NCBI RefSeq assembly: GCF_007785775.2
Contig: NZ_VNIK02000010.1
Span: 1-64,000 of the forward strand
DNA length: 64,000 nt
Direction of reading: 5' to 3'
Source of the DNA: Flagellimonas hadalis
GTDB lineage: Bacteria > Bacteroidota > Bacteroidia > Flavobacteriales > Flavobacteriaceae
Shown here: positions 1 through 64,000 of the stretch, in pieces
Position numbering within the stretch: the first letter of the stretch is position 1
Layout: each line of letters begins with the position of its first letter
Position numbers and translations under genes: made by a program
Notes under the pieces: model-generated
What the model was told of the DNA's origin: nothing
Seen by the model: the letters and a program-made list of their open reading frames with translations, nothing else
The model's database searches: none

Positions 1-291
1 GAACTTGGTGCCGTCCTTGTGCGTGTAGGGCTCCCCTTCTATCTCCCAGCCACCATAGGCGGCATCAAAATCCCCAAAGGGGCGCACTGTGCCCGCTCCC
101 CGTCTGGGTGACTCGTAGGGCCAACGCAACTGGGTCTTCTGCTCTGGGTCCGCCGGGTCAAAAAACGGACCGGCCTCGACCACGGCCACCTTCAGCCCGG
201 CGTCCGCGAGCACCTTGGTCGCCATGCCGCCGCCAGCGCCCGACCCGACAACGATCGCATCGTACAACGTACTGTTCTCCTTTATCTGCAT
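1..291 (-). CDS. GMC-family oxidoreductase, N-terminal fragment (cut by window edge)
   Basis: Only the first 97 codons lie in the window; the gene continues beyond base 1. The start is the ATG at 291. The N terminus shows a Rossmann FAD-binding loop (VVGSGAGGG, about residues 15-23) followed by an acidic end of the second strand (VVEAG), as in glucose-methanol-choline oxidoreductases. Members of this family in Bacteroidota oxidise sugars or alcohols in the periplasm, often with a small subunit-3 partner. It lies 130 bases downstream of susD and is read the same way, so it may belong to the same PUL. Its base composition is odd: two sample lines are about 63 and 77 percent G+C, against roughly 45 percent for the neighbours. 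Family call is firm; substrate is unknown. Confidence 0.85.
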   Translation of the reverse strand, partial: MQIKENSTLYDAIVVGSGAGGGMATKVLADAGLKVAVVEAGPFFDPADPEQKTQLRWPYESPRRGAGTVRPFGDFDAAYGGWEIEGEPYTHKDGTKF

Positions 292-323
292 TGTTCCTTT
301 TTTTTATTGTATGTTAATGAGTA

Positions 324-361
324 CCACTGACCATGCCCTGTATGAAGTGCTTGGTCAGTGG
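324..361. other. inverted repeat in the susD-GMC spacer
   Basis: CCACTGACCA (324-333) and TGGTCAGTGG (352-361) are a perfect 10-bp inverted repeat with an 18-base loop. It sits between the susD stop and the GMC start, so it could be an intercistronic processing or attenuation hairpin, or a regulator site. There is no U-tract on the leftward strand that would make it a classical terminator. Confidence 0.45.
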
Positions 362-421
362 ACTGTTCAATAATAGCATAGGGAGTTTTCCCTAAACCAA
401 TTGTTATGAGTTCTGATTAAA

Positions 422-1999
422 TCAATACCCGTTATTGTCTGTTCCCAGACTTGGGTTTCTTTGCAGTTCGGGTCCGGGCAATGGCAAAAGCATATGTTTT
501 TGCTCAATTGATTTCCCTCGCTCCGTAGTATGGCCCACAGCTGTCACGAAAGATATGGAGCCTGGTGCATCTGCCACGGGAAATTGGCCTGTTCGGACAA
601 TATCGAACCATGTCCTGAACTCAAATACCAATTCGCGGTGTCTTTCCTTCCATACTTCTTCCACGAAAGCTTCCGTGCCCAATGCAGAAAGACTGGTCTC
701 TATATCAACCAAATCGGTTTCCCAATAAGCCCTGGAACGGACCTGGGCCAAATAGTTCACGGCATCCGCATTTACCCCACTGGACCTTGCGATGGCCTCG
801 GCAGCAATCAATAGTACATCGGCATACCCATAGACCGCAAAATCCTTTCCTGAATTTGCAGTTTCAAAAATGGCCGTGTCATCATGCCATACAAACGGAG
901 CTGGTGCGAAAGTCTGTCCCGTAGGTTCAAAAATAGTGTGGAAATATTGCCTTTCTTGGGCCCTAAGGTCTAGAGCTGGGTCATAAAGGTCTAGAAATCC
1001 TTCAGAGGGCAAATAACCTCCATTGGTGATATCATAGAGCACCTCAGAAGCGAGGGCCACGGGATAGGAATACCTTGGATATACCGAGGTACCAATTTCC
1101 GGGTCGTATTCCTTGATATAAATATGCTCAACGGCAGATGCATCTGCTTTTCTGATCTTGTTGTAGGCAGAATTTTCAAGGTCAACCACTCCCGGTGACA
1201 ATTCATCATGCTGAACCAGACCATAGGTCCCATAAGTACCGTTGATGATTTCCTGGGCCAAGGTAGCTGCATCGGCATACCTGTCCGCATTCAAGGGATT
1301 GCCGCTCATCGTGAGGTAGACATCGGCCAGCAATGTGGCCACTGCCCCGGCGGTGACACGTTTACCGTTGTCCACCATGTTCGTTGTGGGCAATCCACCC
1401 TGTTCAAGGGCTTCGGTCAAATCACTCTCAATGAGTGCATAGACATCTGCCACGGAACTTCTTTCCAAGTAAAGGTTTTCCAAGGATTCATAAGGCTCTG
1501 TTGTGAGAGGCACTGGACCGAACCATCTTACCAAATAGTAGTAGGAAAAGGCCCTAAAAAACTTCGCCTCTGCCAACAATTGGTTTTTTGCTGCGTCACC
1601 GAGCTCTGGAGTCTCCGGAATATACTTAATGGCGTTGTTCGCCCTTGAGATTCCCAAATACAGGTCTCTCCATCTGTCCTGAAGATACCCCCCTATGTTG
1701 TCACCGTTCAGGGTCAACTCTTGGGTATTGCTCACATGCAGTTCCTGCCCCGCATATTCATTGGTAAAATAGCCGGACATATAGCCTCCAAGCATCAGGG
1801 GCGTTCCACTGTAGACCCCACCATCCGTCATGCTCGGGGAGCCTGTTCGATACAATGAGTTCACCGCACTGTACGCATGGTCAGGTTCAGAAAAAAATTG
1901 GTCACTGTCGAGTTCGCTCAGAGGTTTTTCTTCCAAAAAGTCCGAACAGGAACCCAATAAAATCATTCCGATTAGAAATACTATATATTTAATTCTCAT
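422..1999 (-). CDS. SusD/RagB-family outer-membrane glycan-binding lipoprotein
   Basis: This is the surface lipoprotein that caps the neighbouring SusC channel and captures oligosaccharide. The 525-residue length is normal for the family. The signal peptide ends in a lipobox LLGSC with Cys18, followed by the SDFLEEKPLSEL-type segment that opens nearly all SusD proteins. TPR-like helical stretches with AEAKFFRAFSYYYLVRWFG-type sequence (about residues 140-165) and the C-terminal ERHRELVFEFRTWFDIVR segment are SusD hallmarks. It starts 18 bases after susC, so the two are cotranscribed. Substrate cannot be told from sequence. No truncation is seen. Confidence 0.96.
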   Translation of the reverse strand: MRIKYIVFLIGMILLGSCSDFLEEKPLSELDSDQFFSEPDHAYSAVNSLYRTGSPSMTDGGVYSGTPLMLGGYMSGYFTNEYAGQELHVSNTQELTLNGDNIGGYLQDRWRDLYLGISRANNAIKYIPETPELGDAAKNQLLAEAKFFRAFSYYYLVRWFGPVPLTTEPYESLENLYLERSSVADVYALIESDLTEALEQGGLPTTNMVDNGKRVTAGAVATLLADVYLTMSGNPLNADRYADAATLAQEIINGTYGTYGLVQHDELSPGVVDLENSAYNKIRKADASAVEHIYIKEYDPEIGTSVYPRYSYPVALASEVLYDITNGGYLPSEGFLDLYDPALDLRAQERQYFHTIFEPTGQTFAPAPFVWHDDTAIFETANSGKDFAVYGYADVLLIAAEAIARSSGVNADAVNYLAQVRSRAYWETDLVDIETSLSALGTEAFVEEVWKERHRELVFEFRTWFDIVRTGQFPVADAPGSISFVTAVGHTTERGKSIEQKHMLLPLPGPELQRNPSLGTDNNGY

Positions 2000-2017
2000 G
2001 ATGTTTTCTTTTATGTA

Positions 2018-5000
2018 TTAAAATTTGAGGCTGCAACCCAAGGTGAAGGTCCTAGGTTTTGGATACTGGAAGAAAAAGATGTTCTGTCCCCATTGGTTCC
2101 CGCCCCAAGAGGTCGATTCTGGGTCGTACCCCTGAAAGTCCTTGGAATGGATCACGAAGGCATTTTCCAAACTGGCATACACCCTTAAGCGATCCATGCC
2201 CAACAAATCCAAAAACTGCTGGTTGAAATTATACCCCAAAGAGAAAAGATTTCCCCTGATGTAGGATCCATCGACCACCCATCTGCTGTCCACTTGGCTG
2301 TTCTGGCCGGCATAGGCTTGGTTCCTGATTTCCTGTACCATCGTATTTTGGTTGCTCTCGGTCCATCCATCATAGAGTATGGTGGCCAAACCGTTGGCAA
2401 TTCCCGAACGGTCTTCCGTAGAGTGATAGAATTGTTGCATGATTTCCACCCCGGCCACAAATTGGATATCCGCAGTGAAATCAAAGTTTTTATAACGGAA
2501 GGTGTTGATGAAACTACCTGTAACGTCCGGCAAGCCTTTTCCAAGGATTTTCTTGTCGACAGATCGCTTGGCCTCACCGGGTACCGCTCCTACCAAAGCT
2601 GCTTCGTCCGCTTCGTCCGTGCCCCATGTGCCCAAACGCTCATACCCCCAAAATGAGCTGAGGGATTCCCCTACCCTAAGGATGGTCTGGCTACCTGACA
2701 CCCAAAATGGTCCCGGTTCTATGTCTTCATCGTTCTCGCCCAAACTCTCGATCTTGTTCTTATTGTAGTTCATGTTGAAGGACGATTCCCAACCAAAATC
2801 TGCGGTGCGGATTATCTCACCGGTAACCATCAATTCAATACCTTTATTGGAAACGGAACCGATATTGTCCCGAACAGAGGTGAATCCCGAAGTATAGGGC
2901 ACTGGTCTGTCCAACAGAAGGTCTTTGGTCAACTTGTCATAATAGTCAAATTCCAGACTCAACCTATAATCGAACAAAGCCAGGTCAACCCCAATATCAA
3001 ATTGGCTGGTTTTCTCCCACTCCAGACCAGGGTTGGCCAAGCGGTTCACCGAACTGGAACTGACCCTGGTACCGTTCAAAAGAACCGTTCCAGAGGAAAC
3101 CGTTGCCAATGAACTGTAAGGGGAAATTTCGGTATTACCCGTAATTCCGTAGCTACCACGCAATTTGAGTCGGTTAACGGCCGTTACCTCTTCCATAAAA
3201 CCTTCCTCGCTGATGTTCCAACCTGCTCCAATGGAAGGGAAGAATCCATATTTATTGTCCTTTCCAAAGCGTGAAGAACCATCGATACGTCCGGTAAGGG
3301 TCAACAAATATTTGTCCTTATAGGTATAACCGGCACGGACAAAATAGGAATTCAATGCCCACTTTTCTGTTGCGGATTCCGGAGCGCTTGGATTACTGGC
3401 AGAGCCTATGTTGTTGTAACGGAAAAAGTCGTCACTGAACCCTCTGGCAAAGATGTTGGAGGACTCGTAGTTGCGTTCCTGCCAGCTCAAACCCAGCATG
3501 GTATTGATCCTATGGTCCCCAAATTCCTTGTTATAGGTCAAATAATTTTCCTGCTGCCAGTAGGTACTCTTTTCATTGAATATTCTGGCATAACCATCAG
3601 GTGCGGAAATGTTCACCAAATCCCTTGGGGAATATTCTTTCTTGTTCCGTATGTTCTTGTCAAAACCAAACTGTGTCCTGAAATCCAGTCCTGGCATAAT
3701 GTTGAAACTTGCATAGAAGTTTCCAAAAATCTGGTTCCTTTCCCAAAAACGTTCCTGGGTCTCCAAAACATGGACGGGATTGGCCATGGATTCCAAATTG
3801 TAGGCATCATCGATCATCTGGCTGTTGCTCCATGTGCCGTCAGGAAATTTCACCGGAAAGATCGGGGGCATTTCTATCATGGTCCTTCTTGGGACCTGCC
3901 CTCCGCCACCTTCTTCAAATTCAGTGTCCTTTACATCGTTTACCAAAAGGTTCACCCCTAATTTCAGCCAATCTTTTGGAGTGACATCATAGGCAATCTT
4001 CCCACTGATTCTCTCCAGCTTATTGTTCAACATGATCCCTTCGATATGTGAATAGTTCAGGAACACTCCCACCGAAGATTTTTCATTTCCTTGCTGGATG
4101 GACAACTGATGGTTGTTGGAATAGGCAGTACGAGTAGCCTCATCTTGCCAATCGGTATCATAAAGTGGGTTCCCTTGGGCATCAAAAAGGTTGGGGTCGT
4201 TGGTCGTGAATATGGGTGCTGGATCGCCAGGACGGTATTTTGGCGTATTTTCCATACCTGTCCTTACCACTTCCAACCATTCCTCAGCATTGAGCAGGTC
4301 CATTTTTTTACGGATGTGTCCCACGCTCAAAAAGCCATCGTATCCTATGGTCACCTTGCTTTCCTTGGTTCCACGCTTGGTGGTGATCAGAACGACACCA
4401 TTGGCACCTCTTGCCCCATAGATCGCGGCGGAAGAAGCATCTTTCAACACTTCCATTCGCTCGATATCATTGGGATTGATGAACTGTATCTCATCCATGA
4501 CCACTCCATCCACCACATACAATGGGTCTGTGGAAGAGTTGATGGTGCCCACACCTCTGATCACGATCCTGGGAGATCCTGTTGGTGATCCTGAGTTCAA
4601 AAACACGTTCACACCGGCAATCTTGCCCCGCATTCCTTGCAGTGCATTGCTCACCGGGGCCTTCAAGAGGGTCTCGCTGTCCACCGCGCCGACCGCACCG
4701 GTCAGGTCCGATTTCCTTTGCGTACCATACCCTACGACAACCACTTCGTCCAATGCTGCAACATTTTCCCTAAGCACTACATTGATGGACTCTTGGTCCG
4801 CCACTTCAATTTCCTGGGTGGTAAAACCGATATAACTGAACATCAGCACATCACCTGAATCGGCCATGATGCTATAATTTCCATCAAAATCGGTGGTTGT
4901 TCCCTTGGAAGTGCCCTTGACCAAAATGGACACTCCTGGTATGGGGGTTCCGGCATTATCAGTGACCTTTCCACTTACGGTAAACTGTATGGAAGTCCTG

Positions 5001-5440
5001 ATGAGTTCGTTGATCTTGTCCGGGCTCAACGAAGTGGGCAGCCTGTCCACATGTTTATTGAGCAGACTTTCTATTTTCCTTTTTATTTCCGGATTGTTCT
5101 TTGGAAATAAGATGATCTGGTCCCTGACAAAGCTAAAATCGATGTCCGATCCTGAAAACAGTTCTTGCAATACTTCGTCAACCGTTTTATTATCGACCTT
5201 GAGTGACTTCTTCGTATATACATCCACAATACTGTTATTGTAGAAAAAGCTGAAGTCGCTCTTGCGCTCTATTTCGTTCAATATCCTTTTTAACCTTACA
5301 TTATTTACTTCCAACGAAATATTTTGGGCATTTGCTTTTGATGCGAATAACTTAGCAAAAGTAAGCGCCACTAAGATTAAATAGATTTTCATTATCCTAA
5401 CAATTGGAATCTTTGAAAAAAAATGTTCCTTTTTTTCCAT
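2018..5440 (-). CDS. SusC/RagA-family TonB-dependent receptor with N-terminal STN signalling domain
   Basis: Outer-membrane TonB-dependent oligosaccharide channel, partner of the downstream SusD. Domains in order: signal peptide ending near ASKANAQ, STN domain (about residues 40-115), carboxypeptidase-regulatory-like domain (about 155-235, VSGKVTDNAGTPIPGVSI), plug with DEVVVVGYGTQRKSDLTGA, and a beta barrel ending in an aromatic residue (SLKF). The reading frame is open to 5512, but I chose ATG 5440: it gives a sensible signal peptide, and a strong hairpin occupies 5493-5520. The STN domain, together with FecI/FecR-type genes immediately upstream, fits trans-envelope signalling in which the loaded receptor releases the sigma factor through FecR. 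Confidence 0.95.
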   Translation of the reverse strand: MEKKEHFFSKIPIVRIMKIYLILVALTFAKLFASKANAQNISLEVNNVRLKRILNEIERKSDFSFFYNNSIVDVYTKKSLKVDNKTVDEVLQELFSGSDIDFSFVRDQIILFPKNNPEIKRKIESLLNKHVDRLPTSLSPDKINELIRTSIQFTVSGKVTDNAGTPIPGVSILVKGTSKGTTTDFDGNYSIMADSGDVLMFSYIGFTTQEIEVADQESINVVLRENVAALDEVVVVGYGTQRKSDLTGAVGAVDSETLLKAPVSNALQGMRGKIAGVNVFLNSGSPTGSPRIVIRGVGTINSSTDPLYVVDGVVMDEIQFINPNDIERMEVLKDASSAAIYGARGANGVVLITTKRGTKESKVTIGYDGFLSVGHIRKKMDLLNAEEWLEVVRTGMENTPKYRPGDPAPIFTTNDPNLFDAQGNPLYDTDWQDEATRTAYSNNHQLSIQQGNEKSSVGVFLNYSHIEGIMLNNKLERISGKIAYDVTPKDWLKLGVNLLVNDVKDTEFEEGGGGQVPRRTMIEMPPIFPVKFPDGTWSNSQMIDDAYNLESMANPVHVLETQERFWERNQIFGNFYASFNIMPGLDFRTQFGFDKNIRNKKEYSPRDLVNISAPDGYARIFNEKSTYWQQENYLTYNKEFGDHRINTMLGLSWQERNYESSNIFARGFSDDFFRYNNIGSASNPSAPESATEKWALNSYFVRAGYTYKDKYLLTLTGRIDGSSRFGKDNKYGFFPSIGAGWNISEEGFMEEVTAVNRLKLRGSYGITGNTEISPYSSLATVSSGTVLLNGTRVSSSSVNRLANPGLEWEKTSQFDIGVDLALFDYRLSLEFDYYDKLTKDLLLDRPVPYTSGFTSVRDNIGSVSNKGIELMVTGEIIRTADFGWESSFNMNYNKNKIESLGENDEDIEPGPFWVSGSQTILRVGESLSSFWGYERLGTWGTDEADEAALVGAVPGEAKRSVDKKILGKGLPDVTGSFINTFRYKNFDFTADIQFVAGVEIMQQFYHSTEDRSGIANGLATILYDGWTESNQNTMVQEIRNQAYAGQNSQVDSRWVVDGSYIRGNLFSLGYNFNQQFLDLLGMDRLRVYASLENAFVIHSKDFQGYDPESTSWGGNQWGQNIFFFQYPKPRTFTLGCSLKF

Positions 5441-5492
5441 AATTTTGATGAGTTTACGTTGTTTAATTACTATGTGATTAAATAATTTGCTG

Positions 5493-5520
5493 AAAGGGGA
5501 GTGTTGCAGCACTTCCCTTT
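5493..5520. promoter_or_regulatory. hairpin in the FecR-SusC spacer
   Basis: AAAGGGGAGTG (5493-5503) pairs with CACTTCCCTTT (5510-5520) over 11 bp with one G-U, around the 6-base loop TTGCAG. It lies just after the fecR-like stop at 5531 and before the susC start. On the leftward strand it is not followed by a U-run, so an attenuator or mRNA-processing stem that sets different levels of regulator and transporter is likelier than a plain terminator. Confidence 0.5.
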
Positions 5521-5530
5521 CTTTTTTTGC

Positions 5531-6475
5531 TTAGTTCTCCATATACAATGTTATTTGGTTGTCTTTCATTTTATATAGTATGGGCGAGGATACCTCGAAT
5601 AGGTCCATGATCTGCTCAATACTCAGGTTGTCAAATTCCCCTGTGTATTTATAATCCATTATTTCGGGGGATTCTACGGAAAAGGCAATCCTGTATTTCC
5701 TTTTCAGATCCCCGATGACCTGTCGGATAGGAGTCTCATCATAGATGAGTTTGCCTTCGCGCCAAGCCGTGAAATTTTCCGTCTGTACATTGTCCACAAT
5801 AAGCTTGTCCTCATTTTTCACATAGGTGGCCCTTTGGGATGGGTTCAGCACCACTGTTTTTTTGTCCCTCTCCTCCACCACTTTTACCTTACCGGAAACC
5901 AACGTGGTTTCCACATTCAGGTCCTCGGGATAGGACCTTACGTTAAAAACCGTTCCCAGCACTTGGATTTTCATGCCGTTGTCCGTTGACACGACGAACG
6001 GTTTTTCTGGATTGTGCGCCACATCGAAGAATGCCTCCCCTTTCAGGCTCACTTCCCTGGACTCCCCGGAGAAGGTTTTGGGATACGAAAGTGTGGTGTT
6101 CGCGTTCAAGGTTATTTTGGTGCCGTCCGAAAGTTCAATCGTTCTATTTTCCCCAATTGAAGTAACAGTTTCCATGGTGGCATAAACCGATGTTTCCACA
6201 TTGCCCGTTGGCCACATCAGCATATAGGCCAAGGAAAGTAGAAGAGCTATACCGGCAGCATACCCAACATATTTGTACCAGCCAGTTTGAATCTTACTTG
6301 GCCTTTGCATTTTGTCATCCCCACTTTTTCTCAACAACTTGGCGACATGCTTCGCCTTTAGGATGTGGTAACGTTGTTGTTGCTTGGGGTTCTTGAGCAA
6401 CCATTTGATCACTTCCTGTTTTTTTTCCGCAGGAAGGCGGTCTTCCACCAATGCAATGATATCCTTCTTGTTCAT
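5531..6475 (-). CDS. FecR-family anti-sigma factor
   Basis: Inner-membrane regulator that holds the adjacent ECF sigma factor and relays the state of the STN-containing SusC. Seen in the sequence: a cytoplasmic N-terminal segment of about 65 residues, one transmembrane helix (about 67-90, with GYAAGIALLLSLAYMLMW), a periplasmic FecR domain (about 100-200, with ELSDGTKITLNANTTLSYP), and a C-terminal STN-like DUF4974 region (about 240-314, TPIRQVIGDLKRKYRI). Its 314 residues are typical. It lies between the sigma gene (70 bases upstream) and susC. Confidence 0.94.
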   Translation of the reverse strand: MNKKDIIALVEDRLPAEKKQEVIKWLLKNPKQQQRYHILKAKHVAKLLRKSGDDKMQRPSKIQTGWYKYVGYAAGIALLLSLAYMLMWPTGNVETSVYATMETVTSIGENRTIELSDGTKITLNANTTLSYPKTFSGESREVSLKGEAFFDVAHNPEKPFVVSTDNGMKIQVLGTVFNVRSYPEDLNVETTLVSGKVKVVEERDKKTVVLNPSQRATYVKNEDKLIVDNVQTENFTAWREGKLIYDETPIRQVIGDLKRKYRIAFSVESPEIMDYKYTGEFDNLSIEQIMDLFEVSSPILYKMKDNQITLYMEN

Positions 6476-6545
6476 CGTAATTTAAGAACAGTATTTATTA
6501 GCAGGACGTAAAAAAGAGAAGTACCCCCTAGTCGGGTTGGGAATT

Positions 6546-7154
6546 TTATAGGAAAATAGATGGCAAGTAATCCTTCAGGGTCAACCTAAACTGCGTTAAA
6601 GCCCTGGTAATGTGGTTCTCCACTGTCTTTGGGGAAATTTGGAGTTCTTTTGAAATTTCTTGGTGACTGAGACCTTCCATCCGGCTCTTCACGAATACCC
6701 TCTTGCATTTTTCAGGTAGCTGTCCTATGGTCGTATTTACCAAATCCTCCAACTCTTCTGCCAAAATGGACGAGGCAACATCGTCGGCCAAAGCTCCATG
6801 GTTCAACCAGAACTCTTGCTGCTCCATGGTCATTTCCTTGGAAAGTTGGTTCTTTCGGGTGCGGAGATAATCCAGACAGGCGTTGCGGGTCATACTGTAG
6901 ACATAGCCCGTAAAATTGGAGTGGATCTTGAGGGTTTTCTTTTTCTCCCAAAGTTTCACCAAAACATCGTGCACAATTTCCTCTGCATCTTCCCGTGAAG
7001 GGATATAGCTATTGACGATCACAAAGAGCTTGGGCCGATAAAACCCGTACATCACATTGAAGTCATCCTCATCACCATAATCCGATGCGGTCTTCATTTT
7101 GAGGTTATGCGAATATTCTGGGGTCATTTTTGAAAAATGCAAAGAATTGCTCAT
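6546..7154 (-). CDS. ECF RNA polymerase sigma factor, Bacteroidota FecI-like family
   Basis: A 202-residue sigma-70 family protein. Region 2 covers about residues 35-105, including SREDAEEIVHDVLVKLWE and the YSMTRNACLDYLR segment. Region 4 (about 140-195) has the helix-turn-helix LSHQEISKELQISPKTVENH. It should direct transcription of its own PUL and be released by the downstream FecR. Start is uncertain: the ATG at 7154 is used, but internal methionines at residues 10 and 20 are possible because the conserved domain begins only near residue 28. It is divergent from the GH43 gene. Confidence 0.93.
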   Translation of the reverse strand: MSNSLHFSKMTPEYSHNLKMKTASDYGDEDDFNVMYGFYRPKLFVIVNSYIPSREDAEEIVHDVLVKLWEKKKTLKIHSNFTGYVYSMTRNACLDYLRTRKNQLSKEMTMEQQEFWLNHGALADDVASSILAEELEDLVNTTIGQLPEKCKRVFVKSRMEGLSHQEISKELQISPKTVENHITRALTQFRLTLKDYLPSIFL

Positions 7155-7266
7155 TGCAATTTACAAATTTCGAATTAAGAACAAATTTTTTATCGATAAT
7201 TCCTTTTTTCGGACCACAGAATATACTGGGAACCAGTCCAAGAGATCTTCCGATGCAATGAAATAA

Positions 7267-7297
7267 TTTCAGTTACGCATTTATTGTCATATTATTG
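7267..7297 (+). promoter_or_regulatory. candidate promoter for the GH43 gene
   Basis: TTTC (7267-7270), a 19-base spacer and TATTATTG (7290-7297) resemble the Bacteroidota -33/-7 consensus TTTG-N19-TAnnTTTG with one mismatch in each box. This would give a leader of about 50 bases before the ATG at 7354. Confidence 0.4.
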
Positions 7298-7353
7298 GGG
7301 TGGCTTTGCCGCAATCTTTGTGGTGAGCCATCAACTCAACAAAACAATATAGA

Positions 7354-8361
7354 ATGAAGACCAAGATTCTTTTTTTTGTGGGCAACGTACTGCTGATCGG
7401 CTGGACGTTTGCGCAAACACCCACCGAAAAGCAACACAACAACCCTATTTTTGATGGGTGGTATGCCGATCCTGAAGGAATCGTATTTGGGGACACCTAT
7501 TGGGTGTATCCCACATTTTCCGATGACTATGACAAGCAGCTGCATTTTGATGCCTTTTCGTCCAAGGACCTTGTCCATTGGGAAAAACATGAACGGATTT
7601 TGGACACCACCAAGATCAAATGGCTGAGACAGGCCCTGTGGGCGCCTTCCATTATTGAAAAGGATGAGAAATATTACCTGTTCTTCGGGGCCAATGATAT
7701 TCAACGCCCTGGTCGGGACGGATATGACCCCAACAACGACATCAACCATTTTGGGGGCATTGGGGTGGCCGTGGCCAACAGCCCCAGTGGGCCTTTTGAG
7801 GACCTTTTGGGCAAGCCCCTTATTTCTGAATTCCACAACAATGCCCAGCCCATCGATCAATTTGTTTTTGAGGATGAGGGCACTTACTATTTTTTCTACG
7901 GGGGCTGGAGCCATTGCAACCTCGGACGGCTCAATGCCGATTTTACTGGTTTCCTGCCTTGGGAGGATGGCAATCTGTTCAAAGAGGTCACACCAGAGGG
8001 CTATGTGGAAGGCCCGTTCATGTTCAAACGCAACGGGATCTATTATTTCATGTGGTCCGAAGGTGGATGGACCAATGGGAGTTATAAAGTGGCCTATGCG
8101 ATGGCGGACAAGCCAACAGGCCCCTACAAGCGTATCGGCACAATCCTGGAATCCAAGGAAGGGGACATTGCCACGGGTGCCGGACACCACTCCGTGATCC
8201 GTAAGCCCGGAACGGACGAATGGATCATTGTTTACCACAGAAGGCCCATCCCGAACCTAGACCGCGATCACCGGGTCACTTGTATGGATAAAATGGAGTT
8301 CAATACGGATGGCACCATCAAACCCATAAAAATGACCTTTGAGGGGGTGGGCAACCCCTAA
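7354..8361 (+). CDS. glycoside hydrolase family 43-like secreted glycosidase
   Basis: A five-bladed beta-propeller glycosidase, probably alpha-L-arabinofuranosidase or beta-xylosidase-like. The 335-residue protein has a signal peptide (MKTKILFFVGN..., cut near TFAQ). The motif DGWYADPEG carries the expected catalytic base Asp39. WAPSIIEKDEKYYLFF is the usual blade containing the modulating acidic residue region, and VEGPFMFKRNGIYYFMWSEGG (about residue 217) carries the expected acid Glu. It is divergent from the sigma/FecR/SusCD cluster and is probably its exported enzyme. It converges with the next gene, 15 bases between stops. Sugar specificity within GH43 is not decidable by eye. Confidence 0.88.
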   Translation: MKTKILFFVGNVLLIGWTFAQTPTEKQHNNPIFDGWYADPEGIVFGDTYWVYPTFSDDYDKQLHFDAFSSKDLVHWEKHERILDTTKIKWLRQALWAPSIIEKDEKYYLFFGANDIQRPGRDGYDPNNDINHFGGIGVAVANSPSGPFEDLLGKPLISEFHNNAQPIDQFVFEDEGTYYFFYGGWSHCNLGRLNADFTGFLPWEDGNLFKEVTPEGYVEGPFMFKRNGIYYFMWSEGGWTNGSYKVAYAMADKPTGPYKRIGTILESKEGDIATGAGHHSVIRKPGTDEWIIVYHRRPIPNLDRDHRVTCMDKMEFNTDGTIKPIKMTFEGVGNP

Positions 8362-8376
8362 AATACGGCCTCAAAA

Positions 8377-9501
8377 TCAGTTGTTCGCCAAGTATAGGTA
8401 TCCTTGGTATTCCAAATGGAGGTCATGCAATTGGACCAAATAGAAATATACCCCCGATGGAAGGCCACTGCCGCGATTGATGACCACATCACCTTCGGTG
8501 GCATACCCGTTGAACTCATCGGTGTAGTTTTCTTTCTCAAAGACCAACATACCATTGCGGTCATAGATGCGCAACTGATTGCGGGGCGATTGTTCGAGTG
8601 CATCAATTTTGAGAAAGTCGTTGATGCCATCACCGTTGGGGGTCAACAAATAATTGGGAAGGTCCATCATCTGCTTGGGAACAATGACCGACCCGAAAGT
8701 GAGTGCTTCATAGTCATCGGGCACAAAAGAAGTGGAGACGGCCACACCTTGGGATAAATCCCCTACGGCATTTCCCCCCAAACTTTCCCATTGACGGTTG
8801 GATTTGCTCCAGCCCACAATGACTATGGCACCAATATCGTCCGTCAATAGGGAAATGAAACTTCGTTCGTCCCATGAAATCTGTACCGAAGAAGGCACTG
8901 ATCCTTCCAAATGCCAAAACTCTCTATTGCTGATGTGTTGCAAGGCAGCTTCTTTGGCATTGGTGGCCCAATGGGGATCTTCATAAAAATAAGCACAACT
9001 TGAAATGCCATTGTTGTTTTCCGAGTCCAAGATCAAAGCCCGTAACCGTTCCCTGTCCCCTACTGGAAAAATGAAGTTTTGTCGGTTTTTTATAGTGACG
9101 TAGCCATCCACTTTGCCCATATGGTCGGCACCGGTATAAAAGGCATCCTGTTCAAAGGTAAGGGCCACGGAAGCGTTCGTCCTTGGGGTTCCAATGTCTC
9201 CCAAAATGAAATTGGCATTGTTCTCCACTCCCATTCCAATAGCCAAATGAACTCCATTGTTTGTCATTACCTCAATATCGTGGAAGACCGGGGAAAAAAA
9301 ACCTCTCACCATCATGGTGTTGTTCCCATAAAAGCCAACCAACCCTTGGTTATTTTCCATAACACCGTCATTGACCAAATCTGCATGTAAACCCAATCCA
9401 CCTTCATCATAGATTCTGAACGAGCCCATATTTCGCAACCCATTCTGACCCATTGCACCAAGAACGGCCAAAAAAGTAAGGAAAAGGGGTATCTTTTTCA
9501 T
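8377..9501 (-). CDS. T9SS type B sorting-domain surface protein
   Basis: Last gene of a four-gene leftward operon. The 374-residue protein has a signal peptide (MKKIPLFLTFLAVLGAMGQ) and a beta-rich body. Its last ~85 residues form a gliding-motility-associated C-terminal domain: LLTPNGDGINDFLKI, then RIYDRNGMLVFEKENY and LPSGVYFYLVQL. Type B domains direct export by the type IX secretion system. The body resembles cell-surface proteins of unknown role; no catalytic motif is visible. It starts 3 bases after the upstream C1q-like gene, so the two are translated together, and it is the likely export or attachment component of the operon. Confidence 0.87.
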   Translation of the reverse strand: MKKIPLFLTFLAVLGAMGQNGLRNMGSFRIYDEGGLGLHADLVNDGVMENNQGLVGFYGNNTMMVRGFFSPVFHDIEVMTNNGVHLAIGMGVENNANFILGDIGTPRTNASVALTFEQDAFYTGADHMGKVDGYVTIKNRQNFIFPVGDRERLRALILDSENNNGISSCAYFYEDPHWATNAKEAALQHISNREFWHLEGSVPSSVQISWDERSFISLLTDDIGAIVIVGWSKSNRQWESLGGNAVGDLSQGVAVSTSFVPDDYEALTFGSVIVPKQMMDLPNYLLTPNGDGINDFLKIDALEQSPRNQLRIYDRNGMLVFEKENYTDEFNGYATEGDVVINRGSGLPSGVYFYLVQLHDLHLEYQGYLYLANN

Positions 9502-9504
9502 GGG

Positions 9505-10533
9505 TCAACGCAATTTGTTGATGACGAAACTCGACGTGCCGCTGTTGTACATGCGAACCGTGCCCGAATTGGCCTCTCTGTAAGAAATGATGGTGATCAC
9601 ATCGTTGGCATCCAATTCCAAAATATCGCTCAAATGTACGCTGGAGAAGTTGTTGAAATTATCAAAACTGATATGTCCCGTTGCTCCGAAGGACCCGATC
9701 GGGGTGCCATTTAAGGCCAGGCGCACATTGACATTGGTATCGAACTCATTGGCATTCAATATACTGTCATCAAAAGCCTCCAAAGTTATGTTTACCCGAA
9801 TATCATACCTTCCAGCTTCTTTTACAATGAGCGTATTTCCACTGACCTCATACAGATTTGTGCCATCATCCACATAATCATTGGAGCCAAAAATAGGTAC
9901 CACAGTGGTGGTCACGTTCAAATTTGTGGTGGTATTGGTATTGGTCCACCTGCCCCCAAAATTGACTTTTGATGTATGGAGCACCCCGTTGGGATCAGTC
10001 TTCAATAATCGGTCCGTGTTCCCTGCTTCATCCATGGACCGAATTCGGGCATATCCGTTCACATCCAGAGATTGGGTCGGGGACGAGGTTCCAACTCCCA
10101 GTCTGCCATTGGTCCCATCCCAAAAAAGTGCATCGTTGTCCTGTGTTGGGACGCCATCGGGACCTGCAAAAAAGATGGAGCCCGGAATACCCGTGAAGGT
10201 CAGTTCTCTCCATGAACTGCCACTCCATACCTTTACCCTTTGATGGTCTGCATCCGAAGTATCTAACCAAATATCATTTTGGACAGGGGCCACTGGGGCT
10301 GATGTCCCCGTGCTCACTGTGGTGTTCCGTACCAGTACTTTCGTTCCCTTATTGTCAATGACCCTTATCTCTTGGGTATGGGCAATTCTTGGTACTGCCC
10401 AAATGAGCATGAAAACCACGATATGTCCAAAGTTCCCTTGTTTGATCACAGTCAAAGATTTGTGCCAAGAACCATCCATGGCCTTAACGAATGGGTACAC
10501 TAGTACTGGCCATACAGCGAACTGCCCCAGCAC
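9505..10533 (-). CDS. secreted protein with C1q/TNF-like beta-sandwich C terminus
   Basis: No certain function. The N terminus is hydrophobic (HIVVFMLIWAVPRIAHTQ), likely a signal peptide. If so, the true start may be a Met about 18 residues inside the listed ATG. An early segment RVIDNKGTKVLVRN matches RVIDNRGT... in the next gene upstream. The middle has a phrase common in Bacteroidota surface fibres (DALFWDGTNGRLGVGTSSPT, then LDVNGYARIRS), as in tail-fibre-like proteins. The C-terminal ~150 residues (AGRYDIRVNITLEAF ... VHLSDILELDANDVITI) look like a C1q-type jelly roll, by pattern only. Operon partner of the T9SS gene. Confidence 0.7.
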   Translation of the reverse strand: MLGQFAVWPVLVYPFVKAMDGSWHKSLTVIKQGNFGHIVVFMLIWAVPRIAHTQEIRVIDNKGTKVLVRNTTVSTGTSAPVAPVQNDIWLDTSDADHQRVKVWSGSSWRELTFTGIPGSIFFAGPDGVPTQDNDALFWDGTNGRLGVGTSSPTQSLDVNGYARIRSMDEAGNTDRLLKTDPNGVLHTSKVNFGGRWTNTNTTTNLNVTTTVVPIFGSNDYVDDGTNLYEVSGNTLIVKEAGRYDIRVNITLEAFDDSILNANEFDTNVNVRLALNGTPIGSFGATGHISFDNFNNFSSVHLSDILELDANDVITIISYREANSGTVRMYNSGTSSFVINKLR

Positions 10534-10546
10534 CCTAACCTTTTAT

Positions 10547-11248
10547 CTATCTAACGAATTGGACCTCAATGATGTCGCCTGCATATACGGCCCAATCATT
10601 GGGAGCTGACCCACCGGGCACCAAGGTCACTGTTGATCCTGCCACGGTATAGTCCACACTTGCTACCAATTTGGCTCCGTTCCTATAGACCCAAACCTGA
10701 CTGAAGGAAGGCAATGTGGGGCTTCCAGTCAACGCAAAGGCTGTTTGTCCGGCAGTAGCGGTAAAGCTTTCATGGCCACTTTGGATCAAACTGAGGTCGG
10801 AGGTCAATAATTTTTTCACGGCCCCGGTCGCCTCGTCCCTTACCAAAATGGTATATCCCGTTCCCGTACCATGGTCCGATCCAGTAGTTGCATCAGTAGA
10901 AGGTACTTCCGTAGTGATCAATTCAATGCCATCAAGGCCAAATACGTTGCCATCCACATCGATAAAGGTATCATCCGTCAATGTGCCCCCCAACTGCCAA
11001 GTGGTCGTGGTGACATTATTGGTCGTATTGGACAACAATGTAAGACCGTTCTGGGTCTGTAGGTATTTAATGGTCCCACGGTTATCGATAACGCGTACCG
11101 CTCCCCCAGTGGTGGTGGTACCGGGGTCAATGTCGGTTGCTTTGGCAACATCGCCAGAGGTCTGCTGCGCACTGGCCACGCCGAAGGAGAGGGTCGCAAC
11201 GGCTAAAAAGGCCTTCTTTAGAAGTGTTGATCGCTTTGTTGTTTTCAT
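10547..11248 (-). CDS. secreted protein of unknown function with C-terminal fibre-like module
   Basis: The frame is open to 11284, but ATG 11248 is preferred: it begins MKTTKRSTLLKKAFLAVATLSFGVASAQ, a clean signal peptide. The mature protein is low in charge and rich in Thr, Gly and Val. It contains RVIDNRGTIKYLQ, shared with the gene downstream, and WQLGGTLTDDTFID, shared in form with IELGGTLTKPTLIE in the gene upstream. The final ~60 residues (VWVYRNGAKL ... DIIEVQFVR) match the end of the upstream protein (IDVYRNGVKI ... DEIRIVQIF). This looks like modular surface-fibre evolution. No enzymatic motif seen. Confidence 0.75.
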   Translation of the reverse strand: MKTTKRSTLLKKAFLAVATLSFGVASAQQTSGDVAKATDIDPGTTTTGGAVRVIDNRGTIKYLQTQNGLTLLSNTTNNVTTTTWQLGGTLTDDTFIDVDGNVFGLDGIELITTEVPSTDATTGSDHGTGTGYTILVRDEATGAVKKLLTSDLSLIQSGHESFTATAGQTAFALTGSPTLPSFSQVWVYRNGAKLVASVDYTVAGSTVTLVPGGSAPNDWAVYAGDIIEVQFVR

Positions 11249-11293
11249 AATTATAGATTTAAAAGTGTTTTTTGTTGTTTTCAATTAGGTTTG

Positions 11294-12223
11294 TTAAAAA
11301 ATCTGTACGATACGGATCTCATCGTTCTGAAAACAGGTGACTTTGGGGTCCAATTCGATGGTATTGCCATTGACAATGGTGAAACCGATCTTGACACCAT
11401 TGCGGTACACATCGATTTTTTCAGCATCTGTGATGACCATGGGTGTTATAAACTGGTTTTGTCCGTTACTGGCCAACGTGATCGATTCTTGCCTTTGCAC
11501 CAATGATGACTTGAGGGTGCTTCCCAAAACTCCTGTGGAGCCGTCGACAGTGACCAACATATCCGAAGGATCGACATCCACTGATAGCCCCGTAATGGCA
11601 AGTGTATGGGTATTGTCCGTTTCTATAAGGGTCGGCTTGGTGAGCGTACCACCAAGCTCAATGTTGTTCGTCGAGGTTTCTGTAAGGCCATTGGTGGCCA
11701 GAATCCCATTTCCCTGTATGATCCATTGGCTGCCATTAAAGGTAAACAGGTCCCCTGTGGTCCTATCCACATAAATATCGCCGGGATTGGCATTGGTCAC
11801 CGTCATGGGAGAGCCATTTCCACTCTTGGGATTGGAGCTCATGGACACAAAGGCCGCTCCGTTCCATACGCTGACCATATCACTGTTTGCATCGATCCAT
11901 ATATCCCCTATCTGGTTGCCGGCAGGGGCCATCACGGAGGTGGTCACGGAAATTCCTGCATTGCAGAGGTTTACCCAAGCCATTCCATTAAATACGAACA
12001 CACAATTGGCATCGGTGTTATAGACCAATGCTCCATGCAAAGGGGATATGGCGTTCATTTGGGTTTGGGTGACCCTTGTCAACACCAAAGTTCTGGAAGT
12101 GCTTTCCAGTTCCAAGAGCGATGCCCCATCTATGGTTTGGAGATTATCACCAATCTTGACCTGTGCCATGCCCAAATGCAGACCCACACCCATCAGACCC
12201 ATAAAAATGATATAAAATTTCAT
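11294..12223 (-). CDS. secreted protein of unknown function, first gene of the surface-fibre operon
   Basis: 309 residues with signal peptide MKFYIIFMGLMGVGLHLGMAQ. An N-terminal segment (SPLHGALVYNTDANCVFVFNGMAW, residues about 60-85) is a phrase widespread in Bacteroidota secreted proteins. It is followed by two similar repeats (GNQIGDIWIDANSDMVSVWN and NPGDIYVDRTTGDLFTFNG) that describe a beta hairpin. Next comes the LGGTLTKPTLIETDNTHTLAI unit, and then the C-terminal VYRNGVKIGFTI module also found in the following gene. A promoter should lie upstream of 12223, but no clear consensus box was found. Role is inferred as structural or adhesive. Confidence 0.75.
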   Translation of the reverse strand: MKFYIIFMGLMGVGLHLGMAQVKIGDNLQTIDGASLLELESTSRTLVLTRVTQTQMNAISPLHGALVYNTDANCVFVFNGMAWVNLCNAGISVTTSVMAPAGNQIGDIWIDANSDMVSVWNGAAFVSMSSNPKSGNGSPMTVTNANPGDIYVDRTTGDLFTFNGSQWIIQGNGILATNGLTETSTNNIELGGTLTKPTLIETDNTHTLAITGLSVDVDPSDMLVTVDGSTGVLGSTLKSSLVQRQESITLASNGQNQFITPMVITDAEKIDVYRNGVKIGFTIVNGNTIELDPKVTCFQNDEIRIVQIF

Positions 12224-12790
12224 TCTCCAAAAACGTAAGTAACTGAAATACTGATATTAAAGTAGTATTAATTTGGAGCCAAGCGAGGTATTTGTTGTAA
12301 AACAAACAAAAAATGTAGTCAAATACTTACAAAATGTAAATGTATCTTAAAATGTAATGTGGTTTTGATGAAAAAATAATCATGTTAAAAAATCCAATAC
12401 TAAAATAAAAACACCCTAAGCACATGGATTTCAATACTATAATCATGATATATCTTCCTTCAAATAAAGGAAAGGTGACTTCATGAACTGTCCTTTCCAT
12501 TTCCCGATCCAACATCAGGCGAATAAAGCATCCCCCAAATAAATTAGATTTAAGAATTACGGATACATTGCCTATCATGGATAGTTTGCCAATGGTTCAT
12601 CAGCAAGAGAAAAGTCAAGCATTTTTATGGGGTATTCATTGATGTTGAAGTATACTGTTTTCTTTATGACATATTATCAAACTTTATCTGCTTTTATAAT
12701 ATATGTACAAAGACAAGACCTTCATAAAAATATGAAGGTCTTGTATATTTCACAGGGCTGGAATTCCCAAATGTCCGTTTGGACAATCAT
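12224..12790. other. gene-free A+T-rich spacer
   Basis: No credible gene was found. A short open frame at 12327-12578 on the minus strand lacks recognisable features. A small palindrome TTTGTT-GTAA-AACAAA (12291-12306) lies about 70 bases upstream of the surface-fibre operon and could be an operator. The right end holds the terminator described at 12713-12744. Confidence 0.6.
12713..12744 (-). terminator. hairpin downstream of the nagB operon
   Basis: ACAAGACCTTCATA (12713-12726) and TATGAAGGTCTTGT (12731-12744) form a perfect 14-bp stem with an AAAA loop, 46 bases beyond the nagB stop. The downstream U-run is weak, but position and stem strength support a transcription terminator for the 12.8-19.5 kb operon. 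Confidence 0.7.
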
Positions 12791-14713
12791 CTAAAAATGA
12801 TACCTCACAAACGCTTCCATGGCGGCGTAACTTGCCAAGCCAAGTTGTTGGTACTTTTTGGCAGTGTCCTTGTTCCTATCCTCGGCACGGACCCAGAATT
12901 CCCTTAAGTCCTCCCCTTGGAACATGACCCCATCTTTTTGGGTCTGATGGTAAAATATGGCCTTACGCTTACGAAGTACCTGCTCTGGACTCATGGGCAC
13001 CGCCATTTCTATTTCGTGGATATCCCACTCATGCCATGCCCCCCTGTACAGCCACACCCAACAATCGGTCATGAACGGCTTCTCCCTCAAATCTTTCAGG
13101 GACTCAAAAAGAGCTTCCAGACAGACACGATGAGTACCGTGAGGATCTGCCAAATCTCCCGCAGCATAGATCTGGTGGGGTTTTATTTCCTTTATGATAT
13201 TGTTCATGATCTCAACATCCGCCTCTCCCAATGGATTTTTCTTGATGGTGCCCGTCTCATAGAAGGGCAGGTCCAAAAAGTGGACCTGGCTATCCGGGAT
13301 GCCAAGAAAACGAGTGGCACCAAGACTTTCCGCCCTTCTGATATTCCCTTTTACCTTTCTGACCAATTCCGAATCATAATCCTCACTTGTCTTCTCCTGG
13401 ATATCCCTGATCACCTGGGAAAAAAGACCATCTTGATCCATGCTGTTCGCCACTTCCGCAACCTTGATGGCCTCATGGTCCGCCACAGCGATGTTTCCCG
13501 AAGTCTGGTAGGCAATATGGACCTCGTGTCCCTGAGCCACCAAACGATCAAAAGTACCTCCCATGGATATCACATCGTCATCTGGGTGCGGACTGAATAT
13601 GATCACCCGCTTCCTGGCTGGTTTTGCCCGTTCAGGTCGGTTGGTATCGCCCGCATTGGGTTTGCCCCCCGGCCATCCGGTAATGGTATGTTGCAGCCTA
13701 TTGAAAGTCTTTATGTTAATGTCGTATGAAGACTGTTCGGAACTGAGCAGGTCGGACATACCCGATTCGTTGTAATCCTTGTCCGTTAGCTGGAGTACCG
13801 GTTTGTCCTTCTTGGTACTGAGCCACACCACGGCTTTGTGGGTAAGGTCCTCGTTCCAGTCGCAAGTACGCACCAACCAAGGCGTATCTATCCGGGTAAG
13901 TTGTGCAGCTGCCTCTTTGTCGAGCACAAAAGTGGTGTTGCCATGCTCTTGCAGATAGGTGGCCGGTACTTCAGAACTTATCTCCCCTTCTATGGTCTCC
14001 TTGACCACTTCCGACTTGTTCTGTCCCCACGCCAAGAGTACGATGCGCTTGGCCTTTCGTATTGTGCCTATCCCCATGGTGATGGCCTTTCTGGGTACAT
14101 TGTCCAACCCTTTGAAGGCCGGCGCGGCATCTACACGGGTAATATGGTCCAAGGTGATGTCCCTAGTGGCAGAATTCAAGTGTGATCCAGGCTCATTGAA
14201 ACCAATATGGCCCGTCCTGCCAATTCCCAAAAGTTGGAAATCCAATCCTCCTGCTTCCTCTATTTTTCCCTCGTAAGACCTGCAATATTCCTTCACCTCT
14301 TCCAATGGCACCATGCCGTCAGGTACATTAACATTTAAAGGGTCTATATCCACATGGTCGAACAAATGTTGGTGCATAAAGTAATGATAGCTCTGTATGT
14401 TGTTTCTTTCCATCGGATGGTACTCATCCAAATTGAAGGTCGCCACATTTTTAAAGCTAAGTCCCTCTTCCCTGTGCATGCGCACCAATTCTTCATAAAC
14501 CTTGATGGGTGAAGAACCTGTGGCAAGCCCCAGTACACACTTTTGTCCACTGGCAGCTCTCTGCCGAATGAGATCCGCTATCTCTTGGGCCACTAGTTGT
14601 GATCCCTGCCTGGAATCTTCAAATATGACATTGTGGATTTTTTCAAAACGGGTTTCTTCAAACTGGCCCGCAGGTTGATGCGTTATCGCCTTTGATCTTG
14701 TATGTGTTTCCAT
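12791..14713 (-). CDS. nagB: glucosamine-6-phosphate deaminase (NagB) fused to a PIG-L deacetylase
   Basis: 640 residues in two parts. Residues ~25-290 are a NagB/sugar isomerase domain: phosphate loop LGLATGSSP, FNLDEYHP with Asp96 (equivalent to the proton-transfer Asp of E. coli NagB), and GIGRTGHIGFNEP with His169 and Glu174. The position equivalent to E. coli Asp141 is Thr167. Residues ~365-640 are a PIG-L/LmbE deacetylase with the zinc motif PHPDDD and the second site DPHGTH. The fusion could remove acetate and then ammonia from an N-acetyl amino sugar phosphate. Long NagB forms like this are known in Bacteroidota. Last gene of the five-gene operon, 31 bases after the symporter. Confidence 0.9.
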   Translation of the reverse strand: METHTRSKAITHQPAGQFEETRFEKIHNVIFEDSRQGSQLVAQEIADLIRQRAASGQKCVLGLATGSSPIKVYEELVRMHREEGLSFKNVATFNLDEYHPMERNNIQSYHYFMHQHLFDHVDIDPLNVNVPDGMVPLEEVKEYCRSYEGKIEEAGGLDFQLLGIGRTGHIGFNEPGSHLNSATRDITLDHITRVDAAPAFKGLDNVPRKAITMGIGTIRKAKRIVLLAWGQNKSEVVKETIEGEISSEVPATYLQEHGNTTFVLDKEAAAQLTRIDTPWLVRTCDWNEDLTHKAVVWLSTKKDKPVLQLTDKDYNESGMSDLLSSEQSSYDINIKTFNRLQHTITGWPGGKPNAGDTNRPERAKPARKRVIIFSPHPDDDVISMGGTFDRLVAQGHEVHIAYQTSGNIAVADHEAIKVAEVANSMDQDGLFSQVIRDIQEKTSEDYDSELVRKVKGNIRRAESLGATRFLGIPDSQVHFLDLPFYETGTIKKNPLGEADVEIMNNIIKEIKPHQIYAAGDLADPHGTHRVCLEALFESLKDLREKPFMTDCWVWLYRGAWHEWDIHEIEMAVPMSPEQVLRKRKAIFYHQTQKDGVMFQGEDLREFWVRAEDRNKDTAKKYQQLGLASYAAMEAFVRYHF

Positions 14714-14744
14714 TTTGCATTCTATATTATAATCTGTCTTTTAT

Positions 14745-16556
14745 TTATTCCAAGTTTCCCTTTATTCTTTTCCACAATAGGAGCAGTATTGTTCCTGTTG
14801 CCATGGCCAAAAGGGTCAGGAGTGTCGCCCAGAACCATCTTCCATAGATCCAATATCCAACGGCAAAAAGACTACTGTAGATCATGATGGATCCCACCAA
14901 CATAGCCAGGATGCCACTTGGAACGCTCCATTTTTTGCCTGTCTCCAGTTCCACACCATCAACACTGGCATCCTCCACAACCTTATTCCATCCAGGTCCG
15001 CCAGGCCGTATCTTTTCATAAAAATGATACAATACCCTATTATTCTCCGGTGGTGTGATATAGGTAGCTACCAGCCAAGCCAAAGTGGTCACCAAAACCA
15101 CTACAATATATTCGGACCAATCCGGCATCATGCCAGTATCCTTTGCGAAGAGATATGTGCCAATAGGAGTAAGTTTCAAGATCAAGGAAAGTGCCCCTGA
15201 AACGAACATGGCCGTAATCTCACTCCATGCGTTGATGCGCCACCAAAACCATCTGAGGATAAAGATCAGCCCTGTACCCGCACCAAAGACGAGCAGTATC
15301 TCAAAAAGTTGGAGTGCATTTTGTAACAAAAGGGCCAAGAGTGCACTCAGCACCATCAATCCGACCGTGGCCAATCGCCCTACGCGCACCAATTGCTTTT
15401 CGGACGCCTTGGGATTGATGCGCTGTTTGTAAAAATCATATACAATGTATGAGGAACCCCAATTGAGCTGGGTGGATATTGTGGACATGTAAGCGGCCAC
15501 CAAGGATGCCAAAACAAGCCCCAACAGTCCTGTTGGAAGTTTGGTAAGCATGGCCGAATATGCCAAGTCGTGGCCCAGTTTATCATCGGAAACTATAGGA
15601 AATGCCCTTTGGAGGCTTTCCAGGTCGGGAAAGACCACCAATGAGGCCAAGGCAACTAAAATCCAGGGCCAGGGACGAACGGCATAGTGCATGATATTGA
15701 AAAAGAAGGTGGCCCCAATGGCATGTTTCTCATTCTTTGCCGAAAGCATGCGCTGGGCGATATATCCTCCGCCCCCCGGCTCGGCCCCAGGATACCATGA
15801 ACTCCACCACTGTACGGCCAAAGGGATGATCAGAAGTGGGATCAATGATCCCATATCGTTGACATCCGGCACTATTTCCAGCTTATCCTTGACTTTTTCG
15901 TGTGAAAACAGGGCATCCAACCCTCCCACTTCGGGAAGGTTGACGAGATAATACGCGGCCCCGACCGCCCCGGCCATCGCTACGAAGAACAGTACAAAAT
16001 CTGTATAGACCACTCCCTTGAACCCTCCCACAGCACTGAAGGTCACCGTGATCAGTCCTGCTGAGACCACTGTTTGCCATGGTTCCAGACCTAACATGAT
16101 ACCTCCTATCTTAATGGCTGCCAAGGTAACGGCAGACATGGTGATGACATTGAAGATGACCCCAAGATAAACGGCCCTGAAGCCCCTCAAAAATCGGGCG
16201 GGTTTCCCTCCATATCTCAGTTCATAAAACTCAAGGTCAGTATTTACATTGGATCTTCTCCATAGTCCGGCATAGATGAAAACCGTCAAAAGTCCCGTCA
16301 AAAGAAATGCCCACCAGACCCAGTTCCCGGATACACCATTGGTCCTTACAATATCTGTTACCAGATTTGGCGTATCGGTGGAAAAGGTGGTGGCCACCAT
16401 GGACATGCCCAACAACCACCAGGGCATGGACCGTCCCGATAGAAAATATTCGGCGCTGCTCCTACCGGAACTCTTGGACACGTAAAGACCTATGCCCAAG
16501 GTTATGGCGAAAAAACTAAAAATGATGATGTAATCCCAAAAGTCCAATGCTACCAT
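14745..16556 (-). CDS. sodium/solute symporter (SSS family)
   Basis: Inner-membrane Na+-coupled importer of 603 residues with about 14 hydrophobic helices. SSS features are seen: the first helix DFWDYIIIFSFFAITLGIGLYV, the segment SAEYFLSGRSMPWWLLGMSMVATTFSTDTP (residues ~35-65) that forms the substrate/Na+ core, and the STISTQLNWGSSYIVYD segment in helix 8/9. The C-terminal extension has two extra helices, as in SGLT-like long members. It lies 6 bases after the epimerase gene. Genomic company implies that it imports the sugar handled by the GHMP kinase and NagB-PIG-L proteins; substrate is not readable from sequence. Confidence 0.92.
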   Translation of the reverse strand: MVALDFWDYIIIFSFFAITLGIGLYVSKSSGRSSAEYFLSGRSMPWWLLGMSMVATTFSTDTPNLVTDIVRTNGVSGNWVWWAFLLTGLLTVFIYAGLWRRSNVNTDLEFYELRYGGKPARFLRGFRAVYLGVIFNVITMSAVTLAAIKIGGIMLGLEPWQTVVSAGLITVTFSAVGGFKGVVYTDFVLFFVAMAGAVGAAYYLVNLPEVGGLDALFSHEKVKDKLEIVPDVNDMGSLIPLLIIPLAVQWWSSWYPGAEPGGGGYIAQRMLSAKNEKHAIGATFFFNIMHYAVRPWPWILVALASLVVFPDLESLQRAFPIVSDDKLGHDLAYSAMLTKLPTGLLGLVLASLVAAYMSTISTQLNWGSSYIVYDFYKQRINPKASEKQLVRVGRLATVGLMVLSALLALLLQNALQLFEILLVFGAGTGLIFILRWFWWRINAWSEITAMFVSGALSLILKLTPIGTYLFAKDTGMMPDWSEYIVVVLVTTLAWLVATYITPPENNRVLYHFYEKIRPGGPGWNKVVEDASVDGVELETGKKWSVPSGILAMLVGSIMIYSSLFAVGYWIYGRWFWATLLTLLAMATGTILLLLWKRIKGNLE

Positions 16557-16562
16557 AGAATC

Positions 16563-17489
16563 CTACTTTTTTAAATACTCTTGTTCATAATGTGCAATGG
16601 TCTCTGCCAAAGCACTGTCCAAATCATACTTTGGAACATATCCCAAAGACCTGAATTTGGTCACATCCGATTGCGAATGCTTAACATCCCCTGCCCTTTC
16701 GGGTTTAAAAATGATCTGGGATTTTGAGCCTGTCAACGAAACAATCTTGTTGGCCAACTCCAAGATACTTGTACTGTGCCCCAAGGCAACATTGTAGACT
16801 TGGTCTCCTTTTTCCAATGCGAACAGATTGGCAGCGACCACATCCTTTACATAAACAAAGTCCCTAGTCTGTTCCCCATCACCATAAATGGTCAAGGGTT
16901 CGTTCAAAAGTGCTTTCTGGATAAAGATGGGAACAGCCGCGGCATAAGTGGACTTGGGGTTTTGCCTGGGGCCAAAAACATTGAAATAACGCAAAGAGGC
17001 CGTTGGGACATTCCATTGGTCGGCATACATCCGTAGGTAAAACTCCCCATCCAACTTGGTCACCGCATAGGGCGTCATGGGTTCTGGAAGCATGTTCTCC
17101 ACCTTTGGCAATGTGGGGTTGTTGCCATAAATGGCCGCCGAACTGGAAAGAATCACTTTGCACCCTGGGGTCTCTTTGGCTGCATCCAACACATTCAAAG
17201 TTCCTTGCACATTGATTTGCAGACATTCCTCCATCAACTGTAACGACTCCGGTACACTGACCAATGCCGCAAGGTGGAAGATTCCTTTGGCTTCCTTGGC
17301 CAAGGATGTTATCGCCTGATGGTTACGGATGTCTTCTTCCACAAAATCGACATCCAAATGTGCAATGTTTTTTTGAAAACCTGTTCTCAGGCTATCCACC
17401 ACCACTACCCTATGTCCCTGTGCACACAAAGCTTCTGCTATGTGGCTCCCTATGAAGCCAGCCCCACCGGTAATGATGTATTTATCCAT
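16563..17489 (-). CDS. NAD-dependent sugar-nucleotide epimerase/dehydratase
   Basis: A 308-residue extended short-chain dehydrogenase, most like UDP-glucose 4-epimerase/UDP-GlcNAc 4-epimerase proteins. The NAD loop is TGGAGFIGSH (residues ~7-16). A catalytic Ser/Thr region LSSSAAIYGNN and the YxxxK pair PYAVTK are present. Adjacent RYFNVFGPRQNP is the usual substrate loop. Its start overlaps the end of the nucleotidyltransferase gene by 8 bases, a sign of translational coupling. In context it would act on the NDP-sugar made by the two preceding enzymes. Exact C4/C5 chemistry is inferred only. Confidence 0.9.
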   Translation of the reverse strand: MDKYIITGGAGFIGSHIAEALCAQGHRVVVVDSLRTGFQKNIAHLDVDFVEEDIRNHQAITSLAKEAKGIFHLAALVSVPESLQLMEECLQINVQGTLNVLDAAKETPGCKVILSSSAAIYGNNPTLPKVENMLPEPMTPYAVTKLDGEFYLRMYADQWNVPTASLRYFNVFGPRQNPKSTYAAAVPIFIQKALLNEPLTIYGDGEQTRDFVYVKDVVAANLFALEKGDQVYNVALGHSTSILELANKIVSLTGSKSQIIFKPERAGDVKHSQSDVTKFRSLGYVPKYDLDSALAETIAHYEQEYLKK

Positions 17490-18381
17490 TCTTCAGGCTT
17501 TCTTCCCAATCCAAGATGGGATAGTGTTTTTCGAGATAATTTTTCACATCAACAATGTCTTCTTTGGCCGTAAGGTCCGGAACATGTTCCGATAATGGGA
17601 TGCCTATGGCTGTTTCCGGATACGCTCCCAACATGTTCAGAAGGGCCGTGGGCAGTTCTTTTTCATTCCGCTGGGGATGGATCGGACAATTTTTCAAATA
17701 AGGGGCCATTTTTACCCCATCAAAAGTAAAGGCGTTCATACTTACCCGTAGCTTACCCATGGCATCCTTGTAGGCATCTATTTGGTCAGCTTCGGGTTTC
17801 TCCATAATATCCATCAGATATCCCTTTTCATTTAGTTTTACCAGTGCAAAACGGGAAATCCGTTCTTCCGGAAATTCCATAGCATCCCGATCATATGCGA
17901 TAAAGACATTGGGTTCTTCGGTATTTCGCAAGGCCTTGAATGCTTCCACTGAGTAGAGGTTATCGCTGTTGCAAACGGAATATCTTCTGGTGTTCAGTTC
18001 TGGGAACTGTTCTGTGGTTTGATAGAGGGCATCTGCCGTACCAAATGGTTTTACCCTGTCCTTTGGGACATATTGGGTCGCAAAGTAAATTTCCATTCCG
18101 TGGAACACTCCCCCGCTTTTACCGGAACCATAGAATTCCCTGAAAAGTTGTCCATTTTCTCCAATGACGATATAAATTTTGGTGTAGCCCGCCTTTTTCG
18201 CATTATAGAGCACATAATCCAGTAAGGGACGGCCTTGTTGTCCAACCCCTATCAATCCTTTGCTACGCTCGTTTGCCTGTTTGATATCCTCGGCGCTCAA
18301 CCCTTCTTGTTGGGCAGCTTCCTTTTTCATCCTTGAGGATGCGCCTCCGGCCAGAATCACTAAACTTGAAATTGGGTCCAT
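17482..18381 (-). CDS. sugar-1-phosphate nucleotidyltransferase-like protein
   Basis: 299 residues. The N terminus has VILAGGASSRMKK, a variant of the nucleotidyltransferase pyrophosphorylase loop, followed by an insert (residues ~18-45) and SKGLIGVGQQGRPLLDY, then YTKIYIVIGENG. The NSDNLYS segment (about residue 140) supplies the metal-binding Asp. It should join a sugar-1-phosphate to a nucleotide, which is the natural step between the GHMP kinase upstream (2-base gap) and the epimerase downstream (8-base overlap). Nucleotide and sugar are unknown. Confidence 0.82.
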   Translation of the reverse strand: MDPISSLVILAGGASSRMKKEAAQQEGLSAEDIKQANERSKGLIGVGQQGRPLLDYVLYNAKKAGYTKIYIVIGENGQLFREFYGSGKSGGVFHGMEIYFATQYVPKDRVKPFGTADALYQTTEQFPELNTRRYSVCNSDNLYSVEAFKALRNTEEPNVFIAYDRDAMEFPEERISRFALVKLNEKGYLMDIMEKPEADQIDAYKDAMGKLRVSMNAFTFDGVKMAPYLKNCPIHPQRNEKELPTALLNMLGAYPETAIGIPLSEHVPDLTAKEDIVDVKNYLEKHYPILDWEESLKNG

Positions 18382-18383
18382 TT

Positions 18384-19505
18384 TTATTTTTTTGATTTGA
18401 TTATACTGGCTCCAGGGTCCACATTAACGGCATAGGCATCTTTGGCACCTGCCTTTTTCAAAGCGGCTATCACCTTTTCCTGTTCTTCCTCCCGGGCCAA
18501 GACCACAATGCTTCCTCCCCTACCCGAACCAACGATCTTGGCGCCAAGAGCACCCGCATCCAAGGCTCCTTCCACCATCTCATCAATGAGCGGAAGGGTA
18601 ATGTGCAGGTAATCCCTGAGTACCATGTGGTGTTCGTTCATCAAACTTCCGATCTTTACAAAATCCAATGTAGGTTTTCGGAATTCCAGCAAAGCACGCT
18701 GTGTCACATCATGGTTCAGAACAGCTGCCTCGAAATAGATTTTTAGGTCCTCGGGGACAAGTTCCATATAGGTGGAAAAAGTTTCCCTTGTAGCTTGTTT
18801 TATGTCAAACCCCGGTATATTTTCCCTTACCTTGTTGATGGCCAATTGGGCCTTCTGCCGAAGCTCCCCCAATACACCTGTGGTCTCTTTTGGGATTCCT
18901 GATTCGGCCACAATAAGTCCTGGCAGTTTCTTGTGAAATACCTCATAGGAAAGATCTTCTCCCGTTTCGAGGTAAATGATGTTCCCAAGGCCAATACTGT
19001 ATTGATCCATTTTACCTCCGGGAAATCCATGATATTTGACTTCCGCTTCGTATGCCATCCTTGAAATGAACTCATTGGTGATAGGCTCATCACATCCAAA
19101 TGCTGTGACCAGGAACTGGATCCAGGACATAATAACGGCACTTGAACTTGAGGTGCCCGCGTTGATGGCTATATTTCCAGATAAGGTAATGTCGTAACCG
19201 TGACCGGGCACACAGCCATGTGTTTCCAAAATCTGGAGCGCGGCCATAAAATGGTCTCCCTTTTCAGCGGACCTTCCAACAGACCGCAAATCTATTGTCC
19301 TCTGTTCACCAATATCCGGTTTGTCAATAAAAAGTACATTCCTTGTATTTTTCTTTGCCCTTAGGCTAATATGCCTGTCAATTGCACAGGCGATCACGGG
19401 CAGCCCCAAGTAATCTTGGTGGTCGCCGAACAAACAGGTCCGACCTGGGGCCTGGACAATGATATCATGCAGGTCCATATCAGTGTATAACAAATTGCCT
19501 ATCAC
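18384..19505 (-). CDS. GHMP kinase, galactokinase-like
   Basis: Anomeric sugar kinase candidate, first gene of the operon. Two hallmarks: the substrate motif APGRTCLFGDHQDY (galactokinases have GRxNLIGEHxDY; here Glu is replaced by Asp) and the ATP loop INAGTSSSSAVIMSW in place of PxxxGLGSSA. A third GHMP motif is near the C terminus (GALGAKIVGSGRGGSIVVLA). The ATG at 19505 is used, but ATGs 8 or 10 codons inside are as good, because the conserved part begins at about residue 17. Likely product is a sugar-1-phosphate; galactose, an N-acetylhexosamine or a uronic acid are all possible. Confidence 0.85.
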   Translation of the reverse strand: MIGNLLYTDMDLHDIIVQAPGRTCLFGDHQDYLGLPVIACAIDRHISLRAKKNTRNVLFIDKPDIGEQRTIDLRSVGRSAEKGDHFMAALQILETHGCVPGHGYDITLSGNIAINAGTSSSSAVIMSWIQFLVTAFGCDEPITNEFISRMAYEAEVKYHGFPGGKMDQYSIGLGNIIYLETGEDLSYEVFHKKLPGLIVAESGIPKETTGVLGELRQKAQLAINKVRENIPGFDIKQATRETFSTYMELVPEDLKIYFEAAVLNHDVTQRALLEFRKPTLDFVKIGSLMNEHHMVLRDYLHITLPLIDEMVEGALDAGALGAKIVGSGRGGSIVVLAREEEQEKVIAALKKAGAKDAYAVNVDPGASIIKSKK

Positions 19506-19576
19506 TTATTTATATTTTAAAATCAACTTATTAAAGCTAGGGTCCAGCCTTGATTTGGGTGCAATATATAAAAAAA

Positions 19577-19590
19577 TGTGTACGTACACA
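19577..19590. promoter_or_regulatory. perfect palindrome in the divergent promoter region
   Basis: TGTGTACGTACACA is a perfect 14-bp palindrome. It falls where transcription of the leftward operon would begin if the -7 box at 19591-19598 is used. It may be a second operator or the site of another regulator. Confidence 0.5.
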
Positions 19591-19598
19591 CAAATTTA
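19591..19598 (-). promoter_or_regulatory. -7 promoter element of the GHMP kinase operon
   Basis: Read leftward, TAAATTTG matches the Bacteroidota -7 consensus TAnnTTTG exactly. It is flanked by the two palindromes at 19577-19590 and 19600-19613, so either site could block polymerase. No clear -33 box was found. Confidence 0.5.
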
Positions 19599-19599
19599 G

Positions 19600-19613
19600 T
19601 GTTATCGTTAACA
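19600..19613. promoter_or_regulatory. LacI-type operator
   Basis: TGTTATCGTTAACA agrees with its own reverse complement at 12 of 14 positions and is centred on CG, as LacI-family operators usually are. It lies 36 bases upstream of the lacI-type start and in the promoter spacer of the leftward operon, so the adjacent regulator is the obvious ligand. Confidence 0.6.
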
Positions 19614-19649
19614 TGACTTAGTTTTCCATTTTAGATATATTTGTTGGAA

Positions 19650-20681
19650 ATGAAGAAAAAAATCACAATAAAGGATATCGCCAAAGTGGCCAATGTTTCC
19701 ATAGGCACTGTGGACCGGGTGATACACAATAGGGGTAAAGTTTCGGAAAAAGCCCTTCAAAAGGTCAATGACGCCCTCAAAGAACTGGATTATAAAGCCA
19801 ACCCTTTGGCCCGCTCCCTAAAAAACAATGTAGTATATGCCATTTCCATTCTCGTCCCCGATCCGCAAAAAGATTCGTATTGGCTTCCTTGCCAACAGGG
19901 CATCATGGAAATAATCACCGAATACGAGGCCTTCGATGTGGATATTTCCGTCCACTATTTTGATCCTTCCGAGTCCGAATCATTCTCTCAAGTTGGTGCC
20001 AGGCTGATCCGTAAATCTCCAGATGCCGTATTGTTTGTCCCTCTTTTTGAACGGGAAAGTGATGTGCTCTTACGGAAGTTGAACAAAAAAGGCATCCTCT
20101 CCGCAACTTTCAACAGTATGCCCAGAAACCATGTTGACCAACACGTGGGGCAAGACCTTTACTTGAGTGGGAGGGTCGGCGCCAAGCTCATAAGTGATTT
20201 TCTGGATCCTTCGACATCAAAAATAGGTATCGTCCACATAGATGAAGCATTCAACAATGCCATCCATATGCAGCAAAAAGAAGAAGGGTTCAAATCTTTT
20301 TACGAGACCTATGCCGCCAAGTATGACATATTCACCAAAACCATCAATACGGATAATATCCATAGCACCCTGTTGGATTTTATAGAGAGCCATGGTGTGA
20401 ATGTCTTCTTTGTGACTACTTCAAAAACCTATGAAGTTGCCCGCACTCTTGAGCTATTGAACAAAAATGGCATTGTAGTGGGTTATGACCTTCTTCAGGA
20501 GAACATTAAATACCTGACCGAAGGCAAAATCCAATTCCTGATCCATCAAGCACCTCGAATGCAAGCTTCCTTGTCCCTTAAGAGTCTTGTGGAGAAACTA
20601 TTGTTCAAAAAGGAGTATCCCAAAAAGCAATTTCTTCCCATTGAGATCATCAATTCTGAAAACGTCAAAAGTTATCTCTGA
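19650..20681 (+). CDS. LacI-family transcriptional regulator of the sugar-activation operon
   Basis: 343 residues from ATG 19650; the frame opens three codons earlier with TTG. The N-terminal helix-turn-helix is ITIKDIAKVANVSIGTVDRV with the hinge NPLARSLKN, followed by a periplasmic-binding-protein-like sensor domain (residues ~60-340; VYAISILVPDPQKDSYW). Sensors of this subtype bind sugars or sugar phosphates. It is divergent from the GHMP kinase operon across 144 bases containing two palindromes, so it very likely controls that operon. It converges with the Gfo/Idh/MocA operon. Confidence 0.93.
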   Translation: MKKKITIKDIAKVANVSIGTVDRVIHNRGKVSEKALQKVNDALKELDYKANPLARSLKNNVVYAISILVPDPQKDSYWLPCQQGIMEIITEYEAFDVDISVHYFDPSESESFSQVGARLIRKSPDAVLFVPLFERESDVLLRKLNKKGILSATFNSMPRNHVDQHVGQDLYLSGRVGAKLISDFLDPSTSKIGIVHIDEAFNNAIHMQQKEEGFKSFYETYAAKYDIFTKTINTDNIHSTLLDFIESHGVNVFFVTTSKTYEVARTLELLNKNGIVVGYDLLQENIKYLTEGKIQFLIHQAPRMQASLSLKSLVEKLLFKKEYPKKQFLPIEIINSENVKSYL

Positions 20682-20719
20682 CCAAAATAAGTCACGAATT
20701 TTGGCCTTATAAGGTCCAA
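20682..20719. terminator. two-way terminator region between convergent operons
   Basis: Immediately after the lacI-type stop, CCAAAAT (20682-20688) pairs with ATTTTGG (20698-20704). Overlapping it, TTGG-CCTTATAAGG-TCCAA (20701-20719) is a second near-palindrome. Only one can form at a time. A role in ending both converging transcripts is the simplest reading. Confidence 0.4.
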
Positions 20720-20743
20720 CATCAGAAAAGGGCTATATCAAGA

Positions 20744-21940
20744 TCAACCCAAAATTTCTTTGACAAGTCTTTGGTCTGCCTCTGCAATGGTATTGTTGTA
20801 CATGGCATCGAGGCCCATCTGCACGCAGATAGCAGCCATGGCACCCGTTTTGGCATTGGGGATGGGCAAGGTGTTGTCCCTTATGTTGTCCCTAAAATCG
20901 ATCAATGCCTGTTTACTTGGATCCTCATGGTCCAACAGAACGGGAATACCTTTTCCTTCGTCCCAGTTCAAGGTGGCGCCAGAAACGCCGTCAACCTCGC
21001 CCTTTTCTTTTTGGTAGCTACCTTCAGGATAGAACCAGGCCTTTACATAGTCCAGTACGTACGCTCCTTTGTCACCCAACACTTTTATTTTGTAATCGCC
21101 CATGGCATTACTGGTCAGGCAGGTAAAGGTGGCCCTTACGCCTTGGGGATAGCTATAGATCAAGTGGATGTTGTCATAGGTCTCCCTACCGTCCTTCCAG
21201 TAGTCTATGCCACCAATGCCCATCACCTTTTCGGGCATGGAACCCAGTACCCAATTGGCAAAGTCCAACTGGTGTGAACAGAGTTCGGCCAGAAGGCCTC
21301 CTGAAAATTCGCGGTACATACGCCAATTGATCATACGCTCCCATTTGGGGTCCGGAACGGGCCTTCGCCAGTCGCCATTTCGGTTCCATTGGCATTCAAA
21401 TGCGGTTATTTTGCCTATTTTCCCTTTCTTGATCTCATCCACGATATGGGTGTACAATCGGGAACTATGGTATTGGTGACCGGCCTGAAATATCTTGTCT
21501 GATCTATCGGCAGTTTGGACCAGGTCCTTTATGCCATCATATCCTTTCGCCATCGTTTTTTCACCATACACATGCTTGCCTGCTTTTAGGGCATCGACCA
21601 CGATTTGGGAATGCGTACTGAACGGAGTGGCCACCAAAACGGCATCCACATCCTTATCGTCCAACAATTTCCGGTAATCCGAATAGCCCTTTGCTTTTCC
21701 ATCAACTTTTTCCAACCCGGAACTGAGCCTGAAAGGGATAATGTCACTACAGGCCACTACCCGCATGTTGGGGATTTGGTTGATGAAGGGAATCATTCCT
21801 CCGCCACGGTCCCCGGTGCCGATGACGCCTACATTGATGGTCCCGTTGGCACTCGAGGTTCCATATCCCAAAACGGTAGGCGCATACAGGGCGGCCGAAC
21901 TGGCCAAACTCCCCTTCACAATAAAATCACGTCGTTTCAT
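20744..21940 (-). CDS. Tat-exported Gfo/Idh/MocA-family oxidoreductase
   Basis: 398 residues. The N terminus MKRRDFIVKGSLASSAALYA is a twin-arginine signal, so the folded NAD(P)-bound enzyme is sent to the periplasm. The Rossmann loop is VGVIGTGDRGGG. The usual EKP signature of the family reads EKT here (GKHVYGEKTMAKG, about residue 125). The C-terminal alpha/beta domain includes ELCSHQLDFANWVLG. Such exported members are paired in Bacteroidota with DUF1080 proteins in 3-keto-glycoside metabolism. It is the last gene of the operon, 6 bases after its paralogue. Confidence 0.92.
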   Translation of the reverse strand: MKRRDFIVKGSLASSAALYAPTVLGYGTSSANGTINVGVIGTGDRGGGMIPFINQIPNMRVVACSDIIPFRLSSGLEKVDGKAKGYSDYRKLLDDKDVDAVLVATPFSTHSQIVVDALKAGKHVYGEKTMAKGYDGIKDLVQTADRSDKIFQAGHQYHSSRLYTHIVDEIKKGKIGKITAFECQWNRNGDWRRPVPDPKWERMINWRMYREFSGGLLAELCSHQLDFANWVLGSMPEKVMGIGGIDYWKDGRETYDNIHLIYSYPQGVRATFTCLTSNAMGDYKIKVLGDKGAYVLDYVKAWFYPEGSYQKEKGEVDGVSGATLNWDEGKGIPVLLDHEDPSKQALIDFRDNIRDNTLPIPNAKTGAMAAICVQMGLDAMYNNTIAEADQRLVKEILG

Positions 21941-21946
21941 ACTAGT

Positions 21947-23275
21947 TTAAAGCGTAGGTTCCCATCCCTTTTCGTATTCCCTTTTCCAGTTTTGCATGGC
22001 CTTTTCACTGTTCAGTACCTTGCCTGTTTTGGTATCAATTTTGAGGGTGTGTCCAGCATCCTGTGCCATATTTCCCAAGTGACAGAGCATCGTGGAAACA
22101 CCGGCTTCATTGATGTCGGAATTCAGGGATATATCTTTTCGAATGGCGTTGAAGAAATTGGCCACATGGTCAATGTCCAAACCTCCAATACCCTGGGTGT
22201 TGAGGGTGGCACTGATAGAATCTTCCTCTTCATTTTTGATGAGATTTCCGGCCAAATCATATAGTTTGTAAAAATTACGATCCAGTTCGATCACTCCCTT
22301 ACTACCATAAATGGTAGCTCCCCTACCCGGTCTTTCGGGTTTCATGATTCCACGGCTATGGGATGTCCATGTGATGAACTTTTCCCCTGGAAACGTATAG
22401 GTCACCTGCTGGTTGTCCACAAATTCCCAATCATCGTCATAGGTATATTTTCCGCCGAACGAAGTGACCGTTTCTGGTAGGTTTACCCCCAGTGCCCAGC
22501 GACAGATATCAATCTCGTGGGTGCCGTTGTTGTGTATCTCACCAGTGCCCCAATTCCTGAACCAATGCCAATTATAAGGATGGATGTTGTCCCTGTAACC
22601 TTCACGGGGCGCAGGGCCTTGCCAGAGTTCCCAATCCAAGGTCGGAGGTACATCAATTGCTTTTCCCTTACCGATTGACTCCCTATTGTTCGAATAATAG
22701 GCCTCTCCCTTGAATACCTCGCCGATTACTCCATTGCGGATATCATCAACGGCCATCTTGGACGTCTTGGCAGACCGTTGCTGGTTGCCCATCTGTACCT
22801 TTTTGCCGTATTTATTCTGTGCGGCCACTAGAAGTTCATTTTCATAGGGATTGTGGCTACATGGTTTTTCCACGTACACATGTTTTCCCGCCTGAAGGGC
22901 CAAGATGGCCATGGGGGCATGCCAATGCTCCGGGGTGGCAATGAAAATGGCATCCACATCTTTGTCCTCCAATATTTTGCGAAAGTCCTTCTCTACTTTC
23001 GGCACATAGCCTATGTGTTCCTGGCACCATGCATTGTGCTCTTCAATGATGTTGTCGTCCACATCACAGTTGTACAAGATCTTGGCATTGGGATCCTGAT
23101 GGATGGCCAATACATGGGCCTTTGCCCTGCTCCTCACACCGATCACGGCACAGTTGATATGGTCATTGGCACCTAAAATCCGGGCATTGGCCCATGAAGG
23201 AAAAGCCAATCCGCCCAAGGTGACGGCAGCAGTTCCCGTTGTTGTCTTTTTGATGAAATCGCGTCTTGTTCCCAT
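21947..23275 (-). CDS. Tat-exported Gfo/Idh/MocA-family oxidoreductase (second copy)
   Basis: 442 residues with the classical Tat motif TRRDFIKK followed by a hydrophobic stretch and a cut near SWANA. NAD-binding region INCAVIGVRSRAKAH; intact EKP signature in GKHVYVEKPCSHNPYE (about residue 125); C-terminal HEIDICRWALG as in exported family members. It is only distantly like the next gene, so the pair probably oxidise or reduce different positions or act in sequence. It starts 1 base after the DUF1080 gene. Confidence 0.92.
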   Translation of the reverse strand: MGTRRDFIKKTTTGTAAVTLGGLAFPSWANARILGANDHINCAVIGVRSRAKAHVLAIHQDPNAKILYNCDVDDNIIEEHNAWCQEHIGYVPKVEKDFRKILEDKDVDAIFIATPEHWHAPMAILALQAGKHVYVEKPCSHNPYENELLVAAQNKYGKKVQMGNQQRSAKTSKMAVDDIRNGVIGEVFKGEAYYSNNRESIGKGKAIDVPPTLDWELWQGPAPREGYRDNIHPYNWHWFRNWGTGEIHNNGTHEIDICRWALGVNLPETVTSFGGKYTYDDDWEFVDNQQVTYTFPGEKFITWTSHSRGIMKPERPGRGATIYGSKGVIELDRNFYKLYDLAGNLIKNEEEDSISATLNTQGIGGLDIDHVANFFNAIRKDISLNSDINEAGVSTMLCHLGNMAQDAGHTLKIDTKTGKVLNSEKAMQNWKREYEKGWEPTL

Positions 23276-23276
23276 A

Positions 23277-24659
23277 TTACTGTTCGTTGTTGATGGTTTT
23301 TATCTTGATGTTCTTAAAACTTACCCTGTCCCCATGATCCTGCAATAAAATAGGGCCATTCGGGGCTTCGCCAAAATTGGGCCACACCACATATTTACTT
23401 TCGGATACCAATTTTTTGAAATCATCGCTTCCGCGCTCATATTCCAAGACCTTCATGCCATTGAGCCAATGCTCCACATGGTTATCCTTTGAAATGATAT
23501 GGGCCGTGTTCCATTCCCCAATGGGGTTGGCAGGTTTATCGGGGTCCGCCTTGATCAGATCATACAAAGAGGCCAAAGTACGGCTTCCTTCATGGTTACC
23601 AAGTTTGGCATCGGGGTGTCTTTCATCGTCCAAAATCTGGTATTCCAAACCAATGGACGATCCCGGGCCTTTGTTCAGATCGGTGTTCACGTAATATTTG
23701 ATGCCGCTGTTGGCGCCTTCGGTGAGTTTAAAATCGACCTTCAATTCAAAATCGCCATACACATCGGTGGTGACAATGTCCCCTCCGGCCGCCGATTCTT
23801 CTCCGCCCGAAGACAGAACGGTCAATACGCCTTCCTTCATTTCCCAGCCCTTATCCGGAAAACTGTCCAAACGGGCACCCCTCCAACCGTTGGTGGTCTT
23901 GCCGTCCCAAAGGAGTTTCCAACCATTCTTGGCCTCATCTATGGTGAGCTGGTTTTGGGTCACTACGGGGGCCAAAGGCATTTCCTTGGTGTATTTGGAA
24001 AGGCTGTCTGTCAAAATCTTGATGTTTCGCCAAGCGATCTCGGTACCTTCTTTCTGATCTTTGCTGATACTGTGCACCTGAAGGGCGATAAATCCACTCG
24101 GGGTCTTGTCGTCTATCAAATGGGCGGCGGGCACCCCATTGATCCATGTTTTTAGGGTGTCCCCGATGGCTTCGATGCGGTAATGGTTCCAATCATTTTG
24201 CTTGAAAGCTTTCTGCGCATCGGGATTATTGTCCAAGTTGACCAGCCAACCTCTTCGACCCTCATCGTAAATGCCTGCACTCCAAGCCCTGTCCGAAGGG
24301 TCTATTTCAATTTGATAGCCATGCACCCTACCATTTTGATAAAGGGGAAAACTGTTGCTCCTGATCTGGATTCCTGAGTTCATGGTGGAATCCACTTTGT
24401 AGTCCAGTTCCAGAATGAAATCATCGTACATCTTGTCCGTGGTCAAAAAGGAATTGGGGGTATCATGGACCGTAGACCCAACAATAGCATCCTCTTTGAT
24501 TTCATAATGGGCTGTGCCCCCTTTTTGGGTCCAGCCATCCAGTGTCGAACCATCAAACAAATCCACCCAAGGGGTGTCATCTTTCGGGGATTCTTCACAG
24601 GCCCAAACCAAAAAGAGGGACAGTGCCAAATACATTACTTTGTTTTTTTTATGTGCCAT
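23277..24659 (-). CDS. tandem DUF1080 (3-keto-disaccharide hydrolase-like) lipoprotein
   Basis: ATG 24659 is preferred over an upstream in-frame ATG because it gives a compact signal peptide with lipobox LVWAC (Cys21). Two DUF1080 concanavalin-like domains follow: residues ~30-225, beginning [13 protein letters not shown], and ~250-455, beginning [13 protein letters not shown]. Each contains the [10 protein letters not shown] / [10 protein letters not shown]-type strand and a NSGIQIRS / NSGIKYYV motif. DUF1080 proteins have been linked to hydrolysis of 3-keto-glycosides. Sharing an operon with two Tat-exported Gfo/Idh/MocA enzymes supports a periplasmic 3-keto route. Confidence 0.9.
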
Positions 24660-24697
24660 TTTAATAAAATTTAATTTCAAATCAGTCCTGTACCATT

Positions 24698-25915
24698 TTA
24701 TGAAGGTCCTGGTTGCATGGACCGCTCTATACCCATCATCAGTCCCCTAAGTTCTGCCAATCCTCTGAGCCGTCCTATGGCTGAATATCCGGGATTGGTG
24801 TGCTTGTTGAGGTCATCGAGCATTTGATGTCCGTGATCGGGTCGCATCGGTATCCAATGGTCCTTTCGGCCCGCTTGCCTACGTCGATTTTGTTCTTTCA
24901 GAGCCCTTTGTACAATATCGAACATATCTACATCCCCTTCCAAGTGGTTGGCTTCGTAAAAATTACCATTGTCATCCCGCTGTGTGCTTCGCAGGTGCAG
25001 AAAATGGATCCTTTCCGCAAATTGGTCAAACATGTCCCCCAAATCGTTATCGGGCCTGACCCCCAATGAACCTGTACAGAAGGTAAATCCGTTGTGCAAT
25101 GAGGGCACTTCAGAAAATATGTGGGCATAATCGGATGCAGTGCACATGATCCTGGGCAGACCCAAGATGGAGAAGGGCGGGTCATCTGGGTGGATGCACA
25201 TCCGTACACCATGTTCTTCGGCCACGGGAATCACTTCTTTTAGAAAATGGACCAAGTTGCTCCGCATGGTATCTGCATCAATGTCGGCATAGGTGTCCAA
25301 AATGGATTGGAACCTTTTAAGTCCATCTCCCTGTTGGGAATCCAAATAGCTTTCCGAAGACCCAGGCAACCCTGCTATGATGTTCTTGGTCAATTCTTGG
25401 ATGGCCGCTTTGGACATTCCATCGAAATATTGTCTTGCCGCGGTCACTTGTTCCTTTGTATAGCTTTCTTCCGCTCGGGGGCGCTTCAAAATGAACAGAT
25501 CAAACGCTGCCAAGGCATTAAATTCAAAGGCCAGGGCCATGGAGCCATCTGCCACTTCGTAGGCCAGGTCTGTACGGGTCCAGTCCAAAACAGGCATGAA
25601 ATTGTAGCACACCACCTCCACTCCGCATTGGGCCAAATGGGCCAAACTCTTCTTGTAATTTTTAATATGTATCTCAAAATGGCCCGATCGGGTCTTGATT
25701 TGTTCGTGTACCGGAAGGGATTCCACCACGGACCACCTTAACCCTTCGGCTTCAATAAGGGCCTTTCGTTCCGCAATCTTTTCCACGGGCCATATCTCGC
25801 CATTGGGGATATCGTGCAGGGCTGTCACTATTCCAGTGGCCCCTGCCATTTTGATGTCTTTCAATGAAACGGGGTCTGACGGGCCATACCAACGCCACGT
25901 CTGTTCCAGCCCCAT
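24698..25915 (-). CDS. uxuA: mannonate dehydratase UxuA
   Basis: Converts D-mannonate to 2-keto-3-deoxygluconate in glucuronate breakdown. ATG 25915 was chosen because the protein then begins [18 protein letters not shown], aligning with the N terminus of E. coli UxuA. An upstream frame extension would overlap the preceding gene. 405 residues, close to the E. coli length. Metal-site regions are recognisable: [17 protein letters not shown] (about residue 240), [23 protein letters not shown] and [13 protein letters not shown]. It lies 16 bases after the SDR. No uronate isomerase is in the window. Confidence 0.96.
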
Positions 25916-25931
25916 GTTCTTTTTATGTTCC

Positions 25932-26750
25932 TTATACACCGCTAAATGCATTAAATCCCCCATCGATAGGGATGATGGCACCTGTTACAAAACTGGCCGC
26001 ATCGCTGATGAGCCAATGGACCGCACCGTGCAATTCGTCCGCCTTTCCAAATCGTTTCATGGGCGTGTTCGTAATAATGGTCTTGCCCCGATCGGTATAG
26101 CTACTATCCTCTTTCAGCAAAAGGTTCCTGTTCTGGTTGCTGATAAAAAATCCCGGGGCAATGGCATTGACCCGCAATCCTTCCCCAAATTTCAGGGCCA
26201 GATCGGTAGCCATCCATTTGGTAAAATTATCGATGGCAGCTTTGGACACGGAATAGCCGACCACGCGGGTGAGAGCCCTGGTGGCTGCCATGGAAGATAT
26301 GTTCAGGATACATCCACGGCCTTGTTCGGCCATTTGCTTTCCAAAAACCAGGGAAGGGACCACAGAACCGTCCAGGTTCAGTTCGGAGACCTTTCTAAAA
26401 TCGTCCATCTCCAAATCGAATATGGTCTGCCCCTCGCCTATCACGGCACCGGGCATGTTACCGCCTGCCGCATTGATCAGCACATCCAATGTTCCCCAGG
26501 TCCCCACAACATCATCCTTTACTTTTTCCAAGAAATCCCTATCAAGGACATTTCCCGCAAAACCCATCACATCTGGGTACACCTTTTTTAGCTGCTCCAC
26601 TTTGTCTTCCACCTTGGCCTCAGTTTGTCCCAGAAGAACAACTTTTGCACCTTCCCCTAGCAGATATTCGGTCATACTTCCACCAAGAATACCCGTTCCT
26701 CCTGTAATCAGGATCACTCTTCCCGAAATATTGAACAACTCATTTCCCAT
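25932..26750 (-). CDS. SDR oxidoreductase, probable D-fructuronate (mannonate) reductase
   Basis: Start ATG 26750 begins [18 protein letters not shown]; the frame is open further upstream but would run through the regulatory region. The protein has TGGTGILGG for NAD(P), NAAGG, the catalytic Ser (LNISSM) and YSVSKAA (Tyr and Lys), and it ends [13 protein letters not shown] proteins replace the long-chain UxuB in several bacteria, including B. subtilis. With uxuA 16 bases downstream, fructuronate to mannonate is the best guess; a KduD-like ketouronate reductase is an alternative. First gene of the operon. Confidence 0.87.
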
Positions 26751-26782
26751 CTGGTCCAACCAATCAAAATCTTTGATAATTC

Positions 26783-26813
26783 TTTCTTCAAATGTTATTT
26801 CTGTGTACCTTTG
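26783..26813 (+). promoter_or_regulatory. promoter of the NrtR-type regulator
   Basis: TTTC (26783-26786), 19 bases, then TACCTTTG (26806-26813) match the Bacteroidota consensus with a single mismatch in the -33 box. Transcription would start near 26820, giving a leader of about 38 bases before ATG 26858. Confidence 0.55.
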
Positions 26814-26835
26814 ACACATTTGCTAAATTATGTGT
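26802..26835. promoter_or_regulatory. nested inverted repeats, probable NrtR-type operator
   Basis: TGTGT (26802-26806) pairs with ACACA (26814-26818), and ACACAT (26814-26819) also pairs with ATGTGT (26830-26835). The half-sites cover the -7 box and start point of the regulator promoter and lie upstream of the uxu-type operon. They are well placed for repression of both directions. Confidence 0.5.
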
Positions 26836-26857
26836 TTTGTTCCACGAAAAAAAACAA

Positions 26858-27541
26858 ATGACCAATAAAAATAACCACACACCTAAAATTCCTCAAAATT
26901 ATCAGGTAAACACTGATTCATTTGCGTGTCCCATAACCACGGATATCGCTGTTTTTGGATATGTGGACCATCGCTTGAAGCTACTATTGACCAAAAGGTC
27001 CGTCGGCGACTTTACCGACCATTGGTTGTTGCCCGGGGGAGTCATGGAGGCGGATGAAACGCTTCAAGATTGCGCCAACAAGATCTTGTTTGCCCTCACG
27101 GGGGTGAAGGACATCCATTTTGAGCAGGTGAAAGTATATTCGGCCTTGGACAGGCACCCCATCAAACGGGTCATCACGGTCTCGTTCTATGCCATGGTAA
27201 AACCGGGGGACCATCCGTTTTCCCTAAAGGGAAATGTGGAACAGATTGCTTGGTTCGATATTGATGACATCCCCAAAAATTTGGGGTTCGACCATGCCCA
27301 GATCATCCACGATGCCCATCTTTTTTTAAAGAACAACCTCAAGGATAGGCTCATTGTGGGTGAACTACTGCCCAAGACCTTTACCCTCACCGAACTGCAA
27401 AAGCTGTATGAGGATATTTTGGGCCTTGAACTGGACAAGCGGAACTTTAGGAAGCGTATCTTCCAAATGGATATCCTTAAAAGTACCGGTAAAGTAAAAG
27501 CTGGAGTAAAGGGAGGCCCCATGCTCTATGAATTGGAATAG
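26858..27541 (+). CDS. NrtR-type (Nudix-related) transcriptional regulator
   Basis: 227 residues from ATG 26858. Residues ~20-150 form a Nudix fold (TDIAVFGYVDHRLKLLLTKR; LLPGGVMEADETLQ), and ~160-227 form the winged helix typical of NrtR/AraR-like regulators (TFTLTELQKLYEDILG; NFRKRIFQMDIL). The Nudix box keeps its first Gly and Glu, but the REUxEE core reads KILFAL, so hydrolase activity should be lost and the domain should act as a ligand sensor. Divergent placement makes it the likely regulator of the SDR-uxuA-DUF1080-Gfo operon, sensing a uronate intermediate or ADP-ribose-like ligand. Confidence 0.9.
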   Translation: MTNKNNHTPKIPQNYQVNTDSFACPITTDIAVFGYVDHRLKLLLTKRSVGDFTDHWLLPGGVMEADETLQDCANKILFALTGVKDIHFEQVKVYSALDRHPIKRVITVSFYAMVKPGDHPFSLKGNVEQIAWFDIDDIPKNLGFDHAQIIHDAHLFLKNNLKDRLIVGELLPKTFTLTELQKLYEDILGLELDKRNFRKRIFQMDILKSTGKVKAGVKGGPMLYELE

Positions 27542-27553
27542 TACTTTACAACA

Positions 27554-28618
27554 CTATTCGAGCCCGTTCAATTTCTTGATGAGATCCACCTCATCCTGTC
27601 GATAGGGCGTTCCGTCCTTCCTGAAAATGTCATGGAACCATTCCACTGGCTCTTCGCCACTGTCTATGGGCGTGTCCCATTGGTAGATGGTATTGGTCTT
27701 TCCCTTGACCAATCCCCAATTGATGGCCCCAATGTTTTCCTTTTTCAACATGGGCATGGTGTTGGAGAAACGGCTGTTCCGTGTACGGGCCATATATTCG
27801 GTACAGATCATGGGTCTTCCATGGGTCCTTAGGAGTTCAATGATCAGTTTGTGATCTTCAGGAGGACCGTAGTGATGGTAGGTGATGATATCGGAGTTGA
27901 GGGCTTGGAAAGCATTCAAATCCACCAATCCCCATGACCATATGCCGGCCGAAAGGGGCTGTGAAGGGTTTACTTCCCTTGCCCATTTGAATATGGCCTG
28001 CAACAAAGGCATGGAATCGTTTCCTTTTCCCGAGTTGCCAGGTTCGTTGTACAGGTCCCAAAGCAATATCCTATCGTCGTTCCTGAAGGTCTCCAATATA
28101 TCTTTAACATAAATCTCCAAAAAAGGAAAATTGGCGGGTTCTTTGGAAGCTGGATCTCCGGGATCTTGCATCCATCCGGAGTTGTGGGTGCCGGTTTTGG
28201 GCTCTGGTTGTTTCCCCACTTTGGGTTCCTTGCCCCAAACATCATCAAAGAACACGAACATAGTCTTTATGCCCCGCTTTGCTGAAATATCCAGATAGGT
28301 GTCCATCCGTTCCTTGAATCCTTTGGGATCTTGCTTGTAGGCCAGACTGTGGAGGTACACCCGCATCACGTTCATTCCAATGCCTTGGGCGTAGCCCAAT
28401 TCCCTATCGATGGTAACGGGATCAAAAGTATCGCCTTGCCACATTTCCAATTGGTTGATGGCATTGCTGGGGATAAAATCGGCCCCGTTCAGCCATTTGT
28501 ATTGCGAATACCATTTTTCGGCCTTTTCAATGGACCATTTTTCATTTTGGGTGGATTGTGCCGATATAAGGGCGGATAGCATCAAAAAGACAATTGCAGT
28601 TGTTTTCTTTGTTCCCAT
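27554..28618 (-). CDS. secreted clan GH-A glycoside hydrolase (GH5-like)
   Basis: 354 residues with a signal peptide (MGTKKTTAIVFLMLSALISAQ). A TIM-barrel glycosidase with retaining machinery: acid/base Glu192 in WDLYNEP and nucleophile Glu274 in MICTEYMA, preceded by MNVMRVYLH (strand 2) and FVFFDDVWG (strand 3). It looks closer to GH5/GH2-type catalytic domains than to others, but the family number is not certain. It is a single gene, 12 bases from the convergent regulator gene, and probably feeds sugars to the neighbouring uronate/keto-sugar pathway. Confidence 0.8.
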   Translation of the reverse strand: MGTKKTTAIVFLMLSALISAQSTQNEKWSIEKAEKWYSQYKWLNGADFIPSNAINQLEMWQGDTFDPVTIDRELGYAQGIGMNVMRVYLHSLAYKQDPKGFKERMDTYLDISAKRGIKTMFVFFDDVWGKEPKVGKQPEPKTGTHNSGWMQDPGDPASKEPANFPFLEIYVKDILETFRNDDRILLWDLYNEPGNSGKGNDSMPLLQAIFKWAREVNPSQPLSAGIWSWGLVDLNAFQALNSDIITYHHYGPPEDHKLIIELLRTHGRPMICTEYMARTRNSRFSNTMPMLKKENIGAINWGLVKGKTNTIYQWDTPIDSGEEPVEWFHDIFRKDGTPYRQDEVDLIKKLNGLE

Positions 28619-28844
28619 TTCTTTCTTTTAAGTTGTAGAGGTTTGATGATTTTATAATCGATCTGAAAAAAATCGTTTGAATATACAAAAATCCCTGACT
28701 TGGGTTCGATAAGACAATCTTGATTATTGATCCGATGATTGAATTGGGTTGTTTTGTTGACAAAATCATTTCTGCTCAAACCTATTTGCTTGAAAAGCGA
28801 AACGCATCGAAGTCGAAATCAATTTTAATAAAAAAATATATTAT

Positions 28845-28859
28845 TATCGTAAAACGATA
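28845..28859. promoter_or_regulatory. inverted repeat upstream of the DUF2975 operon
   Basis: TATCGT-AAA-ACGATA is a perfect 6-bp inverted repeat ending 8 bases before the -7 box. The operon encodes its own small XRE repressor, which is the natural candidate to bind here. Confidence 0.5.
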
Positions 28860-28867
28860 TATTTTTA

Positions 28868-28875
28868 TATATTTG
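28868..28875 (+). promoter_or_regulatory. -7 promoter element of the DUF2975 operon
   Basis: TATATTTG matches TAnnTTTG exactly and lies 25 bases before the ATG at 28901. No convincing -33 box was found; the expected place is occupied by the inverted repeat. Confidence 0.5.
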
Positions 28876-28900
28876 CAACAATAAACAAGATTTTCACAAA

Positions 28901-29410
28901 ATGAAAAAAACGGCATTCGTTTCCAAAGTTCTATATACAATCACAAGGGTCTTGGCCTGGTTGTACCTGATTACAGGCCTATATGGTGCTTTTAGTTGGA
29001 TCAGCAAAACCAACATCCAGGTACAAGGCTACCAAAAAATCATCAATTTCCCTTTCACGGACAGTTCATTTTTGATTTTGGACAGTAACACGCCTTATTT
29101 GCTGTTTGCATTTTTGCTGCCCGTTTTCTCCTATACCCTATTTTTTTGGCTGCTCTCCAAAGTGTTCAAGGTGTTCTTCCAAAACAGGTTGTTCACCTTG
29201 GGGAATATTGGCCACCTGAAACGATTTTACTTGGTCAACCTTTTTTTGCCAGCATTGCTGATTGCCCTCTCGTCCTTTTTCATCGAAATTGAAAATGAAG
29301 TGTACTTGATAGCAGTTCTGCATCTGTTCCTTGGAATTTTCATCTTTATCATATCAGAGATCTTCAACCAAGGGCTTACCTTGCAAAACGAACAGGACCT
29401 ATATATCTAA
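28901..29410 (+). CDS. DUF2975-family membrane protein
   Basis: 169 residues with four hydrophobic helices (about 11-33, 63-88, 106-128 and 135-155), matching the DUF2975 topology. Members of this family are nearly always followed by a tiny XRE regulator, as here (3-base gap). They probably act as a membrane sensor or antagonist of that regulator; this is inference from the pairing, as in B. subtilis YoaS/YozG. First gene of an operon that continues into an ABC transporter. Confidence 0.85.
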   Translation: MKKTAFVSKVLYTITRVLAWLYLITGLYGAFSWISKTNIQVQGYQKIINFPFTDSSFLILDSNTPYLLFAFLLPVFSYTLFFWLLSKVFKVFFQNRLFTLGNIGHLKRFYLVNLFLPALLIALSSFFIEIENEVYLIAVLHLFLGIFIFIISEIFNQGLTLQNEQDLYI

Positions 29411-29413
29411 AAT

Positions 29414-29617
29414 ATGCCAATTGTTATCAATATCGATGTGATGCTCGCCAAGCGAAAAATGAAAAGCATGGACTTGGCCGAAGCCATTGGCATTACACCT
29501 GCAAATTTGTCCGTGCTCAAAAACGGAAAGGCCAAGGGCGTGAGATTCGAAACCCTCGAAGCGATATGCAAGGCCCTAGATTGTAAACCTGGAGACATCA
29601 TCGACTATGTAGAATAG
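29414..29617 (+). CDS. small XRE/Cro-type regulator paired with DUF2975
   Basis: 67 residues, essentially only a helix-turn-helix: VMLAKRKMKSMDLAEAIG, then ITPANLSVLKNGKAKGVR and FETLEAICKALDCKPGDIIDY. This is the YozG-like subfamily. It starts 3 bases after the DUF2975 stop and 22 bases before the ABC ATPase, so it is cotranscribed with both. Likely autoregulator through the inverted repeat at 28845-28859. Confidence 0.92.
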   Translation: MPIVINIDVMLAKRKMKSMDLAEAIGITPANLSVLKNGKAKGVRFETLEAICKALDCKPGDIIDYVE

Positions 29618-29639
29618 CCTCTGCTTTAAATAAAACACC

Positions 29640-30500
29640 ATGAATACATTGAAAATTGACAATGTATCCCTTGCCTATGGCAACGGATACCAGGCACTTA
29701 CTGCCATAAATTTAGAGATAGGGAATGGCATATTTGGATTGCTTGGGCCCAATGGGGCTGGGAAATCCTCCCTCATGAAAACCATCGTTGGGCTACAACG
29801 ACCGACGGAAGGAGAACTCCATTTCAACGGATCTGATATTGTCAAAAACCCGCTTGACCTGCAAAAGCACCTAGGTTTTCTCCCACAATATTTTGGGGTG
29901 TATCCCAAGGTTTCCACCTATAATCTACTGGACCATTTGGCCCAATTAAAAGGGGTCCGCCACAAACAACAACGCCATGGGCAAATCATCAATCTCCTAC
30001 AAAAGGTCAATCTGCTTGATGTAAAAAACAAGGAAGTCCACACTTTTTCCGGTGGTATGAAACAACGTTTTGGGGTGGCACAGGCACTGCTCGGGAATCC
30101 AAAAATCGTGATTGTTGACGAACCCACCGCAGGATTGGATCCAGAGGAGCGGAACCGTTTCAATACCTTATTGAGTGATATCAGTGAGGACATTATCATT
30201 GTGCTGTCTACTCATTTGGTGGAAGATGTTCGGAATCTTTGCTCCACCATGGCCATCATCAAACAAGGAAGAATCGTTTCCCAAGGCACACCAAATGATT
30301 TCATTGGGCAATTGAATAAAAAACTTTGGAGAAAACCCATCAAAAAAACCGAACTGCCACACATTGAGGCCACACACAGGGTCATCAGCAAACAACTGAT
30401 AGAGAAGGTTATGCATGTTACGGTGTATGCTGATGATTGCCCAAAAGGTTTCCACGGCACAACACCCAGTTTGGAGGATGTTTACTTTAACCATTTATAA
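29640..30500 (+). CDS. ABC transporter ATP-binding protein
   Basis: 286 residues. Walker A is GLLGPNGAGKSS (residues ~35-46), the Q-loop is LPQYFGVYP, the signature FSGGMKQRFGVAQALLG, Walker B KIVIVDEPTAGLDPE, and the H-loop STHLVED. The subtype is that of Nat/Bce-like export ATPases. The C-terminal ~70 residues form an accessory domain ending SLEDVYF. It must energise the permease encoded 11 bases downstream. Confidence 0.95.
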   Translation: MNTLKIDNVSLAYGNGYQALTAINLEIGNGIFGLLGPNGAGKSSLMKTIVGLQRPTEGELHFNGSDIVKNPLDLQKHLGFLPQYFGVYPKVSTYNLLDHLAQLKGVRHKQQRHGQIINLLQKVNLLDVKNKEVHTFSGGMKQRFGVAQALLGNPKIVIVDEPTAGLDPEERNRFNTLLSDISEDIIIVLSTHLVEDVRNLCSTMAIIKQGRIVSQGTPNDFIGQLNKKLWRKPIKKTELPHIEATHRVISKQLIEKVMHVTVYADDCPKGFHGTTPSLEDVYFNHL

Positions 30501-30511
30501 AAAACCAAGGC

Positions 30512-33500
30512 ATGGGCCCCATTTTTTTTAACGATATCCGTATGGCCTTGCGGCAAAAAGCCGCATACGGCGCTATGATGGTCTATTTGGCGATTGGCTT
30601 TTGGGTGGGATATAAACTCAATATTTCTGTTGGTGACAATCTTGCGGTCAATGCCCCCTACTCTGTGGGGTTCATGGTAGGACTGATGAGCTTGACCATT
30701 ATCTTCATGGCCACGGTATTGGCATTTTCTGTGTTGTTCAAGGAGTCGGATGCCAACTTTGATTTGATTGTATTTTCTACCCCGATCCGTAAGCGTGGTT
30801 TTGCCTTGATGCGGTTTTATTCTTTTTTCGTGTTGACATTGCTTGGTTTTTTACTCTTGATAGTAGCCTATGTAATTGGTCTCCATGCCCAGTCGTCGAG
30901 CCAAATGAACGTTGGTTTTCACCTTTGGCATTTTCTGTACCCCTTTGCCCTGTTTGGTGTTACCAATACCCTATTGGTGTGTGGCATTTTGTTTTTCGTT
31001 GCGCAAAAGTTCCAAAACAAACTCTTGGTGGCCGTTACGGGTCTATTGCTCTACATTGTATACATGGTTTCCATGGTCTTCACCAATGCCCCTTTCATGG
31101 CGCAATCCTTGCCACAATCACTGATGGCACAGCAAATTTCTTCACTTGTGGATATATTCGGCCTTTCCGCATATTTCTTTGAAGCAAAGGATTTGACCGT
31201 AGAGCAGCGGAACCTTGGAGTGGTACCATTTTCCAATTTCTTGTTGATCAATAGGTGGGGAATTGCCATTCTTTCTTTTGGAATGCTGTATTGGGGAGTT
31301 AGAGCATTTTCTTTTCTGCCTATTTATAAAGGTAAAGTGGAAAAGAAAACCATTCCATTGCAGATGGAGCATGCCCATATCCCTTTCATGGTTGCGCCTA
31401 CATGGTTCCATCCAAATACCAAATGGCGGGCCATTGTATCCTTCATGAAAATTGACATGGTTTACCTGTTCAAGAGCATTGCTTTGGTTGCAGTTTCGGC
31501 CCTGCTCCTATTTTATGTGGGCATGGAAATGTATGGTGACATTGATATGGGAATCCGGATGCCACAACTATACGCCAGCTCCGGGCTTTTGGCCCAGACC
31601 ATCAATTCCAACTTTTATTTTATTGGAGCCTTGGTCATGGTATATTTCGTGAACGACATCTATTGGCGTAGCAATGCCTCTGGGTTTTCGATCATTCAGG
31701 ACACTGCCTATTATGCGAAGGAAAAATGGCTGGGACATATGGGCAGTATCGTCATGTTGGTCGGTTACCTCACAGGGTTGATGATCTTTGAGGCCTTGGT
31801 CTTTCAGCTATTGTTCCACTATTCCGTGGTGGATTGGCAAGCCTATTTTGGCGTCGTGGTTTTCAATACCTTTCCGCTATTGTTGCTATCTTTCTTTTTG
31901 CTTTTGGTCAACAGCATCTCCCAGAAAAAATCCCTTGCATTGGGTGTTTCCATCCTGGTGTTCTTGGCATTGGCCACTCCAGTCTCCAAAAGCATCATTA
32001 CCAATCCCGTGCTGCGGTTTTTATCGGGCTACAGTGGTCCTTACAGCGATTTTTTGGGTTATGGTCCTTACCTACATTCATTCTTATGGCGATTGGTCTT
32101 TGGATTTGCGTTGATCACAGCATTCTTTATCACCTATCGTTGGTTAAGGTCACAACAAAGGAAGACCATAAAAGTGTTGGGGTTTTTGACCTGTATGCTC
32201 TTGGGAGTCATAAGCGGTTCTCGTTTTCTGGATGGTTATGAGAAAAAGGATAAGGACAGTGAAATGACCGAAAGGGCCAACTATGAAAAAAGCTATAGAA
32301 GCTATCAAATTAGTCCCCAGCCGACCATATCCGATGTTATTGCCCACATAGATCTCTTTCCTGAAAGTCAGGCCTATCACATCAAGGGAAGTTACGTGAT
32401 CAAAAACAAACAAACACGAACCATAGACTCGATTCTTTTGAACGTCCCGAAAGACTTTGAATTGGTTTCCCTGGTCTATCAGCACAGAAACGAACGGCAC
32501 GAGATAGGCACACACATCTCGGAAATCCATTTGAAAGAAGGGTTGTCGCCACAGGATTCAGCTACGCTTGCATTTGAACTAAAATACCAATGGAAGCCGA
32601 TCAACGGCCATGAATCCTTCAATGCCATCCTTAAAAACGGTTCCTTTCTGCGGATCAGCCGATTCTTTCCGATGTTCGGTTATGATGCGGGCAGGGAGAT
32701 TTCAGATGTTGAATTTCGCAAGGCGCAAGGCTTGGGAGAGGCAACCGCTTTGCTTCCACTGGAAGCCAAAAAAATCAAGGTGGATGATTTTATAGGCCTT
32801 TCCATGAAAATTTCCACTTCCGATGACCAGATTGCCATAGGCACGGGCGAGTTAAGAAAGCAATGGAACAGTGAGGGACGAAACTATTTCGAATACCGCG
32901 CAGAGTCCATCCCGTTTCGTTTCGCAGTAGCTTCGGCAACATATGCCTCTAAAGAAGTTGACCACGACGGTATTGTCATACGGGTACTATATAACCCTCT
33001 GCATCACCACAATGTGGACCATTTGATTGCCAATACCCGACTAGCGCTGGGTTATTGCATCCAGAATTTTGGCCCCTACTCTTTTAGGTCGGTCACCTTT
33101 GCTGAGGTATCCGCTTTCACCAAAGGTTTTGCAGGTACGGCTTATCCCGGGGTCATCTTTATGACAGAGAACATGACCTTCAATGCCAATATAACCAATG
33201 AGCAAAACCAAGATGTGGTCAATGAACTTGCCGGGCATGAAGTTGCCCATTTTTGGTGGGGCACCAACCAAATCGATCCTGATTATCGTGAGGGGCATGC
33301 GATGCTCACTGAGAGTCTGGCCATGTATACCGAAATGATGCTCTACAAACGGATGCACGGCAAAGCCAAAATGATGGAACGTGTGGCCATGCATCAGCAG
33401 ATCTATGATGCGGAGAGGGGGTTTTATAAAGAAAGTTCCCTACTGAAGGCCAATACGGAAAATCTCTATATGGCCTACTCCAAAGGAGCTGTAGTATTTG

Positions 33501-33670
33501 TGGAACTGAGCGAACTCATTGGGGAACAACAATTGAATTTGGCATTGAAGAAATTTCTGAAAAAATATGGTCACCCCGACACCAAACCTATTTCAACGGA
33601 TCTATTGCATGAGATCCTGAAGGTTTCCGATGAAACCCATCATCAAAAGATCTTGGACCTTTTTGAATAG
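30512..33670 (+). CDS. ABC permease fused to an M1-type metallopeptidase
   Basis: 1052 residues in two halves. Residues 1-~570 contain about a dozen hydrophobic helices of an ABC-2-like permease. Residues ~610-1052 are an M1 aminopeptidase-like region with zinc motif HEVAHFWWG (His909, Glu910, His913) and the third ligand most likely Glu934 in MLTESLA. The spacing to that Glu is two residues longer than the standard HExxH-x18-E. The GAMEN motif is not standard (TKGFAGTAYPGV precedes the zinc site). The peptidase should lie on the periplasmic side. The fusion suggests a peptide or protein that is processed during export or extraction; substrate unknown. Confidence 0.92.
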   Translation: MGPIFFNDIRMALRQKAAYGAMMVYLAIGFWVGYKLNISVGDNLAVNAPYSVGFMVGLMSLTIIFMATVLAFSVLFKESDANFDLIVFSTPIRKRGFALMRFYSFFVLTLLGFLLLIVAYVIGLHAQSSSQMNVGFHLWHFLYPFALFGVTNTLLVCGILFFVAQKFQNKLLVAVTGLLLYIVYMVSMVFTNAPFMAQSLPQSLMAQQISSLVDIFGLSAYFFEAKDLTVEQRNLGVVPFSNFLLINRWGIAILSFGMLYWGVRAFSFLPIYKGKVEKKTIPLQMEHAHIPFMVAPTWFHPNTKWRAIVSFMKIDMVYLFKSIALVAVSALLLFYVGMEMYGDIDMGIRMPQLYASSGLLAQTINSNFYFIGALVMVYFVNDIYWRSNASGFSIIQDTAYYAKEKWLGHMGSIVMLVGYLTGLMIFEALVFQLLFHYSVVDWQAYFGVVVFNTFPLLLLSFFLLLVNSISQKKSLALGVSILVFLALATPVSKSIITNPVLRFLSGYSGPYSDFLGYGPYLHSFLWRLVFGFALITAFFITYRWLRSQQRKTIKVLGFLTCMLLGVISGSRFLDGYEKKDKDSEMTERANYEKSYRSYQISPQPTISDVIAHIDLFPESQAYHIKGSYVIKNKQTRTIDSILLNVPKDFELVSLVYQHRNERHEIGTHISEIHLKEGLSPQDSATLAFELKYQWKPINGHESFNAILKNGSFLRISRFFPMFGYDAGREISDVEFRKAQGLGEATALLPLEAKKIKVDDFIGLSMKISTSDDQIAIGTGELRKQWNSEGRNYFEYRAESIPFRFAVASATYASKEVDHDGIVIRVLYNPLHHHNVDHLIANTRLALGYCIQNFGPYSFRSVTFAEVSAFTKGFAGTAYPGVIFMTENMTFNANITNEQNQDVVNELAGHEVAHFWWGTNQIDPDYREGHAMLTESLAMYTEMMLYKRMHGKAKMMERVAMHQQIYDAERGFYKESSLLKANTENLYMAYSKGAVVFVELSELIGEQQLNLALKKFLKKYGHPDTKPISTDLLHEILKVSDETHHQKILDLFE

Positions 33671-33800
33671 AAAACCATTTCCCATAATGGATGTGAAGCG
33701 CACTAGCATGGGTGGAAGGCAGGGTCTTCCGCGCATTTTTGCATCCATTTAGCAAAGCATTGCCTAAACATTAAAATTCCAAGATATGGGACTCTTTTTC

Positions 33801-33831
33801 TTTGAAGTTAAAAAATTATTGCATAATCTTG
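33801..33831 (+). promoter_or_regulatory. promoter of the araB-fucI operon
   Basis: TTTG (33801-33804), exactly 19 bases, then TAATCTTG (33824-33831). This is the Bacteroidota consensus with one mismatch in the -7 box. Upstream of it, the spacer after 33670 holds only a weak stem, GGAAG/CTTCC (33714-33730), followed by a short T-run, perhaps the end of the ABC operon. Confidence 0.65.
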
Positions 33832-33848
33832 CTTAATCGATAAAGCAA
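33829..33848. promoter_or_regulatory. operator overlapping the araB promoter
   Basis: TTGCTTAATCGATAAAGCAA matches its reverse complement at 18 of 20 positions and is centred on CG. It overlaps the last bases of the -7 box and the start point, a repressor position. It does not resemble the TTAAACGTTTAA-type sites of the LacI regulator encoded downstream. Confidence 0.65.
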
Positions 33849-33874
33849 ATAGTTGTTTTTACGAATACTATAAA

Positions 33875-35545
33875 ATGATAAAGAAAAATACAATCGGGGT
33901 CGATTTTGGCACTGACTCGGTTCGGGTACAGTTCGTCAATGCATTTGATGGCAATATATTGGCCACGGGGAGTGCCCGTTTCAAGCGATGGGGCGATGGG
34001 CTTTATTGCAGGCCCGGGCAATCCCAATTCCGCCAACACCCATTGGATCACATCGAAAGTTTTGAGCTGGCCATGCAAGAAGCCGTTCAACAATTAAATC
34101 AAGATGATTTGTCCGCAGTCAAGGGAATTTCGGTCGCCAGTACGGGGAGCACCCCCATTGCCGTGGACCGGGAGGGCACCCCCCTATCCATGAAAAAAAG
34201 TTTTGCCAACAATCCCAACGCCATGTTCTTCCTTTGGAAGGACCACTCCGCTATTGGGGAAGCAGCAGAAATCAACCAAAAATGCAGAGAAGGACATCCC
34301 GTGGACTATACTAAATACATGGGAAGCGAATATTCATCCGAATGGTTTTGGGCCAAGCTCATCTATGTTCTCAGAAATGATGTGGGCGTCAAAGAGCAGT
34401 TGTTCTCTTGGGTAGAGCACTGCGATTGGTTCACCGCCCTACTTACGGGGCAGACCAACCCTTTGGATTTAAAAAGAAGTAGGTGTGCTGCCGGTCATAA
34501 GGCCATGTGGCACGAAGAGTGGGACGGTTTGCCCCCAGTGGATTTCTTTAAGAGGCTCGACCCTAGCCTGGAAGACATTCGCCAACGGATGGGCAAGGCC
34601 ACTTTTACTTCGGATGCCGTTGCCGGGACACTTTCGCCGGAATGGGCACAGAAATTTGGATTGCCGGCCGACACCATTGTGGGAGTGGGTTCACTGGATG
34701 CCCATATCGGGGCCATTGGTGGAGAAATACAGGATGGTTGGCTCGTAAAGGTAATGGGCACCTCGACCTGCGATATGCTGGTGGCGCCAAAAGAAACGGT
34801 AAACGGGACGGTAGAAGGTATTTGTGGACAAGTAAACGGCTCCGTTCTGCCCAACAGGATCGGTTTTGAGGCAGGACAAGCTGCTTTTGGTGACATTTAT
34901 GCTTGGTTCGGGGAGGTAATCAGTTGGCCGCTGCGCCACATCCTCGAAAAGGATGGGAATATCGATGGCTCCATCAAACAAACCATTATCGATAAGGTGA
35001 CCGGTGAATTATTGCCTGAATTGGGTATCTCAGCAGAAAAACTTCCTTTATCCGAAACCGGTCCCATTGCATTGGATTGGATGAATGGTAGAAGAACCCC
35101 ATTTTCCAACCAACTCCTGAAAGGTGGGTTCACCGGACTTACCTTGGGTACCACCGCTCCGGCCATGTTCCGTGCACTTGTGGAAGCCACCGCTTTTGGA
35201 TCCAAAAAAATTATAGCTCATTTCAAAGAACAGAATGTCCAGATAGAGGGGATCATCGCCATAGGCGGAGTGGCGCACAAATCCAATTTTGTGATGCAGG
35301 TGCTTGCAGATGTGCTTGACCAACCCATCAAGGTGGCCAAGGCCGAACAACCTGTGGCCCTTGGGGCCGCGATGGCCGCCGCCGTGGCCTGTAAGCTTCA
35401 CAACTCTTTTGAAGAAGCCCAAAAGACCATGGGATCCGGGTTCATGAAAGAGTTCCATCCCATTCCCGAAAATGTCCAGAAATACCATCAGCTCTACCTA
35501 CGCTACACTGATTTTGGAACTTTTGTGGAAAGCCTGAACTATTAA
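33875..35545 (+). CDS. araB: ribulokinase (FGGY family, AraB-type)
   Basis: 556 residues, close to E. coli AraB. The N terminus has GVDFGTDSVRVQ and the AraB-type SARFKRWGDGLYCRPGQSQFRQHP. The middle has GVGSLDAHIGAIGG, and the C-terminal FGGY region is GIIAIGGVAHKSNFVMQVL with GAAMAAAVA. The family phosphorylates ribulose. It lies 44 bases before fucI and under the same promoter. FucI turns D-arabinose into D-ribulose as well as L-fucose into L-fuculose, so this pair fits D-arabinose use. A fuculokinase role is possible, but the sequence is not FucK-like. No L-arabinose isomerase or epimerase is nearby. Confidence 0.9.
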   Translation: MIKKNTIGVDFGTDSVRVQFVNAFDGNILATGSARFKRWGDGLYCRPGQSQFRQHPLDHIESFELAMQEAVQQLNQDDLSAVKGISVASTGSTPIAVDREGTPLSMKKSFANNPNAMFFLWKDHSAIGEAAEINQKCREGHPVDYTKYMGSEYSSEWFWAKLIYVLRNDVGVKEQLFSWVEHCDWFTALLTGQTNPLDLKRSRCAAGHKAMWHEEWDGLPPVDFFKRLDPSLEDIRQRMGKATFTSDAVAGTLSPEWAQKFGLPADTIVGVGSLDAHIGAIGGEIQDGWLVKVMGTSTCDMLVAPKETVNGTVEGICGQVNGSVLPNRIGFEAGQAAFGDIYAWFGEVISWPLRHILEKDGNIDGSIKQTIIDKVTGELLPELGISAEKLPLSETGPIALDWMNGRRTPFSNQLLKGGFTGLTLGTTAPAMFRALVEATAFGSKKIIAHFKEQNVQIEGIIAIGGVAHKSNFVMQVLADVLDQPIKVAKAEQPVALGAAMAAAVACKLHNSFEEAQKTMGSGFMKEFHPIPENVQKYHQLYLRYTDFGTFVESLNY

Positions 35546-35589
35546 AAAATTCTCATTTCCAATAGCACATAAAAATTAAAAATACCGAT

Positions 35590-37371
35590 ATGACAAAAAT
35601 TGACAACCTAATGAAAACCTTTCCCAAAGTCGGGATAAGGCCCGTGATCGATGCCCGTTTGGGCGGTATCAGGGAATCCCTGGAAAAGACCACCATGGAC
35701 ATGGCCGAGAGGGTATCGGAACTGATATCCTCCAAACTTAAATATCCTGATGGCAGTCCGGTACAGTGCGTGATTTCCGATTCTACGATCGGTCGCGTGC
35801 CCGAAGCCCAGCTTTGTGAGGAAAAATTCGTGAAGGAAGGTGTGGGCCTTTCCATTACCGTAACGCCGTGCTGGTGCTATGGCACCGAAACCATTGACAT
35901 GCACCCTACACGTCCCAAGGCCATTTGGGGATTCAATGGTACAGAACGTCCAGGAGCAGTATATCTGGCAGCCGCCTTGGCAGGCCATGTGCAAAAAGGA
36001 CTCCCTGCTTTCAGCATCTACGGTGTGGATGTCCAGGACATTGACAGTACGGAAATTCCCGAAGATGTTGAGGAACGGCTACTGCAGTTCACCCGATCGG
36101 GCCTTGTGGTGGCACAACTGAAAGGCAAGTCCTATTTGTCCATCGGCTCTGTGTCCATGGGCATTGCAGGTTCCATAGTCAACGAAGGCTTTTTTCAGGA
36201 CTACCTGGGCATGCGAAACGAGTATGTGGACATGAGCGAGGTAAACCGAAGGTTAGAGCACAATATCTTTGACCAAGAGGAATTCCAAAAGGCCCTTGTT
36301 TGGGTCAAAGAGCACTGTATGGAAGGCAAAAACCGCAATCCGGAACGCATCCATAAGACCAGACAGCGCATGGATGAGGAATGGGAAATCGTTGTGAAAA
36401 TGACGATGATCTGCAGGGACCTCATGATCGGAAATCCTGTTTTAAAGGAAAATGGCTTTGGGGAAGAGGCTTTGGGACATAATGCCATAGCAGCTGGCTT
36501 CCAGGGGCAAAGGCAATGGAACGATTATATGCCGAATGGGGATTTCATGGAGGCCCTGCTCAACTCCTCCTTTGATTGGAACGGAATCCGGAACCCATTC
36601 ATCATGGCCACTGAAAATGACTGCCTCAATGGGGTGTCCATGTTGTTCGGCTACCTGCTCACCAATCAGGCCCAAATGTTCTCCGACGTTAGGACCTATT
36701 GGAGCCCAGAATCGGTAAAAAGGGTGACCGGGCATACTTTGGAGGGAAGGGCGGCCAATGGCATCATCCATATGATCAACTCAGGCTCCTCCACCTTGGA
36801 TGGGACAGGAAGGCAGACCAAGGATGGTAACCCTGCCATGAAACCCTTTTGGGAAATTTCCCAAGAAGAAGTGGATGACTGCCTGGCCGCGACCGATTGG
36901 CCACCAGCCATGTACGAATACTTCCGTGGAGGGGGCTATTCCTCCCATTTTGTGACCAAAGGAGGGATGCCTGTCACCATTTGTAGAATCAATATGGTAA
37001 AGGACCTGGGACCGGTGATGCAGATTGCCGAAGGGTGGACCGTGGAACTTCCGGAAGAGGTACACAATACCTTAGATCTTCGAACCGACCCCACTTGGCC
37101 GACCACATGGTTCGTTCCCAAACTGAACGATAGCAAGCCATTTAAAAATGTCTATGCCGTGATGGCCAATTGGGGAGCGAACCATTGTGCGTTCAGCTAT
37201 GGACATTTTGGCCATGACCTGATTACCCTTTCTTCCATGTTGCGGATCCCTGTGAACATGCACAATGTTGAGGAAGAACGGATTTTCAGACCCAAGGATT
37301 GGGCCTCATTCGGTATGCATGAAGAATCGGCCGACTATCGTGCCTGTAACAACTATGGCCCTTTGTACTGA
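35590..37371 (+). CDS. fucI: L-fucose (D-arabinose) isomerase
   Basis: 593 residues, the normal length for FucI. It begins with the typical [20 protein letters not shown] and contains [13 protein letters not shown] and [20 protein letters not shown]. Metal-site regions are [10 protein letters not shown] (about residue 340), FSDVRTYW (about 365) and [18 protein letters not shown] (about 528-545), in the places where E. coli FucI has Glu337, Asp361 and His528. Forms an operon with araB. No fuculose aldolase is in the window. Confidence 0.96.
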
Positions 37372-37485
37372 CAAGATTTTTGCATCGATACTGCGAAACC
37401 AATGGCGAAGGTGATAAAAAAACAACAGGAAAATAATGGATTTGGCAATTTGGAGCAATCTTTTTTACCAAAACACGAAATTTTA

Positions 37486-37517
37486 TTTGTGTGTTACTAA
37501 ATTATTTTCTACGTTTG
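37486..37517 (+). promoter_or_regulatory. promoter of the second lacI-type gene
   Basis: TTTG (37486-37489), 20 bases, then TACGTTTG (37510-37517): both boxes match the Bacteroidota consensus perfectly. The LacI-type palindrome begins 2 bases downstream, so the gene should repress itself. Confidence 0.7.
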
Positions 37518-37518
37518 T

Positions 37519-37530
37519 TTAAACGTTAAA
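37519..37530. promoter_or_regulatory. LacI-type operator, autoregulatory copy
   Basis: TTAAACGTTAAA matches its reverse complement at 10 of 12 positions and differs from the site at 38578-38589 by one base plus end effects. It lies between the -7 box and the ATG at 37537. Confidence 0.6.
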
Positions 37531-37536
37531 GCAACC

Positions 37537-38553
37537 ATGAAACCAAAGGTATCACTAAAAGATATTGCCAAAGAAGTAGGCGTATCCATCCCATTGGTTT
37601 CCTATGTATTGACAGGCAAAGGAAAGGAAAATAGGGTTTCGGAGGAAACGGCCCAAAAAATCCTTAAAGCGGCCAAAGCGTTGAACTATCAGCCAAATTT
37701 AAATGCTCGAAGTCTAAAAACCAACAAAACAAAGACCATCGGGGTCATTTTGGCAGATATTTCGAACCCCTTCTTTTCCAATTTGGCAAGAGTGATAGAA
37801 GACGAAGCTTTTCTGCGGGACTATACAGTGATATTTGGCTCGTCGGATGAAAAAAAAGAAAAGTTTGACAAGGTGTTGGAATTTCTGTTGAGCAGACAAG
37901 TGGATGGATTTATAATCGCTCCACCTCAGGATTCCAAGCCTTCCATTTCAAACTTATTGAAACAAAAAACAAGTGTTGTGCTAATAGATAGATATTTTAA
38001 GGATATGGAAGCCAATTGTGTCATCATTGACAATGTTTCCGCTTCCGTATCAGCTACGGACCACTTGATCCAGAAAGGACACAAAAGAATCGCCACAGTA
38101 GCCTATAAATCCAAATTGGCCCACTTTGCGGACAGGTGTGATGGCTATTACCGGGCTCTTGAACAGGCTGGGATGGTCGTGGACGAGAAACTTGTGGTGA
38201 AAATCGATCGGGAATCCCCAAAAAAGGAAATGAAAAGAGCCATCAACGAACTTTTCAGCAACGAACCAGTGGATGCCATCTATTTTCAAACCAATACCTT
38301 GGCCGAAGAGGGGCTCCGGCAAATGCTGGGTATGGACAGGGACATCCTAAAAAAGGTGGATGTCATTGTCTTTGACCAAAACTCGACCTACCACTTTCTG
38401 GAAAATTTTATACCCTATATGAACCAACCTATCAAAAAAATGGGACAAACAGCATTGTCTTTGCTCATTGACGATATTGAGGGAAAGGGCAAGAAATACC
38501 AAAAAATTCAGCTTGGGACCAAACTTGAAACCGGCGTGGAGTCGGAACTTTAG
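37537..38553 (+). CDS. LacI-family transcriptional regulator of the second PUL
   Basis: 338 residues. The N-terminal DNA-binding domain is VSLKDIAKEVGVSIPLVSYVLTG, with the hinge NLNARSLKTNKT, followed by the sugar-binding domain IGVILADISNPFFSNLARVIE (about 65) to the C terminus. It lies between fucI and susC. Nearly identical palindromes occur in front of itself and in front of susC, so it very probably controls the SusCD operon and its own level. Confidence 0.95.
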   Translation: MKPKVSLKDIAKEVGVSIPLVSYVLTGKGKENRVSEETAQKILKAAKALNYQPNLNARSLKTNKTKTIGVILADISNPFFSNLARVIEDEAFLRDYTVIFGSSDEKKEKFDKVLEFLLSRQVDGFIIAPPQDSKPSISNLLKQKTSVVLIDRYFKDMEANCVIIDNVSASVSATDHLIQKGHKRIATVAYKSKLAHFADRCDGYYRALEQAGMVVDEKLVVKIDRESPKKEMKRAINELFSNEPVDAIYFQTNTLAEEGLRQMLGMDRDILKKVDVIVFDQNSTYHFLENFIPYMNQPIKKMGQTALSLLIDDIEGKGKKYQKIQLGTKLETGVESEL

Positions 38554-38577
38554 AATGTAAATTTTTTCAACATATGC

Positions 38578-38589
38578 TTAAACGTTTAA
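38578..38589. promoter_or_regulatory. LacI-type operator in front of susC
   Basis: TTAAACGTTTAA is a perfect 12-bp palindrome centred on CG, 39 bases before the susC ATG and 24 bases after the lacI-type stop. A poor -7-like box (TATGCTTA, 38573-38580) overlaps its left edge. Confidence 0.65.
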
Positions 38590-38628
38590 ATAAAAAAGGA
38601 ATGTCATAACTACTTAACACCACCAAAC

Positions 38629-41600
38629 ATGCACACTAAAAATTTGAAACAACAAACTAAACCATCAATTCGCTTATTGATGTGCCTATTCCTTGTGGCA
38701 TTTGCTTGCATTACCGAAGCCTGGTCACAAAAAATGGTGACAGGAACCATTACGGAGGGAAACGCCTCGGAAGTCCTCCCCGGGGTCAGCATCTTGGTAA
38801 AGGGAACGAATACCGGTACCATATCCGACTTTGATGGGAACTACAGTATCGAAGTCCCTTCGGACAATGCAACGCTCATTTTCCGCTATATCGGATACCT
38901 GACCCAAGAGATTCCGGTCAACAATGAATCCGTTATCAATGTCATCCTTGCCGAGGATGTCAGCAAATTGGACGAGGTCGTCGTTGTCGGTTACGGTACG
39001 CAGAGCAAAAGGAACGTGACCGGTGCGATATCTTCCATAGATCTGGAAGAAGTAAACAAGGACCTCCCCAACGTGAACATCACCCAATCGTTGAACACGG
39101 TGGCAGGTGTCCAGTTCATCGGCGACGGACGACCAGGCCAGAGCGGTAGCATCCTGATCCGGGGGCAGAACTCCCTCAGTGGGGAGAACAATCCCTTGGT
39201 TGTACTGGACGGTATCATCTTTAATGGAAGTTTGAACGACATCAACCCACAGGACATCAAGACCATAGACATCCTTAAGGATGCCAGTTCCACGGCCATC
39301 TACGGTTCCCGTGCGGCCAACGGGGTCATTTTGGTGACCTCAAAAAAAGGAACCTCTGACAAGCCTTCCGTGAAGCTGAATGTTTTTACGGGACTCTCAG
39401 AAGCTGCAAACCAAATCAAATTGCTCAGTCCTGAACGTTATTTGGAGCGTAGATTGGATTGGAGAAGCCAGACTGGCCAAGAGGCCAACCCAGCAAACAT
39501 CGCCAACTATCTCTCCCCTGAAGAAGCCGAGAACTACCTCAACGGCAACACTACAAATCCATGGGATGTAGTCTCCCAACAAGGGGCCATACATTCCATA
39601 GACCTGAATGTATCCGGGCGTTCGGAAAGCATCAATTATTACGTATCCTCGTCCTTTAGCAACAACAAAGGACTTATCTACAATGATGAGGAGAACAGGT
39701 TGACCTTCCGCACCAATTTGGATTTCCGTCTGACGGATTGGATGAAACTGGGTGTCAACGCCATTTATACCCGACGTGACCTTTCGGGAGTTGAAGGTGG
39801 CCTGAGAAACGCTTACAGGTCAAGTCCTTTCGGCACCTTCTTTAATGAGGACGGTAGCCCTACCCGATTCCCTGTGGCCTCTGAACAAGCCGTTCAAAAT
39901 CCTATCTGGCAAGCCTACTTTACGGACAATGAGGAAATATCCAACAACCTGTTCAGCAACTTCTATACGGAATTGAACACGGGTCTTTTTGGAGGTAACC
40001 TAAGCTATAGATTGAACTTTTCCCCCAATGTCCGTTGGAGTCATAACTACAATTACATGCGACAAGACCCCAACTATACGGAAAACCTTACCAGTGCCTC
40101 CAAATTCAACAGGAACGATTATGATTGGCTTATGGAAAATATTGTCACCTACACCAAATCCATTGGTGAGGACCATGCCTTTGACCTTACCTTACTCTAT
40201 AGCCGCAACCACACGGAATATGAGACCACCACTGCTGCGGCCGAACAATTGAGCATAGACGGACTGGGCTACGGCGACCTTTCGCTCGGTTCAGTGAGCA
40301 CTAACTCCTCTTTTGCCCAAAAGACAGAAGGGGTCTCCTATATGGGACGTTTGAACTATCGATTCAAGAACCGTTACCTGTTCACATTGACCACAAGAAG
40401 GGACGGTAACTCAGTGTTCGCCGAAAACAACAAATACACTTCGTTTCCCTCCGGAGCCTTTGCGTGGATCATCTCCGACGAACCCTTTTTCAAGGAAGAT
40501 TCTGCCATCAATTTATTGAAACTACGCCTTTCTTATGGTGCAGTGGGTAACCAAGCAATTTCTCCCTACCAATCCTTGAGTTTGTCCGACACTGAAAGAT
40601 ATGTGTTCGGAGATGGCGGTAGCAGCAGCTTGGGTGTGGTCACCTCTTCATTGGGCAACAGTGACCTAAAATGGGAAACTACCTATACCACCAATGCTGC
40701 CTTGGACTTCAATATGTTCAATGGCCGTTTGGGTGGGACTGTGGAGTTTTACGACAGCAAGACCGAAGATCTGTTGGTCCGCAGGAGCATTCCTGTGACC
40801 GGTGGCTACTCGAGTATATTGACCAATATTGGGGAAACCAACAACAGGGGTATCGAGGTATTGCTGAACTCTGTGAACGTGAAAACGGATAAATTTGAAT
40901 GGAGCAGTAACCTTAACTTCTCCTTCAACAGGAACAAAATCGTAAAACTGTTTGGCACCGATCTGGACAATGATGGCAGGGAAGATGACAGTGTGGCCAA
41001 TAGCTGGTTCATCGGTCAGCCCGTGAACTCTTTCTACGATTATGTGTTCGATGGCATCTACCAAGAAGGTGACACCGATATTCCAGAAGGATCGGAACCT
41101 GGCTTTGTGAGGGTCAAGGACCTCAACGGTGATGGAGAGATTACCCCTGACGACAGAACGGTGGTCGGTTCGGGAACAAACCCAAGATATATCCTCGGTT
41201 TGAGGAACAATTTCAGGATGGGCAACTTTTCCATGTCTGTTTTTGTGAACTCGCTTTTGGGGTGGGAAGCCCCCTTCAACCTCATCAATCCGTTGGTGCC
41301 TGGCAGGAGCCTTAACCAGCTGGATGCTGGATGGTGGACCCCCGAGAACCGCTCGAACAACAGACCTGGGCTCAACTACAGCAACCCGTTGGACACCAAC
41401 TGGTACATGAGCCGTGACTTTGTACGGATAAGGGATGTATCGTTCGCCTACGATTTTGACCAAAAAACATTGGAAAAACTCAAGCTGTCCAGTCTAAGGG
41501 TCTCCTTGAGCGCCAAAAACCTGTACACCTTCACCGATTGGTTGGGTTCAGACCCTGAAAACGGTCAGGGCTATGATGTTGAACAAGGTAGTGATGATAT

Positions 41601-41649
41601 CTATCCGATGCCGAGAACCATATCATTGGGATTGAATGTTACCTTTTAA
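38629..41649 (+). CDS. SusC/RagA-family TonB-dependent receptor (no STN domain)
   Basis: 1006 residues. The signal peptide ends near TEAWSQ, then a carboxypeptidase-regulatory-like domain (about 40-120; VTGTITEGNASEVLPGVSIL), plug (LDEVVVVGYGTQSKRNVTGA, LIRGQNSLSGENNPLVVLDG) and barrel ending in NVTF. Unlike the first SusC in the window it lacks the STN signalling domain, which agrees with control by a cytoplasmic LacI regulator instead of sigma/FecR. It starts the second PUL operon. Confidence 0.96.
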   Translation: MHTKNLKQQTKPSIRLLMCLFLVAFACITEAWSQKMVTGTITEGNASEVLPGVSILVKGTNTGTISDFDGNYSIEVPSDNATLIFRYIGYLTQEIPVNNESVINVILAEDVSKLDEVVVVGYGTQSKRNVTGAISSIDLEEVNKDLPNVNITQSLNTVAGVQFIGDGRPGQSGSILIRGQNSLSGENNPLVVLDGIIFNGSLNDINPQDIKTIDILKDASSTAIYGSRAANGVILVTSKKGTSDKPSVKLNVFTGLSEAANQIKLLSPERYLERRLDWRSQTGQEANPANIANYLSPEEAENYLNGNTTNPWDVVSQQGAIHSIDLNVSGRSESINYYVSSSFSNNKGLIYNDEENRLTFRTNLDFRLTDWMKLGVNAIYTRRDLSGVEGGLRNAYRSSPFGTFFNEDGSPTRFPVASEQAVQNPIWQAYFTDNEEISNNLFSNFYTELNTGLFGGNLSYRLNFSPNVRWSHNYNYMRQDPNYTENLTSASKFNRNDYDWLMENIVTYTKSIGEDHAFDLTLLYSRNHTEYETTTAAAEQLSIDGLGYGDLSLGSVSTNSSFAQKTEGVSYMGRLNYRFKNRYLFTLTTRRDGNSVFAENNKYTSFPSGAFAWIISDEPFFKEDSAINLLKLRLSYGAVGNQAISPYQSLSLSDTERYVFGDGGSSSLGVVTSSLGNSDLKWETTYTTNAALDFNMFNGRLGGTVEFYDSKTEDLLVRRSIPVTGGYSSILTNIGETNNRGIEVLLNSVNVKTDKFEWSSNLNFSFNRNKIVKLFGTDLDNDGREDDSVANSWFIGQPVNSFYDYVFDGIYQEGDTDIPEGSEPGFVRVKDLNGDGEITPDDRTVVGSGTNPRYILGLRNNFRMGNFSMSVFVNSLLGWEAPFNLINPLVPGRSLNQLDAGWWTPENRSNNRPGLNYSNPLDTNWYMSRDFVRIRDVSFAYDFDQKTLEKLKLSSLRVSLSAKNLYTFTDWLGSDPENGQGYDVEQGSDDIYPMPRTISLGLNVTF

Positions 41650-41675
41650 AAAATCAAGAAATAAATAAAGACATT

Positions 41676-43319
41676 ATGTTGACTTTCAAAATATCTTCAG
41701 ACTATAGAAAATTGATGCTTTTGGCATCGATGGCCATGATCTTTTGTTTCTCATCGTGCAATGAGGACGAACTGTTGGAGGAAAGACCTTTGTCTTCCCT
41801 GAATGATGATGCCGTCCTAAGCAATAAGAACGGATTTGAAGCCTACCTCATCGGTTTGGTAAGGAACGCCCGGGAAGAATGTGTGCAGGACGATAACACC
41901 TATTACATCACCAACTTCCCCGGGACAGATGTTGCCGAAGATGCGGGGGCGGAATATTTCACCTATCGAAACTGGGTGTCCTACCTGACCCCTGTGACAC
42001 CAGAGGTAGCCACCAATTGGAACTGGGCATACACCAAGATGATCGCTCAGGCCAATATCATCATCAGCTATGCGAACGACCCTGAAAGGGCCGATATTTG
42101 GGATAGCGAGGCCGAAAGAAATGCCGTTGTTGCCGAGGCACGGTTCTTTAGGGCATACACCTACAATTTCTTGGCCAACCTCTACGGCGGTGTGCCCATT
42201 GTGGAGACTGTGGAAACCGCCCCAAAGTTTGATTATGTGAGGGCCAGTAGACAAGAAGTCTATGAATTTGCCAAGGAAGACTTGGAGTTTGCCTCCCAGT
42301 GGTTGCCCCCTACCGTACCTTCGACCAAAGAAGGAAGGATTGTCAAGGCAGCCGCAGACCATTTGCTCACAGAGGTCTATATCAGTCTGGGGGAATACCA
42401 AAATGCCATTACCAGTGCTTCCAATGTGATCGATTCCGATCTGTACCATCTGATGGAAAACCGTTTTGGGGTGAGTGCTGACCAACCCGGCGATGTCTAT
42501 TCCGACCTTTTTGCCACTGGCAATTTCAACAGGAGCTCTGGGAACATGGAATCCATCTACGTATGGCAGTTTGAACCCTTTGTTGAAGGCGGCGGTGGAT
42601 CACAGGGAGGAAACAGGGCCATAAGGAACATGGCTCCCTTTTTGGTCAGGATATCCGACCCCAATGGTTTGGCCAATGTGCCCACAGACAGCCTCAACAG
42701 AGGTGTTGGAAGGGTCAGGGGAACCAATTATGCCATCTATGACATCTGGGACGATGCGAACGATATCCGGAATTCCAAGTTCAACTTTAGACGCGATTTC
42801 GTCTACAACAACCCAAACTCCGCATTTTTTGGACAGCCCACGCAGCCACCCACGGTAGCAGAAGATTCATTGCGGAGCATGTATCCTTACCCCATGAAAA
42901 TAGAAGGGCTTCCTTGGCAGGGCATCAACAATTCTGGGCGCACACAGGAAGATGTTTACGTATACCGATTGGCCGAAACCTATTTATTGCGGGCAGAGGC
43001 CTACTTTAGGAACGAACAGCCCGACCTGGCAGCGGAAGATATCAATGCCATAAGGGAAAGATCCAATGCAACACCTATTGCTGCTGGGGATGTCTCTATT
43101 GATTATATCTTGGATGAACGGGCAAGGGAACTCATGTACGAAGGCAGAAGAAGGAAAACCTTGATCAGAATGGGACTTCTAGTGGAGCGCGTAAGACAAT
43201 ATGGGCTGAAGGAAGAATGGAGAAGCACAATTCAGGACTATCATAACCTGTGGCCCATTCCCCAGTCCGCCATTGATGCCAACTTTGGAGCTGAACTATC
43301 ACAAAATCCTGGTTATTAG
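41676..43319 (+). CDS. SusD/RagB-family glycan-binding lipoprotein
   Basis: 547 residues. Lipobox FSSC with Cys28, followed by NEDELLEERPLSSL. SusD features: AEARFFRAYTYNFLANLYGGVPIV (about 150-172), the TPR-like LTEVYISLGEYQNAI, and the C-terminal DERARELMYEGRRRKTLIRMG with LWPIPQSAIDAN. Partner of the SusC 26 bases upstream. Confidence 0.96.
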   Translation: MLTFKISSDYRKLMLLASMAMIFCFSSCNEDELLEERPLSSLNDDAVLSNKNGFEAYLIGLVRNAREECVQDDNTYYITNFPGTDVAEDAGAEYFTYRNWVSYLTPVTPEVATNWNWAYTKMIAQANIIISYANDPERADIWDSEAERNAVVAEARFFRAYTYNFLANLYGGVPIVETVETAPKFDYVRASRQEVYEFAKEDLEFASQWLPPTVPSTKEGRIVKAAADHLLTEVYISLGEYQNAITSASNVIDSDLYHLMENRFGVSADQPGDVYSDLFATGNFNRSSGNMESIYVWQFEPFVEGGGGSQGGNRAIRNMAPFLVRISDPNGLANVPTDSLNRGVGRVRGTNYAIYDIWDDANDIRNSKFNFRRDFVYNNPNSAFFGQPTQPPTVAEDSLRSMYPYPMKIEGLPWQGINNSGRTQEDVYVYRLAETYLLRAEAYFRNEQPDLAAEDINAIRERSNATPIAAGDVSIDYILDERARELMYEGRRRKTLIRMGLLVERVRQYGLKEEWRSTIQDYHNLWPIPQSAIDANFGAELSQNPGY

Positions 43320-43356
43320 CCAATCTAAAAGTGAAGTTGTTTAACGAAACTTTAAA

Positions 43357-44739
43357 ATGAACAACATTATGACTCATAGATATATCAAGGTACTGCTAGG
43401 TTTCATCTGTTTATTGTCAAATTTGATGGTTGCCCAGGTGCAGGTCAAAACAAAGCCCAATATTGTTTTTATCATGGCTGATGATTTAGGTATTGGTGAC
43501 ATAGGTTGTTATGGACAAGAAATACTTGAAACACCCCACATAGACAAGCTTGCCCAAGAGGGTATGCGATTCACCCAAGCTTATGCGGGCTCATCGGTAT
43601 GCGCACCTTCCCGCTCCTCCTTAATGACGGGTATGCACAATGGCCATAATCGGGTAAGGGACAATATTCCACATGGGGTTTTCTTATTGCCAGATGATCT
43701 CACGGTTGCCGAAGTATTGAAGCAAGCCGGTTACAAAACTGGAGGAGTGGGGAAATGGGGCCTTGGAAATCCTGGTTCGTGGGGGGTGCCCAACTATCAA
43801 GGTTTTGATTACTACTATGGGCAACTCAATCAGGATCAGGCCCACTATTATTACCCCGATTACATGTGGGAAAACGAAAAGATCGATCTACTGTTCGAAA
43901 ATCGAGGTGAAAAGAAAGGGGCATATACGCACAACATCTTTATGGATAAGGCGATCAAGTTTATTGATAACAACAAGTCAAATCCATTTTTCCTGTACCT
44001 ATCCTTGACGTTGCCACATTTTTCCGATTACGATGAACGAACAGCAGATTCGCATATTGTTCCTTCAAATGCAAAGTACGCTTCCAAAGATTGGCCCGAG
44101 GTGGAGAAAAACTATGCAACTATGGTCGATATGGTTGATCAGAGCGTGGGACAGATCATGGAGAAATTGAAACAATTGGGTCTCGACAGCAATACCATTG
44201 TCTTTTTTACGAGCGACAATGGTCCAAATAGATCGACTCTCCATGACATTGATTTTTTCAATAGCAATGGAATATATAAAGGCGGCAAGCGAGACATGTA
44301 TGAAGGAGGCATTAGAATACCCATGGTCGTCAGATGGCCAGAGAAAATCAAGGCTGGTACGGTTTCGGACCAAGTATGGGCTTTTTGGGATTTTTTGCCA
44401 ACAGCCGCTGAAATTGCAAATCTGCCTTTTGAAAGGGAGATTGACGGAGTATCGGTATTGCCTACATTGTTGGGAAAAAAACAATCGCCATTGCACAAAT
44501 ATCTATATTGGGATTATGGACATTCCCGGGAAATATTTATGCAGGCGGTAAGATGGAATAATTGGAAGGGGGTCCGAAATGGACAAGGCACTGAACTGGA
44601 AGTCTATGATTTGAATGTTGACCCCGGTGAAAAGAACGACTTGGCATCAAAAGAAAAGGATGTTCTATTAAAACTCGAGTCATTCATAAAAGAGGCTTAC
44701 GTTCCATCAAGTGATTATCCAATGAAAATGAAGAAATAA
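43357..44739 (+). CDS. secreted sulfatase, family S1 (formylglycine type)
   Basis: 460 residues with an N-terminal hydrophobic signal (VLLGFICLLSNLMVAQ). The metal motif IMADDLGIGD is followed by the sulfatase signature CAPSRSSLMTG, where Cys82 would be turned into formylglycine. Further matches are GVGKWGLGNPG and TSDNGPN. It removes sulfate from a carbohydrate, probably in the periplasm, before or during import through the upstream SusCD pair. Two sampled lines have about 40 and 32 percent G+C versus about 52 percent in susD, so it may have joined the locus separately. Position of the sulfate removed is unknown. Confidence 0.93.
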   Translation: MNNIMTHRYIKVLLGFICLLSNLMVAQVQVKTKPNIVFIMADDLGIGDIGCYGQEILETPHIDKLAQEGMRFTQAYAGSSVCAPSRSSLMTGMHNGHNRVRDNIPHGVFLLPDDLTVAEVLKQAGYKTGGVGKWGLGNPGSWGVPNYQGFDYYYGQLNQDQAHYYYPDYMWENEKIDLLFENRGEKKGAYTHNIFMDKAIKFIDNNKSNPFFLYLSLTLPHFSDYDERTADSHIVPSNAKYASKDWPEVEKNYATMVDMVDQSVGQIMEKLKQLGLDSNTIVFFTSDNGPNRSTLHDIDFFNSNGIYKGGKRDMYEGGIRIPMVVRWPEKIKAGTVSDQVWAFWDFLPTAAEIANLPFEREIDGVSVLPTLLGKKQSPLHKYLYWDYGHSREIFMQAVRWNNWKGVRNGQGTELEVYDLNVDPGEKNDLASKEKDVLLKLESFIKEAYVPSSDYPMKMKK

Positions 44740-44809
44740 AGAGATGGGACAAAAAATATCCCACTCATTCGGGATTCATGCTTGTCTTTGATCAGAATTT
44801 CAAAAACTT

Positions 44810-44824
44810 GATCTTTTTAAGATC
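44810..44824. other. small inverted repeat in the sulfatase-BNR spacer
   Basis: GATCTT-TTT-AAGATC lies in the 142-base gap between the sulfatase and the first BNR gene, the longest gap in this PUL. It may be a weak hairpin; no promoter consensus was found near it. Confidence 0.3.
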
Positions 44825-44881
44825 GAATGTCCAGAATTAAACACTCGATGCACAATAACAATATGATAATTCAACTAAACA

Positions 44882-46066
44882 ATGAAAAAAAACAAAAATA
44901 ATTCAGGAGTCAGGATAAAGTCTCTAAGACTATTGTCAATGGCACTATGCCTTGTCACTTTTGGCTCAGCACAAACGGACGGAAATCAAGTTCAACACGG
45001 CGTGGTATTTTATGAAGATGGAAAATATGGCGGTTGGCCTGCAAACCACGGGATATGGACTTGGGACAACGAAATCCTGATAGGTTTTGTGGAAGCCTCC
45101 TACTATGCAGAGAACAGGGGGCTGCACACCTATGACATTTCAACCTCCCGGAACAAATATGCCCGGAGCTTGGATGGTGGATCGACTTGGAAAATTTCCG
45201 ATGCCTACGAAGCAGGACAGAAAGCATGGGGTCACGACAATTACATTCCAGAGAAGGAAGCGGTTAGGCCCGTGCCCATGACCAAGCCCATAAAGGATTT
45301 TACCGATCCTGGGTTTATCCTGACGTTCCTCAGACACAACAACGATGATGGCCCCTCCCATTTCTACTATTCCATGGATAAGGGCAAATCTTGGGAAGGT
45401 GCTTTTGAGTTCCCTGATCTGGGGATTTCCGGAATAGCCAACCGTACCGATTATATTGTTGATGGGAAACAGTCCATGACCTTGTTCGTGACCACGGCAA
45501 AATCCAACCGAAAAGAAGGAAGGGTCGCTTTGGTACGCACCACTGACGGCGGGCTCTCCTGGAACCTTGAATCTTGGATCACCCCAGAGCATGGTGGTTT
45601 CGACATCATGCCTTCCTCCCTTCGTCTTTCGGACACAGAACTGTTCACCACCATAAGGACCCGAACCGAAAACGGGGTGGATTACATATCAGCCTACCGC
45701 TCCACAGACAATGGCAAGACATGGAAAAGACTCAAAGACCCGACTCCCTATACTGGACGAGGAGGTTCACCACCGGCATTGACCAAACTAAAGGATGGTA
45801 GATTGGCCTTGGGCTATATCTTCCGAAGCGAATATGGTTCCAGAGTACACGTTAGGTTCAGCAAGGACAATGGGGAAACTTGGGGCGATGAGATTACCTT
45901 ACGATGTGATGATGGTGCGAACCGGGATACGGGCTACCCTAGAATCACCCAAAATGCAGATGGAAAGATCGTAATGGTATATTACTGGAACAATGCCCTC
46001 ACCAAAGAGGACAAACCATACCGGTACATTGCCTATACCATGTTCGACCCAGCACAATTCAACTAG
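44882..46066 (+). CDS. secreted BNR/Asp-box beta-propeller (sialidase-like)
   Basis: 394 residues with a signal peptide (LLSMALCLVTFGSAQ). Five Asp-box type turns are seen: SLDGGSTW, SMDKGKSW, TTDGGLSW, STDNGKTW and SKDNGETW, which define a sialidase-type propeller. The FRIP/RIP arginine motif of true GH33 sialidases near the N terminus is missing; there the sequence reads GVVFYEDGKYGGWPANHGIW. So it may cleave another glycosidic bond or bind glycan only. First of two unlike BNR proteins in the operon. Confidence 0.85.
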   Translation: MKKNKNNSGVRIKSLRLLSMALCLVTFGSAQTDGNQVQHGVVFYEDGKYGGWPANHGIWTWDNEILIGFVEASYYAENRGLHTYDISTSRNKYARSLDGGSTWKISDAYEAGQKAWGHDNYIPEKEAVRPVPMTKPIKDFTDPGFILTFLRHNNDDGPSHFYYSMDKGKSWEGAFEFPDLGISGIANRTDYIVDGKQSMTLFVTTAKSNRKEGRVALVRTTDGGLSWNLESWITPEHGGFDIMPSSLRLSDTELFTTIRTRTENGVDYISAYRSTDNGKTWKRLKDPTPYTGRGGSPPALTKLKDGRLALGYIFRSEYGSRVHVRFSKDNGETWGDEITLRCDDGANRDTGYPRITQNADGKIVMVYYWNNALTKEDKPYRYIAYTMFDPAQFN

Positions 46067-46093
46067 ATGACCAACCAATCCTAAACTTAGAAG

Positions 46094-47266
46094 ATGATCA
46101 AAAAAATGCTACATGGCCTATTGCCTATGATGGTCATTGTTTTTCTCTCTTGCAAGGACAAGACGAACAAAACAGACCAAAACAACGATTCCACCGAGGT
46201 GGCCAATGACATCACAGGCAAATTCCATTTGCCCCCGTTGGTACAACCGGGCGAAGGAGCCTACATAAAAGGTGAACTCATCTATCCCTTGGACAACAAA
46301 CCGACACCTCAATGCCATGCCTCCACTATAGTGGAGACGCCCTCCGGCATGGTCAGTGCCTTTTTTGCGGGGACTCACGAAAGAAACCCTGATGTGGGCA
46401 TCCGGGTATCCAGATTGGTGGATGGGAAATGGACCTGGCCCGAAGAAGTCGTCAATGGGGTCCAGAACGATACGTTGCGATATCCCACCTGGAACCCTGT
46501 ACTCTTCCAGCCCAAAGGAGGTCCGTTGATGCTGTTCTATAAAGTGGGGCCAAGTGCCCGTGAATGGTGGGGCATGCTGATGACCTCCACCGATGATGGC
46601 AAGACCTGGTCCGAGCCCACCAAATTGGGAACCGATGAAAAAGTGGGCCATTTATTGGGCCCTGTGAAAAACAAACCTATACAGTTGGAGGACGGTACCA
46701 TAATCTGTCCCTCCAGTTCAGAGGTCGAAAACGATGATGATGAACTTTTCTGGAAGGTCCATTTTGAACTGACCAAGGATTTTGGAAAAACTTGGGAAGT
46801 GGTCGGCCCTATCAATGACGGGGTCGAATTTGATGCCATACAGCCCAGTATCTTGACCTATGCCGACGGAAAAATGCAGGTCCTCTGTAGGACCCGGGAA
46901 GATGTAGTTGCGGAAAGCTGGTCATCCGACCAAGGGAAAACATGGAGCAAAGTGACGGCCACCGAACTGCCCAACCCCAATTCGGGCACCGATGCGGTCA
47001 CCCTTTCCGACGGGACACAACTGTTGGTGTACAACCATACCACCAAAAAAGGAAAGGAACCCAACAATAGGAATATGCTGAACGTGGCCATTTCAAAAGA
47101 TGGAAAACAATGGGAGCCTGTAATGACCTTGGAAGCGGAATCAGGAAATCCTGCCGGTTACTCCTACCCTGCCGTCATCCAAGCATCGGATGGCATGGTC
47201 CATATTACCTATACCTATTTGAGAGAAACCGTAAAACACGTGGTGATCGATCCACAAAAGCTGTAA
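46094..47266 (+). CDS. BNR beta-propeller lipoprotein (sialidase-like, BNR_2 type)
   Basis: 390 residues. Lipobox VFLSC with Cys20, so it is membrane anchored. Asp-box turns: STDDGKTW, TKDFGKTW, SSDQGKTW and SKDGKQW. The N-terminal conserved stretch is CHASTIVETPSGMVSAFFAGTHERNPD, followed by SRLVDGKW; this subfamily is common in Bacteroidota PULs and annotated loosely as exo-alpha-sialidase. No FRIP motif. It starts 27 bases after the previous gene, and the two share little beyond the fold, so they probably act on different bonds. Confidence 0.83.
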   Translation: MIKKMLHGLLPMMVIVFLSCKDKTNKTDQNNDSTEVANDITGKFHLPPLVQPGEGAYIKGELIYPLDNKPTPQCHASTIVETPSGMVSAFFAGTHERNPDVGIRVSRLVDGKWTWPEEVVNGVQNDTLRYPTWNPVLFQPKGGPLMLFYKVGPSAREWWGMLMTSTDDGKTWSEPTKLGTDEKVGHLLGPVKNKPIQLEDGTIICPSSSEVENDDDELFWKVHFELTKDFGKTWEVVGPINDGVEFDAIQPSILTYADGKMQVLCRTREDVVAESWSSDQGKTWSKVTATELPNPNSGTDAVTLSDGTQLLVYNHTTKKGKEPNNRNMLNVAISKDGKQWEPVMTLEAESGNPAGYSYPAVIQASDGMVHITYTYLRETVKHVVIDPQKL

Positions 47267-47285
47267 TTTTTCAACGCTGTTAGAA

Positions 47286-48230
47286 ATGAGCAAACCAATG
47301 AACCAAAAGAACCCAAAGACCATCCATGGTATTATTCCTCCCATGCTGACCCCACTTTTGTCCGATTGGACTTTGGACCATGAAGGAACTAGACGATTAG
47401 TGGACCACATGATAGATGGTGGTGTACATGGTATTTTTATCTTGGGTACGACCGGGGAATCCACCAGTCTCAGTTACCAGACCCGCAGGGAACTCATCGA
47501 GGAGACCACCAGCCATGTGAATGGTAGGGTCCCCATTCTGGTGGGCATAACGGACACTTCCATCGAGGAGAGTCTGAACCTGGTATCGCTCGCCCATGAT
47601 TTTGGGGCAGATGCCGTGGTGGCCGCTCCCCCCTTCTATTTCCAATTGGGCCAGGAGGAACTCTATGAATTTTACTGGGATCTGGCCGATCGTTCCAAAC
47701 TTCCCATCTTTCTGTACAACATGCCTTCCATGACCAAGATATCCATGTCCATCGATACAGCGGAGCGTTTGTCAAAACATCAGAACATTATTGGGTTGAA
47801 GGACAGTTCGGCGAATACCGTATATTTCCAGAAATTGAGATACACCATCAAGAAGGATGATTTTGCCCTATTTGTGGGTCCTGAGGAAATCATGGCCGAA
47901 ACGGTCCTGATGGGTGGCAATGGAGGGGTGAACGGAGGTGCAAACCTTTTTCCAAAACTTTATGTGCGGATGTACGAAGCAGCACTGGCGCACGATTTTG
48001 ACACCATCAAGGTATTGCAACGACAGATCCTCGAAATCTCGTCACTGCTCTATACCGTGGGCAGGTTCGATTCAAGCTATTTGAAGGGGTTGAAAGGAGC
48101 CGCTTCATTGTTGGGTATTTGTGGAAACTATCTGGCCCCTCCCCTAAAACCGTTCTTGGAAAAAGAAATGGAACAGATCAAAAACAATTTGGAACTCATC
48201 AATAAAAAATTGAACAAGATCCTATCCTAA
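47286..48230 (+). CDS. dihydrodipicolinate synthase/N-acetylneuraminate lyase family aldolase
   Basis: 314 residues, TIM-barrel class I aldolase. Schiff-base Lys172 in IIGLKDSS, catalytic Tyr144 in FLYNMPS, and the pyruvate-binding GTTGES (residues 54-59). It joins or splits pyruvate and an aldehyde. The motif set is closer to DapA-like or 2-keto-3-deoxy-sugar-acid aldolases than to classical NanA. It follows two BNR genes (19-base gap) and precedes a symporter (39-base gap), so the imported sugar acid is its likely substrate: a sialic-type ulosonic acid or a 2-keto-3-deoxy acid. Confidence 0.88.
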   Translation: MSKPMNQKNPKTIHGIIPPMLTPLLSDWTLDHEGTRRLVDHMIDGGVHGIFILGTTGESTSLSYQTRRELIEETTSHVNGRVPILVGITDTSIEESLNLVSLAHDFGADAVVAAPPFYFQLGQEELYEFYWDLADRSKLPIFLYNMPSMTKISMSIDTAERLSKHQNIIGLKDSSANTVYFQKLRYTIKKDDFALFVGPEEIMAETVLMGGNGGVNGGANLFPKLYVRMYEAALAHDFDTIKVLQRQILEISSLLYTVGRFDSSYLKGLKGAASLLGICGNYLAPPLKPFLEKEMEQIKNNLELINKKLNKILS

Positions 48231-48269
48231 CATCATCGGAAATGGATTGACCAAACCAACCAAAATTCA

Positions 48270-49748
48270 ATGAACACATTAGATATCATCGTTTTCTTTG
48301 TTTATATCGTGGGTATCGCGGTTTTTGGAGGTTCTTTCTTTAAAAAGACCAAGACCTCCTCCTCCTACACCGTAGGGAACAACGACATCCCAGGATGGGT
48401 GATCACGATGTCCATATTTGCGACCTTTGTGAGCAGTATCAGCTATCTGGCCTTGCCAGGCAATGCATACCAGTCCAATTGGAACGCCTTTGTGTTCAGT
48501 CTCTCCCTGCCCATAGCCTCCTATATCGCGGCACGGTTCTTTGTCCCCCTCTACCGGAAGGTGAACAGCCCATCGGCCTATACCTTCATGGAGCAACGGT
48601 ATGGTCCTTGGGCCAGGGTATATGTGTCGTTCTGCTATTTGCTGACCCAATTGATGCGGATAGGGACCATATTGTACCTCTTGGCACTGACCCTGAATGC
48701 CATTGCAGGATGGGACATTACCACCATAATCATACTCACGGGGCTGGTGGTGACCTTGTACTCCATGCTCGGCGGCATTTCTGCCGTGCTGTGGACGGAT
48801 GCCATACAGGGAATCATCTTGATCGCGGGTGCAGTGGTGTGTGTGGGTTACATACTTTTCTCTATGCCCGAAGGACCTTCGCAGGTCATTCAAGTGGCCC
48901 TGGACAATGAAAAGTTTGGATTGGGCAGCTTTAACCTTGACCTTTCCCAGCCAACATTTTGGGTGGTCTTGGTCTATGGGATCTTTATCAACCTTCAAAA
49001 TTATGGCATAGACCAGAACTATGTGCAGCGGTATATGGCCTCCAAATCGGACAAGGAAGCCCAACGTTCGGCCCTGATGGGGGGATTGTTGTACGTTCCC
49101 ATATCCGCTCTGTTCCTTTTCATAGGGACCGCACTTTACGCCTACTATCAATCCGCCGCCACATTGCCCGTTGAGTTGCAAGGAGAAAATATGAGCGATC
49201 GGGTATTTCCTTATTTTATAGTGAATGTGCTTCCCGCCGGTGTAAGCGGCTTGCTCGTCGCCTCCATTTTTGCGGCCGGGATGAGTACCATCTCCACCAG
49301 TTTCAACAGTTCCGCCACGGTATTTCTTACGGATTATTACAATAAGTTCGTAAAGAAACCGGTAACGGACAAACAGCGCATGCGTGTACTTTACATTTCA
49401 TCTACCGTGATCTGTGTCTTGGGAATAGCCATCGCCATTGCCATGATCAACGTAAAGAGTGCACTAGATGCTTGGTGGAAACTGGCCTCCATATTCAGTG
49501 GGGGCATGTTGGGCCTTTTCCTCTTGGCCATTTTTTCACGACACAAAAATTCCATTGGGGCAATCGTCGGTGTCATAGCCGGACTTATGGTTATCCTTTG
49601 GTTGAGCCTTTCCAATATTTTTCTGGGGCCAGAATCGCTTGGGAACAGCTTCCATACTTATTTGACCATTGTCTTTGGCACAGTTACCATTTTCCTTGTG
49701 GGCTTTTTGGTGTCACTGATCGGTAAAAAGAAAATTAATGTGGGCTGA
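48270..49748 (+). CDS. sodium/solute symporter (SSS family)
   Basis: 492 residues with 13 hydrophobic helices. SSS hallmarks: SSSYTVGNNDIPGWVITMSIFATFVSS (residues ~31-57), GGISAVLWTDAIQGIILIAG (about 168-188), the QNYVQRYMASKSDKEAQRSA cytoplasmic loop, and IFAAGMSTISTSFNS in helix 8/9. Clearly distinct from the 603-residue symporter at 14.7 kb. Last gene of the PUL operon; it probably imports the monosaccharide acid cut by the neighbouring aldolase. Confidence 0.93.
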   Translation: MNTLDIIVFFVYIVGIAVFGGSFFKKTKTSSSYTVGNNDIPGWVITMSIFATFVSSISYLALPGNAYQSNWNAFVFSLSLPIASYIAARFFVPLYRKVNSPSAYTFMEQRYGPWARVYVSFCYLLTQLMRIGTILYLLALTLNAIAGWDITTIIILTGLVVTLYSMLGGISAVLWTDAIQGIILIAGAVVCVGYILFSMPEGPSQVIQVALDNEKFGLGSFNLDLSQPTFWVVLVYGIFINLQNYGIDQNYVQRYMASKSDKEAQRSALMGGLLYVPISALFLFIGTALYAYYQSAATLPVELQGENMSDRVFPYFIVNVLPAGVSGLLVASIFAAGMSTISTSFNSSATVFLTDYYNKFVKKPVTDKQRMRVLYISSTVICVLGIAIAIAMINVKSALDAWWKLASIFSGGMLGLFLLAIFSRHKNSIGAIVGVIAGLMVILWLSLSNIFLGPESLGNSFHTYLTIVFGTVTIFLVGFLVSLIGKKKINVG

Positions 49749-49812
49749 TTCGTCAAACAGCACAGGGACGTACATTACAGTCAGGCATTAGTTGTTTTTG
49801 AGTTTAGTTTAT

Positions 49813-49842
49813 AAAGGGGTTGCCCAAAAGGGCAGCCTCTTT
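49813..49842 (+). terminator. terminator of the second PUL operon
   Basis: AAAGGGGTTGCCC (49813-49825) pairs with GGGCAGCCTCTTT (49830-49842) through 13 bp with two G-U pairs and an AAAA loop, followed by TGTTGTTTG. It lies 65 bases beyond the symporter stop. Confidence 0.8.
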
Positions 49843-49885
49843 TGTTGTTTGTTCGGTATTGATTTAGCATCTGGAATGATAATTA

Positions 49886-49909
49886 ATTGATATATTTGCA
49901 TGTATCAAT
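49886..49909. promoter_or_regulatory. ArsR-type operator overlapping a -7 box
   Basis: ATTGATA (49886-49892), 10 bases, TATCAAT (49903-49909) form a perfect inverted repeat. TATATTTG (49891-49898), an exact -7 consensus, lies inside it. The arrangement fits autorepression by the ArsR-type protein encoded 15 bases downstream. Confidence 0.6.
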
Positions 49910-49924
49910 ATATCTGCTCGCACT

Positions 49925-50194
49925 TTGAACCTGAAAAGCGTTGAAAAAATATCCAAGGCCCTGAGCGATGTCAACCGACTCAAGATTTTGAAGGCCATCC
50001 AATCCAGTCAGGACAAACTGGAGTGCAGCACCATTGTTTCCTTTCTGAACCTTTCCCAGCCCTCCATCAGCCATCATATCAAAAAATTGGTGGAAGCGGA
50101 TTTGATAGAACCCCAAAAAGAGGGACGCTTCTATTACTATTCACTGAACAAGGACGTATGGGACAGCTATTTGAAGGCTTTGGAAAAATTATGA
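49925..50194 (+). CDS. ArsR-family transcriptional regulator
   Basis: 89 residues from a TTG start; no ATG is available in frame before a stop, and the conserved part begins at once (VEKISKALSDVNRLKIL). Winged helix with recognition segment LSQPSISHHIKKLVEADLIEP and wing KEGRFYYYSLN. No metal-binding ELCVCDL-type cysteine pair; only one Cys (ECSTIV), so it probably does not sense metals in the classical way. It lies 37 bases before the flavin monooxygenase gene, which it probably controls. Confidence 0.92.
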   Translation: MNLKSVEKISKALSDVNRLKILKAIQSSQDKLECSTIVSFLNLSQPSISHHIKKLVEADLIEPQKEGRFYYYSLNKDVWDSYLKALEKL

Positions 50195-50231
50195 TTTTTT
50201 ATTTGGACAACATATAGACATATATAAATAT

Positions 50232-51251
50232 ATGAATGTAAAGAAAATAGCCTTTTCCATTTTGGAACTGGCCACAGTGAGCAAGGGAAGTAGTATTGGA
50301 GAAGTATTTGCCAACACCGCGGTACTCGCAAAAGAAGCAGAGGCAGCTGGTTTCAAGCGCATGTGGTTTGCCGAACACCATAATATGCCTGCGATTGCCA
50401 GCAGTATACCGCCCATACTGATGGCCCATGTGGCACAGGCCACCTCAACTTTACGGGTCGGGTCGGGTGGAGTAATGCTTCCCAATCACTCCCCATTTAT
50501 CGTTGCGGAACAGTTTGGGACTTTGGCCCACTTGTTTCCCGATCGTATCGATTTGGGATTGGGAAGGGCTCCCGGCACCGACCCTGAGACGACACGTGCC
50601 ATAAAACCGGGGTTTATAGATGCGACGCATTCCTTTCCGGAGGATGTAGATAAGATACAGAACTACTTTTCCAAGGAAAATAAGTCGGCCAAGGTAAGGG
50701 TCACGCTGGCCGAAGGTATGGACGTGCCCATTTTCATTTTGGGGTCCAGTACCAGTAGTGCCCATTTGGCGGCAAAAAAAGGACTGCCCTATGCCTTTGC
50801 GAGCCATTTTTCCACCCAACATTTTTACGATGCGATACGCATCTACCGCAACCAATTTGAGCCCTCTGCTTCGTTGGGGGAACCTTATGTCCTGGCTGGG
50901 ATCAATGTATTTGTTGCGGATACGGACCGAGAGGCCGAAAGATTGTACACCTCTAATTTAAGATTGGTGATCAACATTCTGTCGGGCACAAGTACACCTT
51001 ATATTGAGGAACCAACAGAAGAAATGACTTCTGACCTGAAAGAGATCATGCAGCACCCCAGGATCCATCAAATGGCAAGATATTCGTTCATCGGGAGCAA
51101 GGAGACCGTCAAAAAAAAGATCCAAGCATTTTTGGAGGAGACCCAAGTGGATGAGCTCATAATTGTTACCACTATGTACGCTATAGCGGACAGGATCAAA
51201 TCCGTCCAATTGTTTGGTGAAATCATGTCAGAGATCAACGGGGATAGGTAA
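50232..51251 (+). CDS. luciferase-like (LLM class) flavin-dependent oxidoreductase
   Basis: 339 residues, TIM-barrel bacterial-luciferase family, subgroup MsnO8/YhbW-like. FSILELATVSKGSS at the N terminus, FAEHHNMPAIASSIPPILMAHVAQAT (about 46-71), RVGSGGVMLPNHSPFIVAEQFGTL and RIDLGLGRAPGTDP are the family hallmarks. It uses FMNH2 and oxygen on an unknown substrate. Operon with the ArsR-type gene. Confidence 0.93.
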   Translation: MNVKKIAFSILELATVSKGSSIGEVFANTAVLAKEAEAAGFKRMWFAEHHNMPAIASSIPPILMAHVAQATSTLRVGSGGVMLPNHSPFIVAEQFGTLAHLFPDRIDLGLGRAPGTDPETTRAIKPGFIDATHSFPEDVDKIQNYFSKENKSAKVRVTLAEGMDVPIFILGSSTSSAHLAAKKGLPYAFASHFSTQHFYDAIRIYRNQFEPSASLGEPYVLAGINVFVADTDREAERLYTSNLRLVINILSGTSTPYIEEPTEEMTSDLKEIMQHPRIHQMARYSFIGSKETVKKKIQAFLEETQVDELIIVTTMYAIADRIKSVQLFGEIMSEINGDR

Positions 51252-51579
51252 GGCTCCTATCTGCTCATCGGGCCCGATGGGTTGTCCTATCAGGCTTATA
51301 TAAAATACAATCATACAGACCCAGTTCGAAAGTACTCTCAGGAACTGAATCTCTGCTTTTATACCATTTATTGCTACATCAAGCTTCTGAAAATCATCCA
51401 AATACTGCGATTTCCCCTACAAAACACCCCATAAAATCAGGGTTTTAAACTAGCGAACCCTTAAAAAAGCCAAGGTTTACAACAAATTCAGGCATGTCCA
51501 CAACATAAGATTTCGGACTAAGGCTTACTGGAATAGCTTTGAAAATGCATTGTTACACCACACCAAACCCTATTTAAGA
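51252..51579. other. spacer between the LLM gene and the giant adhesin gene
   Basis: No gene is seen. It contains a perfect 14-bp palindrome, CATCGGGCCCGATG (51266-51279), 15 bases after the LLM stop, possibly a terminator stem though no U-run follows, and the promoter of the adhesin gene at 51511-51541. Confidence 0.6.
51511..51541 (+). promoter_or_regulatory. promoter of the giant adhesin gene
   Basis: TTTC (51511-51514), exactly 19 bases, then TAGCTTTG (51534-51541): a perfect -7 box and one mismatch in -33. Transcription from about 51549 would exclude the TTG codon at 51550 as a start and supports ATG 51580. Confidence 0.6.
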
Positions 51580-54500
51580 ATGTCTTGTAAACCTCAAACG
51601 AAGACCTCCCAAATTCTTTTTGCCTTTTTGTTGCTCATTGCATTTGTGACGACAGCCCATGCACAGCTTTCGGTGCCTTTTAACCCAAGGTTGCCCGAAG
51701 GGAATATCAAAGTAAAGGGAGATTTGGTCTATGTGGCCAACAATATAGTCAGCACGGGCAGTAACCCCAACATTGCTTACAATGGCAGTTCGAGCAACCA
51801 GAATGTCACCATGAATTACATCGATATTGATGGTGATCCCAGCACATTCAGTTCCAGTAGTGCCGAATTGAATGCACCTTCATGCTCGGCAGTGGTATAT
51901 GCAGGTCTCTATTGGGGTGGTATTTATAGGGATACGGATAGGGACGACCCTTACAAATCGGTGAAATTCAAGATTCCAGGCAGTTCCTCTTATATCGATA
52001 TTGGACCGGGCAGCGACCCTGTGTTCGAATATGAACAGATCTATGATAAGGACGGTGACCGTGATGGGGATGGATTGACCGATCCAGGTGTGGTTGATGT
52101 GGATTATCTGAGCGGGGTGAACATGACATCCTATCTTAACTATGCCAATGTGACCCATTTGCTCTCCGGATTGGCCGATCCCAATGGGGAATACACGGTG
52201 GCAAACGTAGTGGCTTCCACCAACCAACAAAACGTGAGTGCAGGCTGGACCATGGTGGTCATTTATGAGAACCAGAACTCCACCAGTAAATATATCTCCA
52301 CATTTGATGGCTATGCTGCCATGGGGAGCACCTACTCAAGCGTAAACTTTCCGTTCAGCGGATTTAGGACATTACCAGCCCCACTTCCCGTAAATGCCGT
52401 GATAGGTGCCAGTACCATCGATGGGGATCGGGTAACGGGCCCCAGTATGAGGTTTCGCGCTTCAAATACGGCCAGTTGGACCTATTTGAGCGATGCCATC
52501 AACCCAAGCAATAATGTTTTTAACAGTACGATCAGTAACCAAGGGAGTTGGGTGGACACCCGAAACCCGGCAAGCCGCAATACCCTGGGATGGGATGCGG
52601 ATATTTTGAAACTCCCAAATCCCAGTAACAACGTATTGCCCAACGATCATGATAGTGGCGAAATTCTGATCAGCACCTCCAGTGAAGGTGTTATCCTGTT
52701 TTTGACCACCGTTGCCGTGGAGATCATCAACCCAGAGATCCTAGTGGAGAAAAAGGTAGAAGATTTGGCGGGCAACGACATTACCGGTGCGGGTGTGAAC
52801 CTAGGACAATCCTTGGAGTATGTACTGCGGTTCTGGAACCGTGGCAACGATGATGCCGAGAATTTTACGATCCAGGACATTCTCCCAGAAAATGTTTCCT
52901 TGGTGAATGTTGACCTAACCGGTGCTCCGGGCACCACCATGAGCACCAATCCTGCCAATGACAGGGAAGTGACTTTCCAAATACCGGATGCTTTGGTCAT
53001 CGAAGGGAGCAATACCTATGAGATTCGGATCAGGGTGGAGGTTTCCGATAATTGCCATGATTTTGTGGCCGCATGTAGTTCAACCATACAAAATACCGCT
53101 TTTTCCTCCTATGATGGCGTGACAAGTGGGCAAACCGGTTTAGGGGATGCCAGTGTTTCCAATGTGAACAACTGTGGTTTTGTGACCGTGGGGGCCACCA
53201 ATTTCCTTCTGGACGACCTTACCAATTGTAGTTTTGAAAGTGAGGTGCAGATCTGCGGTGCCAGTGCAGAGATCACCGCCGGGGAAGGTTACGATACCTA
53301 CACTTGGTACAGGGACCTCAACGAAAATGGCCAATTGGATGCTTCCGACACAGTCTATAACGATAGTGACCCTGACAACGATCCTACCACCATCACCGTG
53401 CAGGAAACTGGGTTTTATCTCGTGGTGAAAGAGTCCGCTTCCTGCGGCACCAATGTTGAGAGCACCGAGGTGACCCGTTTTGGGAACACGCAGACCAACC
53501 CCATCATCAATTACTTCAATACGCTGAATGGTGATGTGGACCCTAACAACGATATCCAAGGTGAGATTGTCACCTGTGCCAATGATGGATCTCCATTGCC
53601 CAAAATATTCCTTTGTGGTGCCAATGACACCCAAAACATCCTATTGAACATCACCGATGCCCAGAACATCTCGTGGGAAAGGCTTAACGAGGGCAGTTGT
53701 GCCGAAACCGGACCCGACTGTCCCAACAACCAAATGGGCTGTACGTGGAGCCAAGTGACCACAGGAAATGCCTTCACCGCAAATGCGGAGGGTCGTTACC
53801 GACTGGTCCTCTCCTACTCTGGTGGCTGTAACAGTATATTCTATTTTGATGTGTTCCAGAACAATCTGGACTTTGACTATGACAGTCAGGATATTTTCTG
53901 CTCCACCGATGGATTTATTCGCATACAGAACGTTGGTTCTGGATATGGTTTCCAGTTGGTGGATGCCAACTCCGGTTCCGTAGTGGTCCCTTATGCTGCG
54001 AACAACGGTCCCAACTTCACTATTGATACTTCTGGGACCTACCGTGTGGAGTTTACCCAATTGGATCCCATGACCGGAGATCCTTTGGATGGAAGTTGTG
54101 TATTCAGCACGGAAGATATAGGGATAAGGGAACGAAACCTGACCCTGGCCCTTTCCACGGTTCCTGTAACCTGTAACGGACAGGGAAGTGTGCGGATACA
54201 GGCCGGAGAGGCACGAGCCAATTACCATTACCGACTCTACTTTGACAACGGCGCAGGAGCTCCTGGCAGTCCAGCAGGAGAGGCATTGGCACAAAGCAGC
54301 AGCGACCATACTTTTTCAGGCCTCACGGATGGAGATTACGTGGTCGTGGTCACCACAGATGACGGATGCCAAGTGACCGAGACCTTCTCGATCATTGATA
54401 TCCCCGATCCAGTGGTCAGTGCAACGATCACCAAACATATCACCTGTACCGATGGAATCATTACATTGACCCCTTCGCAAGGGTTGCCGAGCTATTCCTA

Positions 54501-57500
54501 TGCCATTTGGAAAAAGGACGGGGTCGCACCATACAATGATATCACCGAGATTCCGATCAATGAGTTCCAACGGGACACCATTGCTCCCGGAGTGTTCAAT
54601 TTCCCTTCAGGAGAGAATGGCACGTATCAATTTGTGATCGTGGACAGTAACAACTGTTTCGCTCTTTCCAATGAGGTTAGCATAAACGATTTGGGCGGAC
54701 TAACCGTTGCTGCACCTACCATTGATTCGGAAATTACCTGCGAAGGATCCAATACGGGCCAGGTCACCATGAACGTATCAGGAGCACAGACTCCTTACGC
54801 CTTCAGTATAGACAATTGGGCCACCCAACAGACGGACCCGACCTTTGTGAACCTATCGCCCGGCACCTATACTGTACAGGTCCGTAGTCAGGACGGCTGT
54901 GAAGACCAAACCACCTTTACTTTGGATGACCCGGAGACCTTCAAGGCCAATGCGGGTATCTCAAGTACAGGGACCTGTGATGTGAATGGGAATTCTGAGG
55001 CCCGCTTTACCAACGTGGAAGGTGGAACGGCACCCTATGAGTTCAGTTTTGATGGAGGAAGTTCTTTCATTGCGGACGACCCTATGGATCCATCGGTGAG
55101 GACCAGTCTATTGCCTCCCGGAAACCACATTCTTATTGCCAGGGATTCCCGTGGATGCGAGATCACATTGCCGATCACCATAGATCCACCACTACCTATC
55201 CCAAACTTTGATTTGGATCTAGCGTATGATTGTGATGGCAATGGAAATGTGGTCCTATCGGCCGATCAAACCATTTACGATTACAACTACACCATCAATA
55301 CGGCGCCCAGTACGAGTTCTACGGACGGTACCTTTTCAGGAATTGCCCCTGGCACTTATACGGTAACTGTGGAATATACGGAGAATGATCCGCCTAATCC
55401 AAGTGTGCTTTTGCACGAGGATTTTGGAAGTGGGCCTACTGTGGCCAGCCCTTATGTTTATGGATATACGTACGAAGACCAAGTGGGCAGCAATACCCAG
55501 ATCAATGATTTTGAATATTCCATAACCAATTATATTGTTTCTCCGTTTGGGCCATGGATCAGACCGATGGACCATACCAGCAATGGAGCAGATCCCAATG
55601 GACGCTATCTGGTCATCAACGTAGGAACGCCAACACCTACCCAAATCATTTATAGGAAGGCAATCAAGGATATCATCCCAAATCAAGATATGCGGATTTC
55701 CTTTGCGGCCATCAACTTGCTCGGGAGCGGTAGCCAACTCGATCCCGATATTTATGTGCAAATGCGGGTTCCAGGCACCGGCACCGTAATTGGCGAAGTT
55801 CAGACACACGATATTCCCAAAGATAGGGCCTGGCATGACGAATTTGAATTTTTCATCAATCCAGGAATCCATGAAGAACTGGATTTTATACTTATCTCGA
55901 AGAAAAGTGGCAACAGTGGAAACGATGTGGCCATAGACGATATTCTGGTGGAACAAATTCCACAAACCTGTCCAAGAACCATGGACATCCCCGTGGTCAT
56001 CGAATCTGGCAATGCCTTTGGCGCTGGTGTTCTAGGACATACCGACATTAGCTGTAACGGAGCAAACGATGGTTCCATCACTTTTGAAGTGGAGAACTTT
56101 GATGCAACCGCTGGATTTGAGTATTCCATAGATGGGGGGACCAACTGGATCACTTCCACAACATCACCAGTGACCACGGCAACGTCATTGCCTTCCGGCA
56201 CACAAAGTGTGATGGTTCGCAAAGCAGATGATACTGCTTGTTCCATCACCCTGAATCAAGACATCGATGAGCCAGCGGCTCTTTCCATAAATACCAGCAT
56301 TCTGCAAAATCCCAGTTGTAACGATCCGTTGGGCTCCATTCAAGCGACCGTAACCGGGGGAACACCCACTTACGAATATGCTTTGGAGGACGGTTCGGGC
56401 AATAATTTGGTTCCCTTCCCCAATGCATCCGGCAACAGCTTCAATGGATTGGCTGCAGGAGATTATGTGATCGTCGCCAGGGACATCAACGGATGCGAAG
56501 CACGAAGCGCAACCATCACCTTGGATGCACCGGACCTGTTGGCATATGATGTGGATTTCACCACTTGCTACGATGGGGGGAACAATGCGACCATACAACT
56601 TACGGTGACCTCAGGAAACGGAGGCTATCTCTTCCAAATCGATGGCGGTCCATGGCAGGCACCAAGTCCAGCTACATCCAACACTTATATCTTTACAGGA
56701 CTTTCCAATGGTACGTATACGGTAAATGTAAAGGATGCTTTGGGATGCGCCGATGTGGCCACCCCAGTGACCATTGAACCACAATTAGTGGTAAATGTTA
56801 CGGCAACAGATGTGAGCAGTTGTGCCGATGGATCTATACAAGTAACTGCTTCGGGAGGCAATGGAATATTGATCTATGCCCTTGTTCCCAATGGGGCAAC
56901 ACCGGTTCCAACTGATTTTGGGGCAACAATCAATTTCCCTATTGACAATGCCACTGCCACTGCAAACCCAACAGGGTTTGACCTCTATGTGCGTGATAGT
57001 AATGGGGACCCTGGGTATTGTGAGGTCGTCGAAGAAGATATTATCGTAAACCCCGCCGTGGAATGGGAAGTGGATGCTGTTGCAGAAGACCCTAATTGTA
57101 ATGGTGGTAATGGCAGTATTGTGGCCAATGTGCAACTCGTAGGAGGAGGAAGCCTTTCTGCGGCCCAGATTGCACAAGCAGGCCCGTTCACCTATGCACT
57201 GTACCAAGGAGCAACAGAATTGTCCTCCGTAACCAATTTGGCCAATGTATCGTATACCTTCAACAATGTGGTGGCCGGCAGCTATGAGATCAGAATTACA
57301 GATGGCATGGGTTGTACTCTCTTCCAAACTCCTATTGATATAGTGGACCCGCCTGCATTGACAGCCAATGTCATCACCGAGTTCACTACCGGAACCTGTA
57401 CACCTGCCATAGGATTTAGTTTTACAGGATACCCAACATCCGGATTGAATGGAACACTTCAGTTCAGTCACGACAATGGAAGTACTTGGAGAACCAGTGA

Positions 57501-60500
57501 TACTTTTGACAATCTAGGGCTCACCTCTGGCGATGAAGTGTACCCTTCCATCAGAACCGTGGATGGTAGTGGTAACACCCTATGTAGATATGATTTGCCA
57601 AGATACACCCTGACCTATCCTTTGGATGATTTGGATATTTCCATATCAGCCATTGTTGTCGATTGTAATGAACTACAGGTCACTGTACAAGGAGAGCAAG
57701 GAACTCCTGACTATGTTTATACTTATACCGAAGATCCTTTGAATTTTGACCCTTCAACTGCTATATGGACCTCTCCTCCACAAGGTCTTGGAGACCCTTA
57801 TATATTTACAGGGTTGACCCCAGGAAGAACTTATGTGTTCTACGTTCAGGATATCAATGGTTGTATTAGACAAAGTGATAGAAATGTAAATGAAATACCC
57901 GGTGTAGATCTTCCCATAGAAATTGCAGAAACCGTAGCGCCAAGCTGTAATGGTGCCAACAATGGTTCCATCAGTTTTACCTTGAATCCTGATACTGCGG
58001 AACCTCAAATGAGATGGGAACTCTTTGAAGTGGGTAATGCCACTCCGTTAGAAGTCAGTGGTGGCGGTCCATCAGCCAGCAATGTGCCCTATTCATCTAC
58101 CATTGATTTTATCAACCTTTCCCCTGGTGATTATTATATCGAAGTAACCCAAGTTGATGCTTCCAATGTGGATAGCTGTAATGGAGGCAGTGAAAATGTA
58201 TTAATAGAGGAACAACTCCCCATCACTGCGACTGCAACGGCCACAAGGGAAATCGGGTGCAACCAACCTGGATTGATCTCAGTGACCAACATCAATGGAG
58301 GTACGGCCCCCTATACCTTCAATGTGACAGGACCAGCAGGCTTTTCTGCTATTATGGGAACTTCCCAAAATCCAATAGAAATACCTGCAAACTCACCCGC
58401 TGGGGATTACGATGTCACCGTGACCGATGTGTATGGATGTACTACAAGTGCTCCATATACCGTCGCAATGACCTTGACCCCCAATCCTACTATCGATGAT
58501 ATCCAAGTGACCAATTGCGATGGCAGTGCGGAAGTGACCGTTACGGCCTCTTCCCTTGCCGGAAGTATCCGCTACGCTATGGTGACAGCAGGAGCCAGCG
58601 CTCCGACGACCTTTTTAAACAATGGAGGTATATTTACCAACGTAGCCGCAGGGGATTATGATTTCTATGTGATGGATGCCAATGGCTGTTCAGTGGCCCA
58701 GACCACGTTCACCGTCCATCCTGCTTTGCAGGCCAGTGCCCAATTGACCAAATTGTTGGATTGTTCAGGAACACCCGATGGAACAATCGAAATTGAAGTA
58801 TTGCAAGGTTCTGGCACCTATGAATATTCCGTTGGAAATTTGATTACTTCTTCAGTGGAAGTTTTCAAGACAGCCATGGGAGGCAGCTCTGCTATATACC
58901 ACCCATCAACTGCTGGGACTTATGAAATCAAAATCTTTGTGGATGCCACAGCAGATCACGAAGCTTGCGAACGGACATTTACCGTTGTGGTCCCAGACCG
59001 TATTGAACCAGACTTCACAGCCACCCCAACGGATGTGAGCTGTAATGGTGCTGCGGACGGAAGCATAGCTTTGGTACAGACCGACAACGGTATCACGCCC
59101 TTGTCCTACGAACTATTGGATGCTACCTTGACTCCCATAAATCCAACCGATTATACTTACAATGCAGCTTTACGTAGGTTTGAAGGATTGGCCCCAGGAG
59201 ATTATATCGTAAGGGCAACTGGAACCAACAGTTGTACCACAGAATCTGCCATAATCCCAATTGGGGAGCCCACAGTCATTGCAGTGACCATTCCTGCTGC
59301 GGATGTGGTTCAGTTTGGCTGCGCCGCGGGCAACAATCCAGATAATGCCTCCATCACCGTAAACTCTTCTTCCATTGCAGGAGGAACGGGCTCTTACGTT
59401 CGATATGAATTTGTAGATCCTTCGAGTAACGTTGCACAAGATGGGAACAATAACCAATTGATTGTGTCCAACCGTTCAGGAGGGACCTATACCATCAATG
59501 TTTACGATGATTCGGGATGTGTCGGCACCACCACGGTCATGATCGATCCTTTTGATGAATTGCAAGATGCCACTATACATGTTGATGACGATATCGATTG
59601 TTCCAATGGTGGTGAGACCATCACCATCACTGCTGATGGCTTGTTGAGCGATTCAACAGCGGGTCCACACAACTACAGTTTTGAGGAAGTGTCCACAGGA
59701 ACCACCAACACCACTGGGACGTTCAGTGGATTACAGGTTGGCCTGCACTCATTCAGAATTACCAATGTGGTGACAGGCTGTTCCATTGTCAGGACACATC
59801 TAGTGGAGGAAATTCCACAATTTGGTATAGATATGATCGAAGATAATCCCGTAATCTGTGCCGGGGACTCCGCCCAATATCATTTTGAACTGATCGGCGG
59901 CTATTCCGGTGGGTTTACCTTCATAGTGTACGACACCAATGGAACCCTTTCCAATACCAGTGATGATGTAGTGTTCGTTCCAGTCGGAAGTGGTACGGGT
60001 ACCACAAGCGGTAACATCGACCTACCAAAAGGTAGCTATCGCATCGTGGTGACCCAATTGGATTTTCCGGAATGTACCGACGAGACCATGGTCACCGTTG
60101 GAGGAGCGGAAGCCACTTTGGATGCCTATATCACTGAAATAGGAAATGCCTCGTGTTCCAATAATCAGGGAAGGTTGTCCGTTGCCCCTACAGGTGGAGT
60201 GGCACCCTATACCATTTCCATCCCTTCTTTGGGATTGTCCCAGACCGGAGTGTATAGTTATGTGTTTACCAATTTGGAAGATGGCACTTATGCCATTGAG
60301 GTGACCGATGCCGTGGGTTGTATGAACACCACATTGAGCGGAACCATTCAGACCGTAGATCCATTGATGGCGGATATAGCTCCGGCCACCCAAACTTTGG
60401 ATTGTGTTGGAGATACGGACGGTAGTATCAGTGCAACATTGACCTCTGGAGGTCTGGGCACTGTACTATACAGTTTGAACCGTATTGAAAACGGAACCAT

Positions 60501-62367
60501 CACCTCAACTTCGGTCACACAGACTTCGAATACCTTCAACAACTTGGGCGCAGGGACCTACTCCATTACTATTTTGGACGGAGCAGGCTGTACCTTCACC
60601 ACTAACGAAGTGGTGATAGAAGACCCTGAGCCCGTGAGGGGAACCTTGGTGCTTTCCCGTGCACTGACCTGCGATACGGATGCCCAATTGACCCTTACCG
60701 TGACGGGGGGTACACCATTACCTGGAAATATATACCAATGGAGTATTACCGAGGCAGGGCCCTATACCAACTTGGACGGTGGTGACACCCATGTCTTCCC
60801 CGTGTCGCCTAGCACCACAGGTTATCAGTATTATATTATGGACGCCAATGGATGTGAACCTGTCCTTTCCAATGCCATAACCATTCAAGAAGTTGCACCT
60901 TTGAGCGTGGAAATAGACCTAAGTGGAAGGTTTATTAATTGTAACGGGGACAGTACCGCATACATCTCCGCCAGCGCCACGGGTGGCTTGGGCAGCTATG
61001 TGTACGGGCTTTACTACGATGCGGCGCTAAGCTCGTCCGCAGCCCCAACGAATACCAACGGTTTCTTTGGTGGATTGCCGCAGGGCACCTACTATATTGG
61101 GGTGACCAGTGTGGATTGTGAATGGGTGTCCACGGCCATTGACGTCGTTGAACCAGAGCCTCTTATGATAACCTCTGGCTCCACGAATGTGAGCTGTATG
61201 GGGGCTGATGACGGAACCATAACCCTTTCCGTTACAGGAGGGACCGCAGACTACCAATACGCCATTTCACCCAACCTGAACCAGTTTGATGACAACGCAA
61301 GTTTCACGGACTTGGCCGCAGGGGATTACACAGTGATCGTACAGGATGCCAATGGTTGCTTTGACGTGCTCGAATTTACCTTGACCGAACCACAGGCCTT
61401 GACAGCAACCGTGACCACCGAAAATGAAGTCTGCTTTGGTAGCGAAGACGGTGTAGTATATCTGGATGTTCAGGGAGGCACTGCACCCTATAGCACCAGC
61501 TTGAATTCCAATGCAGATGCAGATTTCACGGAAGGCGTTATGAGCTACGGGAATCTGCCAAGTGGCACGCATGTGGCCTTCATCAGGGATGCCAACGGCT
61601 GTACCATCTACGAGGTATTCACCATAGAATCCGGGGTCAACTTGGCGGGTACGGTGAACGTAGTCTATGAGTGTGACGGCAATTTGCCCACCAACTATCT
61701 GGCCATCCAGATGGAGGATGCATCTGTGGTCCAAGAATTGATGTATGGCCTGGATTCCAATGACCCGAACGATCTGGTCTTGGATCCGGACTTCAACAAC
61801 TTGACCCCTGGGGAACATACCCTTACCATTGCACACTCCAATGGGTGTATCCGTACATTCGACTTTACCGTTGAAAATTATGAACCGCTTACCTTGGAAC
61901 TGAGTAATGAAAACATCAATGAGATTACGGCCGAGGCCATGGGAGGCAATCCAAACTATACCTTCCAAATCAATGCGAATGATGCCATAATGTCCAGTGA
62001 CCATACGTTCTTGATCACACGGACCGATACCTACAGTGTGACCGTGACCGATGAAAATGGATGTAGTGTCACCCAAGAGATCTATATGGAATTCATCGAC
62101 ATTGAAATACCAACCTTTTTCACTCCTGATGGTGACGGACTCAATGATCGGTGGATACCCAAGAACATTGAAATTTTCCCAAACATCACCATTTCCATTT
62201 TTGATAGATATGGTAGAAAACTCTACAGAATGGTCCAGGGTACCGAAGGTTGGGACGGATATTACAACGATGCCAACCTACCAATGGGAGATTATTGGTA
62301 CATCATCAAACTCAATGGAGATCGGGATACCAGGGAATTCGTAGGGCACTTTACCCTATACAGATAA
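51580..62367 (+). CDS. giant SprB-like surface adhesin with T9SS type B sorting domain
   Basis: 3595 residues from ATG 51580. Signal peptide ending TTAHAQ. Residues ~30-385: N-terminal beta domain with a calcium-loop-like stretch DKDGDRDGDGLTD (about 155-168). About 390-500: a DUF11-like domain (NPEILVEKKVEDLAGN). Then an Ig-like stretch and about 25-27 SprB-type repeats of 75-140 residues, each opening with C(N/D)G...DGSI and a GGTAPY turn. One repeat is interrupted by a ~200-residue jelly-roll-like insert. The end (FFTPDGDGLNDRW, then GDYWYIIKL) is a gliding-motility-associated type B signal. Role: adhesion or gliding at the cell surface via T9SS. Monocistronic. Confidence 0.93.
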   Translation: MSCKPQTKTSQILFAFLLLIAFVTTAHAQLSVPFNPRLPEGNIKVKGDLVYVANNIVSTGSNPNIAYNGSSSNQNVTMNYIDIDGDPSTFSSSSAELNAPSCSAVVYAGLYWGGIYRDTDRDDPYKSVKFKIPGSSSYIDIGPGSDPVFEYEQIYDKDGDRDGDGLTDPGVVDVDYLSGVNMTSYLNYANVTHLLSGLADPNGEYTVANVVASTNQQNVSAGWTMVVIYENQNSTSKYISTFDGYAAMGSTYSSVNFPFSGFRTLPAPLPVNAVIGASTIDGDRVTGPSMRFRASNTASWTYLSDAINPSNNVFNSTISNQGSWVDTRNPASRNTLGWDADILKLPNPSNNVLPNDHDSGEILISTSSEGVILFLTTVAVEIINPEILVEKKVEDLAGNDITGAGVNLGQSLEYVLRFWNRGNDDAENFTIQDILPENVSLVNVDLTGAPGTTMSTNPANDREVTFQIPDALVIEGSNTYEIRIRVEVSDNCHDFVAACSSTIQNTAFSSYDGVTSGQTGLGDASVSNVNNCGFVTVGATNFLLDDLTNCSFESEVQICGASAEITAGEGYDTYTWYRDLNENGQLDASDTVYNDSDPDNDPTTITVQETGFYLVVKESASCGTNVESTEVTRFGNTQTNPIINYFNTLNGDVDPNNDIQGEIVTCANDGSPLPKIFLCGANDTQNILLNITDAQNISWERLNEGSCAETGPDCPNNQMGCTWSQVTTGNAFTANAEGRYRLVLSYSGGCNSIFYFDVFQNNLDFDYDSQDIFCSTDGFIRIQNVGSGYGFQLVDANSGSVVVPYAANNGPNFTIDTSGTYRVEFTQLDPMTGDPLDGSCVFSTEDIGIRERNLTLALSTVPVTCNGQGSVRIQAGEARANYHYRLYFDNGAGAPGSPAGEALAQSSSDHTFSGLTDGDYVVVVTTDDGCQVTETFSIIDIPDPVVSATITKHITCTDGIITLTPSQGLPSYSYAIWKKDGVAPYNDITEIPINEFQRDTIAPGVFNFPSGENGTYQFVIVDSNNCFALSNEVSINDLGGLTVAAPTIDSEITCEGSNTGQVTMNVSGAQTPYAFSIDNWATQQTDPTFVNLSPGTYTVQVRSQDGCEDQTTFTLDDPETFKANAGISSTGTCDVNGNSEARFTNVEGGTAPYEFSFDGGSSFIADDPMDPSVRTSLLPPGNHILIARDSRGCEITLPITIDPPLPIPNFDLDLAYDCDGNGNVVLSADQTIYDYNYTINTAPSTSSTDGTFSGIAPGTYTVTVEYTENDPPNPSVLLHEDFGSGPTVASPYVYGYTYEDQVGSNTQINDFEYSITNYIVSPFGPWIRPMDHTSNGADPNGRYLVINVGTPTPTQIIYRKAIKDIIPNQDMRISFAAINLLGSGSQLDPDIYVQMRVPGTGTVIGEVQTHDIPKDRAWHDEFEFFINPGIHEELDFILISKKSGNSGNDVAIDDILVEQIPQTCPRTMDIPVVIESGNAFGAGVLGHTDISCNGANDGSITFEVENFDATAGFEYSIDGGTNWITSTTSPVTTATSLPSGTQSVMVRKADDTACSITLNQDIDEPAALSINTSILQNPSCNDPLGSIQATVTGGTPTYEYALEDGSGNNLVPFPNASGNSFNGLAAGDYVIVARDINGCEARSATITLDAPDLLAYDVDFTTCYDGGNNATIQLTVTSGNGGYLFQIDGGPWQAPSPATSNTYIFTGLSNGTYTVNVKDALGCADVATPVTIEPQLVVNVTATDVSSCADGSIQVTASGGNGILIYALVPNGATPVPTDFGATINFPIDNATATANPTGFDLYVRDSNGDPGYCEVVEEDIIVNPAVEWEVDAVAEDPNCNGGNGSIVANVQLVGGGSLSAAQIAQAGPFTYALYQGATELSSVTNLANVSYTFNNVVAGSYEIRITDGMGCTLFQTPIDIVDPPALTANVITEFTTGTCTPAIGFSFTGYPTSGLNGTLQFSHDNGSTWRTSDTFDNLGLTSGDEVYPSIRTVDGSGNTLCRYDLPRYTLTYPLDDLDISISAIVVDCNELQVTVQGEQGTPDYVYTYTEDPLNFDPSTAIWTSPPQGLGDPYIFTGLTPGRTYVFYVQDINGCIRQSDRNVNEIPGVDLPIEIAETVAPSCNGANNGSISFTLNPDTAEPQMRWELFEVGNATPLEVSGGGPSASNVPYSSTIDFINLSPGDYYIEVTQVDASNVDSCNGGSENVLIEEQLPITATATATREIGCNQPGLISVTNINGGTAPYTFNVTGPAGFSAIMGTSQNPIEIPANSPAGDYDVTVTDVYGCTTSAPYTVAMTLTPNPTIDDIQVTNCDGSAEVTVTASSLAGSIRYAMVTAGASAPTTFLNNGGIFTNVAAGDYDFYVMDANGCSVAQTTFTVHPALQASAQLTKLLDCSGTPDGTIEIEVLQGSGTYEYSVGNLITSSVEVFKTAMGGSSAIYHPSTAGTYEIKIFVDATADHEACERTFTVVVPDRIEPDFTATPTDVSCNGAADGSIALVQTDNGITPLSYELLDATLTPINPTDYTYNAALRRFEGLAPGDYIVRATGTNSCTTESAIIPIGEPTVIAVTIPAADVVQFGCAAGNNPDNASITVNSSSIAGGTGSYVRYEFVDPSSNVAQDGNNNQLIVSNRSGGTYTINVYDDSGCVGTTTVMIDPFDELQDATIHVDDDIDCSNGGETITITADGLLSDSTAGPHNYSFEEVSTGTTNTTGTFSGLQVGLHSFRITNVVTGCSIVRTHLVEEIPQFGIDMIEDNPVICAGDSAQYHFELIGGYSGGFTFIVYDTNGTLSNTSDDVVFVPVGSGTGTTSGNIDLPKGSYRIVVTQLDFPECTDETMVTVGGAEATLDAYITEIGNASCSNNQGRLSVAPTGGVAPYTISIPSLGLSQTGVYSYVFTNLEDGTYAIEVTDAVGCMNTTLSGTIQTVDPLMADIAPATQTLDCVGDTDGSISATLTSGGLGTVLYSLNRIENGTITSTSVTQTSNTFNNLGAGTYSITILDGAGCTFTTNEVVIEDPEPVRGTLVLSRALTCDTDAQLTLTVTGGTPLPGNIYQWSITEAGPYTNLDGGDTHVFPVSPSTTGYQYYIMDANGCEPVLSNAITIQEVAPLSVEIDLSGRFINCNGDSTAYISASATGGLGSYVYGLYYDAALSSSAAPTNTNGFFGGLPQGTYYIGVTSVDCEWVSTAIDVVEPEPLMITSGSTNVSCMGADDGTITLSVTGGTADYQYAISPNLNQFDDNASFTDLAAGDYTVIVQDANGCFDVLEFTLTEPQALTATVTTENEVCFGSEDGVVYLDVQGGTAPYSTSLNSNADADFTEGVMSYGNLPSGTHVAFIRDANGCTIYEVFTIESGVNLAGTVNVVYECDGNLPTNYLAIQMEDASVVQELMYGLDSNDPNDLVLDPDFNNLTPGEHTLTIAHSNGCIRTFDFTVENYEPLTLELSNENINEITAEAMGGNPNYTFQINANDAIMSSDHTFLITRTDTYSVTVTDENGCSVTQEIYMEFIDIEIPTFFTPDGDGLNDRWIPKNIEIFPNITISIFDRYGRKLYRMVQGTEGWDGYYNDANLPMGDYWYIIKLNGDRDTREFVGHFTLYR
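54160..61900 (+). repeat. array of about 25-27 SprB-type protein repeats
   Basis: Repeats are recognisable at protein level by a Cys about 10 residues in (for example SCNGANDGSI, SCNGAADGSI, SCMGADDGTI, VCFGSEDGVV) and a following GGTAPY-like turn. Nucleotide identity between units is low, so the array is old. Units are not uniform in length. Confidence 0.8.
55375..55965 (+). other. jelly-roll-like domain inserted in the SprB repeat array
   Basis: Between two SprB-type repeats the protein has a ~200-residue segment without the repeat pattern: LLHEDFGSGP near its start, NGRYLVINVG in the middle and FILISKKSGNSGNDVAIDDILV at its end. This is the sequence style of MAM/CBM-like beta sandwiches that bind glycan or protein. 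The VAIDDI end is typical of such domains. Confidence 0.6.
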
Positions 62368-62386
62368 CCCACTAAATATCCAACCC

Positions 62387-62420
62387 AAAAGGGCCGCATC
62401 AAAATTGATGCGGCCCTTTT
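62387..62420. terminator. bidirectional terminator between convergent genes
   Basis: AAAAGGGCCGCATCAA and its exact complement TTGATGCGGCCCTTTT form a strong G+C-rich stem flanked by A- and T-runs on either side. It serves both the adhesin gene (stop 62367) and the leftward dehydrogenase gene (stop 62457). Confidence 0.92.
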
Positions 62421-62456
62421 ATTTTTGATCCCTCGGGAATTCTCCCATTGAAAATA

Positions 62457-63758
62457 TTATAGACCTATCCGATAGATCACCGCACCACCACCATCCGTCA
62501 GGGCGTAGAGAGCCCCATCGGCCCCGTCCAATATATCCCTGAAACGATGGCCTTCGCCTTCCATCAACCGTTCCTCGCCCACAACCCTATCGTCCTCGAT
62601 TACCAAACGGACAATATGTTGGCCACTCAAAGCGCCCAAAAATAAATTGTTGGTCCATTCCGGAATCAAGTTTCCTGAGTAAAAATCCATACCGCTTGGC
62701 GACACCACAGGATCCCAATAGTAAACAGGTTGTTCCATACCATTTTGTTGTGTAATGCCCGAACCAATCGCCACTCCACTGTATTCCAATCCATAGGAAA
62801 TGGTAGGCCAGCCATAATCGGCCCCTGCTTCAATGCGATTGACCTCGTCACCGCCCCTGGGACCGAGCTCGGATTCCCAAAGTTCCCCGGTTACAGGATG
62901 TACTGCCAATCCCTGTACATTTCGGTGCCCATAAGAGTATATCTCGGGCAGAACCCCATTTTCATCCGTAAAGGGATTTCCACTTGCGGGTGCGCCATCT
63001 GTAGTGATCCGCAGCACCTTGCCCAAAGCGGCATCCAATTCCTGTGCCTCCCCTCGGGTGACCGTACTTGACCTATCGCCTGTACTGACAAATAGATTTC
63101 CTTCGCCATCCCAAGCCAATCGTGATCCATAATGGGCAGTACTTTCGAATTCGGGTATAGCGGTATAGATCACTTCCGCTTCCTCAATGGCGGTTTCGCT
63201 GTCCGACAACCTTCCTTTGGCCACCGCTGTGGCCGTGCCTCCTGCTCCATCTTGTGAAAAAGACCAATAGATCATCCTGTTTTCCTGAAAATTTGGGTCT
63301 ACCGCAACATCCAAAAGACCACCTTGGCCCGAGCTGTTGACCGCAGGAATACCAGTGATCTGGGAACCGACGCTTCCCGAGGTTGACACCAAACGCATGG
63401 TTCCCGCCCTTTCCGTGACCAGAATACGTCCATCCGGCAAGTGGGCCATTCCCCAAGGGTTGGACAGTCCCGAAGCAAAAACAGTGACCGTATACGTAGT
63501 CTCCGTAGTGACGCCATTGATCCTGGTCTGTCCCTCGAATGCGGGCGAATAATCTGTGTTGGGATCATTGGTTTCCACTGGGTCTTGTGTTTCATCAGGA
63601 TCCATAGGGTCGTCATCGTTCGGATCTTCAGGTTCGTTGGGGTTGGGATCCTCTGCTTCTGGGACTGGACTCCCATTGTCCGAACCACAAGAATATATCA
63701 TGGTCCCCAACAAAAGACAAAGGCCTATCAATACGATATGCTTTACTGAAAATTTCAT
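62457..63758 (-). CDS. PQQ-dependent soluble aldose (glucose/sorbosone-type) dehydrogenase lipoprotein
   Basis: 433 residues. Lipobox MIYSC with Cys24, then an acidic, Pro-rich linker (about residues 32-70, repeats of DP/EDP/DD) that holds the enzyme off the membrane. The six-bladed propeller begins GLSNPWGMAHLPDGRILVTER and includes SSGQGGLLDVAVDPNF, YGSRLAWDGEGNLFVSTGD, SYGHRNVQGLAVHP and ELGPRGGDEVNRI, which are GSDH-family PQQ and calcium site segments. Oxidises aldoses in the periplasm if PQQ is available; no PQQ synthesis genes are in the window. Confidence 0.92.
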   Translation of the reverse strand: MKFSVKHIVLIGLCLLLGTMIYSCGSDNGSPVPEAEDPNPNEPEDPNDDDPMDPDETQDPVETNDPNTDYSPAFEGQTRINGVTTETTYTVTVFASGLSNPWGMAHLPDGRILVTERAGTMRLVSTSGSVGSQITGIPAVNSSGQGGLLDVAVDPNFQENRMIYWSFSQDGAGGTATAVAKGRLSDSETAIEEAEVIYTAIPEFESTAHYGSRLAWDGEGNLFVSTGDRSSTVTRGEAQELDAALGKVLRITTDGAPASGNPFTDENGVLPEIYSYGHRNVQGLAVHPVTGELWESELGPRGGDEVNRIEAGADYGWPTISYGLEYSGVAIGSGITQQNGMEQPVYYWDPVVSPSGMDFYSGNLIPEWTNNLFLGALSGQHIVRLVIEDDRVVGEERLMEGEGHRFRDILDGADGALYALTDGGGAVIYRIGL

Positions 63759-63777
63759 AGACTGCTGTTTTCAGTAA
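63743..63777 (-). promoter_or_regulatory. hairpin enclosing the start codon of the aldose dehydrogenase gene
   Basis: In the leftward transcript, TTACTGAAAA pairs perfectly with TTTTCAGTAA (10 bp), and the 15-base loop contains the ATG (63758-63756). Such a stem could mask or expose the ribosome site; there is no other evidence of function. Confidence 0.4.
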
Positions 63778-64000
63778 GTTACCAAACACACATCGACAAC
63801 GCCTCTTTTTTAACTTTTTGGAAAGAAATCTTGTGATTTTTACTCGAAAAAGGCCATAAGCATATAAAAAAGTGTCTTCTCCTATTATTTAAATGACCTA
63901 TGTACTCCCTATTGTAGAAGTTTGATGGAATTGACCATGTATCGGATACTTTTTGATTTACCTTACCCGATGCTAAAAACAATGAACCAACAGGTACCCA
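63759..64000. other. right-end spacer, no gene seen
   Basis: An A+T-rich stretch. A 67-codon open frame on the minus strand (63779-63982) has no recognisable feature and is probably chance. No exact Bacteroidota -7 box was found for the leftward dehydrogenase gene. Confidence 0.5.

Follow-up and report, generated by a model that had tools for sequence, protein, structure and literature searches.

The operon at positions 33875-49748 of the window, i.e. of the whole stretch of 64,000 nucleotides of Flagellimonas hadalis DNA that was analysed, is probably a Kdo utilisation locus, which would lead from a glycan to Kdo and then to D-ribulose-5-phosphate. We infer the substrate as well as each catalytic step. 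The Kdo would perhaps come from algal Kdo glycans. The original prediction concerned the piece 44882-49748, where it placed, after a sulfatase, two BNR propellers, an aldolase and an Na+ symporter, all of which agree with the open reading frames (ORFs) and Pfam. It proposed for them a possible pathway for a non-sialic ulosonic or deoxy-sugar acid, KDN-like or Kdo-like, or else a role of the propellers as new glycosidases or lyases; genomic context, i.e. the linked isomerase FucI and pentulose kinase, favours an acid of the Kdo type, whereas KDN, which contains mannose as its sugar half, is disfavoured.

Organisation of the operon

All genes of the operon lie on the + strand, and its extent is wider than the piece considered originally. 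It starts with an FGGY kinase, probably of the AraB/ribulokinase type (33875..35545), judged from NCBIfam scores and identity to E. coli AraB and proposed to be a D-ribulokinase, and with FucI (35590..37371), an L-fucose/D-arabinose isomerase according to NCBIfam TIGR01089 and its metal ligands, proposed to act as a D-arabinose isomerase. This start at 33875, outside the earlier reading, narrows the substrate. A LacI-family regulator (37537..38553; Pfam LacI and Peripla_BP) precedes a SusC-type TonB-dependent transporter (38629..41649) and a SusD-type surface glycan-binding lipoprotein (41676..43319), both named from sequence and position. The SusC/SusD pair at 38629-43319, read from ORFs, is that of a polysaccharide utilisation locus, and its relatives are paired in six loci. 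A type I sulfatase with a CAPSR formylglycine motif (C82) follows (43357..44739; Pfam Sulfatase, E 8.7e-66). The two sialidase-fold propellers, assigned from Pfam and predicted fold, are BNR1 (44882..46066), with an N-terminal hydrophobic signal, and BNR2 (46094..47266), with a lipoprotein-like N-terminus; they are proposed as a first and a second Kdo glycosidase. The operon ends with a DapA-superfamily aldolase (47286..48230; DHDPS 1.1e-62 and residues), a candidate Kdo aldolase, and an SSS-family Na+:solute symporter (48270..49748; SSF 1.8e-49, TIGR00813 248.6 bits for a cut-off of 184), a candidate for Kdo uptake.

In the proposed pathway, SusCD would take up the glycan, the sulfatase would trim it, and the lipoprotein-like BNR2 and the secreted BNR1 would release Kdo, which the symporter would import with Na+. 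The aldolase would then cleave Kdo to pyruvate and D-arabinose, FucI would convert D-arabinose to D-ribulose, and the kinase would yield D-ribulose-5-phosphate, which would enter the pentose phosphate pathway.

Two sialidase-fold propellers with a putatively altered active site

BNR1 matches BNR_2 (1e-16) and BNR in Pfam, and BNR2 matches BNR_2 across residues 86-371 (1.7e-91). The predicted structure of BNR1 (pLDDT 86) has 5hx0 as its best match (Z 31.9, rmsd 2.9, 318 aligned) and also resembles the sialidase Neu2 (Z 28.8, rmsd 3.0, 311 aligned), and that of BNR2 (pLDDT 82.6) resembles the Micromonospora sialidase 1w8o (Z 37.5, rmsd 2.4, 313 aligned). With five Asp-box-like motifs in BNR1 and three in BNR2, both are predicted to adopt the sialidase propeller fold with Asp boxes that characterises GH33. 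The structure prediction and GH33 active-site comparison suggested originally thus yielded the sialidase folds, but neither the first arginine nor the glutamate of the Tyr/Glu pair.

Active-site places were located by sequence alignment and spacing, not by structural superposition. As had been noticed, FRIP is missing: a motif search for [FY]R[ILV]P was negative for BNR1 as well as BNR2. By spacing, the place of the FRIP arginine is occupied by an invariant H75 in BNR2, and the corresponding region of BNR1 carries W52-P-A-N, which is invariant in its 16-row alignment together with R188-T-D-Y, R259 (a candidate for one of the remaining GH33 arginines) and Y352. In the Tyr/Glu nucleophile pair, both propellers are devoid of the Glu according to the alignments. 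In all 12 rows of its alignment, BNR2 has Q250 where the Glu would stand, and Y356, kept in 10 of the 12, is at the nucleophile place; BNR1 has I242-M243-P244 and the Tyr Y352, each in 16 of 16 rows. BNR2 also aligns R266 and R326 with Arg2 and Arg3, and has D100 at the acid/base Asp by position only; its invariant residues are H75, R266, R326 and Y358. In BNR1, no clear third arginine emerged beside R259. With neither this arginine nor this glutamate present in BNR1 or BNR2, an ordinary GH33 mechanism is doubtful for both.

A predicted pyruvate aldolase that differs from NanA and DapA

In the alignment, the aldolase displays the Schiff-base lysine K172, Y144, Y118 and GTTGE; K172, Y144, GTTGE and E201 are features of NAL/KDG-type class I pyruvate aldolases. 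Compared with NanA, E192 is kept (E201), D191 is replaced by E200 and S208 by G217. The models for N-acetylneuraminate lyase (NAL) score far under their cut-offs (TIGR00683, 120 for 382 bits; PRK04147, 143 for 281 bits). Identity as a dihydrodipicolinate synthase (DHDPS, DapA) was rejected as well, since the score with TIGR00674 is below cut-off (187.7 for 206) and Arg138 is absent: its place holds M, L or H in 13 rows (the window and 12 relatives) and P in L048, whose aldolase is only 20% alike and devoid of the E200/E201 pair. PDB 4xky, presumably from B. thetaiotaomicron and deposited as a DHDPS, is 55.7% identical across 289 columns, shares the GPEE and NGGAN motifs with the window aldolase and carries H at the Arg138 place, where the latter has M.

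N-acetylneuraminate lyases can form Kdo from D-arabinose and pyruvate, as stated in part of PMC4016182; the same source gives a D-arabinose rate of just 1-1.5% of that with ManNAc for known lyases, which counts against the Kdo reading.

The isomerase and the kinase narrow the substrate

FucI exceeds the cut-off of TIGR01089 (1033 bits for 850) and of a second curated model (1066 for 775), is 61% identical to E. coli FucI and keeps the equivalents of its E337, D361 and H528, and no second match of this kind occurs in the genome; by equivalog score and metal ligands it is thus predicted to be an L-fucose isomerase. The kinase reaches 669.6 bits with the ribulokinase model PRK04123 (cut-off 428) and 552 with TIGR01234, under its cut-off of 583; it shows 46% identity to E. 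coli AraB and 21% to FucK. The FGGY tree has long branches (EcFucK, L048, EcAraB) and 7 of its 14 forks are open, and was used solely to conclude that the window kinase is distinct from the araB of the same genome.

Cleavage of Kdo gives pyruvate and D-arabinose. This D-arabinose, which makes up the sugar half of Kdo, would suit the FucI and the pentulose kinase encoded in the same operon, so that the substrate can be narrowed to an 8-carbon acid of the Kdo type. By established chemistry, cleavage of KDN or Dha gives no D-arabinose, and mannose is the sugar half of KDN; both acids are therefore disfavoured. The genome has no FucA, because its sole Aldolase_II match (G000:C7:73943) belongs to another operon, of ara type, where it is flanked by an araB-type kinase and by an AraA-like ORF read by eye; the phosphorylative L-fucose pathway (FucK and FucA) is thus lacking. 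L-fucose was rejected as substrate, with no FucA and no FucK-type kinase in the operon, and so was L-arabinose, which has its own ara-type operon.

Recurrence in other genomes

The set was found again, rearranged, in Maribacter (L061 and L022), Arenibacter (L060 and L063) and Algoriphagus (L064), and in a second family of Bacteroidota (L076, L078, L081). Relatives of the LacI regulator (58-97%) lie beside pathway genes in L018, L060, L061 and L063. SusC relatives (59-74%) adjoin BNR1 or BNR2 in L022, L024, L026, L027 and L029, and SusD relatives (64-73%) occur in the same five loci. Symporter relatives (55-81%) adjoin the aldolase or lie close to it in L020, L022, L063, L064, L076-L081 and L093. 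The sulfatase has a close relative (95%) only in the other Flagellimonas, L076 and L078 carrying other sulfatases (28-30%).

The isomerase is of three kinds, i.e. FucI, a 25% FucI-like protein (L048) and a Fucose_iso_C protein (L026/L064, with relatives in L063, L067 and L111), and the kinase of two, i.e. the AraB type and a pentulose kinase matching TIGR01315 (680-704 bits for a cut-off of 409; L076, L078, L081). Parts would thus be swapped across loci while the pathway step is kept, which counts for the Kdo reading.

Plasmids extend this picture. A plasmid of a marine Rhizobium carries within about 12 kb BNR1 (37%), a DapA-type aldolase (24%), a Fucose_iso_C isomerase (56%) and a kinase that shares 48% identity with that of L078, beside ORFs resembling ABC transporters by eye; SusC, SusD and SSS have no match at this locus. 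The annotation of a Devosia plasmid shows DapA, an ABC transporter and BNR1 in this order. A Rufibacter plasmid carries FucI (69%), aldolase (54-56%) and symporter (60%) together and a BNR2 relative (52%) about 40 kb away, among annotated GH140, GH127, GH28 and GH88 genes of rhamnogalacturonan-II (RG-II) type. This RG-II-type locus has no kinase match, and its FucI could serve L-fucose instead, which argues against the Kdo reading. Among 15 plasmid records matching BNR1, six were inspected at the match (H1, H2, H3, H8, H9, H10); no aldolase, isomerase or kinase matched beside BNR1 in L094, L095, L110 and L112.

The survey of loci also weighs in part against the Kdo reading. In the DNA examined, a close aldolase is absent from 5 of the 12 BNR1 loci with 60% identity or more (L021, L023, L025, L028 and L029); of these, L023 is a pectin locus that carries another DapA, and so, judged by eye, is L025. 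The FGGY gene near BNR1 in L025 is the araB of an ara-type operon and was left out of the counts, as were for BNR1 14 weaker loci (L030-L043, at most 41%). One of them, L031 from Clostridia, carries adjacent relatives of BNR1 (31%) and BNR2 (32%). BNR1 is rare (3 of 295 genomes of the class at E<=1e-10, full-length only in the own genome), and the two window genes are the only ones over the PF13088 (BNR_2) cut-off in that genome. BNR2 relatives, which occur in 9 of the 148 genomes searched among relatives of the organism, are no marker alone because several sit in contexts without the rest of the set (L045-L047, L049-L052, L069). FucI is present in 16 of 395 genomes sampled across the phylum; the aldolase is within about 10 kb of it in four (G000, G536, G545, G620) and at about 22 kb in G592, and 11 of the 16 show no aldolase match (E<=1e-8) within the 12-20 kb examined around FucI. 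Assuming that both searches drew the same 395 genomes, FucI (16) and aldolase (7) share five genomes (p 1e-6; p 2e-5 with the own genome excluded), but per genus the co-occurrence is not significant (p 0.11).

A wider proposal, which can be made tentatively, joins two claims. BNR1 and BNR2 may represent glycosidases of one or two new families that depart from the catalytic plan of GH33, acting as sialidase-fold Kdo hydrolases in which the first Arg and the Tyr/Glu pair are replaced by His and Gln in BNR2 and by Trp-Pro-Ala-Asn and Met in BNR1; the two propellers, aldolase, isomerase and pentulose kinase may form a modular catabolic system across Bacteroidota and rhizobia that turns Kdo from algae and RG-II into pentose phosphate. 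Two literature findings count for the main Kdo reading: RG-II contains Kdo (PMC12282258), and Kdo is reported at 54%, about half of the sugar, in polysaccharides of Tetraselmis suecica (PMC7693365).

Alternative explanations

An ordinary locus for Neu5Ac or KDN, in which the sialidases are divergent and the lyase is of the NAL type, would explain the sialidase folds, an aldolase of the DapA/NAL superfamily, the SSS symporter and a gene order like that of nan loci. It is very improbable: it leaves FucI and the ribulokinase without explanation, the propellers lack FRIP and the Glu, and the aldolase differs at the D191 and S208 positions of NanA. Furthermore, the absence of nanE noted originally near the piece extends to the entire genome (99.94% complete), where NanE (PF04131) has no match, although the control is positive in 8 of 14 genomes; judged by NanE, a full nan pathway elsewhere was thus not found. 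Sialic acid was rejected on the low NAL scores and on the missing NanE, an enzyme that Neu5Ac would require. A locus for a sulfated fucan or another L-fucose/D-arabinose glycan, in which FucI and the kinase would act on the free sugar, the BNR proteins would be new glycosidases and the aldolase would be unrelated, is suggested by the FucI equivalog, the sulfatase in the operon and an alpha-L-fucosidase annotated in the Rufibacter locus. It is nevertheless quite unlikely, given the absence of FucA from the genome, the AraB rather than FucK type of the kinase, the lack of any fucosidase family in the Pfam scan, which covered eight proteins of the operon (SusC and SusD excepted), and the recurrence of aldolase and transporter with the set across lineages.

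Two other explanations keep a sugar acid as substrate. The acid might be a relative of Kdo, i.e. 5-O-methyl-Kdo, a C4 epimer or Dha, as 5-O-methyl-Kdo and Dha are 2-keto sugar acids that mark prasinophyte scales (from part of PMC10762512). However, Dha would leave FucI idle, its cleavage yielding no aldopentose, and 5-O-methyl-Kdo requires a demethylase, none being recognised in the operon; this explanation is unlikely. It is somewhat less improbable that BNR1 and BNR2 are lyases or non-catalytic glycan-binding propellers, the sugar acid being released by other enzymes. Two GH33 catalytic positions are lost, and an L-rhamnose-alpha-1,4-D-glucuronate lyase (7esk) ranks 26th in the Foldseek list of BNR1. 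Against this, the invariant H75, R266, R326 and Y358 of BNR2 and R188, R259 and Y352 of BNR1 resemble an active site, and no other glycosidase family was recognised by Pfam in the same eight operon proteins. Furthermore, L048 carries BNR2 without BNR1 and L081 BNR1 without BNR2, as judged from query matches, the remaining ORFs there being unscanned.

Comparison with known systems

A Kdo locus would provide a testable route for Kdo carbon and a possible genomic marker for bacteria eating Kdo-rich algae, BNR1 and BNR2 being candidate Kdo glycosidases for the analysis of RG-II and algal walls. It would also make some annotations as 'dihydrodipicolinate synthase' or 'sialidase' doubtful. Among the matches listed for Kdo degradation, catabolism and utilisation, the literature describes no Kdo catabolic operon. 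Like the nan loci (nanA-nanT-nanE-nanK in E. coli), the window locus associates a sugar-acid transporter with a DapA/NAL-type pyruvate aldolase, and, like the nan loci of Bacteroidota, which include a sialidase, it adds a sialidase-fold protein. It differs from them by a genome devoid of any NanE match, by FucI and ribulokinase as downstream enzymes and by propellers without FRIP and Glu. The activities listed for GH33 include Kdo hydrolase, also for RG-II degradation (parts of PMC9120202 and PMC11214529). BNR1 and BNR2 would have both sialidase fold and substrate in common with these enzymes, but the first arginine and the glutamate that are typical of GH33 as a family are replaced in both propellers. 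The last steps resemble the catabolism of D-arabinose in Klebsiella and E. coli. There, it runs via FucI and D-ribulokinase, and the same sequence of isomerase and pentulose kinase leading to D-ribulose-5-phosphate is proposed for the window operon, which, unlike that system, adds a linked aldolase that could make D-arabinose intracellularly.

Organization and distribution of the operon

The four ORFs on which the original prediction was built, i.e. two sialidase-fold propellers (BNR1, 44882-46066; BNR2, 46094-47266), an aldolase (47286-48230) and a Na+:solute symporter of the SSS family (48270-49748), are borne out by ORF calling and Pfam. They are the last four of ten genes on one strand (33875-49748). 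The ten are spaced by gaps of 19-165 bases and encode, in order, a ribulokinase-type FGGY kinase, FucI, a LacI regulator, SusC, SusD, a sulfatase, BNR1, BNR2, the aldolase and the symporter. The host genome, whose contig 2 contains the window, measures 4.07 Mb, and a close relative, Flagellimonas amoyensis, whose BNR1 is 98% identical, carries the identical ten genes in identical order. This operon is probably a locus for the utilisation of Kdo, an 8-carbon sugar acid.

A BNR1 pattern scan of 84,980 species genomes yielded 26 loci, including 12 with at least 60% identity, found in 11 genomes. Close aldolases occur in 7 of these 12 (L018, L019, L020, L022, L024, L026 and L027), and close BNR2 and SusCD pairs each occur in the same 6 (L018, L022, L024, L026, L027 and L029). 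An isomerase-kinase pair is present in six of the seven aldolase-bearing genomes, either in or beside the locus (L018, L024/L063, L026/L064 and, on a separate contig with LacI, L022/L061) or elsewhere in the genome (L027/L067 and L019/L060, the latter with BNR2 at 73%, SSS at 78% and LacI); the seventh, a 1.4 Mb MAG, has no FucI or FGGY matches. The aldolase itself (E≤1e-85) was found in 7 of 395 genomes of the phylum, own genome included. Four of the seven belong to another family and have FucI, kinase, BNR1, symporter and aldolase, as one group in L076, L078 and L081 but spread across ~22 kb (L077, L104) in genome G592. The remaining two show symporter-aldolase-BNR2 only (L079, L080). Gene orders vary and parts are swapped: isomerases come in three types and kinases in two, of which the second is a TIGR01315 pentulose kinase. 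Statistical co-occurrence is strong when genomes are counted but loses significance when genera are, so that the case is built on the linkage of the genes and on part replacement.

A sister PUL of the same genus (L048, genome G309) has related SusCD and symporter genes, but its aldolase and its isomerase are only 20% and 25% alike, respectively, which amounts to a natural replacement of two enzymes.

The aldolase and the proposed intracellular route

The identity of the aldolase as a typical dihydrodipicolinate synthase (DHDPS) was ruled out by a methionine at the Arg138 place and a DHDPS model score below cut-off. It retains K172 as Schiff-base lysine, along with Y144, Y118 and a GTTGE loop. 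Among NanA positions, E192, a residue in contact with the sugar chain, is conserved as E201, whereas E200 takes the place of D191 and G217 that of S208, a pattern common to the window aldolase and 12 close relatives aligned, not to L048. These residues suggest a sugar-acid aldolase whose pocket differs from that of Neu5Ac lyase. PDB 4xky was deposited as dihydrodipicolinate synthase and is 55.7% identical to the window aldolase; its printed alignment shows a histidine where DHDPS has Arg138, and the entry may be misnamed.

FucI, known to act on L-fucose and D-arabinose, is identified by an equivalog-level score and the presence of its metal ligands. The operon kinase is AraB-like, not FucK-like (46% identity to AraB versus 21% to FucK). 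The single Aldolase_II match in the genome belongs to an ara-type operon that includes an araB-type kinase of its own; therefore, FucA was not found in this genome. Aldol cleavage of Kdo gives pyruvate and D-arabinose, the latter of which would feed FucI. Cleavage of Neu5Ac, KDN or Dha yields no D-arabinose. The original prediction had noted no nanE nearby, and there is no NanE match anywhere in the genome. The reverse reaction, in which N-acetylneuraminate lyases form Kdo, is published (PMC4016182), with a rate 1-1.5% of that with ManNAc.

Two unusual propellers

The original prediction also held that both propellers lack FRIP, the motif with the first arginine of the GH33 triad; a motif search found no FRIP-like motif in either, and the structure prediction it proposed gave AlphaFold models (pLDDT 86 for BNR1, 82.6 for BNR2) that match sialidases. 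The BNR1 model matches the uncharacterised 5hx0 (Z 31.9) and Neu2 (Z up to 28.8), the BNR2 model a Micromonospora sialidase (Z up to 37.5). In alignments to solved sialidases, BNR2 R266 and R326 line up with two triad arginines, Y356 occupies the place of the nucleophile tyrosine and Q250 that of its partner glutamate; H75 is assigned by spacing to the FRIP arginine place. Q250 and H75 are invariant in all 12 rows of the family alignment and Y356 is kept in 10. BNR1 retains R259 and Y352, and carries at the glutamate position of 5hx0 I242-M243-P244, invariant in 16/16 rows, the adjoining D241 not being so. Since the FRIP arginine and glutamate places are substituted in both, BNR1 and BNR2 have the sialidase fold yet miss two of the features that define GH33.

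Each carries an export-type N-terminal sequence, that of BNR2 (...FLSC) being lipoprotein-like by eye. The proposal that they release Kdo is on weaker ground than the intracellular route. Distant homologues of BNR1 (31%) and BNR2 (32%) are adjacent in a Clostridia MAG from a gut bin (L031, 9989-12053).

Other genes of the window

On the minus strand, two Gfo/Idh/MocA oxidoreductases, a 3-keto-disaccharide hydrolase-domain protein, a UxuA-type dehydratase and an SDR (20744-26819) look like a 3-keto-glycoside route. On the same strand, consecutive genes for an NagB/PIG-L fusion, an SSS symporter, an NAD-dependent epimerase, a nucleotidyl transferase and a GHMP kinase (12791-19505) form a putative sugar salvage or activation cassette. 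A repetitive ORF of 3605 residues (51550-62367) probably encodes a surface protein, and a CHU_C (type IX secretion) protein is encoded at 8377-9501.

Plasmids, pectin loci and algal glycans

Of fifteen BNR1 matches on plasmids, rhizobia and Devosia account for 13. In Rhizobium sp. SSA_523, from sea water, BNR1, a DapA-type aldolase, a Fucose_iso_C isomerase and a TIGR01315-like kinase surround ABC-transporter-like ORFs within ~12 kb. On a Devosia plasmid the order is DapA-ABC-BNR1, BNR1 being fragmented; at four further rhizobial loci that were inspected, BNR1 occurs with no aldolase, isomerase or kinase match. A Rufibacter tibetensis plasmid carries FucI-aldolase-symporter and, ~40 kb off, BNR2 (52%), with genes annotated as GH140, GH127, GH28, GH88, GH43, rhamnosidase and fucosidase lying between and around these; neither kinase type was matched in the two overlapping stretches, which cover ~61 kb. 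GH140 is the apiosidase family of rhamnogalacturonan-II (RG-II). L023 (by Pfam) and L025 (by eye) are likewise pectin loci that contain a BNR1 relative.

Transketolase halves, a sugar-binding protein and ABC genes were seen by eye near a BNR gene in L083 (6644-15548) and L052 (13217-19553). This gene set resembles an apiose route, which would fit RG-II. RG-II is described as carrying Kdo (PMC12282258).

Kdo is reported at 54% in Tetraselmis suecica polysaccharides (PMC7693365, citing its reference 69) and 2-keto sugar acids are described as marking prasinophyte scales (PMC10762512); for a marine host, a sulfated algal glycan with Kdo in it would be a plausible target. GH33 Kdo hydrolase activity is already known (PMC9120202, PMC11214529); the two propellers of this operon are unusual and could go beyond it.
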